A stretch of DNA of 42,059 nucleotides, taken from positions 1-42,059 of IMG/VR virus record IMGVR_UViG_3300025131_005563. One strand, written 5' to 3'. The position numbers were made by a program, and so were the translations under genes. Below are positions 1 to 42,059 of the stretch, piece after piece; positions within the stretch are counted from its first letter, which is position 1; each line of letters begins with the position of its first letter. The DNA comes from a virus. The notes under the pieces were generated by a model that saw nothing but the letters and a program-made list of their open reading frames with translations, searched no databases and had not been told where the DNA came from.

Positions 1-152
1 ATTTACATTTTGATATTGAGATAGAGAAAGAGAATTTTACGAATCATAATCATTATAGTTATTATTACGATGAAAAAAGTATTCAAAAGGTTATAGAATT
101 ATCCTCAAAAGATATAGAAGTATATAGTTATAGTTATGAGGAATATAAATAA
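1..152 (+). CDS. C-terminal fragment of a probable sulfotransferase (5' end outside window)
   Basis: An open frame enters from the left edge (first full codon at 3) and ends at TAA 150-152, giving 49 residues. The fragment has an N-H-N-H-Y-x-x-Y-Y-D stretch followed by an acidic helix ending near DIEVYSYSYEE. Sulfotransferase family 2 proteins characteristically end with NK...HYxxYYxxE...V...KDIExFGY, so the fragment fits the end of such an enzyme. A second family member lies at 11782-12357. The PAPS-binding motifs would be upstream of the window and cannot be checked. The last codons contain a TATAAATA box. Coding status is likely; the family call is moderate because only the tail is visible. 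Confidence 0.6.
   Translation, partial: LHFDIEIEKENFTNHNHYSYYYDEKSIQKVIELSSKDIEVYSYSYEEYK
144..151 (+). promoter_or_regulatory. T4-type late promoter-like box TATAAATA
   Basis: An exact match to the T4 late-promoter -10 consensus TATAAATA lies inside the last codons of the upstream fragment, 58 nt before the fibre start at 209. T4 late promoters need no -35 box and are read by the gp55/gp33 system. In an AT-rich genome an exact octamer can arise by chance, so position is the main support. Confidence 0.4.
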
Positions 153-157
153 TGGTT

Positions 158-173
158 ATTGATATTTATCAAT
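158..173. other. Perfect short inverted repeat upstream of the fibre gene
   Basis: ATTGATA-TT-TATCAAT forms two perfect 7-bp arms around 2 nt in the gap before the fibre gene. It overlaps the TATTTAT motif at 163-176. It could be an operator-like palindrome or an mRNA hairpin. No T-run follows, so it is not a typical intrinsic terminator. Confidence 0.35.
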
Positions 174-176
174 GTA
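163..176 (+). promoter_or_regulatory. Shared intergenic motif, copy 1 (TATTTAT-CAAT-GTA)
   Basis: TATTTAT, four bases, then GTA, starting 46 nt before the ATG at 209. The same arrangement occurs in the other three non-coding gaps of 50 nt or more (2865, 27389, 38446). It is a candidate phage promoter or transcript-leader element. The start codon it serves also has an AAGG Shine-Dalgarno site further down. Confidence 0.4.
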
Positions 177-208
177 TAGTATTTCCGAAAAATTAAGGCG
201 CAAAATTT

Positions 209-2365
209 ATGAATAAACATACTTTATTTAATACATTATTGAATGAAATAACATCAAGTAATTCGTCCTGGCCATCACAAAATGTAGGTGTTATGGTTAG
301 TTTTGATTATACCACAACAACGATGGCATCTTATGGATATGCAGACCCTGTTGCAGGAACTATATTTGAGAGTGGTAGAGGAGAATCGGAAACAGCAATT
401 ACACCTGCAATGAGACCCGCAGAAGACCACGAACATAAGCTTTATGAAATGAATTCAAATCCATATCATTGGATTAATTCAGCTTCTTTTTATGGTTTTT
501 ATGATAGAATTACAACTTATGTTAGTGAAAGTAATTATGATAATGTTGTATTATTAAAACACGTACGACCTGAAGGTCAAAATCCAAAAGAAGAAGCCGT
601 AACATTGTTTAGTCAAAGTCTTGCAACAAAAGATATTAGTTTAGAGGAAGTTGATTATACATTTTATACAAATACTCATTTAACAGCAGCAAATTCAGGA
701 AGTTTCTATGTATTTCAAGAATCTCCTTACAAACTTGCAAGTGGACTATCACATATCGTTAGTGGTAGTTTTGAAAAAACTGAATTCCGTAGGATTTTGG
801 CATCATCTTCAGTTTCTTCATCATTAATACCACTTTGGGATTCTGATAATCCTACTACAAATGTTTGGGGTCCTGATTATGTTATTAAAAATAATTCAAC
901 TGATAACTCAATGGCCATTGGTGGTCAAATAATTAAAAATTATAGACATACTGGTAGTAATGAGGTAGTGGATACTTACGCCAGTTATACTGGAAATCAA
1001 TATGTTATAGAAGAATTTGTTCTACCTGAGTTTGTATCTGCAAGTTTAGCTTCTGCATCTTCTGCTGCATTTGTTGATAAACTTGATATACCATATGGTA
1101 CGGCAACTTATTTAACAACACCAACGAAAAATATTTTACTAAGAGATGACTGGAGTGGTGGACTTGGTTTAGCGAGAACAAATAGAGTTAAAATGAGTTC
1201 AGATGGTAGTACTTGGAAACAAATATCAACACACCTTTCACGAGTAGTTCCTTCTGGATCATTAGTTAAAACACCAACTGGAACAACGGCAATTATGAAT
1301 GTAGACATTGGTGATACAATTACCTCTTATTTACCCGTTTCACATTCTACTGAAGATTTTGGTTATTTAGATTATTCAACAAATACATTGAGTGGTTCTA
1401 CCGCAGGTACTTCAGAAGTAGTGAATATTACATATGGTAGAGAGTTTACTTATACACAAATTTTTTATGAAGTGGACGGAGATGAGATAATGGTTCGTGT
1501 ATCTACAGAACATGCAAATCTTTTCATAAAAGATGTTGATACTAATTTATGGGGATGGAAAACACCACCATTTTTGAAGGTTGGTGATAAGATGTTGAAC
1601 GCGACTGAACAAGAACTTGAAATCACAAGAATGCTTGAGAGTGTTACGGTAAATGAAGAATATTATGCATTAGATGTTGAGGATACGGATACTTATTTTG
1701 TTGATGGTATATTGATTCATAATGGTAATAAAAAAGGCACTGGATCAGATGGTTCTTATACTTTAAATTACAAAGGAACTGGATGGAGTGGTACGATTCA
1801 ACATAGAGTTTACTCACGTGATGCAAGTTGGGGAGCAAGACAAATATGGGCTAGCGAGGGTGGTGCATTTTGGAACATTCCCAATAATACTTGGAGAACC
1901 TATACTTCCACATACACAACCAACAATGATGGTACAGGAGGCGGATTTGCATCCACAGTTGATGGTGGAAGCTATGATAATGTTGTGGTTTACAGTTATC
2001 ATGGTAATGGATATGCAGATGGTAGTTGGAGTTGGAGTGGTACAATAGCTTATGCTAACAATTGGGGGCCAGCAAGCTATACTGCATACTTTGGTCATTA
2101 TACAAGTGCAGGTACTTCAACATTAACTACAACTTTTAGTAGTGATTACAGAGCAAAAACAGATATGGATTGGATTGGTAAATCTAAATCTGGTCTTAAT
2201 ATTTATGAGTTCTCATATAATTGGGATAAAGATATTCGTTATCAAGGAGTTGTTGCACAAGAACTTTTAAATACTAAATATGAAGATAGTGTGGTTCAAA
2301 TGACTGATGGATATTTAGGTGTAGATTATAGTAAATTGGATGTAGATTTCAAACAGGTTACTTAA
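209..2365 (+). CDS. Tail fibre-like protein with degenerate Hint domain and S74 chaperone domain
   Basis: 718-residue structural-type protein. Residues 1-345 are Ser/Thr/Tyr-rich beta-type sequence with no family I can name. Residues 346-505 look like a Hint (intein/BIL) domain: GSLVKT at 350-355, the DIGD turn at 366-369, S432-x-x-H435 as block B, LKVGD at 456-460, and a C-terminal TYFVDGILIHNG with His504-Asn505 followed by Gly506. The position expected for the N-terminal Cys nucleophile is Val346, so full splicing looks impossible, but Asn505 cyclisation could still cut. Residues 506-640 are Gly/Ser/Trp-rich, tip-like. Residues 645-718 match the S74 intramolecular chaperone: S645-D-Y-R-A-K650 gives the Ser-Lys dyad, then GVVAQEL and GYLGVDYSKL. 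S74 proteins trimerise a fibre and then cleave themselves. An AAGG ribosome site precedes the ATG. The exact virion location is inference. Confidence 0.8.
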   Translation: MNKHTLFNTLLNEITSSNSSWPSQNVGVMVSFDYTTTTMASYGYADPVAGTIFESGRGESETAITPAMRPAEDHEHKLYEMNSNPYHWINSASFYGFYDRITTYVSESNYDNVVLLKHVRPEGQNPKEEAVTLFSQSLATKDISLEEVDYTFYTNTHLTAANSGSFYVFQESPYKLASGLSHIVSGSFEKTEFRRILASSSVSSSLIPLWDSDNPTTNVWGPDYVIKNNSTDNSMAIGGQIIKNYRHTGSNEVVDTYASYTGNQYVIEEFVLPEFVSASLASASSAAFVDKLDIPYGTATYLTTPTKNILLRDDWSGGLGLARTNRVKMSSDGSTWKQISTHLSRVVPSGSLVKTPTGTTAIMNVDIGDTITSYLPVSHSTEDFGYLDYSTNTLSGSTAGTSEVVNITYGREFTYTQIFYEVDGDEIMVRVSTEHANLFIKDVDTNLWGWKTPPFLKVGDKMLNATEQELEITRMLESVTVNEEYYALDVEDTDTYFVDGILIHNGNKKGTGSDGSYTLNYKGTGWSGTIQHRVYSRDASWGARQIWASEGGAFWNIPNNTWRTYTSTYTTNNDGTGGGFASTVDGGSYDNVVVYSYHGNGYADGSWSWSGTIAYANNWGPASYTAYFGHYTSAGTSTLTTTFSSDYRAKTDMDWIGKSKSGLNIYEFSYNWDKDIRYQGVVAQELLNTKYEDSVVQMTDGYLGVDYSKLDVDFKQVT

Positions 2366-2835
2366 TGGAAACAAAATGGTGTAAAATGCATTGTGATATG
2401 CAATTATACACAAAACAATCAGTTATAACCAACAATGTATATTGTGTAAGTGATATTAATAACTTTCCAAAAGAACAAATACAAATTGCATTAGATAATT
2501 TTGAAAAAAAATACAATTGGACACAATGGACGATTGAAGATGCAGAAAAGAGATTTAGAGAGAAATGGAATTTATATTTAATTGAAACTGAAGATTCATC
2601 TATTATTGGATGGGTTTGGGTTTCTTTTGAGGGAGAAGTCTTAAATGCACATTCCAATCATGATTTCAAAGAGTATTTTAGCGACAAAGAAGATATTACA
2701 GATATTATGGGTGCTTTTATGATGAATTACTCAAAGGACTTGGGTTATAAAAAATTATTTGCAAAAATAGAAGATTGGAATAGACCAAGTTTAGAATGGG
2801 CAATTAGACATACTTGGGTTTATGATGAGGACTAA
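2365..2835 (+). CDS. GNAT-like N-acetyltransferase (tentative)
   Basis: 156 residues, starting at an ATG that shares one base with the fibre stop (TAATG), with a CAGG site 7 nt upstream. The last 40 residues (MMNYSKDLGYKKLFAKI, then N139-R-P-S and an aromatic end) follow the pattern of a GNAT acyl-CoA-binding helix, beta strand and final Asn-x-x-Ser helix. A clear (R/Q)xxGx(G/A) pyrophosphate loop is not visible, so this is a family-level guess. In this neighbourhood such an enzyme could acetylate an amino-sugar or a protein. It is the first gene of the island, and a 71-nt gap with a motif and hairpin follows it. Confidence 0.45.
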   Translation: METKWCKMHCDMQLYTKQSVITNNVYCVSDINNFPKEQIQIALDNFEKKYNWTQWTIEDAEKRFREKWNLYLIETEDSSIIGWVWVSFEGEVLNAHSNHDFKEYFSDKEDITDIMGAFMMNYSKDLGYKKLFAKIEDWNRPSLEWAIRHTWVYDED

Positions 2836-2860
2836 ATAAAGTTTAATTTGAAAATTTAAA

Positions 2861-2879
2861 TGTCTATTTATAATAGACA
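2861..2879. other. Perfect 8-bp hairpin in the 2836-2906 gap
   Basis: TGTCTATT and AATAGACA are perfect complementary arms around a 3-nt TAT loop. The hairpin contains the shared TATTTAT motif. There is no downstream T-tract, so termination is doubtful; an operator, a promoter-overlapping palindrome or an mRNA-stabilising hairpin are equally possible. Confidence 0.4.
2865..2878 (+). promoter_or_regulatory. Shared intergenic motif, copy 2 (TATTTAT-AATA-GAC)
   Basis: TATTTAT starts 42 nt before the ATG at 2907. The downstream trinucleotide is GAC rather than GTA. A sigma70-like reading is also possible here: TTGAAA at 2848-2853 and TATAAT at 2869-2874, with a short 15-nt spacer. Either reading would make this the start of the transcript for the island genes that follow. 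Confidence 0.4.
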
Positions 2880-2906
2880 AGTTATATAACAATAAGGAGT
2901 TATAAT

Positions 2907-3095
2907 ATGGCAGATAAAACTACACAATTATTAGAAGAACGCAAAGTAAAAGCATTAGAAAAAATAGCTAATGTTTTGGATGCGTTAACACTTTGGTTTG
3001 AAGATATCGAAAAAGCCGAATGGGGTGATAGACTTGAATGGTACTTATCAGAGTACTATAATAAATATGTAGCCGAAAAAACTGAAGAAGAGTAA
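2907..3095 (+). CDS. Small acidic/helical protein of unknown function
   Basis: 62 residues with a strong AAGGAG site upstream of the ATG. The sequence is charged and probably helical (repeated Glu/Lys heptads in residues 5-35, then a Trp/Tyr-rich segment WGDRLEWYLSEYYNKY). No signal peptide or membrane segment is visible. It is the first gene after the gap with the candidate promoter. Its stop shares one base with the next start (TAATG), so it is probably co-translated with the GT7-LamG protein. I do not recognise a family. Confidence 0.75.
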   Translation: MADKTTQLLEERKVKALEKIANVLDALTLWFEDIEKAEWGDRLEWYLSEYYNKYVAEKTEEE

Positions 3096-4516
3096 TGAAA
3101 CTTGGTGTAATTGTCCCGTATCGTAAACGGCCAACACATCTTAGAAGATTTCGTGAATCTATTGAATCGTATTTAAAAGGCCAAGATTATGAATTAATCG
3201 TAGTTGAGCAAGCAGATGATTTACCATTTAATCGTGGTAAATTATTAAACATAGGGTTTAGAACTGCGTTAAGAAAACAATGTGATTATGTTGTGTTTCA
3301 TGATATTGATATGCTGCCAATTGATGTGGATTATTCTTATTCGGAAGTTCCACTTCATCTTGCAACAAATTTTACTAATTCCAAAAGAGAAATATTTGAT
3401 ACTTACTTTGGTGGAGTAACTTTATTTCCAGTAGATTTATTCAAAAGAGTAAATGGATACTCTAATGAATATTGGGGATGGGGATTTGAAGATGATGATT
3501 TACTTTTACGATTAACCGAACAAAATGTATTTACTGATTTTGATATTTATGAAGTACCAAAAGAAAATACTGCAGGTTTATATATACATGGAGATGAAAG
3601 TTATATAGAATGTAAAAATATGATTGACATTCATGAAGATTTTACTATTCATTGTACTTTTAAACCAGATGAAATAATACCTGATTATGATAAGTCGTTT
3701 GATGAAATGTGCGTATTTAGTATTCCAGGCTGGGATACAACGATATGTTACAATTCATTTAATCGTTATAAATTTGAGTGTTGGGATATTGGTAAAGAGT
3801 GTCATCAAATCACTTCCGATTATAGTTATCCAAGATTAACAAAAATTACCGTAACATATAGTAAATCAAATCGTATGTTAAAAATGTATCAAGATGGTAA
3901 GTTGGTTGGAAAGAAAACAATAACAAGAAAAATATTTAATTCTCATCAAGAAAATTTCTATATTGGTATAGCATCAGTTGAAAGAGAAGATGATAGAAAA
4001 AGTTTTCGTGGATTCGTTAGTGATTTTGCATATTGGAATAAATCATTGGCAAAAAACGAAGTAAAAGAACTTCATGATAGTTTTGGTATGAGTTATTTAT
4101 GTGATATGAATCAATACAATAGTTCAAATAACTTAAAGATTTATTATGATTTCAAACATATTAAATTAAATAATTCTTATCAATATGAAAAAGGTAAAGT
4201 AGTTAATTTAGTAAATCAACGACATTTTGGAACACTATATAATTCAATTCCAAAATTACAAAAAGAATTAGAACAAAAAAGAATATCTATTCCTGTCAGA
4301 AGAAGCAGTAAGTTTAAAATGATAAAACACACACCAGAAGGTTATTTGGAAGGTGGTTGGAAAACAGAATCTACAAGATTGAATCAAATACGGTTTTATA
4401 ATCAAATATTAGAAAACAAATCTAATCTTACATCAGATGGACTTACTACACTTAAATTTAAAACAATTTCAAAAACAAATCAAGAAAAATATACATTTAT
4501 TTCGGTGGAGTTATGA
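3095..4516 (+). CDS. GT7 (beta-1,4-galactosyltransferase-like) with an inserted LamG-like domain, copy 1
   Basis: 473 residues. The N-terminal part (1-~155) has the hallmarks of family GT7: VPYRKR at the start, FNRGKLLNIGF near 45-55, the metal-binding H69-D-I-D72 motif and W127-GWGFEDDDL-136. The family's Mn-binding M-x-x-H appears only at M409-I-K-H412, followed by RLNQIRFYNQ and a C-terminal TSDGL-x-x-LKF...YTFISVEL like the end of animal B4GALT enzymes. Between them, residues ~160-395 have a LamG/concanavalin-like pattern (FTIHCTF, QDGKLVGKK, FYIGIAS, GFVSDFAYWNKSL). So a carbohydrate-binding-type domain sits inside the catalytic domain. It probably transfers a hexose from a UDP-sugar; donor and acceptor are unknown. 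It overlaps the next gene by 4 nt. Confidence 0.8.
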   Translation: MKLGVIVPYRKRPTHLRRFRESIESYLKGQDYELIVVEQADDLPFNRGKLLNIGFRTALRKQCDYVVFHDIDMLPIDVDYSYSEVPLHLATNFTNSKREIFDTYFGGVTLFPVDLFKRVNGYSNEYWGWGFEDDDLLLRLTEQNVFTDFDIYEVPKENTAGLYIHGDESYIECKNMIDIHEDFTIHCTFKPDEIIPDYDKSFDEMCVFSIPGWDTTICYNSFNRYKFECWDIGKECHQITSDYSYPRLTKITVTYSKSNRMLKMYQDGKLVGKKTITRKIFNSHQENFYIGIASVEREDDRKSFRGFVSDFAYWNKSLAKNEVKELHDSFGMSYLCDMNQYNSSNNLKIYYDFKHIKLNNSYQYEKGKVVNLVNQRHFGTLYNSIPKLQKELEQKRISIPVRRSSKFKMIKHTPEGYLEGGWKTESTRLNQIRFYNQILENKSNLTSDGLTTLKFKTISKTNQEKYTFISVEL

Positions 4517-5934
4517 AGTTAGGTATTTGTATTCCATATAGAGATATTGGTGATGGTGTTAGAAAAAAACATTTAGATACTTTGATACCACACTTAGAAA
4601 AGTTTCTTGGTGAGAAAGGTATAGAGTTTAGATGTTATATTGGACACCAAGTTGACGAAAATAAGTTTAACCGAAGTGGTACGAAGAATGTTGCATTTCT
4701 TGCAGCTAAAGAAGATGGGTGTGATTATGTATGTTTTCATGATGTAGATATGTTACCACAAGATGATTGTGATTACTCACATCCTGGTGATACACCTAAA
4801 CATATTGCAACTTGGTTATCTCAATGGGATAATACATTAAGAGATATACATTATTTTGGTGGAGTAGTGATATTCACTATAGAACAATTTGAAAAAGTTA
4901 ACGGATATTCAGCAGATTATTGGGGTTGGGGATTTGAAGATGATGATTTGTTTTGGAGATGTATAAGAAAAGGATATTTTAAACCAGAATATATTGAATC
5001 TCCAGGAAGTACAAAAGTTTTACAATTTGATGGAGTGGAAACACACATTAAAATTCCAATCACAAATAGTATAATGAATATACCAAATAAATCTTGTGAG
5101 ATAGAAGCAATTGTACATTCAGAAATAGAAAGTGAAGATAAAGAATTTTTAATTGGTAATGAAGTAGGACATTTAAAATATCCAATAGTATCCAGAAAAG
5201 GTTGGGATTTCGATATATCGTATAATAACTCTAAAGCATTTTCTTATTGTTTATGGGGAGTTAAAAATGAATTAAATTATGGTTGGATGATGAGATATCC
5301 AAATCAATGGAGTAAAGTTAATTTCAAAGTTGATACTCGAATGCAAGAAAGAACAATTACTATTAATGATGAGTTGTATGATGAGAAGTTTGGCCCACAA
5401 AAATCAATATTACCATTTGAGGGTAGATTGAAACGATATGGAACTACACCATTTTATATTGGAAAGAATCCACCAAATAGATATGATCCTATGAGAGATA
5501 GAAATCGTCCATTTAAAGGTAAGATGTATTCGATAAAAATGTGGAATTATAAAAATGAATTAGTATTACATTATGATATGAGTAAGTCTTGGAGAAGAGA
5601 TAAATTATTAGATTTAAGTGGTAATGAAAATCATGGTGAATTAATACTTGGTAAAGGAAGAATTACCAAAGATAATGTACAGATAGCAAAAACAATTACA
5701 CCCGATAGAAGATATGGTACGATGGAATGTATGTATCATGATGATGAGGGTATAGTTAATCAGAGTTTTGCAGGAGACCCTGAACAAACTTCTGTAAATG
5801 AAATATTTTATAAGAAAGAAATGCAAAAAGAAAAAGTTAATATAGAAGAAAATGGTTTAAGTGAAATGAAATACAAAATAGTATCTAAAGATAATATTTA
5901 TAATAGACATAAGTTAATTAATGTGAGGTTTTGA
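4513..5934 (+). CDS. GT7 (beta-1,4-galactosyltransferase-like) with an inserted LamG-like domain, copy 2
   Basis: A tandem paralogue of the previous gene, also 473 residues, starting in an ATGA overlap. It keeps the GT7 signatures: IPYRDIG at the N-terminus, FNRSGTKN near 52, H76-D-V-D79-M, and W137-GWGFEDDDL-146. The M-x-H metal-loop equivalent is M407-Y-H409, and the protein ends NGL-x-x-MKYKIVSKDN...LINVRF. Residues ~165-395 form the LamG-like insertion, with STKVLQFDGVETHIKI, FYIGKNPPN and YSIKMWNYKNELVLHYDM, plus a LDLSGNENHGEL stretch typical of LamG_3-type domains. Divergence from copy 1 is high, so the duplication is old or the copies were acquired separately. It may act on a different acceptor. 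Activity is inferred from motifs only. Confidence 0.8.
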   Translation: MKLGICIPYRDIGDGVRKKHLDTLIPHLEKFLGEKGIEFRCYIGHQVDENKFNRSGTKNVAFLAAKEDGCDYVCFHDVDMLPQDDCDYSHPGDTPKHIATWLSQWDNTLRDIHYFGGVVIFTIEQFEKVNGYSADYWGWGFEDDDLFWRCIRKGYFKPEYIESPGSTKVLQFDGVETHIKIPITNSIMNIPNKSCEIEAIVHSEIESEDKEFLIGNEVGHLKYPIVSRKGWDFDISYNNSKAFSYCLWGVKNELNYGWMMRYPNQWSKVNFKVDTRMQERTITINDELYDEKFGPQKSILPFEGRLKRYGTTPFYIGKNPPNRYDPMRDRNRPFKGKMYSIKMWNYKNELVLHYDMSKSWRRDKLLDLSGNENHGELILGKGRITKDNVQIAKTITPDRRYGTMECMYHDDEGIVNQSFAGDPEQTSVNEIFYKKEMQKEKVNIEENGLSEMKYKIVSKDNIYNRHKLINVRF

Positions 5935-7388
5935 TGGCAGATAAAGAAAAAGGTTATAAAACGAGAACCTATTTAGAAAAAGATGCACCACATCTTGTTG
6001 AGACCAAGACTAAGTTAGATAAGGTTGGTAAAGGTATGTGTTTAGCAAAATGGACACAATCAACAATCCATTTGCAACTTGGTCATACGCATAGTTGCCA
6101 TCACCCAAGAACTCACAAAATTTCAACAAAAGAGATTGCACGAAATCCAAGTGCACTACACAATACTCAATATAAAAAACTTCGTAGAAGAGAGATGTTA
6201 AATGATAAACGACCACCCGAATGTGAGTATTGTTGGAATGTAGAAGATAGTTCAGAGAGATTTAGTGATAGAGTATTTAAATCAAGTGAGAGTTGGAGTT
6301 TACCACATTACGATGAAATTGTAAATGCAGATTGGAGAGAGGATTTTAATCCAAGATATGTAGAGGTTGCTTTTTCAAATGCTTGTAATCAAAAATGTAG
6401 TTATTGTGGGCCAGCATTTTCATCTACTTGGATGGATGAGATAAACAATCATGGTGGTTACAAAACTACTACAGGGTTTAATGACCCAAGAGGTTTAGTT
6501 GCAGAAAGTAAAGTTCCAATTCCACATAGAGATTATAATCCATATGTAGGGGCATTTTGGAAATGGTGGCCAGATTTGTATCAAGATTTACACACATTTA
6601 GAATTACAGGTGGAGAACCATTATTAGCAAAAGATACATTTAAGGTATTAGATTATATCATAGAACATCCTAATCCAAATCGTAATTTAAGTTTTGCAGT
6701 CAATTCAAATTTAGGTGGACCACCACAATTAATTGATAACTTTTTAGAAAAGATGAAACGAATCGAAGATGAGGATAGAGTAAGAGAGTTTATTTTTTTT
6801 ACATCAGTTGATACCTGGGGAGAACAAGCAGAATATGTTCGTAATGGATTAGATTTTAATTATTTTTGGGATAATTGTCATAAAGTATTAACTACATTAC
6901 AAAGATGTAATTTAACATTTATGTCAACATATAATGCATTATCAGTTCCAAGTTATAAAAAACTTATCAATGGAGTTTATAAATTAAAAGAAGATTACTC
7001 ATCATTAGATAGATATTGGAATTCAGCAACATTTTTAGATTCAAGTTATCTTAGATATCCACAACATCAGACAGTCCAAGTTTTACCAATGAAGTGGTCA
7101 ACAGAAATATTACAACAAGCACAATTACTCGATTATTATGCATTACCAGTATTTGAACATATGTACACAGGTTACTCGGATATTGAGATTCAAAAAGTTA
7201 AGAGAATATATGATTGGATGTTATCAAGGAATTTTACTAAATTGAGAGATGATGAAGTATTAAAAAGAAATAGACATGATTTTGGTATATTTTTTAAAGA
7301 ACATGATAAAAGAAGAAGAACAGATTTTTGTAAAGTATTTCCTGAGTTAGCTGATTTTTATCACAAATGTTTGGAGATTAAGTTATGA
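5934..7388 (+). CDS. Radical SAM protein with N-terminal twitch-type Fe-S domain
   Basis: 484 residues from the ATG at 5934, which overlaps the previous stop in TGATG. The core cluster motif is C151-NQK-C155-SY-C158 (CxxxCxxC), preceded by a YVEVAFSNA strand and followed by a TGGEPLL motif. Ahead of it, residues 36-100 hold C36-x13-G50-x4-C55 and C97-EY-C100, the spacing of a SPASM/twitch auxiliary cluster. That domain normally lies C-terminal to the radical SAM barrel, so here the order is reversed; N-terminal-twitch radical SAM proteins are a recognised group. The reaction is unknown, but most relatives modify peptides or small metabolites. Its place between GT7-LamG and LamG genes suggests a carbohydrate or protein-modification role (inference). 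Confidence 0.85.
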   Translation: MADKEKGYKTRTYLEKDAPHLVETKTKLDKVGKGMCLAKWTQSTIHLQLGHTHSCHHPRTHKISTKEIARNPSALHNTQYKKLRRREMLNDKRPPECEYCWNVEDSSERFSDRVFKSSESWSLPHYDEIVNADWREDFNPRYVEVAFSNACNQKCSYCGPAFSSTWMDEINNHGGYKTTTGFNDPRGLVAESKVPIPHRDYNPYVGAFWKWWPDLYQDLHTFRITGGEPLLAKDTFKVLDYIIEHPNPNRNLSFAVNSNLGGPPQLIDNFLEKMKRIEDEDRVREFIFFTSVDTWGEQAEYVRNGLDFNYFWDNCHKVLTTLQRCNLTFMSTYNALSVPSYKKLINGVYKLKEDYSSLDRYWNSATFLDSSYLRYPQHQTVQVLPMKWSTEILQQAQLLDYYALPVFEHMYTGYSDIEIQKVKRIYDWMLSRNFTKLRDDEVLKRNRHDFGIFFKEHDKRRRTDFCKVFPELADFYHKCLEIKL

Positions 7389-8104
7389 GAATAGATGATC
7401 CGTTATTTATTACTACAAAACACAAGAGTGATTTAAGTACATATGAAGTTTTTTCAATTATGGAAGGGAATGTTACTTTTTGTGCAAGAATTAAACCAGA
7501 TTGGGATAAGTTTAAGTGTGATGAAGATGTTGGTGTGGTTATTAAAAATGGTAAACACGCAGGTATACAATTATCAAAAAATGAACTTGGAGAGGGGTTT
7601 TTAAAAGGCATACTTTGGGTTACTAATGAAGAGAAAGGTGATTATCCAGTCCAAGTGTTTAATAATGTTGGTATAGTACCAAACGATGATTGGTGGGATG
7701 TAGCATTTAGATGTGATTTAGAAAAGAAAGAAATATCTATTATGGTTAAAAAAAGAGATTGGGATGGACCATATACTGAATCTATAAAGTTTGATGGTGA
7801 ACCAGTTGATTATACAGAGGGATGGTTATGGGTTGCTTGTAATAATGCATTAGAAATGACACCCGATGAAGATAAAGGATTCTATAATGGTGAGATAGAT
7901 AAATTTGGTGTGTTTGGAAAGGCGTTGAATGAAACAGAGTTTGTAAAGTTTTTCAATAATGATTTTGTTTTAGAAGATTGGAAAAAAGATAAACCAATAG
8001 CAGTATGTACTTTTGATAAGAGAACACCATATAAGTTTTGGGATGAATCTATGAATGGTAATTACTTAATAGTGTACCGACCAGAATGGGGAGATTTATT
8101 TTGA
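7385..8104 (+). CDS. Stand-alone LamG/concanavalin A-like protein
   Basis: 239 residues, starting in an ATGA overlap with the radical SAM gene. The pattern of alternating strands (EGNVTFCARIKPDWDKF, DVGVVIKNGKHAGIQL, DWWDVAFRCDLEKKEISIMV, GWLWVACNN) and the ending FYNGEIDKFGVFGKALNETEF are typical of a LamG-like jelly roll, where the last helix-like turn follows 'G.id.f.v...aL...E'. It resembles the insert in the two GT7 proteins upstream. No catalytic motif and no signal peptide is visible. A glycan-binding or scaffold role beside the glycosyltransferases is plausible. It may be a free copy of the domain that was inserted into the GT7 genes, or the other way round. Confidence 0.6.
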   Translation: MRIDDPLFITTKHKSDLSTYEVFSIMEGNVTFCARIKPDWDKFKCDEDVGVVIKNGKHAGIQLSKNELGEGFLKGILWVTNEEKGDYPVQVFNNVGIVPNDDWWDVAFRCDLEKKEISIMVKKRDWDGPYTESIKFDGEPVDYTEGWLWVACNNALEMTPDEDKGFYNGEIDKFGVFGKALNETEFVKFFNNDFVLEDWKKDKPIAVCTFDKRTPYKFWDESMNGNYLIVYRPEWGDLF

Positions 8105-8532
8105 TATTAATATCACATAGAGGGAATGTTTATGGTAGAAATCCATATAAAGAAAATAGACAAGATTATATTCAAGAGGCAATAGATAACGGTTTTGATG
8201 TTGAGATTGATGTGTGGTATATTGATAATCAATTTTGGTTAGGACATGATAAACCACAATATAAACTTTCAGAGGGATTCTTAGAACATCCAAAGTTGTG
8301 GTGTCATGCAAAAAATATTGATGCGTTGTATGTTATGAATATGAATTATCATATTCATTGTTTTTGGCACCAAGAAGATGATGTTACATTAACTTCAAAA
8401 GGTTATTTGTGGACTTATCCAGGTAAACAATTGACTAAAAAATCTATAATGGTTGTTCTCGATAATTCTGCACCAAAATTACCAGAAGTTACAGGAGTAT
8501 GTTCTGATTATATAGGAGATTATAATGAGTAA
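8101..8532 (+). CDS. Glycerophosphodiesterase/PI-PLC-like protein (TTG start)
   Basis: 143 residues. I chose the TTG at 8101: GGAG at 8090-8093 lies 7 nt upstream, it makes a TTGA 4-nt overlap like its neighbours, and it begins M-I-L-I-S-H-R-G-N, the usual start of this family. An in-frame ATG at 8086 would add five residues but has no ribosome site. The sequence has the GDPD/PLC TIM-barrel pattern: SHRGN with the catalytic-type His-Arg, EN, EAIDNGFDVEIDVW (acidic metal ligands) and LGHD. It is short compared with full GDPD enzymes (about 230-250 residues) and may be a minimal barrel or a partial domain. The substrate is unknown. Confidence 0.65.
   Translation: MILISHRGNVYGRNPYKENRQDYIQEAIDNGFDVEIDVWYIDNQFWLGHDKPQYKLSEGFLEHPKLWCHAKNIDALYVMNMNYHIHCFWHQEDDVTLTSKGYLWTYPGKQLTKKSIMVVLDNSAPKLPEVTGVCSDYIGDYNE
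8515..8528 (+). repeat. Junction cassette GGAGATTATAATGA, copy 1
   Basis: 14 nt spanning the Shine-Dalgarno site, spacer and start codon of the gene at 8525. The identical 14 nt recurs at 9877-9890 in front of the HAD gene. In both places it also encodes a GDYN-type C-terminus of the upstream protein. Confidence 0.5.
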
Positions 8533-9292
8533 AATAATAGTATGTGATGGGGATAGTTGGACTTCTGGAGATATAGTAGACCCAAATCTTTTTGGAGACA
8601 ATCTTGAGCATGTAAATCATCCAGCTAATAAAGAGTATAGATTACCAAGAGTTTGGCCTGGAATGCTTGATTATAAAAGTATAAACGAAAGTGAAGCTGG
8701 TTCATCTAATGATGCAATAGTTCGTAGAGTTTATAGAAATGTTCTTAACTTACTAAAAGAAAACAAACCAGAAGACTTGTTTGTAATAATAGGTTGGTCA
8801 TCACCAGAAAGAAAAGATTTTTACTATCATGGTAAACACACATCTTGGGAAACTTTATATCCAGCACAATTAGAACAAGATTTTAATTTTCATGATAAAG
8901 TTGCGGAAAAAGATTTACAAACATTTTACAAAATATATTTAAAATATTTTTGGAATCAAGAAGAATATCTTGAAAGGTACATACAACAAAATTTATCCCT
9001 ACATCATTTCCTACTTAACAAGGGTATTAAACATTTATTTTTTGATGCATTCTTTGAATCAAAAGAAAATGGGTTATGGGGAGATGAAGAGTTATTAGAC
9101 CACTTATCTGATTCAGATACAATACAAGAAGAATTTATCAAGTTGAGGGAAGAATTTTTTATTCCGATTTCAATGAAACAATACTTATTAAATACCGGCC
9201 ATGAGTTTATGTGGGATGGACATCATCCAAGTGAACAAGGACATAAACACTGGTCAAAGAATATAAATAAAATTTTAAAGAGTGTTATATGA
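8525..9292 (+). CDS. SGNH/GDSL hydrolase-like protein 1
   Basis: 255 residues. Block I is D8-G-D10-S11-W (nucleophile Ser11), followed by an S-N-D segment (AGSSNDAIVRR) as a block II/III equivalent and FVIIGWSSPERKDF. Near the end D231-G-H-H234-P is the block V Asp-x-x-His. So the full catalytic set of an SGNH esterase/lipase fold is present. Such enzymes remove or transfer acyl groups, for example on polysaccharides. It begins at an ATG with a GGAG site and overlaps the previous gene by 8 nt. It is one of four SGNH-like proteins in the island, with little sequence in common outside the blocks. No signal peptide, so it acts in the cytoplasm or on the virion. Confidence 0.7.
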   Translation: MSKIIVCDGDSWTSGDIVDPNLFGDNLEHVNHPANKEYRLPRVWPGMLDYKSINESEAGSSNDAIVRRVYRNVLNLLKENKPEDLFVIIGWSSPERKDFYYHGKHTSWETLYPAQLEQDFNFHDKVAEKDLQTFYKIYLKYFWNQEEYLERYIQQNLSLHHFLLNKGIKHLFFDAFFESKENGLWGDEELLDHLSDSDTIQEEFIKLREEFFIPISMKQYLLNTGHEFMWDGHHPSEQGHKHWSKNINKILKSVI

Positions 9293-9894
9293 ATAAGTTA
9301 TGGACATTTGGAGATTCGTGGGTTTGGGGTACAGGTATAAACAGATACGAACATGGTTTTACTAAACACCTTTCAGATGAATTAGGATTGAAAGATTATA
9401 ATTTTGGTATGGGAGGTATAAATAATCTTTATATAGTTGATGTACTTTCATCTGTTGTATCTCAAATTTCTAAAGATGATTGTGTATTGGTATGTTTTAC
9501 TACACCACATCGTGATGACCCAGCAAATCTAATACCTGGTTTTTTAAAATATATTGATAAAACAATAGAACTTTTAGATGAAAGAGGATGTTACTATAAA
9601 CTAACACAAGCATTTAATCCAATCTTTGGTTATGATTATATTGTTGAAGATAGAGATTATCCTAAATTTATTGAATGGGGAAAACCTAATAATACACTTT
9701 TAGATATAATCACTAATAATTGGTTAGGTGATAAAATAAATATTTTTATGGATGAGGGGAAGACTAATTGGGAGTCATGGGGTATGGAAAAAAGTGAAAT
9801 ATTCTGTGAACATGATGGTAAACATCCAAGTGAGAATGGTCATAAAGTAATTGCAAAAAAATTATTAGAGTACATGGGAGATTATAATGATTAA
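9289..9894 (+). CDS. SGNH/GDSL hydrolase-like protein 2
   Basis: 201 residues, ATGA overlap with the previous gene. Block I: F7-G8-D9-S10-W. GMGGINNLYIVD provides a Gly/Asn oxyanion-type segment, and CVLVCFTTPHRDD is the following strand and loop. Block V: D176-G-K-H179-P-S-E-N-G. All residues needed for a Ser-Asp-His triad are present. It is shorter than the paralogue just upstream but closer to the usual 200-residue SGNH core. It is probably an acyl- or carbohydrate-esterase of unknown substrate, co-translated with SGNH 1 and the HAD phosphatase. Confidence 0.7.
   Translation: MNKLWTFGDSWVWGTGINRYEHGFTKHLSDELGLKDYNFGMGGINNLYIVDVLSSVVSQISKDDCVLVCFTTPHRDDPANLIPGFLKYIDKTIELLDERGCYYKLTQAFNPIFGYDYIVEDRDYPKFIEWGKPNNTLLDIITNNWLGDKINIFMDEGKTNWESWGMEKSEIFCEHDGKHPSENGHKVIAKKLLEYMGDYND
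9877..9890 (+). repeat. Junction cassette GGAGATTATAATGA, copy 2
   Basis: Identical to 8515-8528. It supplies the ribosome site (GGGAG, 6-nt spacer) and start codon for the HAD gene at 9887. The upstream protein ends MGDYND, comparable to IGDYNE at copy 1. Confidence 0.5.
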
Positions 9895-10543
9895 ATTAAT
9901 TATTTTTGATTTAGATGGTGTATTGGTAGATGCAAAAGAAATACACTATGAGGCACTTAATAAAGCACTTTCCAATATTGATGAGAAGTATGTTATCAAT
10001 AGAGAAGAACATCTATCTACATATGATGGCAACACTTCAATTACAAAGTTAAATCTTTTAACAAAAAATAAAGGATTACCTTATGAATTACACGATACAA
10101 TTTGGGAAGATAAACAAAACATAACTATCCAAATGATTGATGAATTAGAGAAAGATGAAAGATTGATAAAGGTTTTAAAACAATTAAAAGATGAAGGATA
10201 CATACTTGCATGTGCTACTAATTCAATTCGTGATAGTGCAAAACTACAATTAATTCGTAGAGGATTTTTAGAACATTTAGATTTTGTTTATTCTAACCAA
10301 GATGTTATAAATCCAAAACCATATTCAGAAATATATTTAAGGTGTATTATAAAAGCAGGAGTAAACACAAAAGAAACAATTATATTGGAGGATTCTGATT
10401 TGGGTAGAGAGGGTGCACGACAGACAGGTGCATATGTTTTAGATATTGAAGATTCAAGTGATGTTACTTATGAAAAAATTAAAAACTTTATAAACGAGTG
10501 GGATTATATAAGTGAGAGGATTTATGATAGCATTAACGGATAG
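9887..10543 (+). CDS. HAD-superfamily phosphatase/phosphomutase-like
   Basis: 218 residues with all four HAD motifs. Motif I is FDLDGVLVD with nucleophile D8 and acid D10. Motif II is ACATNS. The motif III lysine is in VINPKP. Motif IV is ILEDSDLGREGA. The helical cap after motif I (EIHYEALNKAL) places it with beta-phosphoglucomutase-like, subclass I cap enzymes. These act on sugar phosphates or phosphoglycolate, so a role in activating or recycling a sugar phosphate for the glycosyltransferases is reasonable. It starts in the GGAGATTATAATGA cassette and overlaps both neighbours. Confidence 0.85.
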   Translation: MIKLIIFDLDGVLVDAKEIHYEALNKALSNIDEKYVINREEHLSTYDGNTSITKLNLLTKNKGLPYELHDTIWEDKQNITIQMIDELEKDERLIKVLKQLKDEGYILACATNSIRDSAKLQLIRRGFLEHLDFVYSNQDVINPKPYSEIYLRCIIKAGVNTKETIILEDSDLGREGARQTGAYVLDIEDSSDVTYEKIKNFINEWDYISERIYDSING

Positions 10544-11789
10544 TTTTAATCAAGTTAGTATGCATGACCCATCACAAGATATAATTGATGTATATAAACA
10601 CATACCTGAAATAACTGAAAAAGATAATCGTGGTGAAACTATATGTAGACCTTTATTCTCACATTCAAGTTTACCAAACACTTTAGATTTAGATGAAGTT
10701 GAAGTAGATGATTTTGATTTTAAATCTGAATTTAGTTATTTTGTTTATGTTCATCATAATCAAGAATTGTGGACAAAACATTTAGATTTAATTCCTAAAA
10801 AAGTTTTGGATGGAGTTAGAAGTGGTAAAGGTAAACTTATATTTGATAATAGTTTAGAGGGAGAGAGAATTGATGGTAGATTTTTTATAAATCCATTTTA
10901 TGAAAGTATTGATAAGTTAAACTTACCAACAGAAAACATTTATTTTATTACAAATAATTTGATTGCAGAAAAAACTCATAATGAATATAATAGAAAAGAT
11001 AAAATAAATGTAATATCAATAATGTGGAATGTATTTGATGTTCAACGATTGAAAAAATTAAAACATTTACCTAATAAAATTAATCTCCCAAATGAATTAG
11101 ATTATAAAGAAATTAATTCTACTAAATACTTTTTAAAAATCAATAGAACAAATAGAGTTGAAAGAGATTTATTTATGATGTTTTTAAATTTTGAAAAACT
11201 ACTTGATAAATGTTTAATTAGTTTTCCAGAATTATATATAGAGAAAAATTATCCAAATCAATTTTACAAATACACACAGCAAGAAAACATTAATGATTTA
11301 AAATCAAAACTACCATTTGATATTGATGAAACAGATGAAACAAATCAAGGGCCCGCAGGATATGGTGAGGGATTTTTTAATGCAGATTTACCATTTCAAC
11401 CAATACATTATAAAAATTCTTTTATTAGTATTGTGATGTGTGCGTTTCCATTTGAAAAAAATGCATATCACTTACATAGTTCGACATTTAATCCTATGTA
11501 TTGTGGACATCCAATAATACAATTTGGCCCACATAAAACATTAGAAGTTATGAAAGAATATGGATTTAAAACATTTAATAAATGGTGGGATGAAAGTTAT
11601 GATGATGAAAAAGATGATTGGAAAAGATTAAAAATGATTATGGATTTAGCTTTAAAAATATCTAAAATAGATAATAATATATTGTTGGGAATATATAAAA
11701 ATATGAAAGATGTTTTACAACACAACATCAATGTAATAGAAAATTATGATATAAAAACAAATTTATATGATAGGATATATAATGATTAA
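10524..11789 (+). CDS. Conserved-looking protein, possible glycosyltransferase
   Basis: 421 residues from the ATG at 10524, which has a GAGAGGA site only 3-4 nt away; an in-frame GTG at 10512 would add four residues. I do not recognise a family with certainty. Visible features are an N-terminal DPSQDIIDVY region, a central IYFITNNL and FLKINRTNRVERDLFM, and a C-terminal HSSTFNPMYCGHPIIQFGP followed by YGFKTFNKWWDESYDDE. The last block resembles exostosin-like or GT-B glycosyltransferase ends, in which a donor-binding loop is followed by a helix and an acidic WWDE segment. It is soluble, with no signal peptide. It sits between a HAD phosphatase and a sulfotransferase, which fits glycan chemistry. 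Confidence 0.55.
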   Translation: MIALTDSFNQVSMHDPSQDIIDVYKHIPEITEKDNRGETICRPLFSHSSLPNTLDLDEVEVDDFDFKSEFSYFVYVHHNQELWTKHLDLIPKKVLDGVRSGKGKLIFDNSLEGERIDGRFFINPFYESIDKLNLPTENIYFITNNLIAEKTHNEYNRKDKINVISIMWNVFDVQRLKKLKHLPNKINLPNELDYKEINSTKYFLKINRTNRVERDLFMMFLNFEKLLDKCLISFPELYIEKNYPNQFYKYTQQENINDLKSKLPFDIDETDETNQGPAGYGEGFFNADLPFQPIHYKNSFISIVMCAFPFEKNAYHLHSSTFNPMYCGHPIIQFGPHKTLEVMKEYGFKTFNKWWDESYDDEKDDWKRLKMIMDLALKISKIDNNILLGIYKNMKDVLQHNINVIENYDIKTNLYDRIYND

Positions 11790-12357
11790 TCACGAACATA
11801 AATTTATTTTTATTCACATACCAAAATGTGCAGGTATGTCAATTGGTAGAACTCTTTATAATTTAGTTGGTAAAGACCCAAAAACCTACGAGGGTTTTAA
11901 AATACATCACGATGAGTTTGATGAAAACATTTGGAAAGAATATTTTGTTTTTACTTTTCTTCGTAATCCACTTGATAGATTATATTCACAATATCGTTAT
12001 AGAGATTTTTTATATCAACACGATTTTGAATATGCTGTAAAAAATATGAAAGAATTATTTATACAACAATATTCTTATAAAGAACCAGGCACACATCCAA
12101 CAAACGGAAGTATAATGGATATTGTTAATAATTATGGTGAGTGGATACATTATCCAGGCCAAAGACAATTTTTAAACGGACAATATAGTAACGGAATAGA
12201 TAAAAGACCATATATAGATTTTTATGGTAAGTATGAAACACTACAAGAAGATTTTGATTATGTTTGTGAAAAAATAGGATTACCACAAACAAAATTATTA
12301 CATGAAAATAAATCGAATAACGAAAAGGATTTAGATTATGAACGAAAATTACTTTAA
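11782..12357 (+). CDS. Sulfotransferase (family 2-like)
   Basis: 191 residues from the ATG at 11782 (AGGA 6 nt upstream), preferred over an in-frame ATG at 11767. The 5'-phosphosulfate loop is H12-I-P-K15-C-A-G-M-S20. The 3'-phosphate motif is LR61-NPLDRLYS69-QY. These bind PAPS, and the enzyme would move a sulfuryl group to a carbohydrate hydroxyl. The C-terminus has LLHENKSNN, the family's HxNKS element, but ends shortly after it without the HYxxYY tail seen in the fragment at the left window edge, so it is slightly short. It overlaps its neighbours on both sides. Phage sulfotransferases next to glycosyltransferases suggest sulfated glycans. Confidence 0.8.
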   Translation: MINHEHKFIFIHIPKCAGMSIGRTLYNLVGKDPKTYEGFKIHHDEFDENIWKEYFVFTFLRNPLDRLYSQYRYRDFLYQHDFEYAVKNMKELFIQQYSYKEPGTHPTNGSIMDIVNNYGEWIHYPGQRQFLNGQYSNGIDKRPYIDFYGKYETLQEDFDYVCEKIGLPQTKLLHENKSNNEKDLDYERKLL

Positions 12358-12718
12358 TGGTAAATATAATATAATTAAATCAGATATGTCATTTAAGGAT
12401 GAAGTATTTCGAATTAGAAAACAAGAATTAGATAATGATGAAGTTTTTTCAGGTAATTTAATATTAAATAAAGAATTTAAAAATTTAGATTATGAAAAAA
12501 TATATTCATTACCATTAGATGATAAATCAATTTATGTTAAGGATTTTGAAAATTCACCACATGCAAATCAATGTAGTGTTGATGATAGTATTATGTATTG
12601 TGGTTCTTTTGTACTTTGGTTATTAGGTAACTTTGATAGAAATGATTATTCACTTTATGCAAATTTACGAAGACATGGAATAGTGTTAAGAAGAATTACT
12701 GATGAGGTATTAAAATGA
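12338..12718 (+). CDS. Unknown protein, 126 residues
   Basis: An ATG inside the end of the sulfotransferase gene gives 126 residues; its stop overlaps the next ATGA. No family is recognisable. It is acidic and rich in Asp/Asn/Tyr, with a short Cys-containing middle (QCSVDDSIMYCGSFVLWLLG) that could be a small hydrophobic helix but is too short for a membrane protein, and a basic end (LRRHGIVLRRITDE). An in-frame stop lies directly before its start, so it is not simply the frameshifted continuation of the sulfotransferase. Coding is supported by tight coupling to both neighbours. Confidence 0.6.
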   Translation: MNENYFNGKYNIIKSDMSFKDEVFRIRKQELDNDEVFSGNLILNKEFKNLDYEKIYSLPLDDKSIYVKDFENSPHANQCSVDDSIMYCGSFVLWLLGNFDRNDYSLYANLRRHGIVLRRITDEVLK

Positions 12719-13503
12719 GAATGGCAGTTTGTTTAAGTGGTCAATTGAGACAATGGGAATTAGCATTAGATAATCAAAAATGGTTTTGGGAAAGTTCAAA
12801 AGCAGCTGGTGTGGAACAAATAGATTATTTTATTCATACTTGGAATTATAGTGGTGATAGAGAGGGAGTATCACAACCATATGTTATGAGAAATGTGAAT
12901 GATGATGAATTTGAAAAAATTTGTTCTGAATATGAAGTTAAAGGTTCTATCTATGATACTAAACCATCAAGTTGGTTTTATGATAATGACCATTGGAGTG
13001 CATTATTTTATAGTTTTGCACAATCAGTAATGTTAAAAAGAAAATATGAATTAGAAAATAATTTTGAATATGATGTGGTAGTAAAATCAAGACCAGATGT
13101 AGTATTTAATCCAAAGATGGGTTGTTGTTTCGAAACATTATGGGATAATCAGTTGTTTACTTGTCATGGTGGTGAAATGGAACATGAGTTTGGGATGTTT
13201 AATCTTGATGATTGTGTATTTTATTCAAATTCTTATACTATGGATTTATTAGTTAATATGTATTTTTATCGTCAAAAGTTAATTGATATTAGAGATATGA
13301 GTGTAGAAAAACTATCAACTCAACAACTTGGGCCTGGAGTATTGATGCATGAATATTGTAGAGAATATGGAATTACACCAATCTGCACAGGAGACTTTTT
13401 ACCAACATTATTAAAACTTGGTTGTCCTACTGATTTAGATTTATTTAAACCTAAAGATTTTAATAAAATAGAAAAACATTTTAGGGCATTTTACAAAACA
13501 TGA
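12715..13503 (+). CDS. 'SGQ-R / TW' family protein 1, putative glycosyltransferase
   Basis: 262 residues, ATGA overlap. First of four proteins in the window sharing a layout: a first beta strand with CLSGQLRQW, then DYFIHTWNY about 40 residues later, a helix with KYELENNFEYD, and KSRPDVVF around residue 125. The order (strand, Gly-rich turn, D-x-F-x-x-TW, Y-D-x-V-x-x-R-P-D) fits a GT-A-like Rossmann nucleotide-sugar fold in which the R-P-D replaces a DxD. Function is inferred from layout only. The C-terminal part (GPGVLMHEYCREYGI, PTLLKLGCPTDLDLF) is not shared with the paralogues and may recognise a specific acceptor. Confidence 0.55.
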   Translation: MRMAVCLSGQLRQWELALDNQKWFWESSKAAGVEQIDYFIHTWNYSGDREGVSQPYVMRNVNDDEFEKICSEYEVKGSIYDTKPSSWFYDNDHWSALFYSFAQSVMLKRKYELENNFEYDVVVKSRPDVVFNPKMGCCFETLWDNQLFTCHGGEMEHEFGMFNLDDCVFYSNSYTMDLLVNMYFYRQKLIDIRDMSVEKLSTQQLGPGVLMHEYCREYGITPICTGDFLPTLLKLGCPTDLDLFKPKDFNKIEKHFRAFYKT

Positions 13504-14387
13504 AAATAGGAATATATATTTGTTCAAATGGTTACGGACATTTTCATAGAATATTACAAGTATGTTCAAACTTACCTTATTATGATATTGATATCTATTG
13601 TGAACGATATCAGTATAATAGATTTAATCCACAACTACCAAATTTAAATTTTATTTTTTATGATGAATCTAATATACGATGGGATAAAAAAGAATTTGGT
13701 TCACTTGATGTAGGTGATATAGATAAATATGATAAAGTAATTACAGATAATTTAGTTGAAGTTTTAAAATATAGACCAGATGCAATCTATAGTGGTTCTT
13801 TTTTATGGAGTGATGTTTGGAGAGATAGGTTTGGTGATAATAAATTTTCAGATGAACAAGATAAAATATTTCATGATGTTAAACCAAAAGTTATTTGTAA
13901 TGGTGATGTGGTGTTTGGACAATTAAAAGATTATGAAAATAAAATTGATATTGGATGGGGATGTAAAGATGACTTTAAGGATATAAAGGATTTTAATTTA
14001 GATACTATTGTTTGTGTTCCACCATCTTTAAATCATACTGATGAATATACAGAAAAGTTTTTAGAAATACGAGAAGATTATCAGAATGATTTTAATTTTA
14101 GTTTTAATTTAAATCATACGGAAAATTCACTTTTTGTTATTAGACCTGGATTAGGAATGATAACCACTTGTGTTTCTAAACGAATACCAATTATTGCTTT
14201 ATGGGCAGATGAGGATTCAAGTGAAATAAAACATCTAGCAAAAAGAGTAGAAGAATTGGGTATTGGTAGGAGATTAAATGTATATGATGATTTTGAACTA
14301 CCAATGAATATAGATGAATGTAGAGAATCATTTAAGAAATTAAAGTTGAATGGTTATAAGAAATTTGCGAGGTTATTAAACATATGA
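13500..14387 (+). CDS. GT-B glycosyltransferase-like (MurG/GT28-type)
   Basis: 295 residues, ATGA overlap on both sides. The N-terminal G11-Y-G-H14-F-H-R17 loop after a first beta strand is the classic 'GxGHxxR' of GT28/MurG-like enzymes. The C-terminal half has VIRPGLGMITTCVSKRIP followed by IIALWADEDSSEIKHLAKRVEELGIG. This matches the donor-binding loop (G-G-x-x-T, then a P and an E/D-x-x-N-A segment) of GT-B UDP-sugar transferases. It is short (usual 350-400), so the linker and acceptor domain are reduced. It probably transfers a sugar to a lipid, protein or glycan acceptor in the cytoplasm. Confidence 0.65.
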   Translation: MKIGIYICSNGYGHFHRILQVCSNLPYYDIDIYCERYQYNRFNPQLPNLNFIFYDESNIRWDKKEFGSLDVGDIDKYDKVITDNLVEVLKYRPDAIYSGSFLWSDVWRDRFGDNKFSDEQDKIFHDVKPKVICNGDVVFGQLKDYENKIDIGWGCKDDFKDIKDFNLDTIVCVPPSLNHTDEYTEKFLEIREDYQNDFNFSFNLNHTENSLFVIRPGLGMITTCVSKRIPIIALWADEDSSEIKHLAKRVEELGIGRRLNVYDDFELPMNIDECRESFKKLKLNGYKKFARLLNI

Positions 14388-15250
14388 TATATGCAAATTG
14401 TGATATGAATCCAATACAAGGTGAAAAATTTCAAGATTTATGTACTACACAGATTAGTAAACTGGAACATAAATCATTTGAGTTAAAAGATGCAATCTCA
14501 ATAGATGTAGATGATTTTGACTTTACTGATTATGATAATTCAGAATTGGTTTATTGTAATAGTTCATTATTGAATGCAGATAAACCTAAATTAATAGAAT
14601 CAAAGTTGTATGAGAAGTTAGAACAATTAAAAAATCCATTTAAGTTAGTGTTACATAATTCAGATGATAATTTTAATGAGGAACAATTAAAATATTTGAA
14701 TATACCAAATTGTAAAAAAATATATACTCAAAATATGAACATATATCATAAAGATGTTTTACCTTTACCAATTGGGATAGCAAATAGTTTTTGGAAGTGG
14801 GGTAATTTAGATATTTTTGAAGGGGTTTTGAATACTGATATAGATATAAAATCAAATTTTATTTATGTAAATTTTACAAAAACAGGTGGTGTTCGTGATG
14901 AAAATAGATTAGAATGTTATGAAAATGTAGAAAAACAAAATATACCATTTGTTGATAATATGGAATATGAAGATTATCTCAATACTTTAAAAACTTATAA
15001 ATATTGTATATCACCAGAAGGTAATGGTATTGATTGTTATAGAACTTGGGAATCACTTTATTTAAAGGTTGTTCCTATTTGTAAGAGAAGTGTAATGGTT
15101 GAATATTTTTCAACAATATTTCCAATATTTATAGTTGATACTTGGGATAATTTAGATATAAATTGTTTGGAAAAACAATACGATAGTTTTAATTGGGATA
15201 ATTGGCATTTATTAGATTTTGAAACATATTGTAAATGGATGGGATTATAA
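14384..15250 (+). CDS. Exostosin-like glycosyltransferase
   Basis: 288 residues, ATGA overlap. The middle has KLVLHNSDDNF, IYTQN and LPLPIGIANSFW, then YVNF. The C-terminal half has KTYKYCISPEGNGIDCYRTWESLYLKVVPICKRS. The SPEGNG-x-D-x-x-R-x-WE-x-L-x-x-x-x-(V)P-(I/V) pattern is the donor-binding motif of exostosin/GT47-like enzymes. It lacks the N-terminal membrane anchor of eukaryotic exostosins. It is likely a GT-B enzyme using a nucleotide sugar. The product is unknown. Confidence 0.65.
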   Translation: MIYANCDMNPIQGEKFQDLCTTQISKLEHKSFELKDAISIDVDDFDFTDYDNSELVYCNSSLLNADKPKLIESKLYEKLEQLKNPFKLVLHNSDDNFNEEQLKYLNIPNCKKIYTQNMNIYHKDVLPLPIGIANSFWKWGNLDIFEGVLNTDIDIKSNFIYVNFTKTGGVRDENRLECYENVEKQNIPFVDNMEYEDYLNTLKTYKYCISPEGNGIDCYRTWESLYLKVVPICKRSVMVEYFSTIFPIFIVDTWDNLDINCLEKQYDSFNWDNWHLLDFETYCKWMGL

Positions 15251-16068
15251 TGATTTACTCATTTGGAGATAGTTTTACTGCAGGACTTGGTGTTGATAGA
15301 GAATATGAAACTTCTCAATTAGGTGGTCATCCAGATTGGGATGTTATGACGGATGATGAAAAGAATGCCCAACGAAGTAAAGTAGAAAGATTTAGAAATA
15401 AAAATTCTTATACTGCTCACTTTGCTCGCAAGGTCAATATAGGTTATTCAAACAAAGGACAATCAGGTTGTTCTAATATTGATATTTTAAATTTAATATT
15501 TGAATATGGAGATAATTTTAAACAAGGTGATATAGTTTTTGTAGGATTTACTTCTTCACTTAGAAATCCAATATCATTTTTTCCACGCAAGTTTTCTGAA
15601 TCAGAATGGAAATTAGCACCAAATTTAGATGTGCTAAAAGATTTTACCACACTTAAAGTAAATAAAAATATGCTAGAACTTTACACAGAAGAATCTATGT
15701 CATTTTTTCAAGATTACTCTAAGTTTTATTTAACAGAAATGTTTGATGAACAATATTATGAAATAGTAAATTACAACATAATAGTATTTTTACAGAAATA
15801 TTTTGAGTATAAGAAAGTAAATTACATAATGTTAGATGCTTTTGATTATATGGTTAATAAAAATTACAAACACATTGATACAAAATATTATTGGAGTTTT
15901 AATAAAGAAACTATTTATTCTTATATAGTAAGTTTTAATGATGAAGGTTTATTAGAATTAGGTGGTTATAATCCATACAACCAAGCACCACGACATCCAA
16001 GTATCGAGGGACATAAAATTTTGGCAGAAGAACTTTATAAATTTTATAAAAAGGTATATAATGGTTAA
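15250..16068 (+). CDS. SGNH/GDSL hydrolase-like protein 3, block V Asp missing
   Basis: 272 residues from the ATG at 15250, which shares one base with the preceding stop and has GGGA 5 nt upstream; an in-frame ATG at 15235 is less likely. Block I is F5-G6-D7-S8-F, then GYSNKGQSGCSNIDIL gives a Gly/Asn oxyanion segment. GDIVFVGFTSSLRN matches the strand and loop seen in SGNH 1 and 2. In block V the His is present (A246-P-R-H249-P-S-I-E-G-H), but the Asp normally three residues before it is Ala246. The enzyme may work as a Ser-His dyad, as some SGNH members do, or may have lost activity. Confidence 0.65.
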   Translation: MIYSFGDSFTAGLGVDREYETSQLGGHPDWDVMTDDEKNAQRSKVERFRNKNSYTAHFARKVNIGYSNKGQSGCSNIDILNLIFEYGDNFKQGDIVFVGFTSSLRNPISFFPRKFSESEWKLAPNLDVLKDFTTLKVNKNMLELYTEESMSFFQDYSKFYLTEMFDEQYYEIVNYNIIVFLQKYFEYKKVNYIMLDAFDYMVNKNYKHIDTKYYWSFNKETIYSYIVSFNDEGLLELGGYNPYNQAPRHPSIEGHKILAEELYKFYKKVYNG

Positions 16069-16867
16069 CTATTGGTTTGATACATTTAAACATTTGAAAC
16101 CTTTTGATATAGTACCATATCAAGAGATGGTTGATTTATATTTAAAAAATCAATCATTATTAGAAAAAAGTGGTAGAGAAAAACTTGGTGGTGATAATGA
16201 ACGACCAGTAAATTCTGATGTAGAAGAGGTTGACCACAAAGGTTTTTGGTTAGGATATAATCCAAGATATTATAATATAGACCCGTTGGGTGATAAGGTT
16301 ACACAGGCAAAGGCAGATGTGGTATCAATGGATATGACTGGTGTGGGTAAAACTTGGGATGATTTTATTTACTTAGAACTACCAAGTTGGTTATTCAACA
16401 AATATCAAACTGCAGTTCATTCTAATCGTGATGTAAGTTACTTTAGAAAGTTTATGTGTGATGTTGATAAAACAGATTTAACAAGAGATAGTGTACTTAA
16501 ACTAAAAGATGAATATGATAAAAAATATAAAGATGTTGGAAAGTATGTAGATTACTTTGGTGATTTTAATGACCCTGCATGGAGATTAGATTTAGATGTT
16601 TCTCAGTATATTTCTATAAAAACACAAGGGTTGATTTATCCAATTATGTTTAATAGTAAAAAACATGCCTTTAGTAGAGGTACACATCGAGCATTATTCT
16701 TGGCCCATACTGGTAGTGATGTTCCTTTTGTAATGCAATATCCTAAGAAAAGAAAGAGATGGCAAATTGAATTAGCAGAAAACTTTGATGAACAGAATGT
16801 AATAATGAAAGTTAATTTAAAAGAAAAATCTTTGAAGTTTTATAGAGATGATGAAGAATTAATATGA
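16061..16867 (+). CDS. ParB/sulfiredoxin-like domain protein 1
   Basis: 268 residues from the ATG at 16061, preceded by AAGG; a longer reading to 15962 would run through the SGNH gene. The N-terminus (NYWFDTFKHLKPFDIVPYQEMVDLY) is shared with the protein at 17806. Near residue 210-235 it has IKTQGLIYPIMFN, then SRGTHRALFLAHTGSDVPFV, which resembles the ParB/Srx box in which a G-x-H-R follows a 'G-l-x-x-P-i' strand and precedes a second 'vPv' strand. ParB-like folds bind nucleotides or DNA and some are nucleases or CTPases. What it does in a glycan island is unknown. The C-terminal segment has a Lys/Arg-rich stretch. Confidence 0.5.
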   Translation: MVNYWFDTFKHLKPFDIVPYQEMVDLYLKNQSLLEKSGREKLGGDNERPVNSDVEEVDHKGFWLGYNPRYYNIDPLGDKVTQAKADVVSMDMTGVGKTWDDFIYLELPSWLFNKYQTAVHSNRDVSYFRKFMCDVDKTDLTRDSVLKLKDEYDKKYKDVGKYVDYFGDFNDPAWRLDLDVSQYISIKTQGLIYPIMFNSKKHAFSRGTHRALFLAHTGSDVPFVMQYPKKRKRWQIELAENFDEQNVIMKVNLKEKSLKFYRDDEELI

Positions 16868-17514
16868 AAACATTAGCAGGAATTATACACGCAAGAAAAG
16901 ATAGTACGAGATGTCCAAATAAACATTTACGACCATTGGGTAATACAACATTGATTGATATAGCCTTGGAAAATTTAAGTAAGTTGGATGTGGATGAAAA
17001 GTATCTTGCAGTGTATGACCAAGAATTAAAAGATAAAGTTATTGATGGTGTTAAAATACTACATAGAGATTATGATTCAGTTGCACAAGGTAATTGTCAT
17101 CATTCAATTTATTATAAACATTTAAATAATGTGGAATCTGAATTTATTGTAAATTATAATCCATGTCAACCATTTTTACAAGTGGATAAATTGAATGAAT
17201 GTATTAGAATTTTTAAAGAAAGTAGAATGAAAAGTATGATTACAGTCAAGAAAGAAAGAAATTTCTTTTGGGATAAACATCAAAATCCAATAAACTTTAA
17301 ACCTAATGATAGATTATCCACTACTGCAGGGCCTTGGGTTTATTCTGCAACACATTCGTTAGTTTTTTATGAAAAAAATTATATGTTAACGGAGTGGGAA
17401 TTATTTCCAAATATAAAAGATAATCCATTTCCATATGTAGTGGATTGGAGTGAAAAGGAATTATTGGATGTAGATACAGAAACCGATTTTAATATTGTGA
17501 GGCAATTAATATGA
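16864..17514 (+). CDS. CMP-sugar synthetase-like cytidylyltransferase (NeuA/KdsB-type)
   Basis: 216 residues, ATGA overlap. The N-terminal IIHARKDSTRCPNKHLRPLG (residues 7-26) matches the nucleotide-binding R-x-G-S-x-R-x-P-x-K-N loop of acylneuraminate and KDO cytidylyltransferases, with Asp13 in place of the usual Gly. VNYNPCQPFLQ resembles the 'l-q-P-T-x-P' substrate loop. The end VDWSEKELLDVDTETDF matches the family's 'D-i-D-t-x-x-D' metal site. It should activate a sugar acid as its CMP form, or a related alditol phosphate. A NeuB-type remnant lies at 25439, so a nonulosonate pathway is possible. No transporter or mutase is visible. Confidence 0.75.
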   Translation: MKTLAGIIHARKDSTRCPNKHLRPLGNTTLIDIALENLSKLDVDEKYLAVYDQELKDKVIDGVKILHRDYDSVAQGNCHHSIYYKHLNNVESEFIVNYNPCQPFLQVDKLNECIRIFKESRMKSMITVKKERNFFWDKHQNPINFKPNDRLSTTAGPWVYSATHSLVFYEKNYMLTEWELFPNIKDNPFPYVVDWSEKELLDVDTETDFNIVRQLI

Positions 17515-17819
17515 AATATGTTATAGATATAGATGGAACAATTTGTAAAGAAGAAGGTAAGGTTATAGGAAGAAAACCTTATAAAGATAGAATTGCAAAA
17601 ATAAATAAGTTGTATGATGAAGGACACACAATAGTTTTCTATACTGCTCGTGGATTAAAAAGTGGTAGAGGAGAAAAACATTATCGTCCAATCACAGAAC
17701 AACAATTAAAAGAGTGGGGAGTAAAATATCACGAGTTGTGTTTTAAAGGACACAACGGAGATTACTTCATAGATGATAGTGGAATAAATGCAAAGGAGTT
17801 TTTTAGTGAAGAGTTATAA
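17511..17819 (+). CDS. Small HAD-type phosphatase, capsule-locus type
   Basis: 102 residues, ATGA overlap. IDIDGTIC is HAD motif I (D5 and D7), TARGLKSG is motif II, and GDYFIDDSG is motif IV. The TEQQLKEWGVKYHEL stretch between them is typical of small HAD proteins often found in polysaccharide biosynthesis loci, usually annotated as capsular biosynthesis HADs. There is no cap domain, so it probably acts on a large or easily accessible phosphate ester. Its place directly after the cytidylyltransferase mirrors bacterial KDO and heptose loci, where a phosphatase dephosphorylates the sugar-acid intermediate. Confidence 0.8.
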   Translation: MKYVIDIDGTICKEEGKVIGRKPYKDRIAKINKLYDEGHTIVFYTARGLKSGRGEKHYRPITEQQLKEWGVKYHELCFKGHNGDYFIDDSGINAKEFFSEEL

Positions 17820-18492
17820 GAATAATTCAGTTAAATGGTGGACAAATGTATGGGAAGATGTTAAACCATTTGATATTTTAACTAATCAAGAAGTATATCA
17901 AAAATATATTGATGTAGTAGATTCAATAGAAAGTTATGTGATTACTCTATCTGATGTAAAAACACAAAAGAAAATTAGAAATTGGAATAGAATTGATGAG
18001 GGTTCACCTGCAGATATTGTAAAACGAAATAAAAATCGTGATAGTATATATATTCCAATACCATATCAGTTTTATGAAGATTATATGACAGATTGGTTAA
18101 ACACTAAAAAAATTTTTGAACTATCTTTACAAGATTTAAAAACTCATATAAAAAATAATACTAAGTGGTCATTTGATGGTAGTGATGATGCAAGAAGTTA
18201 TAATGTGTATAAAACATATAAAGATTATGGAGTAGCAAATCCAGTCTTTAATAATGGAGAAACATATCCTAAACGAAGCACACATATAACTGCATATTGT
18301 TTTTTAAATAAAAGTGATGTACCAATTTTATTTAAAAGACCAGAAAATAATATAAATAGATTTTTGGTACAACCAAAAACAGAAGAATTACCATATTTTA
18401 AAGGTAAGTATTTAACTTTAGATATAGATATTAAAAACAAATTAGTAAATTTCTTTTTAGAGAACGAACATATAGGAGTGTACAAAGGATGA
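17806..18492 (+). CDS. ParB/sulfiredoxin-like domain protein 2 (GTG start, Arg lost)
   Basis: 228 residues. The GTG at 17806 has an excellent AAGGAG site (17793-17798, 7-nt spacer) and gives an N-terminus (SVKWWTNVWEDVKPFDIL) that aligns with the protein at 16061; an ATG at 17788 lies upstream of that site. A matching core occurs near residue 150-180: YKDYGVANPVFN, then PKRSTHITAYCFLNKSDVPIL. Where copy 1 has G-T-H-R, this copy has S-T-H-I, so the Arg of the ParB-like box is gone. It is probably an old paralogue, possibly changed or inactive. It overlaps the small HAD gene by 14 nt and the next gene by 4 nt. Confidence 0.5.
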   Translation: MKSYKNNSVKWWTNVWEDVKPFDILTNQEVYQKYIDVVDSIESYVITLSDVKTQKKIRNWNRIDEGSPADIVKRNKNRDSIYIPIPYQFYEDYMTDWLNTKKIFELSLQDLKTHIKNNTKWSFDGSDDARSYNVYKTYKDYGVANPVFNNGETYPKRSTHITAYCFLNKSDVPILFKRPENNINRFLVQPKTEELPYFKGKYLTLDIDIKNKLVNFFLENEHIGVYKG

Positions 18493-19214
18493 GGCAAGAG
18501 TTTAATATAGTGATACCAATGGCAGGTCGTGGTTCACGATTTACCGAACAAGGATATACAGATTCAAAACCATTTATAGATGTAGATGGTAAACCAATGA
18601 TACAAAGAGTGATTGAAAATCTTAATTTGGAATTTGATGAAAAATATAAATTCATATTGATTTGTTTAAAAGAAGATTATACACGATATGATTTTAGTAA
18701 GTTTCAAGATTGGATTGGTCATAATAGATATGATGTTGTTGTGTTAGATGATGTTACAGAGGGGGCTGCACAGACCGTTTTAATGGCAAAAGATTTAATC
18801 AATAATGATACACCAATAATGACAATGAATTCAGACCAATTAATGGATTATAATCCAGAGGAAATGTTTAAATTATTTGAAAATTTTGATGCAGGAATTC
18901 CATGTTTTTACGGAGAGGGAAATGCTTGGAGTTATGCAAAATGTTTACCAAATGGATATGTAGAAGAGGTTGCGGAGAAAATACAAATATCAAATAATGC
19001 AACTGCAGGATATTATTATTGGAGTAAAGGTAGTGATTTTGTAAAGTATGCAGAACAAATGATTGAAGAGAATAGTAGAACGAATGGTGAGTTTTATGTT
19101 GCACCAGTTTATAATTGGGCAATTCGAGATGGAAAAAAGATTGGAATTTATATGGTGGATAAATTATATTCATTAGGAACACCAGAACATTTAGAGGAAT
19201 ATTTAAGTGTATAA
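18489..19214 (+). CDS. Sugar-phosphate nucleotidyltransferase
   Basis: 241 residues, ATGA overlap. IPMAGRGSRF at 9-18 is the GxGxR nucleotide-binding loop of NTP_transferase enzymes (RmlA/GalU/GlmU N-domain class). It is followed by SKPFIDVDGKPMIQRVIENL with the catalytic-type Lys-Pro. TPIMTMNSDQLMDY supplies the metal-binding Asp. The GEGNAWSYAKCLPNGYVEEVAEK region covers sugar binding. It is short (RmlA is about 290), as in the small NTP transferases of phosphocholine, heptose or mannose pathways. It should make an NDP-activated sugar or alcohol for one of the transferases nearby. The nucleotide and sugar cannot be told from sequence alone. Confidence 0.8.
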   Translation: MRQEFNIVIPMAGRGSRFTEQGYTDSKPFIDVDGKPMIQRVIENLNLEFDEKYKFILICLKEDYTRYDFSKFQDWIGHNRYDVVVLDDVTEGAAQTVLMAKDLINNDTPIMTMNSDQLMDYNPEEMFKLFENFDAGIPCFYGEGNAWSYAKCLPNGYVEEVAEKIQISNNATAGYYYWSKGSDFVKYAEQMIEENSRTNGEFYVAPVYNWAIRDGKKIGIYMVDKLYSLGTPEHLEEYLSV

Positions 19215-20058
19215 AATAGCAGTAATGATAAATGGCCATCCAAAGTACTTGGATATAACACAACAATTATTTAAACATTGGAATACTTTATATGATAATT
19301 TTAAATTTGATTTTTTTGTTTCTACTTGGGAAGATGATACAGATTATAGTGATTGGGATTGGATAACAAAATGGGAAAGATTAAAGGAAGAAGATTGTCC
19401 TTATGATTTAAAAAATCACTACGAAGGTAGACATCAACCACACTATTGTTATACATTTAAAAAAGTAAATGAATTGAGAAATTCATATGATGAGGAATAT
19501 GATGCAGTTTTACAAACACGAAGTGATGTTATTATATCACGAAAGGCCTTAGATGATATGTTATCAAAAATCACAGCAGTACGAGGTGATGGTGATGAAA
19601 GAATAAATCCACAATTATCATTAAGAAATATTTTTTCAATAAGTGGAACTTTTATTCATAGTGTTTTTACAGATGAAGGTAAATTACACCAAGATTTGTG
19701 GACACACGATTATTATTTTTTTGGAAAACCAGAAGTTTTTGATATATTTGCTGGTATGTTTGATTATATTTTTATAGATGAAAAATATGATGGTATAGTA
19801 ATGATGCATATTTTTCAAGCTGAGTATTTGCATACAATGGGAATTTATAATTCAGCTTTAAAAGGTGATGTTCCATTACTTATTCGTGAACCATATAGGT
19901 TTGCTCCTGCAGAAACACATACAAATGCAGGATGGCATAAAAAACATCCATCACCTTATCAATTACAAAAAATAATTGATAAACAAGGATTAGATTGGAT
20001 TTTTAGGAAAGTTAATTGGAAAGATATGGTAAATTTTTTTAGTGAAACAAAGAAATAA
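19207..20058 (+). CDS. 'SGQ-R / TW' family protein 2, putative glycosyltransferase
   Basis: 283 residues from a GTG at 19207 with AGAGGA 8 nt upstream, overlapping the previous gene by 8 nt. The shared layout is seen in IAVMINGHPKY, DFFVSTWEDD and EYDAVLQTRSDVII, where R-S-D replaces R-P-D. Additional parts are HYEGRHQPHYCYTFKKV and HDYYFFGKPEVFDIFAGMFD, the latter also found in the neighbouring member as 'y-y-F-m-G-x-x-x-x-F-d-x-y'. This suggests a conserved second half for acceptor handling. It is inferred to be a GT-A-like transferase; no biochemical motif proves it. Confidence 0.55.
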   Translation: MYKIAVMINGHPKYLDITQQLFKHWNTLYDNFKFDFFVSTWEDDTDYSDWDWITKWERLKEEDCPYDLKNHYEGRHQPHYCYTFKKVNELRNSYDEEYDAVLQTRSDVIISRKALDDMLSKITAVRGDGDERINPQLSLRNIFSISGTFIHSVFTDEGKLHQDLWTHDYYFFGKPEVFDIFAGMFDYIFIDEKYDGIVMMHIFQAEYLHTMGIYNSALKGDVPLLIREPYRFAPAETHTNAGWHKKHPSPYQLQKIIDKQGLDWIFRKVNWKDMVNFFSETKK

Positions 20059-20080
20059 CATTTGTAATTAGGATATTTAA

Positions 20081-20731
20081 ATGGATAAAAAACGAATAGC
20101 AATTTGTTTCTTTGGTCAAACAAGAACATTTCAAACAATAGAAGAAACCTATAAGAATTTATCACATGATGAAATTGAGTTTGATTTTTTTGTTTCTACT
20201 TGGGATGACTTTCAAGATAAATCACAATTTGATTTTTGTAAAGGAAAAGAGTTTATAGACCCGAATATTATTGAGTTTAAAAACAATACTGATAGAGCAG
20301 CATATACAATTCATAGAGTTAATTTACAAAAGTCAAAATATGAATTAGAAAATAATTTTATTTATGATTATGTTATGTGGACAAGAAGCGAAATAGATTT
20401 TAATCAAGATGATTTGGTAGATTTTTTCAAAGAGAAGTTTATAGAACATACAGATTTAGAAGTGAATCTTCATAGTCATTTAAGAACAGATGAACAAGAA
20501 TATTATTATGCTCCTGCTGATTATTTTTTTATGGGAACATCATTATCGTTTGATTTATATTCAACAGGTTGGAAATTATATTTTAAAAGATGTGATAATT
20601 TTGAACAAGGAAAAGCTGGTGGTCATAACTTTCACGCGTATATAATTAATAAACTGCCATTTAATTTACAAGTTCGTGATATACCACATAAGTTTCAATT
20701 TAGTAAATTACACGAAAGGGAAGTAAGTTGA
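20081..20731 (+). CDS. 'SGQ-R / TW' family protein 3, putative glycosyltransferase
   Basis: 216 residues, ATG with AGGA upstream. Shared motifs: IAICFFGQTRTF at residues 6-17, EFDFFVSTWDDF about 25 residues later, then KYELENNFIYDYVMWTRSEIDF with R-S-E in place of R-P-D. The KYELENNF segment is identical in wording to member 1 at 12715. It ends with ADYFFMGTSLSFDLYSTGW and is shorter than the other members. Its stop overlaps the next gene in TTGA. Diversification of the R-P-D triad across the four members may mean different donors or loss of activity. Confidence 0.55.
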   Translation: MDKKRIAICFFGQTRTFQTIEETYKNLSHDEIEFDFFVSTWDDFQDKSQFDFCKGKEFIDPNIIEFKNNTDRAAYTIHRVNLQKSKYELENNFIYDYVMWTRSEIDFNQDDLVDFFKEKFIEHTDLEVNLHSHLRTDEQEYYYAPADYFFMGTSLSFDLYSTGWKLYFKRCDNFEQGKAGGHNFHAYIINKLPFNLQVRDIPHKFQFSKLHEREVS

Positions 20732-21663
20732 AACCCATAACATACGCATATTTAGAAACAACAAATTATTGTAATTTAGATTGTAGTTTTTGCAACCGAG
20801 TGGATGTAATTGGCCCACTAAAACATATGAGTTTAGAAGATTGGGGTAAGTTACTAAATGGTATCAAACACCATCCAATTGAAGAAGCAAAACTTATGGG
20901 GATGGGTGAACCCTTGTTACATCCACAATTTGATGAAATTTGTAGAATGTTCAAAGAAGTATTTCCGAAATGTAAATTAATTGTTGCAACAAATTGTCAG
21001 TATAATATCAAAGAGGGATTGGAGTTTAGAAGAAAGTTTCAAGAATGTTTAAAGTATATTGATGTATTATATTTTTCTATTGATGGTTGGGATGAGAGTT
21101 ATGAGAGAGATAGAGCTCCAGCAAAATGGAGTAAGTTACTTAAATTCTTAGAAGATTTTAAAACTATCAATCGTTATGATTGTGATTGTGTTGTGAATTA
21201 TGTAGTGAATGCTTATAATGTAGATGATATAGAAAAGGTAGATGGTTTGAGAAAAGAAAATAACTTAGGAGTATTGAGATTAAACATTGCACAAATTTGG
21301 GATGAGGAAACGAAGATGAGTGATGATTTAGCAACATCAGGTTATACAATAGAACAATTAGATTACTTGAGAGATACTTGGAGTGATAACATTATGGGTA
21401 AATCCAAGTGGGATTTCAAAGATTGTTTTTGGGTAAAAAATGGATTATACACTACAGTCGAAGGTCATGTAAAAATGTGTTGTTTAAATACAGGTGCAGA
21501 ACCTTTTGGTAATTTATTTGAAAACTCAATAGATGAGGTTAGAAAAACAGAAGAGTATCAAAATGTAAAAAGAGGTTGTGAAACAAACAATCCTACATCA
21601 CATTGTAAAAATTGTTCTTATAAAGAATTAACACCGATATTATCTCATGTGGGGGTACAATGA
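20728..21663 (+). CDS. Radical SAM protein with C-terminal SPASM-type domain (TTG start)
   Basis: 311 residues. The start is a TTG in a TTGA overlap, with AAGGGAAG upstream. The cluster motif C15-NLD-C19-SF-C22 follows a short ITYAYLETTNY strand, and LMGMGEPLLHP gives the GGEP-type SAM motif. The end carries C233-x12-G246-x4-C251-C252 and a final CETNNPTSHCKNC, the spacing of a SPASM/twitch auxiliary cluster. Classic SPASM proteins modify peptides or oxidise sugars and alcohols; BtrN-type dehydrogenases share the short form. Beside an aminotransferase and SGNH protein, a sugar or alcohol oxidation that feeds transamination is one possible role (inference). Confidence 0.85.
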   Translation: MKPITYAYLETTNYCNLDCSFCNRVDVIGPLKHMSLEDWGKLLNGIKHHPIEEAKLMGMGEPLLHPQFDEICRMFKEVFPKCKLIVATNCQYNIKEGLEFRRKFQECLKYIDVLYFSIDGWDESYERDRAPAKWSKLLKFLEDFKTINRYDCDCVVNYVVNAYNVDDIEKVDGLRKENNLGVLRLNIAQIWDEETKMSDDLATSGYTIEQLDYLRDTWSDNIMGKSKWDFKDCFWVKNGLYTTVEGHVKMCCLNTGAEPFGNLFENSIDEVRKTEEYQNVKRGCETNNPTSHCKNCSYKELTPILSHVGVQ

Positions 21664-22520
21664 AAACTTTAGTTGGAATTGGTTGTTCACACACAGCAGG
21701 AACTGCTTTTTTAAAAGGCCTTAGTAGAAGTAAAGATGGTTCATGGTTGGGACTTACTGGTGATTGGGCATCAAAAGCCTTAGCAAAAAAATACCACTAT
21801 GGTGAACCTACTATGGAGTGGGTAACTAATAATTTAACATGGATGGCAAAACTTAACAATTATTTACAATATGATAAAATTGTTAATCTTGGTGTGGGTG
21901 GACAGGGATTAGAGGTGAATATTATGAACATGAAATTATATATTGATAAACAAGAAGATTTATCTAACCATATCTTTATACATCAAATTCCAGGTCTAAG
22001 TAGAGTAAATGTTTTTCATCGTGATACCAAAGAATGGAAATGGACACCTATTAAAGATTTTATAAAGTTAAGGGGTTCAAGTTCCATGAAATTTGTTGAT
22101 TATTATTTTAACGAAGATTTTTATACTTTAAATAATTTTTACGAAATATATTATCTACAAAAACACATTGAAAATCTTGGTGGAAAATATTATTGTTTCA
22201 GTTTTGATGGAGAAGGGCCACTTCAATCATATTCAAGAGAGTTTTGGGATAGTGATAAAGAAATTCTTTCACTTGATAGATTTGAAAAGATAAATGATAT
22301 AATTCAACAAGATTTAATTTATTTTGAAGGTAAATTACAAGCTCGTAAATCTTTTAGAAAAGTTGTATTAGATATTAATTGGTTATCAATGATAAAATCT
22401 AATAATAGAGTGTTTCATGGTAAGAGATTATATGAACAGGGGTTATTAAAAGGTGATGGTCATTTTACTGAAGATGGTAATGAAGTTATTGCTAAGTTAA
22501 TATGGAATTCTATAAAATGA
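21660..22520 (+). CDS. SGNH-like protein 4, variant with GCSHT block I
   Basis: 286 residues, ATGA overlap. The first strand ends G8-C9-S10-H11-T12-A-G where others in the island have G-D-S. NLGVGGQGLEVNI gives the Gly-Asn type block II, and GDGHFTEDGNEVIAKLIW is the block V region with Asp and His spaced D-x-H. A GCSHT variant instead of GDSxS is seen in some SGNH-related proteins of bacteria and phages. It may still have esterase activity with Ser10. At 286 residues it has long inserts between blocks, for example TKEWKWTPIKDFIKLRGSS. It is followed by the aminotransferase with a 4-nt overlap. Confidence 0.6.
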   Translation: MKTLVGIGCSHTAGTAFLKGLSRSKDGSWLGLTGDWASKALAKKYHYGEPTMEWVTNNLTWMAKLNNYLQYDKIVNLGVGGQGLEVNIMNMKLYIDKQEDLSNHIFIHQIPGLSRVNVFHRDTKEWKWTPIKDFIKLRGSSSMKFVDYYFNEDFYTLNNFYEIYYLQKHIENLGGKYYCFSFDGEGPLQSYSREFWDSDKEILSLDRFEKINDIIQQDLIYFEGKLQARKSFRKVVLDINWLSMIKSNNRVFHGKRLYEQGLLKGDGHFTEDGNEVIAKLIWNSIK

Positions 22521-23554
22521 AAAAATATTTAAAAAACATAAAAAGAAAATTTGATTTAGAAGATAAATCTAAATATGATTATGTATTGAATCAGAGTGAA
22601 AGAACTAAACATCTACCTGAAGAATTATATCAAGAATTTTTAAGTACTTTAACTCAAGAAGATTTTTTCTTTTATCCACATTTAAAAAACTTCAAAGAAA
22701 AGTTATCTAAATTTTATGGAGTAGAAAGTAATCAAATATTTATATGTGCTGGTTCTGATGTTGGAATCAAATCGGTGTTTGAAACCTTTACGAATAAAGG
22801 TAAGGTCATTTCATCAGAACCGGCATTTCCTATGTATAAAGTTTATTCGGAATTGTATCAATGTGGTTACATACAAGTACCACATGAAAAAAATTTTACA
22901 ATCTCAATAGATAAACTATTATCATGGATAACTTGGGATACTCAATTAATTGTATTGGCAAATCCAAATAGTCCAATGGGTGAGTATAAATCCTTTGATG
23001 AGATACGAATATTATTGGAACAAGATGTTCCAGTATTGATTGATGAGGCATATGTAGAGTTTACTGATAATGAAAGTATGATACAATATATTAATGAATA
23101 TTCTAACTTAATTATTACAAGAACTTTCTCAAAAGGATTTGGGGCAGCAGGATGTAGAGTGGGTTGTGTAATATCTAATAAAGATAATATAGACCTAATT
23201 GGTAAATTTAGGCATATGTATGAGATATCTGGAGTATCAATGAAGTATTGTGAGTTTTTATTGGATAATTATAATTTAGTTGAAACTTATGTTGAAGATG
23301 TAAAAGAAGAAAAAAAGAAATTAATTTCAAAGTTAAGTAGTTATTATGAAATTATAGATTCGAATTGCAATTGGATACATTTTAATAATGAGATTGATAA
23401 TGTAGATACAATGAGAACTTTTGAAAATTATAAAGTATTAGTTAAATATAGTTCAGTTCCACATGATGATAGAAAAAATTGGTGTAGATTAACTATACAA
23501 CCAAATATATCTAAAGAAAATTTTTTTAAGGAATTATTAAATGTATATAGATAA
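22517..23554 (+). CDS. PLP-dependent aminotransferase (histidinol-phosphate type)
   Basis: 345 residues from the ATG at 22517 in an ATGA overlap, preferred over the ATG at 22502. Fold-type I motifs are complete: AGSDVGIKSVF near 78-88, A148-NPNSPMG, L175-IDEAYVEF with D176, TRTFSKGFG with the PLP lysine K206, and R214 in AGCRVG. The C-terminal Arg for the substrate carboxylate is in WCRLTIQPN. HisC-like enzymes of this size occur in capsule, heptose and phosphonate loci next to NTP transferases. Here one such NTP transferase lies at 18489. The substrate is probably a phosphorylated or small aldehyde/ketone, not necessarily histidinol phosphate. Confidence 0.85.
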   Translation: MKKYLKNIKRKFDLEDKSKYDYVLNQSERTKHLPEELYQEFLSTLTQEDFFFYPHLKNFKEKLSKFYGVESNQIFICAGSDVGIKSVFETFTNKGKVISSEPAFPMYKVYSELYQCGYIQVPHEKNFTISIDKLLSWITWDTQLIVLANPNSPMGEYKSFDEIRILLEQDVPVLIDEAYVEFTDNESMIQYINEYSNLIITRTFSKGFGAAGCRVGCVISNKDNIDLIGKFRHMYEISGVSMKYCEFLLDNYNLVETYVEDVKEEKKKLISKLSSYYEIIDSNCNWIHFNNEIDNVDTMRTFENYKVLVKYSSVPHDDRKNWCRLTIQPNISKENFFKELLNVYR

Positions 23555-24779
23555 TGAAAATGAAAAATTTTTAGAGAAATTTTTTGAAAACCATAAGGTG
23601 TTTTTGTGTAAGGATTTAGATTGGGGATATTTTTGTAATATGTCAAATAACAATATTCGTACAAGAATTCAGTATTTATTTTCGGAACATGGTTTTTTTA
23701 ATTATACATTAAAAGAATTAGATAAATTAAATAAGATTGCTTTTTGGCCCCATGTAGAATCTGAAGATAATCCAGACTTACATACTCAACAACGATATAT
23801 CTGTCAAGAAATAATTGATGATAATATTTTTAATCCAGTTCATGTAAGTTTAAAAACAAAAACAAAACGAAAAACTTATAATTTAACTTCGCCGCGGTTG
23901 TATAAAACTAATAAGGGGTACTTTTATGATGAATTACTCAAAGGACCGGGATATCCTAATCTTATGATTTCAACACATCCAGGACATACGAGAACGGTTG
24001 CTTCAACTTTTTTAAAAAAGAATTTAACTAATAGTTTGATTTATATAAATAAACAACATTATTATGAAAATATGATATCTGGAGATTTAGAAGAAATAAC
24101 TAATGTTAATCAATTATTTCCACTTTGGAAACCATATAAAAAAGTTAATCCTGATTTAATACAATTTAGTTTTATATTAAATCTGAAACATAGTAGTTTA
24201 AAAACCCGTGGAGGATTAATGCCTTTGATAAAAGATTGTTACACTAAATATCATAAGGAAACGGATTCTTTTGTTTTAAAGTTATGGCGATTGGATGCTT
24301 TCATAGGTGGTAGAAACCAGGATTTATTACATACACCACATTATTTACAAGAAGTTTACAAATCTTCACAAAAGATAGCTGAAACTTTATTTGAAAAAAA
24401 ATTAACAATTTATACGAATTCTAAAGAAGATGTTAAAAACTATTTTTTAGATATTAGAAAAAATTTGATTAAGAAAGCAAAAAATAAATATAATCAATTA
24501 TTTAAGTTAGAAGTTGATATTCAAAAAGATTTTGATTTTGATGTTGTGGTGGTTGAGGATAAACCTAATGATATTTCAAAATTAAATGAAAATAAAGGTT
24601 TTGCAATATGGATTGATAAAAGTATCTTAAAGGATATAAATCGAGAAATTTATGAATTTATTGTTTTTGCAAGACACGATATAAAATCATCAGAAACAAA
24701 AGATGGAAAGATATCAATAACGAATTGTAGAGATGTAGGAGATAAAAAGTGGATAATCCACAAAGAATTTTATTCATAA
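23541..24779 (+). CDS. Unknown protein, 412 residues, with weak ParB-like box
   Basis: Starts at an ATG overlapping the aminotransferase end by 14 nt. The middle is PVHVSLKTKTKRKTYNL, PRLYKTNKGYFYDELLKG, then PNLMISTHPGHTRTVASTFL. The HPGHTR-T-V-A-S segment could be a distant relative of the G-T-H-R-A-L box in the ParB-like protein at 16061, but I cannot align the rest, so this is a hint only. The C-terminal third is charged and helical, ending RDVGDKKWIIHKEF. No signal peptide or membrane segment is visible. Codon use matches the neighbours. Confidence 0.55.
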   Translation: MYIDNENEKFLEKFFENHKVFLCKDLDWGYFCNMSNNNIRTRIQYLFSEHGFFNYTLKELDKLNKIAFWPHVESEDNPDLHTQQRYICQEIIDDNIFNPVHVSLKTKTKRKTYNLTSPRLYKTNKGYFYDELLKGPGYPNLMISTHPGHTRTVASTFLKKNLTNSLIYINKQHYYENMISGDLEEITNVNQLFPLWKPYKKVNPDLIQFSFILNLKHSSLKTRGGLMPLIKDCYTKYHKETDSFVLKLWRLDAFIGGRNQDLLHTPHYLQEVYKSSQKIAETLFEKKLTIYTNSKEDVKNYFLDIRKNLIKKAKNKYNQLFKLEVDIQKDFDFDVVVVEDKPNDISKLNENKGFAIWIDKSILKDINREIYEFIVFARHDIKSSETKDGKISITNCRDVGDKKWIIHKEFYS

Positions 24780-24862
24780 CACCAATTGCTGGAGTAACAC
24801 TTGAGGCACAAGAAAAAGCATATAAACGAGTATTAGAGAAAACGTATGAAAACATTAAATAA
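24749..24862 (+). CDS. Small 37-residue protein (GTG start) across a gene junction
   Basis: GTG at 24749 with GGAG (24738-24741) and a 7-nt spacer, an ideal initiation signal. It reads DNPQRILFITPIAGVT then EAQEKAYKRVLEKTYENIK and stops at 24862. It overlaps the preceding gene by 31 nt and the methyltransferase-like gene by 17 nt. The amphipathic, natural-looking sequence and the ribosome site suggest it is translated. It may be a genuine micro-protein or the N-terminal remnant of a larger gene whose body has been replaced. No family is recognised. Confidence 0.5.
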   Translation: MDNPQRILFITPIAGVTLEAQEKAYKRVLEKTYENIK

Positions 24863-25442
24863 CTTTTTAGAGAATCACCCGTTGGCCAGGCACATAAAGA
24901 GCTTTATATTTGATAATAAGTATTTAAGTGCACTTAATTACATAATAGAAAATAAACCAAAGTTTGTCGTTGAGTATGGTGGAGGACAATCTACTTGGTT
25001 ACTTTCAGAATTAATAAACTACTTAGATTATGGTGGTAAAGTAGTTGGTTATGAAAATAATGAATATTGGTACAATGACCATATTAAAAAAGGATACAAT
25101 AAATATAATAATATAAAACTTGTTGATATTGTAGAAGATACATATAAATCAGAAGATAATGATCATTATGATATAACACGCGGAGTTAGGTATATTCATC
25201 CAATAGAAGATATAGAGGGTGTTGATTTTGTTATTATAGATGGACCTGATTTAAAACAATTTCAATCGGGCCCGAATACAACATTTAATTTAATGGATAT
25301 TGTTAATCATTTAGGTTATGAAATTCCATATTTTATTGATGGCAGATCAGGAACAAGAGATTTTTATGGAAACAATACAGACCACCCACATGAATTTGGA
25401 TTAGATTATAAAACCGATATAGGAGATACAAAAGAAATATGA
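24846..25442 (+). CDS. Class I SAM-dependent methyltransferase-like
   Basis: 198 residues. KFVVEYGGGQSTWLL (about residues 38-52) is a Rossmann motif I with E-x-G-x-G; GGKVVGYENNEYW gives the second strand with an acidic end that would hold the SAM ribose; DFVIIDGPDL is the motif IV region with the conserved Asp. These are the features of a class I methyltransferase without a recognised target-recognition domain. It may methylate a sugar hydroxyl or carboxyl in the local pathway. It ends in an ATGA overlap with the NeuB-type remnant. Confidence 0.65.
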   Translation: MKTLNNFLENHPLARHIKSFIFDNKYLSALNYIIENKPKFVVEYGGGQSTWLLSELINYLDYGGKVVGYENNEYWYNDHIKKGYNKYNNIKLVDIVEDTYKSEDNDHYDITRGVRYIHPIEDIEGVDFVIIDGPDLKQFQSGPNTTFNLMDIVNHLGYEIPYFIDGRSGTRDFYGNNTDHPHEFGLDYKTDIGDTKEI

Positions 25443-25576
25443 AGATAATAGCTGAATTGTGTCAAAATCACAATGGAGATATGGGTTTATTAGAAACTAT
25501 GGTTAGGGATGCTGTACTTAATGGTGCAGATATTCTAAAAATACAAACTATTAAAGCAGATTCATTATTATTATAG
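25439..25576 (+). pseudogene. NeuB-type nonulosonate (sialic acid) synthase, N-terminal remnant
   Basis: 45 codons from an ATG (ATGA overlap with the methyltransferase-like gene) to TAG 25574-25576. The reading has KIIAELCQNHNGDM at 2-15, then a helix, then LNGADILKIQTIKAD around 27-41. NeuB/SpsE synthases begin 'iiAEiGxNHnGd...A...GAdavKfQTfka', so the match covers the first beta-alpha-beta of the TIM barrel, including the NHNGD loop. A whole enzyme has about 340 residues; everything after the K-A-D point is absent and the next gene begins 10 nt later in a different sequence. It looks like a gene truncated by deletion. A CMP-sugar synthetase-like gene at 16864 is the natural partner. Confidence 0.75.
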
Positions 25577-25585
25577 GGATAGATT

Positions 25586-26077
25586 TTGCGAGATTTAATT
25601 ATACGGCCGAATGTAAACGACAAACACGATACGGAACATATACATTTCGAAGATAGTGATATTATTTATTATGATGAGAAACTCGAATGGGTTGATATTA
25701 TTAATAATGTAGGTATGATGAAATCTTTAAATGAAGTACAAACAAAAAAGTTATATGATAGAGTTATTCTCACAAAGAATATTAAAAAGATAATAAAATT
25801 TAAACCAGTAAGTAGATATACGATTTATTCATATGATATTAAATGTACGGAGAAATCCTTCTTTGGTAAAAATAATGTTTATACAGAAAATTTATCGTTA
25901 AGAGTGCCAAATACGTGGGATTGGTATTCAGATTCTTTAACTTTTGATATGATATCTAATGTAAATAATAGAGTGTGGAATGTTTTACAGAATTCCATTT
26001 CCCACTCTGATAGTCATAAATTTTTTGCATTATTGAATATGTTAAATATACACATAGAACAGGTAGATTATGAATAA
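25586..26077 (+). CDS. Unknown protein, 163 residues (TTG start)
   Basis: The TTG at 25586 is preceded by an AGGGATAG Shine-Dalgarno-like segment within the NeuB-remnant stop region. The sequence has DRVILTKNIKKIIKFKP in the middle and SLRVPNTWDWYSDSL then FDMISNVNNRVWNVLQNSI towards the end. I do not recognise a family. It could be the downstream part of a gene whose 5' half was deleted together with the body of NeuB, since its start is a weak TTG and it begins abruptly. It overlaps the next gene by 8 nt. Confidence 0.5.
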   Translation: MRDLIIRPNVNDKHDTEHIHFEDSDIIYYDEKLEWVDIINNVGMMKSLNEVQTKKLYDRVILTKNIKKIIKFKPVSRYTIYSYDIKCTEKSFFGKNNVYTENLSLRVPNTWDWYSDSLTFDMISNVNNRVWNVLQNSISHSDSHKFFALLNMLNIHIEQVDYE

Positions 26078-26819
26078 GATAGCAATACAATTAGCAGGAC
26101 AAGTAAGAGATTGGGAAAAATCATATTATGATTGGGTAGATTTTAAATCAAATTTAGAAAAAAAAGATTTTGATATTGATTTTCATATTTGTACTTGGGA
26201 AGATGAATATACTAAAGAATGCAATTTTGATTTCATAGAGACTGTTAATTTAGTTCCTATAAATACAGAAATGATATCTTTTAATGTAAAGCCCGGCGTT
26301 GGTACAAATGAAGAAAAAATGAAACCGGTTCGTAGAGACCAAACACCATATGGTATGATTCCTTTTTCTTATTTACAATATTGGGGCAGTAGATATAGAA
26401 GATTATATCAAAAACAAAATAAAATAGAATATGATTTTATAATTTTAGCAAGACCCGATATATATTATGAAGGAGATATATCTTTTGCAGAATTATTTTC
26501 AGAAGATTGGGAAGCCCCAGACCCAGAACCAACTTCACCAGGAAAGAATTTCAAAAATTCTCATTTTACAATTTTTATGCCACAGGGAATTAATAATGCT
26601 GTTGATGGACACACAAGAATATCTAATGATTTGTTATTTATGGGAACTGAAGAATCTATTAATTTATTTAGTAATGGGTTTTTACATTGTTATTTACAGA
26701 CATCAAAAAGTTTTAATTCGACAAATCATACTTTACCCGCCATGGTTTGTATGAAAACAAATTTACACGATAGAAATGTCCTGTCATACAAGAATCCATT
26801 GGTTCGTTACATTAAGTAG
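26070..26819 (+). CDS. 'SGQ-R / TW' family protein 4, putative glycosyltransferase
   Basis: 249 residues from an ATG overlapping the previous gene by 8 nt. IAIQLAGQVRDW, DIDFHICTWEDEY and EYDFIILARPDIYYEGD are the three shared motifs, with an intact R-P-D. The second half has GHTRISNDLLFMGTEESINLFSNGF, similar to 'y-x-F-m-G-x-x-x-x-x-d-l-f' in members 2 and 3. It is the last gene of the accessory island; a 43-nt gap follows with no motif of the TATTTAT kind. Transferase activity is inferred from the layout. Confidence 0.55.
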   Translation: MNKIAIQLAGQVRDWEKSYYDWVDFKSNLEKKDFDIDFHICTWEDEYTKECNFDFIETVNLVPINTEMISFNVKPGVGTNEEKMKPVRRDQTPYGMIPFSYLQYWGSRYRRLYQKQNKIEYDFIILARPDIYYEGDISFAELFSEDWEAPDPEPTSPGKNFKNSHFTIFMPQGINNAVDGHTRISNDLLFMGTEESINLFSNGFLHCYLQTSKSFNSTNHTLPAMVCMKTNLHDRNVLSYKNPLVRYIK

Positions 26820-26862
26820 GATAGTTGGGGAAAAGAATTACATCGATATATAAAGGAGAACT

Positions 26863-26970
26863 ATGATATTTAAAAAAATAAAACTATGGTTTCGAAAATT
26901 TAAAGAAAATAGAAAATTTAAAAAGAAACTTGAAGAACTTAAAAAACGAGACCCGTTTATTTACAAATGA
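26863..26970 (+). CDS. Small basic protein, 35 residues
   Basis: An ATG with a clear AAGGAG site; the stop is in an ATGA overlap with the ParB-like gene. The sequence is very basic: IFKKIKLWFRKFKENRKF followed by KKKLEELKKRDPFIYK. It is an amphipathic, Lys/Arg-rich helix with aromatic residues at the start and a RDPFIYK end. It may be a nucleic-acid or membrane-surface binding micro-protein. Tight coupling and a good ribosome site make it a likely real gene. Confidence 0.7.
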   Translation: MIFKKIKLWFRKFKENRKFKKKLEELKKRDPFIYK

Positions 26971-27374
26971 ACGAGAAAGAATTCTTTTTAGAATTATTTC
27001 CACAAGAATATGAACTTCTTGATATAAAAAACTTCAAAGATTTTGAAAAAGTCCCATTTCATTTTGTAAAAGATTTGGAAGAATTAAATAAACCAAGAGA
27101 AGAAGAAGAGGGGCCAGTTTGTGAGTGTGTTGGAGAGAATACAAATAAAGCATTAGTGTTATATTTTCAATCAATTATAAATAAAGGTATTGAATTACCT
27201 ATCTTTATTAATACAAAGAATCAGATTATGGATGGACATCACAGAATTCAGGCATATTATTTACTTGGTAGAGAAGAAATCCCTATATATCGTAATAAAT
27301 TAACAAGAAATCATGGTTTTTGTTGGAAAACGGGTGTAGAAGGTAGAAGAAGATTACGATTAAAATCTTGGTAA
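26967..27374 (+). CDS. ParB-like domain protein 3
   Basis: 135 residues, ATGA overlap. D89-G-H-H-R93-I-Q-A-Y-Y after an ELPIFINTKNQIM strand is the classic ParB/Srx nuclease-type box 'vlDGHHRi-x-A', and EIPIYRN supplies the following strand. A complete single-domain protein of this kind is common in phages. It may bind DNA or nucleotides, or act as a nuclease. CVCEC-type cysteines near 52-54 are unexplained. This is the strongest of the ParB-like candidates in the window. Confidence 0.7.
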   Translation: MNEKEFFLELFPQEYELLDIKNFKDFEKVPFHFVKDLEELNKPREEEEGPVCECVGENTNKALVLYFQSIINKGIELPIFINTKNQIMDGHHRIQAYYLLGREEIPIYRNKLTRNHGFCWKTGVEGRRRLRLKSW

Positions 27375-27388
27375 ATTTTATTATTTAA

Positions 27389-27402
27389 TATTTATAATTG
27401 TA
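27389..27402 (+). promoter_or_regulatory. Shared intergenic motif, copy 3 (TATTTAT-AATT-GTA)
   Basis: TATTTAT starts 36 nt before the ATG at 27425, in the 50-nt non-coding gap after the ParB-like gene. Sequence and spacing match copies 1 and 4 including GTA. Confidence 0.4.
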
Positions 27403-27424
27403 ACAATATATTCGAAAGAACAGT

Positions 27425-28171
27425 ATGATTAAATTAAAAGATTTACTATTAGAAGGAGTTGATGATCCAGGCATACTTAAATGTGTGTTTCTTGCAGGTG
27501 GGCCTGGAAGTGGTAAGACTTATATGACTAAAGGATTATTTGGAGTACCCGATAGATTAAATATTTCTCAAAGTGGAATGAAAATGGTAAATTCAGATAA
27601 GGAATTAAAATTTTTATTGAGAAAATTCGGATTTGGTACTGATTTAGATAAAATGCCCGATGAAGTATTTCAAAATCTTACCACTTCAAAAGAAAAGGGT
27701 GGTAGTAATCTAAGACAGTTTGCAAAAGAGTTGACTGCACAAAGAAAGAAAAAGTATCAAAGTGGTCGTTTAGGTATGATTATTGATGGTACGGGAGATG
27801 ATTTTAAAAAAATTGCAAGAATGAAAAAAGAAGTAGAAGGTAGTGGATATGATACTTATATGATTTTTGTCAATTGTACATTAGAAGTAGCATTACAAAG
27901 AAATGAAAAAAGAGATAGAGTATTACCTCAAAAAATTGTAATGGATTCACACAGAGCAGTGATGCAGAATCTTGGGGGTTTATCGGGGTTATTTAGTGGA
28001 AATTTTATGATTGTAGATAATAATAAGGATTTAGATGAGAAAAGGGCAATTAAAAGATTTAATATGTTGGTTAAGCAAGGTCTTAACAAGTTTATTAACA
28101 AACCTCTCAAAAACCCAATCGGAAAAAGTTGGATTAGAAAACAAAAAATCCTCAAAAAACAAGGAAATTAA
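27425..28171 (+). CDS. P-loop kinase-like protein with possible capsid-targeting leader
   Basis: 248 residues. Walker A is G25-G-P-G-S-G-K-T32 after a CVFLA strand; MIIDGTGDD is the Walker B-like strand and FVNCTLEVALQRNEKRDR supplies the lid with arginines. This places it among zeta-toxin/shikimate-kinase-like P-loop kinases. The N-terminus MIKLKDLLLE|G looks like the 10-residue leader of T4 internal proteins, which is cut after (L/I)-x-E by the prohead protease, and such a protease is encoded at 40415. It may therefore be a packaged protein delivered to the host (inference). The substrate of the kinase is unknown. The C-terminus is basic (SWIRKQKILKKQG). Confidence 0.75.
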   Translation: MIKLKDLLLEGVDDPGILKCVFLAGGPGSGKTYMTKGLFGVPDRLNISQSGMKMVNSDKELKFLLRKFGFGTDLDKMPDEVFQNLTTSKEKGGSNLRQFAKELTAQRKKKYQSGRLGMIIDGTGDDFKKIARMKKEVEGSGYDTYMIFVNCTLEVALQRNEKRDRVLPQKIVMDSHRAVMQNLGGLSGLFSGNFMIVDNNKDLDEKRAIKRFNMLVKQGLNKFINKPLKNPIGKSWIRKQKILKKQGN

Positions 28172-28172
28172 A

Positions 28173-28655
28173 ATGTTAACAACATTTGATGAGATTATTG
28201 AGTTAACTTTAGAACATGAAGGTGGTTACGTTCACGATCCGAAAGATTTAGGTGGTGAAACTAATTTTGGTATTGCAGGTAGATTCTATCCAGATGTAGA
28301 TATCAAGAACCTTACTAGAGAAGGTGCTAAAGATATCTATAGAAAAGATTATTGGGATAAAAATAAAGTAGATGATTTACCAGATAATTTAAAACACATC
28401 TTTTTTGATATGTGTGTGAATCAAGGTAGAGGAACTGCCGTAAAGATTTTACAACGAGCCTGTAATGCAAAAGGTGCAGATTTGGCTATTGATGGTGGAT
28501 TCGGGCCAGGTACTAAAGGTGCGGTTGAAACCTACAAACCATCTGTAGAAAGAGTTCGTTGTTATAGATTAAAACATTATTATGATTTAGTAAATAAAAA
28601 ACCAGAACAAGAGAGATTTTTGTTTGGTTGGTATCGTAGAGCTTTATCAGTATGA
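28173..28655 (+). CDS. Glycoside hydrolase family 108 endolysin (N-acetylmuramidase)
   Basis: 160 residues from the ATG at 28173 with AAGGAAA upstream; a longer reading to 28035 overlaps the kinase gene and is not credible. The family signature is H15-E16-G-G-Y19 followed by GGETNFGIAG, with Glu16 as the catalytic acid. The YRKDYWDKNKVDDLP and FDMCVNQGRGTA segments match the C-terminal half of the fold. GADLAIDGGFGPGTKGAV is the peptidoglycan-binding piece of this family. It cleaves the glycan strands of murein for host lysis. No signal peptide is visible, so a holin or other export is needed. Confidence 0.9.
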   Translation: MLTTFDEIIELTLEHEGGYVHDPKDLGGETNFGIAGRFYPDVDIKNLTREGAKDIYRKDYWDKNKVDDLPDNLKHIFFDMCVNQGRGTAVKILQRACNAKGADLAIDGGFGPGTKGAVETYKPSVERVRCYRLKHYYDLVNKKPEQERFLFGWYRRALSV

Positions 28656-28659
28656 TAAA
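28643..28659. other. 7-bp inverted repeat at the endolysin stop
   Basis: TTTATCA-GTA-TGATAAA forms perfect 7-bp arms around 3 nt and includes the TGA stop. A short A-rich tail follows. It could be a weak hairpin at the 3' end of the gene; no T-tract is present. Confidence 0.3.
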
Positions 28660-28682
28660 AATAATTAATTAGGAGATAAAAA

Positions 28683-28961
28683 ATGGCAACAGCAACACAA
28701 GGTTCATTTGTAGGTAGAACTGCAGCAACTGTAAAGGATAATGCAAAGTATAAAAAAGTACTTACTAAGACCGCGGTTGATTACTATATGACAGGTTCAG
28801 AATTAAGTTCGGCCGGATTTATAGTTGAATCGGCAGGAGATACAAAATTATCTTTTGTAGGTGGCGGTCAAATCGGCGCAGATGCAGTTACTGCTAAAAC
28901 ACTTTATGAAATTGGAGTTTCAAGAGTGAGCGGTAGTGGTACAGTTCACTTGGTATTCTAA
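28683..28961 (+). CDS. Small protein, possible virion/decoration component
   Basis: 92 residues with a TTAGGAG ribosome site. The sequence is low-charge and Gly/Ala/Ser/Thr/Val-rich, with beta-type strands (AGFIVESAGDTKLSFVGGG, YEIGVSRVSG) and an aromatic-hydrophobic end HLVF. This composition is typical of small phage structural or decoration proteins, but no family is recognised. It lies between the endolysin and the large multidomain gene, 27 nt after the endolysin stop. It has no signal peptide. Confidence 0.6.
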   Translation: MATATQGSFVGRTAATVKDNAKYKKVLTKTAVDYYMTGSELSSAGFIVESAGDTKLSFVGGGQIGADAVTAKTLYEIGVSRVSGSGTVHLVF

Positions 28962-28965
28962 TAGA

Positions 28966-31900
28966 ATGAATGAGTTAACAAAGTGGTTAATTAAAGATTT
29001 TGTTAATGAGGGAGTAGATTTACCAGTTGAGATAGGTGATACTGTTAAAATGGGTAGATTTAAAAATAAAAAGGTTGTTGTTAAGTCTATTGCTTGGAAT
29101 GAAAGGGGTGACTTACTCATAAATGGCCGACCCGCATTAAAATTCAGAGTTATTGAACCTGAAACTGAAGTTGTTGTGCCTTCACCCAGCAGGAAAGGTA
29201 TAGATAAAAATAAAACTGATAGATTGAGTGGTTATAAGAAAGTAAAGAAATTAGATGAAGTTGTAAATAGACCAAAAATTAAAAAGGCATTACTAAAATT
29301 GGTTGATAAGAACTTAATACCAAGAGCTTATATAAAAAATATTAGAAAATTACAAGTTTTCCTTACTCACAATCCAGCTATAATGACACAATTATTGAGA
29401 TTACTTGGTGAAGAAGTTAATGAACAAAAAGAAACCAAACAAGTAGTAGGAATATATGGTGGTAGATTTCAACCATTTGGGCCTCATCATAAAAAAACTT
29501 ATGAATGGATGAAATCAAAATTTGATGATGTTTATATAACAACTTCTAATATTAAAAAACCACCTAAACATCCAATGAATTTTAGAGAAAAAGTTCGTCA
29601 TATGACTAAAATGGGAATTCCTAAGAATAAAATTATACAAGAAAAAACACCGTATGTTGCAACAAATACAATGAAAAAGTTTGATAAGGAAACTACTGCC
29701 GTTGTTTATGCTTTTGGAGCAAAAGATGCTGGAAGATTGACAAGTGGAAAATATTTTCAAAATTATAAAAAGAATAAAAATAATTTAGAAGGATTTTGGA
29801 AACATGGATATGTTATTACAGCACCGCACGTTTCAATGAAAGCAGCTGGTATGGAAGTAAGTGGAACTGTAATGAGAGATTTACTTGGTTCACCAGAATA
29901 TGAGGATGATAGAGAACGAAGATTTAAAAAATTCTTTGGTTATTTTGATAAAGGTGTTTACAATATGATGACTAATAAATTTAGAAAATTATATGAGTTT
30001 TTTAATCAATCAAGTGTAAAAAATATAATAAAAGAAGTTAGTGCATTTAATTCAAGTTTTAAGGCATCAAGTTTATCTGATGAGGGTATGTATGATTTTT
30101 TCGCTTCGTTTGCCGATTATAAAAGAATATCACCCAGACATGCAAGAATTTTAGGATGGGAAGTATTGGCTGATATTTTAAACGATAAGGCAGAAGGAGT
30201 TGTTGATCCTGCATTTGATTATACTTTTGCATCTATGGAAAGACCCGCTACGGTTTCTTTTGGTAGAACGGTTAATCAAAATACAAAAAATACCGATAGT
30301 GTTGATAATCCATTTCCAAAGTGGAAAACCCATATAAATAGTATAGTTGATAAATTGGGTTGGGAAGTTATAAAATGGTTCGGTGAACCTACAGCTAAGA
30401 TGAAAGATTCACATACCTTTGATATGAAAGATAGTACTAAAAGTGTAGATAAAATTAAAAAATTACAAGAAAGTTATCAAAAAGATGTTGAATTATTTAT
30501 CGAGGCAGCCTGTGGTGTTGGCCAAAATCCAGAGGATACAGGATGTACACCAAAAGATAAATCACTAACAAAGGGGAAATCTACGAAAGTTGATCCTAAT
30601 CAAGATGACTCTACACAAGAAAAAACCATTAATCAAAATAAAAAACAAATAAAAGTCGGCAAGGATTTAAAAGAAGATTTAGATTTTATATTAGAACAAA
30701 GAGATAAAGTTCGTTTAAAAAGTGGTGGTGGTTCTAACTCACCATCGATTCAAGATGTAAAAGATTTGCAAATATTCACACAAGAAAGAATGTTGCAAGA
30801 TGAAAGAAGGTTAGAAGCTGAAGAAAAGGGTGAAGAATTTAATGAAGAACCTTATGTTCATCCAGATATAGTTCAAAGAGAAGTAGATGATGCAACTTTG
30901 GATAGGGCTATAGATTATTTAGAAGAAAGTTTAGAACCAAAAGATTATGAAGCTCTGATAAAAAGATTTGCAAAAGGTGGGGCAGTTTCTGCTCATTTAA
31001 CAAAAATACCAAAATTGAAAAGGGGGGAGCCAGGTTATCCTGGGTTAAACAAAAACTCGCCTGGTTATAAAAGAGCAAGAGAAATAATTAGATTATATCT
31101 TAAAAATGATGCTAAAAGTCCAGTTACAGGTAAACCACTACCACTTAGTCATATGGAGCCAGACCATAGAATTCCATTTTCAACTGCTGAAAGTGATGTA
31201 GTGGATTCAGGTAAGTTTAAAGGTTTATCATTAAAAGCAAAAAAACCAGCGGATGGCAATTCAATACAAGAAATAATGAAAAAGAGAAAAGGTCAATTAA
31301 CCGATTATGACAAAAAAGTAATTACTGCTTTAGAACCTTTACAGGCAAAATATGATGATCCTACTTCAAATATGGATTTGATGGCTGGCCCTGTAAATCA
31401 ATTTAAAGGTTCGTTAATTAATGATGAGTTATTAACTTCTATTAGAAAGAAACTTGCTGAGAATCCTGAAGAAAAACGATTACAAGATGAATATACATCA
31501 GAGAGAAAAAGATTATTAGAAAATTATCATAGAGATGCTGTTAGAAATGGAAGTGTACCACCATACCATGAATCAGTCATTAGAGATGCAGACAAGGTTG
31601 AAACTAATGCTATTATGAAAGCACATAATTATTACCATCCTGACGCTGACAATATGAATACCTATTTAAAAGGTAGAAAAGATAAGGGTATAGAACCAGA
31701 TCCTGATTATTATGAAAAGGTAAAGGAGTTTTGGGCGAAAAAAGGAGTTAAATTACCAGATAGTGTAGCTGATATTGATTATAAAAAACCACCTTTTAAT
31801 CAGACAATGACTATTTATGTTCAAGCTGGTAGAGGTAGAGGTGGTGCTAAAAGGAGACCAACACCAAAAGATCATGAGTATATGGTAAAAGAATTTCAAA

Positions 31901-33441
31901 CACAGAACTATTTTGGTAGTACACTTCAAGAAGATAAAGAACAAGAACAAGTTATTGATGATGCTAGAAAAAAGGTGAACAAGACATTAGATATGAAACG
32001 AATTAAAATATTAAAACTTCAATTAGATGATCCAGATTTAACACCTATAAAAAGACGAAACAGACAAAAAGAATTAGATTCGCTAACATCTTTATATGGT
32101 GAAGAAAGTACTAAAGTTAATAAAGCGTTAAAGGCTGAAGATAGAGCATTTTGGAAAAATAAATTTCAAAAATTACAAGAAAGTTATCAAAGAGATGTTG
32201 AATTTTTAATTGAAGGCGGTGCTTATGGACATATGGCACATCCATTCGATGATAATAATCTCACATTTTCAGATTTGAAAACGATAATTATTAATGGGTT
32301 AGGTGGAAAACTTGATCGAGAAGATAATGTTACAGAGAAACTTGATGGTCAAAATTTAATGGTTAGTTGGGTTGATGGTGAATTGAGGGCAGCTCGTAAT
32401 AAAGGACACTTGAAAAATCATGGTAAAACTGCTCCTACCACGCGTGGTATAAAAAGTATGTTTAGTGGTAGAGGTGAGATTGAAAAGGCTTTTGTAGGAG
32501 CTATGAAAAATTTAGAAAAGGCCATTGGTAGTTTAAGTGATAAACAAAAAGATAGAATATTTGGTAATGGGTCTAAATGGATGAATTTGGAGATTATGTA
32601 TCCTAAAACTGCTAATGTGGTAGATTATGATGTTGCAGAAATTATATTTCACGGTTCAATAGAATATGATGATAGTGGTAAACCAATTGGACAACCAAAA
32701 GATAGTGCTAGAATGTTAGCGGGTATGATTAAACAAACGAATCAACATATACAATCAATGTTTAGAATTGGAAAACCAAATTTCTTAACCGTACCTAAAC
32801 ATCAAGATTTTGGTAAGATGAAAAATAAGTTTTTAGGACAATTAAAGAAATTACAATCACACTATGCATTAAAAGATAACAGTCGGTTGGGTGAATATCA
32901 CGAAGCGTGGTGGAGAGAATATGTTTTTAATGCATCTAAACAATTTAAGGTTAGTTTAAAACCAAATCAGTTTGTTAGTTTGGTTAATAGATGGGCATTC
33001 TTTGATAAATCATATAAGATTAGTGATATTAAAAAAGATTATAAAGATAATTCTAAATTTTTAGATTGGATATTAAGTACGGATAAGATGGATCACCAAA
33101 AGATTTTCAAACAAAATATTAAACCATTTGAAATATTATTTTTTGGTGTTGGTGCAGAAATATTGAAAAATATTAGTGGATATATGGCAGCCTCGCCAAC
33201 TGCAACCACACAAAAGATGAGAAAGGAAGTTATCAAAGCTTTTACTGATTTAAAAAGTGGTGGTAATATAGATAAATTAAAGAAATTAAAAATACAAATT
33301 GAGAAATTAGAAGCAATTGGTGGATTAGATGCAATAGTTCCAAGTGAAGGTATCGTTTTCAAGTATAAAGGAAAGATATATAAGTTCACAGGAGCATTTG
33401 CACCAATCAATCAAATACTTGGTAGTTTGAAATTTGGATAG
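28966..33441 (+). CDS. Large fusion: adenylyltransferase-like + HNH module + KxDG ligase-like
   Basis: 1491 residues from the ATG at 28966. In order: an N-terminal ~65-residue domain (KNKKVVVKSI, NGRPALKFR); a helical linker; a nucleotidyltransferase of the NMNAT/CTP_transf type (YGGRFQPFGPHH at ~165-176, (S)GTVMRD near 300); a repeat KLQESYQKDVELFIEA; a module with AACGVGQNPEDTGC and an HNH-like site (SHMEPDHRIPFS near 729, NMDLMAGPVNQFKG near 801-815); a second repeat KLQESYQRDVEFLIEGG; then a covalent nucleotidyltransferase/ligase domain with adenylation motif T-E-K1125-L-D-G, MNLEIMYP and EGIVFKYKGKIYKF near the end. The two repeats are a 37-bp in-frame direct duplication. Functions could include NAD or nucleotide metabolism, cleavage and end joining of nucleic acid. 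There is no stop or frameshift. Confidence 0.85.
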   Translation: MNELTKWLIKDFVNEGVDLPVEIGDTVKMGRFKNKKVVVKSIAWNERGDLLINGRPALKFRVIEPETEVVVPSPSRKGIDKNKTDRLSGYKKVKKLDEVVNRPKIKKALLKLVDKNLIPRAYIKNIRKLQVFLTHNPAIMTQLLRLLGEEVNEQKETKQVVGIYGGRFQPFGPHHKKTYEWMKSKFDDVYITTSNIKKPPKHPMNFREKVRHMTKMGIPKNKIIQEKTPYVATNTMKKFDKETTAVVYAFGAKDAGRLTSGKYFQNYKKNKNNLEGFWKHGYVITAPHVSMKAAGMEVSGTVMRDLLGSPEYEDDRERRFKKFFGYFDKGVYNMMTNKFRKLYEFFNQSSVKNIIKEVSAFNSSFKASSLSDEGMYDFFASFADYKRISPRHARILGWEVLADILNDKAEGVVDPAFDYTFASMERPATVSFGRTVNQNTKNTDSVDNPFPKWKTHINSIVDKLGWEVIKWFGEPTAKMKDSHTFDMKDSTKSVDKIKKLQESYQKDVELFIEAACGVGQNPEDTGCTPKDKSLTKGKSTKVDPNQDDSTQEKTINQNKKQIKVGKDLKEDLDFILEQRDKVRLKSGGGSNSPSIQDVKDLQIFTQERMLQDERRLEAEEKGEEFNEEPYVHPDIVQREVDDATLDRAIDYLEESLEPKDYEALIKRFAKGGAVSAHLTKIPKLKRGEPGYPGLNKNSPGYKRAREIIRLYLKNDAKSPVTGKPLPLSHMEPDHRIPFSTAESDVVDSGKFKGLSLKAKKPADGNSIQEIMKKRKGQLTDYDKKVITALEPLQAKYDDPTSNMDLMAGPVNQFKGSLINDELLTSIRKKLAENPEEKRLQDEYTSERKRLLENYHRDAVRNGSVPPYHESVIRDADKVETNAIMKAHNYYHPDADNMNTYLKGRKDKGIEPDPDYYEKVKEFWAKKGVKLPDSVADIDYKKPPFNQTMTIYVQAGRGRGGAKRRPTPKDHEYMVKEFQTQNYFGSTLQEDKEQEQVIDDARKKVNKTLDMKRIKILKLQLDDPDLTPIKRRNRQKELDSLTSLYGEESTKVNKALKAEDRAFWKNKFQKLQESYQRDVEFLIEGGAYGHMAHPFDDNNLTFSDLKTIIINGLGGKLDREDNVTEKLDGQNLMVSWVDGELRAARNKGHLKNHGKTAPTTRGIKSMFSGRGEIEKAFVGAMKNLEKAIGSLSDKQKDRIFGNGSKWMNLEIMYPKTANVVDYDVAEIIFHGSIEYDDSGKPIGQPKDSARMLAGMIKQTNQHIQSMFRIGKPNFLTVPKHQDFGKMKNKFLGQLKKLQSHYALKDNSRLGEYHEAWWREYVFNASKQFKVSLKPNQFVSLVNRWAFFDKSYKISDIKKDYKDNSKFLDWILSTDKMDHQKIFKQNIKPFEILFFGVGAEILKNISGYMAASPTATTQKMRKEVIKAFTDLKSGGNIDKLKKLKIQIEKLEAIGGLDAIVPSEGIVFKYKGKIYKFTGAFAPINQILGSLKFG
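30458..30494 (+). repeat. 37-bp in-frame direct repeat, left copy
   Basis: Matches 32168-32204 with one mismatch (24 identical bases, one change, 12 identical). It encodes KLQESYQKDVE. The copies are 1710 bp (570 codons) apart and enclose the HNH-bearing module. Confidence 0.85.
32168..32204 (+). repeat. 37-bp in-frame direct repeat, right copy
   Basis: Encodes KLQESYQRDVE directly before the ligase-like domain. Same reading frame as the left copy, so exact recombination between them would leave an intact fused protein without the HNH module. Confidence 0.85.
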
Positions 33442-33449
33442 GAGTTACA

Positions 33450-33995
33450 ATGGGATATAGTAAAGAATCAGAAAGACAGAATGATGTATTAAAAGATTTA
33501 TTGGCGGGACGAGAACCTGAAAAGCGGATAGTGGTTGGGTATAATAGTGGTAAAGAACCTGAAAAACACGGTGACAAGATAGATAAACTATCTGATATAA
33601 TGAAAGAGGCTAGGATGCCTTGGTTCTGTCCAGAATGTAAAAAAACAATGAAGAAAAAACTTGATAATAAGTTTTGGAGAATAAAAGGACATTGTTTTGA
33701 TTGTCAAGTTGAGATGGAAAATAAACTTCGTGTTCAGGGTAAATGGGAAGAGTATGAAAAGAATAAAATATTAGAAAATAAAAAGGCATATTTAAAAGAT
33801 TTAAAACAAAGTATTGATGAATTTGAGGCAAAAGGTGGTAAGGAAGTATTTTTTAATGAAGTTGGAGTGGATAGAGTAGGAGTTGAGAAAGAAGAGTGGT
33901 CGATGGGAGAAGATAATTTTGATAAACTTGTTAAGGAAGCTAGAGAGTATATAGTAGAACTTGAAACGGAGTTAGAAGATGAAAATGTACAATAG
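33450..33995 (+). CDS. Zinc-ribbon protein with coiled-coil, unknown role
   Basis: 181 residues with a TAGGAG site 8 nt after the large gene. The core is WFCPECKKTMKKKLDNKFW then KGHCFDCQVEMENKLR, a C-x-x-C...C-x-x-C zinc ribbon. A long charged helix follows (KWEEYEKNKILENKKAYLKD and beyond), with a Glu-rich coiled-coil end. The N-terminus has YSKESERQNDVLKDLLAGRE. It precedes the packaging genes by four genes, so DNA-handling or terminase-related use is possible, but this is only position-based. It overlaps the next gene by 17 nt. Confidence 0.65.
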   Translation: MGYSKESERQNDVLKDLLAGREPEKRIVVGYNSGKEPEKHGDKIDKLSDIMKEARMPWFCPECKKTMKKKLDNKFWRIKGHCFDCQVEMENKLRVQGKWEEYEKNKILENKKAYLKDLKQSIDEFEAKGGKEVFFNEVGVDRVGVEKEEWSMGEDNFDKLVKEAREYIVELETELEDENVQ

Positions 33996-34248
33996 TAGGA
34001 AATTAATATTACCTGAAGATGTAGTATTTGAATTGATGGATATGACGACAACTCTTGGTGAAGTTGCAGAAGAGTATCATCGTAAAGTTGGACATGATGA
34101 AGGAATTGAAGATATTTTGGAAGTTTATCATAGAATTATAGGAAAATTAATGGATTTACAAGAATATGAAGAATTTGAGAAAGAAACTGTAACAATGGAT
34201 GAACTTGTACATGGTGCAGGTCTTTCGTTTTTAGGAGAAACTAAATGA
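33979..34248 (+). CDS. Small acidic helical protein, unknown
   Basis: 89 residues from an ATG with GGAG 7 nt upstream; another ATG follows two codons later. The sequence is helical and acidic (LPEDVVFELMDMTTTLGEVA, DILEVYHRIIGKLMDL, QEYEEFEKETVTMDELV). It does not match a family I know. A small-terminase subunit (gp16-like) would be expected near gp17, and a short helical protein here could be considered for it, but there is no motif to support that. Its stop overlaps the next ATG. Confidence 0.6.
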   Translation: MKMYNSRKLILPEDVVFELMDMTTTLGEVAEEYHRKVGHDEGIEDILEVYHRIIGKLMDLQEYEEFEKETVTMDELVHGAGLSFLGETK

Positions 34249-34565
34249 CAAAGGTGTGGCAAGCAATATTGGGATTTTTAGGGGGACTATTAGCTGTATT
34301 AGGGCTAGGTACTTTATTTTCAGGGAAGAAAAAAGAAGAAATTAAAAAACTCGATGATGTTATTAAACAAAAAGACAAAGAAGTTAAGCAAACTGAGAAA
34401 AAAGTTAAGCAACTTGAGTCTAAGAAGAAAATAAACAAAAAACAAGTGAAAAAATTGAAAAAAGAAGTTGAATCTACTAAAGTTGATATTAAAAGGGCTC
34501 AAAAAGCCTCTGAAATCGGTGATGTAGATGAGGCAATAAACTTTTTGAAGAAATTTTCCAAGTAA
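34245..34565 (+). CDS. Membrane-anchored coiled-coil protein (i-spanin-like candidate)
   Basis: 106 residues, ATGA overlap. Residues ~5-27 (WQAILGFLGGLLAVLGLGTLF) form one hydrophobic segment. A strongly charged coiled coil follows (residues ~30-95, Lys/Glu heptads), ending FLKKFSK. An N-terminal membrane anchor with a long coiled coil is the layout of an inner-membrane spanin (Rz-type) that spans the periplasm after lysis. A second small membrane protein follows directly. No cysteine is present. An alternative is a generic membrane-associated phage protein. Confidence 0.6.
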   Translation: MTKVWQAILGFLGGLLAVLGLGTLFSGKKKEEIKKLDDVIKQKDKEVKQTEKKVKQLESKKKINKKQVKKLKKEVESTKVDIKRAQKASEIGDVDEAINFLKKFSK

Positions 34566-34583
34566 ACTGATATATATGTATAT

Positions 34584-34967
34584 ATGAAGAATTTAATCAA
34601 AATATTATTATTTATAGGTGTAGGAGTGGGTTTTTCACAAGAAAAGACTTATAACTTTACTGAAAAACAAATTTTGGGATTTACCAAAGAAATAACGGAT
34701 TTGCAGGCTAAAGATAGTTTAAATACTAAAATTATCAATGATCTCAACTCTATTATTAAGGAATTAGAAGAAAGTGCCCAAACAGATTCAGTAATACTCG
34801 TAAATAAAGATAAAACGATTGCAGATTTGGAAGAAAAGTCAAAATTGATAGAAAAAAAGGTAAAATTAGTAAAACCATCTTGGTATGAAAATAAATGGTT
34901 ATATTTTACATATGGAGTAGTGTCCGTCGCGGTACCTGTGTACCTTGCCGGCCAATTAATAAACTAA
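34584..34967 (+). CDS. Exported/membrane coiled-coil protein with C-terminal TM segment
   Basis: 127 residues. The N-terminus MKNLIKILLFIGVGVGFSQE reads as a signal peptide with a cleavage site before or near Gln19; there is no lipobox Cys. Residues 30-95 are a coiled coil, and residues ~105-125 (WLYFTYGVVSVAVPVYLAG) are a transmembrane segment. An exported body with a C-terminal anchor resembles unimolecular spanins, though these start with a lipoprotein signal. Paired with the preceding gene it may help disrupt the outer membrane. No ribosome site is obvious, and a TATATATGTATAT stretch lies just upstream. It ends in a TAATG overlap with the terminase gene. Confidence 0.6.
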   Translation: MKNLIKILLFIGVGVGFSQEKTYNFTEKQILGFTKEITDLQAKDSLNTKIINDLNSIIKELEESAQTDSVILVNKDKTIADLEEKSKLIEKKVKLVKPSWYENKWLYFTYGVVSVAVPVYLAGQLIN

Positions 34968-36550
34968 TGTCTGATAATATAACACCACTTAAGGAAGTAA
35001 TTAAACAAGAGTATGTGAAGTGTGCTAAAGATCCTGCATATTTTATGAAAAAATTCTGCATGATCCAACATCCAATACAAGGGAAAATACCATTTAGTCT
35101 TTATGATTTTCAGGAGAAGACGATAAACGAATTTATGCAGCATAGATTCAATATATTGTTGAAAGCTAGACAGTTAGGTATTAGTACATTAACTGCTGGT
35201 TATTCTTTATGGATGATGACATTTCATCAAGATAAGAATGTTCTTGTGATTGCTACAAAACAAGATGTTGCAAAGAATTTGGTTACGAAAATCCGAGTTA
35301 TGCACGCAAATCTACCAAGTTGGTTGAAACAAAGATGTGTGGAAGATAATAAATTAAATTTACGTTATGTAAATGGTTCACAAGTAAAGGCAGTCTCATC
35401 AGGTCCAGAAGCCGCTCGTTCTGAAGCTCTATCATTATTGATATTGGATGAAGCGGCATTTATTGATAAGATTGACGAGATATGGACAGCAGCACAACAA
35501 ACACTTACAACGGGTGGTAGTTGTATTGCACTTTCTACACCAAACGGAGTTGGTAATTGGTTTCATAAAAATTGGATTGAGGCAGAAGAAGGTAGAGGTA
35601 TGTTTAACTTTGTAAAGCTTCATTGGACGGTTCATCCAGATAGAAATCAAGAATGGAGAGATGAACAAGATACTTTGTTAGGATTACAGAGTGCAGCTCA
35701 AGAGTGTGATTGTGATTTTTTAACTTCTGGAACTTCTGTTATTGATGGTAATATTTTAGAACAATGTAGAGAATCAATGGTCAGGGATCCATTAGAAAAG
35801 CGTGGTGTTGATAGTAATTTGTGGATATGGGAGCCACCAAATTATACAAAGAGTTATGTGGTTTGTGCAGATGTTGGTCGTGGAGATAGTGCAGACTATA
35901 GTGCATTTCATGTTATTGATGTAGAAAAAGTAGAACAAGTAGCAGAATATAAAGGCAGGATTCCTACAAAAGATTTTGGTAATATGTTAGTGAGTATTTC
36001 AACAGAATATAATGATGCACTACTTATTATAGAGAACAATAATATTGGTTGGGCAACCATCCAACAAGTAATAGATAGGGATTATCCTAATCTATTTTAT
36101 ACGAGTAAAGATTTACAATATGTAGATGTTCAACATCAGTTGAATAATCGATATAGAGCAGTAGAAAAAAATATGGTGGCAGGGTTTAGCACTACTGCAC
36201 GAACTCGACCTTTGATTATTGCAAAGTTAGAGGAATATTTTAGAGATGAATCAGTAGTGGTTCGTTCTAATAGACTGGTAGATGAATTATTTACATTTAT
36301 TTATCTAAATAATAGAGCAGAAGCAATGAGAGGATATAACGATGATTTAGTTATGTCTTTTGCTATTGGTTTATGGGTTCGTGATACCGCTTTAAGATTA
36401 CGAACAGAAGGAATTGAATTAACAAAAAAGACACTTGATAGATTTCAAGATGTTGATGGTCTATACACTCCTGAAGACAATGATAACGGTGAATGGGAAT
36501 GGGAAGTAGGCCAAGATAGAAAGAAAGAGTCTTTAAAATGGCTCTTATAA
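34967..36550 (+). CDS. 17: Terminase large subunit (gp17-like)
   Basis: 527 residues from the ATG at 34967 (TAATG overlap). An upstream in-frame reading from 34895 lies inside the previous gene. The ATPase half has a Walker A-like KARQLGIST (66-74) and Walker B LSLLILDE (155-162), then a coupling motif ALSTPNG. The nuclease half has VCADVGRGDSADYSAF with the catalytic-type Asp residues, an IENNNIG loop and a late DDLVMSFAIG Asp. These are the motifs of T4 gp17, which powers headful DNA packaging and cuts the concatemer. T4 gp17 has 610 residues, so this one is compact. It is followed by the portal gene after 18 nt. Confidence 0.95.
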   Translation: MSDNITPLKEVIKQEYVKCAKDPAYFMKKFCMIQHPIQGKIPFSLYDFQEKTINEFMQHRFNILLKARQLGISTLTAGYSLWMMTFHQDKNVLVIATKQDVAKNLVTKIRVMHANLPSWLKQRCVEDNKLNLRYVNGSQVKAVSSGPEAARSEALSLLILDEAAFIDKIDEIWTAAQQTLTTGGSCIALSTPNGVGNWFHKNWIEAEEGRGMFNFVKLHWTVHPDRNQEWRDEQDTLLGLQSAAQECDCDFLTSGTSVIDGNILEQCRESMVRDPLEKRGVDSNLWIWEPPNYTKSYVVCADVGRGDSADYSAFHVIDVEKVEQVAEYKGRIPTKDFGNMLVSISTEYNDALLIIENNNIGWATIQQVIDRDYPNLFYTSKDLQYVDVQHQLNNRYRAVEKNMVAGFSTTARTRPLIIAKLEEYFRDESVVVRSNRLVDELFTFIYLNNRAEAMRGYNDDLVMSFAIGLWVRDTALRLRTEGIELTKKTLDRFQDVDGLYTPEDNDNGEWEWEVGQDRKKESLKWLL

Positions 36551-36568
36551 CTAACAAAGAGGTAAAAA

Positions 36569-38413
36569 ATGGCTGACAAAACATTATTCGGTAGACTAAA
36601 ACGATTATTTAGTACAAATGTAATTGTAAGAAATGTAGGTGGTAAGAAACTAAAAATAGCCGACACAGATCAATTACAACACGGTGCACGAAGTCATCTT
36701 GTAGATAGATATTCAAAAATGCATAGTGGATTGGACTTAATTAGTTCTGGATATTCAACCGTACATCAGGTTATGGCGGCAAGACTTGGATTATTCAAGG
36801 ATTATGAAACAATGGATTCAGATTCTATAATATCGAGTGCACTTGACATTTATTCAGATGAATCAACAATGAAAAATCCGTATGGACAAGTATTGGAAAT
36901 TCGTTCAGATAATGATAATATACATGATATACTTCATAATCTTTTTTATGATATATTAAATATAGAATTTAATTTGTGGCCGTGGGTTCGTAATTTAACT
37001 AAATATGGTGATTTCTTTTTACATTTGGATATTAATGATAAATATGGAATCACTAATGTTATTCCATTATCACCTTACGAAGTGCTTCGTGCAGAAGGAG
37101 AGGATCCAGAAAATCCATACTATACAAAATTTTATTTAGAGACTATGGAAGCTACTCATCCTTATTTACAAAGGAATCAATCTCAACATGGAAAAGTAGA
37201 ATTTGAAAACTTTCAAATTGCACACTTTAGATTATCAAGTGATAGTAATTTATTACCTTATGGTAAGTCAATGTTAGAGGGGGCTCGTAAAGTTTGGAAA
37301 CAAGTTACATTGATGGAAGATGCTATGTTAATACATCGTGTAATGAGAGCACCTGAAAAAAGAGTATTTAAAATTGATATTGGAAATATACCACCAAATG
37401 AAGTTGACAATTATATGCAACGAATCATTAATAAAATGAAGAAAACACCTTTCATTGATGATAAAACTGGTGATTATAATTTGAAATTCAATATACAGAA
37501 TCTTACTGAAGATTTCTTTATGCCAGTTCGTGGTGGAGATAGTGGTACTCAAATTGATTCACTACCAGGAATGCAATATGAAACTACTGATGACATAGAG
37601 TATTTGAAAAATAGATTATTGGCAGCACTTCGTATTCCAAAAGCATTTCTTGGATATGAGGAATCTCTTGGAAGTAAAGCAACACTTGCAGCAGAAGATG
37701 TTAGGTTTGCTCGTACCATTGAAAGAATACAGAGAATTGTAACAAGTGAGTTAACAAAGATTGCAGTTGTCCATCTGTATTCACAAGGATTTACCGATGA
37801 AGAATTGGTTAACTTTGAGTTGGGATTAACAAATCCATCTACGATTTATGAACAAGAAAAACTTGAAGTGTGGGGAAATAAAGTTAGTTTGGCTCGTGAT
37901 GTAAAAGATAATCAATTACTTTCATCTGAATGGGTGTATAAAAATGTATTTAATTTTACGGATGATGATATTGAGAATCTTGAAAAGGAAATAGTAGAAG
38001 ATCAAAAACAGAAATTTAGATTTAGTCAAATTGAACAAGAGGGTAATGATCCATCGGATAGTGGAGAGGCAGTTGGTACTCCAAGTGATTTAGCCGCTAT
38101 AGGAACAACACCTTCAGAAGATGGCCAACAGGCGGAACCACCCGATACACCAATGGGTTCAATATGGGATAAAGGTGGAGCTCCTGAAGGTGGATTTGAG
38201 GGAGCAGGTAGACCTAAAGAGATGAGCAAATATGGAAAAGATAATAGTGCTCGAGATAGAGATCCTCTTGGAAAAGTAAGTCCACGATTGGCACTTTCTC
38301 ATTATGATGCTTTGAAAAAATCATTGAAAGGTACTAAGAAAGAGATACTAAAAGAGACAACAGATTCAGAGATAATTGAAAATGAGTATGATGAATTTGT
38401 TAAAAAAGATTAA
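36569..38413 (+). CDS. 20: Portal protein (gp20-like)
   Basis: 614 residues with a GAGG ribosome site. Typical gp20 features are present: a basic N-terminus (LFGRLKRLF), HSGLDLISSGYSTVHQVMA, SDSIISSALDIYSDES near residue 90, WPWVRNLTKYGDFFLHLDI, LPYGKSMLEGARKVWKQ and RIPKAFLGYEES in the crown-stem region. The last ~100 residues are Gly/Pro/acid-rich and probably disordered. T4 gp20 has 524 residues, so the tail is extended. The portal forms the dodecameric vertex through which DNA is packaged. It directly follows gp17; the sheath (gp18) and tube (gp19) genes that separate 17 and 20 in T4 are absent here. Confidence 0.92.
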   Translation: MADKTLFGRLKRLFSTNVIVRNVGGKKLKIADTDQLQHGARSHLVDRYSKMHSGLDLISSGYSTVHQVMAARLGLFKDYETMDSDSIISSALDIYSDESTMKNPYGQVLEIRSDNDNIHDILHNLFYDILNIEFNLWPWVRNLTKYGDFFLHLDINDKYGITNVIPLSPYEVLRAEGEDPENPYYTKFYLETMEATHPYLQRNQSQHGKVEFENFQIAHFRLSSDSNLLPYGKSMLEGARKVWKQVTLMEDAMLIHRVMRAPEKRVFKIDIGNIPPNEVDNYMQRIINKMKKTPFIDDKTGDYNLKFNIQNLTEDFFMPVRGGDSGTQIDSLPGMQYETTDDIEYLKNRLLAALRIPKAFLGYEESLGSKATLAAEDVRFARTIERIQRIVTSELTKIAVVHLYSQGFTDEELVNFELGLTNPSTIYEQEKLEVWGNKVSLARDVKDNQLLSSEWVYKNVFNFTDDDIENLEKEIVEDQKQKFRFSQIEQEGNDPSDSGEAVGTPSDLAAIGTTPSEDGQQAEPPDTPMGSIWDKGGAPEGGFEGAGRPKEMSKYGKDNSARDRDPLGKVSPRLALSHYDALKKSLKGTKKEILKETTDSEIIENEYDEFVKKD

Positions 38414-38445
38414 CATAATAAATGTATAATTATTTGAAGTTTTTA

Positions 38446-38459
38446 TATTTATATATGTA
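38446..38459 (+). promoter_or_regulatory. Shared intergenic motif, copy 4 (TATTTAT-ATAT-GTA)
   Basis: Lies in the 75-nt gap after the portal gene, 43 nt before the ATG at 38489. It has the full TATTTAT-n4-GTA layout of copies 1 and 3. The gap also has a TAATAAATG stretch near 38416, one base off the T4 late box. Confidence 0.4.
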
Positions 38460-38488
38460 CGAAAATATACGGATTAATGGAGCAATTA

Positions 38489-39367
38489 ATGTCTTATAAT
38501 AAAAAGCATAATAAAATAAAGAATACGGGTATTCTTTTTGAACTACTTACACGACAAATAGCGGTTGATGTATTGAATAATGAAAAAGATAGTTCAGCAA
38601 TTAAAATTTTAAAAGAATTCTTCAATGAGAAGACTGAATTAGGTAAAGAAAATCAATTCTATAAGGTTCTAATTGAAAAGAGATATAAAAATCTACACCA
38701 CGCGGAGATATTAATTGAAGCAGTTATCAAAAATCGTAGAAAATTATCTAATCGTAGGTTAAGAAATGAAAAATATAATCTTATTAAAGAGATTAAAACT
38801 GTTTATGATGCAAAAGACTTTTTTAATACAAAAATACCTAATTATAAAATTTTAGCGTCAATTTATAATCTATTTGAAGGTGAATCTTCTCGTGAAGATT
38901 TCGGGCCAGTAATAGAAACTGATAGTAAAGTGGTTGTAATGGAGAATATCACGGATAAAACTACAAGTGACGTTAAAAAATCTAAAAATAAAACATTTGA
39001 TACGTACAATACACAAGAAGAGGATATTAGACTCTTAACTTATCAATTATTAGTTGATAAATTCAATAAAAAATACAGTACACTAAACGAATCACAAAAG
39101 AATTTGCTAAGAGAGTATATTAACAATCTATCAAATACTAATTCTTTAAGAGAATTCATAGATGCTGAGGTTATCAAGATTAGAAAACTTTTATCACGAC
39201 AGTTAACTAAGGTTACTGATAAAATTACTAAAATAAAATTAACAGAGGCAATTATTCATTCAAAAACTGCTACTGGTGGGACTCGTGTAAGAGATTCTCA
39301 CGTAGTTTCTTTGATGAGATATTATGAATTAGTTAAGGAATTAGAAAATGTCCACAAGAATAAGTAA
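38489..39367 (+). CDS. Conserved-type head-region protein, unknown
   Basis: 292 residues from the ATG at 38489, which has GGAG 6 nt upstream; an ATG at 38477 is in frame but poorly placed. The N-terminus MSYNKKHNKIKNTGILFELL, followed by TRQIAVDVLN, reads as a helical module. The body is helical and basic: NRRKLSNRRLRNEKYNLI and a C-terminal IRKLLSRQLTKVTDKITKI. STLNE|SQ fits a possible prohead-protease site. The gene sits between portal and protease, where T4 encodes small head proteins, so an assembly or core role is likely by position. No catalytic motif is visible. It overlaps the next gene by 20 nt. Confidence 0.65.
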   Translation: MSYNKKHNKIKNTGILFELLTRQIAVDVLNNEKDSSAIKILKEFFNEKTELGKENQFYKVLIEKRYKNLHHAEILIEAVIKNRRKLSNRRLRNEKYNLIKEIKTVYDAKDFFNTKIPNYKILASIYNLFEGESSREDFGPVIETDSKVVVMENITDKTTSDVKKSKNKTFDTYNTQEEDIRLLTYQLLVDKFNKKYSTLNESQKNLLREYINNLSNTNSLREFIDAEVIKIRKLLSRQLTKVTDKITKIKLTEAIIHSKTATGGTRVRDSHVVSLMRYYELVKELENVHKNK

Positions 39368-40415
39368 AAAACGATTTGTTGAATTACTTCGTACTTTAAT
39401 CAAAAAAGAAATTGATGAAGCATCTACAACTGCAACTGCAGGTGGTGCATATGATACGCCTCGTGCTTTTAGTGGTAAGGGTAAGGATAGAAGAAAGTCA
39501 ATTGCAAGTGGTAGTGGATTTGAAAAAGTAAATGAATTAAATCAATCTATAACGGGTAATAAGATGTTCATGAAACGAACAATCTTACCAATAACTAAAA
39601 AAGCTGGTATTAAGAGAGTAAAGATTAAGATATTGCCCCCACAACTTCCAGATGATAAAGATAAAATAGAACTTTCATTTGATGCAGATAAAGGAATAAA
39701 TGATAAACTTTTAGATTTATTAAAACAGAAGATTGGTAAAAAAGGTTCTATGAAAAGAAAGAAACTTAATGTAACAATTCAAAAAGAAAGTGGTATTATG
39801 TATCGAGCTGGTGTGAAGAAATACGGAAAAGAAGGAATGACTAAAATTCAACAAGCTGCGGGTAGGAAAGCATCACACGCTGAAATAGGTAAAATTAAAG
39901 ACAAATATGATAAAACACGGGAAATACCAGAATCCGTAAATGAAGGTAAGTTAGATAGAATAGGTTCTCAACTTATTAAAGACCTTGATAAAAAATATAA
40001 AAATCAAAAAGGTACTATAAGTACATTTAATAAAATTAAAAAAGATTTGAGAAAGAAAATGCCAAGAGTTAGTGATAGGGTGGCGGGTTCAATTGCAAAT
40101 CAATATAATGACTTTTTATTAGATAAAGATTTAAATCCCAAAGAAAAGTTAAGACTTATGGTTTTGACTCTGAAAGGCCTCGGTATGAATGAATTTGTAA
40201 AAGAAGATACAAAAGATATTGCAAAAGCAAAAAAACTTTCTCAAAAATTACAAGGTATCGAAGGTAAATATCGTAAAGTAATGTATGATTTGAGTGATAG
40301 ACTACAGGCAGATGATAAAAATCATAAATTACAAGATGAATTGATAAAATCGTATACTAAAAACGTAACCTCTTTTATGAGAGATATGATTAAAATAACG
40401 AAAAGGGTTAAATAA
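39348..40415 (+). CDS. Probable prohead core/internal protein with protease sites
   Basis: 355 residues. The first 24 residues are a basic amphipathic leader (STRISKKRFVELLRTLIKKE) ending I22-D-E24|A25, a good match to the (I/L)-x-E|(A/G) cleavage site of T4-type prohead proteases. The mature part begins STTATAGGAYDTPRAFSG, seen in related phages after the cleavage point. Long Lys-rich helical regions follow (RAGVKKYGKEGMTKIQQAAG, KASHAEIGKIKDKYDK). ESVNE|GK is a further weaker site. It lies immediately before the protease gene, the position of a core protein in T4-like phages. The specific function is unknown. Confidence 0.65.
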   Translation: MSTRISKKRFVELLRTLIKKEIDEASTTATAGGAYDTPRAFSGKGKDRRKSIASGSGFEKVNELNQSITGNKMFMKRTILPITKKAGIKRVKIKILPPQLPDDKDKIELSFDADKGINDKLLDLLKQKIGKKGSMKRKKLNVTIQKESGIMYRAGVKKYGKEGMTKIQQAAGRKASHAEIGKIKDKYDKTREIPESVNEGKLDRIGSQLIKDLDKKYKNQKGTISTFNKIKKDLRKKMPRVSDRVAGSIANQYNDFLLDKDLNPKEKLRLMVLTLKGLGMNEFVKEDTKDIAKAKKLSQKLQGIEGKYRKVMYDLSDRLQADDKNHKLQDELIKSYTKNVTSFMRDMIKITKRVK

Positions 40416-41038
40416 TGAGACAACTTATAGTAGATTATATCCCATTTGAAGTATCTAAGCATCAAATTAGTGAGGCTATGAAAGAAAATGATGGTAAATT
40501 AGTAGTGAAGGGAGTTCTACAGAGAGCAGATGCCAAAAACCAAAATGGTAGAGTTTATCCACGAGAAATTTTAACTCGCGAAGCTAAGAATTATAATAGT
40601 AATTTTATACAACAAAAACGAGCTATGGGAGAATTAGACCATCCAGATAGTTCAGTAGTGAATTTACAAAATGTATCTCACAATGTAACAGAAATGCATT
40701 TTGAAGGTTTAAATTTGTTAGGTACGGTAGAGATTTTAACTACACCTGCAGGTAAGATTTTAAGAGAATTATTTAAAAATGGAATAAAACTCGGTATTAG
40801 TTCTCGTGGAATGGGATCAGTAGAGGTTGTAGATGAAGGTGATGGTAAGCAGCCATCGATGAAAGTTGGTGATGATTTTGAATTAATTGCATTTGATTTT
40901 GTTTCTAATCCATCCACACACGGAGCATTTATGCATCCTTTAACGGAAGGTATTAATAGAACTCAAACACAAGGTAGAACTTGTGGTACTTATTGTAAAG
41001 CTGAAGATTTAATTAATAAAATTATTCGAGGAGACTAA
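40415..41038 (+). CDS. 21: Prohead core protease (gp21-like)
   Basis: 207 residues, ATG in a TAATG overlap. The S77-type features are VVKGVLQRADAKNQNGRVYP near the start, G72-E-L-D-H76-P with the catalytic-type His, GISSRGMGSV with Ser129/130, and FDFVSNPSTHGAF towards the end. The T4 family enzyme degrades the core and trims the capsid proteins at (L/I)-x-E|(A/G/S) sites. Its own Q-I-S-E20|A21 fits such a site and may be the self-processing point. T4 gp21 is similar in size (212). It should mature the proteins encoded on either side. Confidence 0.95.
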   Translation: MRQLIVDYIPFEVSKHQISEAMKENDGKLVVKGVLQRADAKNQNGRVYPREILTREAKNYNSNFIQQKRAMGELDHPDSSVVNLQNVSHNVTEMHFEGLNLLGTVEILTTPAGKILRELFKNGIKLGISSRGMGSVEVVDEGDGKQPSMKVGDDFELIAFDFVSNPSTHGAFMHPLTEGINRTQTQGRTCGTYCKAEDLINKIIRGD

Positions 41039-41039
41039 G

Positions 41040-42059
41040 ATGCCGGCATCGTCTAAGGCACAACAAAAATTTATGGGAATGGTTCACGCTCTACAAAAAG
41101 GTGAACTTTCACCATCAGACGTTTCTGATAAAGTAAAAGATGCAGCAGATCAAATGAAAGATTCAGATGCAGAAGACTATGCATCTACTAAACATACGGG
41201 TAAACCAGAACACGTTCCAAAAGAAGTTGTAAGAAAACTTCGCGAAATAATTCGTCAAATAGTAAAAGAAAATCCTACAAATTTTCTTAAAAAGGAAGAC
41301 ACAGCTAAAAGAGATTATAAGGCAGAATACAAAAAATTTCAATCATCCACTAAAGCAAAGAAATATAGGGCAGAATTAAATAAGTATAATAGACAAAAGG
41401 GTACTTATGGTAATGGTGATGGTAAAGACGCTTCACATAAAGGTGGTAAGATAGCTGGGTTTGAAAAAGAATCTACAAATAGAGGTAGAGCGGAGAAAAG
41501 TAGATTGAAAAAAGAATCTTTTTCGAAAAGGTGCACAGTAAAAGAAATATCAAACTGGTTGAAAACGCTTGAAGAATTCAGATATCGTAAAGTTAGAGGT
41601 GTAGATGCTAGGAGAGTTGCTTCATTTGTGAATAAAGGAATGAATGAAGAAGATTTACCGATAAGTTTACAAAAGAAATGGGAACATAGAAAATACGGTA
41701 GAGAAAAACATTTAGCAAATAAGTATATGGAGTGGGCAAAAAATTCTATAAATGAAGGTTCATCAGATTGGAAGAAGAATTTTAGTTGGGCTAATAAAAA
41801 ACAACTTAAAGCAATAGGAATGATGATTGATATAGATGATATGGGACTACGTGGTATTTTGAAAAATATGAGGAAAAATCCCAAAGCATTTAAACAATTT
41901 GTTAAAGATATTGCAAGGATGCCGGGTATGAATGAATCCCTAAATGAAAGTGCAGTTTCTTTTTGGCAAGATATGTTTCGTCCAGGCCCAATCCCAAAAA
42001 AATATATAACTCAGTTGATAAAGAAAAAAGGTGAATTACCATCTAAAAAACATATCAAA
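41040..42059 (+). CDS. DUF3008-type N-terminus, multi-part protein (3' end outside window)
   Basis: An open frame from ATG 41040 (GGAG upstream) to the last base of the window, 340 residues with no stop. Residues 1-~60 (PASSKAQQKFMGMVHALQKG, DAEDYASTKHTGKPEHVPK) are the DUF3008 signature, usually a small protein on its own. A second segment has KYRAELNKYNRQKGTYGNGD then ASHKGGKIAGFEKESTNRGR, a block seen in other T4-like phage proteins. The last part is helical, with SINE|GS and SLNE|SA that fit prohead-protease sites. It may be a scaffolding or internal head protein. Its length and the position after gp21 fit where a core protein (gp22-like) would be. Confidence 0.75.
   Translation, partial: MPASSKAQQKFMGMVHALQKGELSPSDVSDKVKDAADQMKDSDAEDYASTKHTGKPEHVPKEVVRKLREIIRQIVKENPTNFLKKEDTAKRDYKAEYKKFQSSTKAKKYRAELNKYNRQKGTYGNGDGKDASHKGGKIAGFEKESTNRGRAEKSRLKKESFSKRCTVKEISNWLKTLEEFRYRKVRGVDARRVASFVNKGMNEEDLPISLQKKWEHRKYGREKHLANKYMEWAKNSINEGSSDWKKNFSWANKKQLKAIGMMIDIDDMGLRGILKNMRKNPKAFKQFVKDIARMPGMNESLNESAVSFWQDMFRPGPIPKKYITQLIKKKGELPSKKHIK

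Follow-up and report, generated by a model that had tools for sequence, protein, structure and literature searches.

The DNA analysed here, a window of 42,059 nt from an uncultivated T4-like phage (record IMGVR_UViG_3300025131_005563), encodes two adjacent proteins of 473 aa each, here called A and B, whose reading frames overlap by ATGA. By sequence comparison, each is a GT7 glycosyltransferase whose single GT7 domain is interrupted by a true insertion, a LamG domain that lies just ahead of the metal-binding His and the mobile loop. The two are ancient paralogues in which the insert is never missing, and they belong to a cassette of a 62-aa protein, A, B, a twitch radical SAM protein and a stand-alone LamG protein, which follow one another in that order in the window (Table 1). 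GT7 and LamG are each known, and the nested form and the cassette appear to be undescribed.

The terminase and portal of the source phage matched phage head-and-packaging families. Its portal was 52-56% identical to the portals of Flavobacterium phage immuto and Microcystis phage Mel-JY01 and also resembled, at greater distance, T4-type portals.

Table 1. Cassette genes and domain boundaries, in window coordinates
Feature	Positions	Strand	Evidence
62-aa helical-looking small protein, first cassette gene	2907..3095	+	homologue directly upstream of A in 88/104 non-redundant A-B loci
GT7-LamG protein A, 473 aa	3095..4516	+	Pfam GT7N/GT7C/Laminin_G_3; AF2 pLDDT 93.3, pTM 0.87
A: GT7 core part 1, aa ~1-150	3095..3544	+	DxD D70/D72, Tyr104, E132-D133
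A: inserted LamG/ConA-like domain, aa ~151-399	3545..4291	+	PF13385 1e-10; Foldseek 4dqa, pentraxin 1sac; hhalign 4.6e-24
A: GT7 C-terminal part, aa ~400-473	4292..4513	+	metal His412, Asn430, DGL 448-450; profile match to bacterial GT7s, best 1.1e-9
GT7-LamG protein B, 473 aa	4513..5934	+	Pfam GT7N/GT7C; AF2 pLDDT 92.6, pTM 0.88
B: inserted LamG/ConA-like domain, aa ~161-396	4993..5700	+	Foldseek 4dqa 4.8e-9; hhalign to stand-alone LamG family 2.3e-17
B: GT7 C-terminal part, aa ~397-473	5701..5931	+	C406-x-x-H409, Asn429
Twitch-domain radical SAM protein	5931..7388	+	NCBIfam NF033640 N_Twi_rSAM 3.2e-98; after B in 103/104 loci
Stand-alone LamG protein, same domain unit as A/B inserts	7385..8104	+	Laminin_G_3 9e-4; LamG-like gene this size after radical SAM in most loci

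GT7 identity and the position of the LamG domain

Pfam placed both halves of the GT7 profile (PF13733 and PF02709) within the first ~155 residues of A (GT7N 2.8e-18, GT7C 6.9e-17) and of B (1.4e-15 and 3.8e-17), and the GT7N/GT7C bit scores of 66.3/61.3 for A and 57.5/62.1 for B exceeded the curated cut-offs of 27/23, identifying both as GT7 members. The motifs located were HDIDM (69-73), WGWGFEDDDL (127-136), M409-I-K-H412 and DGLTTLKF (448-455) in A, and HDVDM (76-80), WGWGFEDDDL (137-146), C406-M-Y-H409 and NGLSEMKY in B. A sequence-only reading of this DNA had put the GT7 motifs in the N-terminal third of the two tandem proteins, which the profiles and motif positions confirm, and had given both a C-terminal DGL end, which is found in A but reads NGL in B. 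Among solved structures, phmmer matched A to human B4GALT1 (3.9e-26) and B to B4GALT7 (9.4e-24), the main match covering only the first ~155 residues in each case; the last ~40 residues of A gave a faint second match, in the correct order. Consistent with this, a profile of the family matched the B4GALT1 core (5e-49) and, through its positions 423-469, the C-terminus of that chain, whilst positions ~160-350 gave LamG-type matches to an S-layer protein, sialidases and pentraxins.

The metal site of B4GALT1 consists of Asp254, Met344 and His347 (PMC7565966). Of the M-x-(x)-H loop ascribed earlier to these proteins, the His proved general (66/67 A, 63/63 B), whereas the Met was variable in A and replaced by Cys in 63/63 B; the Met-containing M-x-x-H signature of GT7 is thus not conserved as a whole, its His being retained. 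As the Met is also lacking in most of the bacterial GT7s shown, its loss is not decisive for GT7 membership. The DxD, the ED pair, the metal His and the Tyr at the donor-selecting position (Y289 in B4GALT1) were all intact in 65 of 67 A and 63 of 63 B proteins. We take this Tyr, present in 66/67 A and 63/63 B, to suggest Gal as donor, and UDP-Gal would be the donor for both enzymes.

Within A, Pfam called Laminin_G_3 at residues 169-324 (1e-10). B itself received no LamG call from Pfam, and there the LamG is assigned from its relatives, by profile-profile comparison and from the structure model; across 96 relatives, Pfam detected both GT7 halves in all 96 and LamG in 89. Profile match and jelly-roll fold together assign the insert to the LamG/ConA-like superfamily, the profile also matching pentraxins and the lectin-like N-terminal domains of sialidases. 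The stretch between EDDDL and the conserved Arg in RxGxFxxLxH measures ~270 residues in A compared to ~18 in one bacterial GT7, and in both A and B ~250 residues separate the end of the EDDDL helix region from the R...F...H element, a spacing that corrects an earlier estimate of 230 inserted residues to ~250 aa.

A scan of bacterial genomes recovered 24 GT7 proteins of 192-419 aa (mostly 192-293), all without LamG, in which WGWGxEDxDLxxRCxxxGxxxxxRxGTFxxLxH...DGL ran unbroken. We scored a profile of the viral post-LamG segment against the post-core segments of these 24 proteins and the C-termini of 2,764 unrelated ORFs, and 19 of the 24 ranked above all 2,764 controls (best E 1.1e-9). This match to unbroken GT7s places the LamG inside one GT7 domain and rules out an end-to-end union of unrelated GT7 and LamG domains with a chance C-terminal resemblance. 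The earlier proposal of a LamG-like domain within GT7, upstream of the metal/acceptor loop, is therefore upheld by Pfam, by the C-part profile test and by the models described below. Frameshift, chimera and assembly artefact were likewise ruled out, the architecture recurring in ~250 distinct proteins from many metagenomes. Uninterrupted viral GT7s of ~204-259 aa occurred at 37 loci; these were found with an alignment query, a single bacterial GT7 query of viral contigs having given nothing usable.

AlphaFold2 models built from family alignments were of high confidence for both proteins (Table 1). Foldseek aligned the A core with B4GALT1 (3.9e-13, 1.8 A over 150 columns) and the B core with B4GALT7 (1.9e-13, 2.0 A), and aligned the inserts of A (8.7e-11) and B with 4dqa, a putative carbohydrate-binding protein from Bacteroides; the A insert also matched pentraxins (1sac; SAP TMt 0.71). 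The middle region is accordingly a jelly roll, as had been predicted. In the A model, strand 148-153 continues directly into the first strand of the LamG domain; at the other end, strand 394-399 is followed by strand 406-409 and then the metal His. A GT7 fold assembled from both ends around the jelly roll had also been proposed, and Foldseek supports its N-terminal ~150 residues, to which the GT7 alignment is confined, the C-part falling outside. Covarying pairs were ~3 times denser between core and C-part than between core and LamG, a modest, weak signal at Neff 165; taken with homology and model confidence, it suggests that the C-part packs into the GT7 core.

In common with the vertebrate and insect enzymes B4GALT1 and B4GALT7 (CAZy GT7), A and B have a GT-A core, FNRxKLLNxG, DxD, YFGGV, WGWGxEDDD, the metal His and a C-terminal DGL with two strands, but they carry ~250 aa of LamG before that His, have no membrane anchor or stem, and do not conserve the Met of MxxH (Cys in B). 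Uninterrupted bacterial and viral GT7s (e.g. L087, L090, L212 and L218) have the same core and C-part, but are as a rule 192-293 aa long, without insert and not beside 62-aa, radical SAM or LamG genes. Laminin_G_3/ConA-like domains such as 4dqa, the pentraxins and sialidase N-terminal domains share the jelly-roll fold and the profile match, whereas the LamG of A and B is nested inside a transferase. The sugar transferase ppGalNAc-T also bears a carbohydrate-recognition domain, of ricin type, but it is joined at one end of the catalytic domain rather than inserted into it.

Family, paralogues and selection

Scans of viral contigs returned at least 589 relatives. The first two scans, in which ranking favours full-length relatives, gave 260 distinct viral proteins with a cassette-type core, of which all 253 complete ones had both LamG and C-part, the other seven being short and most of them at contig ends. 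In a tree of 144 proteins, clades A (n = 67) and B (n = 63) were joined by a less common third clade, C (n = 14). A maximum-likelihood tree set all inserted and all uninterrupted proteins on opposite sides of one weakly supported split (bootstrap 52), from which a single insertion event is likely.

The LamG was the least conserved part, with mean identity of 34% compared to 60% in A and 41% compared to 68% in B. Wherever computable, in comparisons of close relatives, dN/dS was below 1 in core, LamG and C-part, so that both copies are kept by selection, in agreement with the earlier argument from two divergent copies to function.

Clade C differed at the catalytic residues, the ED pair being altered in 11 of 14 members (Glu replaced or otherwise changed) and all six residues intact in 1 of 14. 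Its members sit upstream of A (e.g. L041:4213-5703, L026:4233-5723 and L064:3790-5277); two have lost the DxD, LamG is kept, and they are possible pseudo-enzymes. Bacterial GT7 cores were 32-54% identical to A. The single-domain GT7s of two Chlamydiae-related bacteria, Parachlamydiaceae HS-T3 (L087) and Simkania (L089), share 53-54% identity with the phage protein in the core, an unusually high value for bacterial relatives.

The conserved cassette and its genomic setting

Adjacent A-B pairs were found at 104 non-redundant loci, in over a hundred further phages from the environment. The A-B junction was -4 or -1 nt at 87 of the loci; the flanking 62-aa and radical SAM genes recurred at 88 and 103 of them (Table 1). 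The radical SAM protein scored 329.4 bits to NF033640 against a curated cut-off of 170, which makes it a member of N_Twi_rSAM. The 62-aa protein has the conserved core EERKVKALEKIA...WFEEIDKDEW...YL and matched nothing in NCBIfam or among isolate phages; as it is highly conserved and without a variable core, a role as peptide precursor was set aside. A 62-aa or radical SAM gene lay within 3 kb at 20 of 26 inserted loci compared to 0 of 37 uninterrupted viral GT7 loci.

Most loci had a gene of 190-310 aa after the radical SAM gene, and 71 of the 92 distinct ones were LamG by profile. This stand-alone family aligned with the A and B inserts end to end over 205 columns (hhalign; E values in Table 1), including the tail motif (Y/F)DF...DxSGNxN. 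At five loci, one or two LamG domains were N-terminal on the radical SAM protein (L012:8828-10930, L034:8831-10930, L030:8849-11650, L040:8815-11637 and L068:8827-11649). Inserts and stand-alone domains formed separate groups in a LamG tree, so the sharing is ancient, and the tree does not support a recent transfer of the adjacent LamG gene into the GT7s.

In the window, a GNAT-like gene and a tail-fibre-like protein lie upstream of the cassette, and sulfotransferase, nucleotidyltransferase, aminotransferase, HAD and GDSL genes lie downstream. Upstream of the cassette at other loci were GT-A transferase-like (145 loci), methyltransferase-like (136) and GT-B-like (69) families, assigned by motif from sequence reading rather than by profile. 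These surroundings look like a glycan-building region beside tail genes. The tail-fibre-like protein of the window (209-2365; 718 aa) has a weak HINT-type (self-processing) region at residues 391-505, its C-terminus matches a virion structural family, and it may be a fibre that cleaves itself. The overlapping genes at 10512-24779, which include the sulfotransferase, two nucleotidyl/cytidylyltransferases, the aminotransferase, a second radical SAM/SPASM protein and several proteins without a Pfam match, resemble a glycan or small-molecule pathway. Further downstream, a 1501-aa protein (28936-33441) has as its sole match a small cytidylyltransferase-like region at residues 173-252. Profiles indicated no lipid-carrier or flippase system in the scanned set, which would favour a protein or virion target.

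A translated search of 50,697 isolate phage records revealed no relative of A (two queries), the radical SAM protein or the 62-aa protein, and a DNA-level search was likewise empty. Nor did searches of the open-licence literature reveal a description of a GT7-LamG protein. The earlier remark that no described phage example was known agrees with what these records and that literature returned. In a structure search of BFVD, LamG and GT7 matches were separate, none of the matches listed being shown with both.

Possible roles of the LamG domain

A and B would be metal-dependent, inverting GT-A galactosyltransferases of the GT7 (beta-1,4-galactosyltransferase) type. In each, a complete LamG jelly roll would occupy the beta-turn that links the strand behind the WGWGxEDDD helix to the strand on which the metal-binding His sits. 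Each enzyme is predicted to fold as one GT7 domain from which the lectin-like domain projects beside the mobile loop. The LamG is most likely a shared recognition or docking module: since it also occurs alone and on the radical SAM protein, the cassette enzymes are probably guided to one common glycan or glycoprotein, which they would assemble or alter one after another, with A and B attaching consecutive or distinct residues. The gene neighbourhood makes a structure of the phage tail or surface the likeliest substrate. We give about an even chance to the reading as a whole, of two galactosyltransferases with a shared LamG docking module that directs the enzymes of the cassette to one substrate, probably associated with the virion. 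Counting against it, LamG is common in marine phage structural proteins, and its reuse within one cassette could be opportunistic.

A stronger form, in which one LamG would act as universal docking tag for the two galactosyltransferases, some radical SAM enzymes and a free protein, all serving a single modified substrate, is tentative and rather doubtful. It draws on RiPP recognition elements, in which one small domain occurs alone or fused to several enzymes of a cassette. Their fold is different and no precursor peptide was identified in the present cassette; the likeness is one of analogy only.

The sequence-only reading had instead cast the LamG as a glycan sensor that binds the acceptor sugar and gates closure of the mobile loop, permitting transfer only on the right glycan. 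In B4GALT1, the acceptor site is formed when the flexible loop closes over donor and metal (PMC4202792), and an insertion point just before the metal His (PMC7565966) and this loop would suit such a sensor, as would the profile matches to pentraxins and lectin-like sialidase domains. The same LamG, however, also occurs alone and N-terminal on radical SAM proteins, where the GT7 loop is absent, and a shared docking or recognition module accounts for this no less well than would an allosteric sensor confined to that loop; we regard the sensor as unlikely.

Equally unlikely, in our judgement, is a multi-enzyme complex in which LamG modules associate with one another or with the 62-aa protein, the stand-alone LamG acting as hub. 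By analogy, pentraxin-like jelly rolls oligomerise, SAP is among the structural matches, and LamG is present in at least three proteins of one operon of near-constant gene order, although the jelly-roll likeness to pentraxins is at the level of fold only. Least probable is a tolerated passenger, a common phage domain taken up by a surface turn and now providing just bulk or stability, which would fit the low conservation of the LamG and the abundance of LamG domains in these phages, but not its loss in 0 of 253 complete viral cassette proteins (a sampling that favours full-length relatives), the purifying selection acting on it, or its retention even in degenerate C copies.

The GT7 fold, most familiar from Golgi enzymes of animals, can thus accommodate an entire lectin-like domain next to its metal/acceptor loop, and retains it. 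The analysis also defines a widespread modification cassette of uncultivated phages, comprising a 62-aa protein, two GT7-LamG enzymes, a twitch radical SAM protein and LamG, which could be a source of soluble galactosyltransferases that carry their own acceptor recognition.
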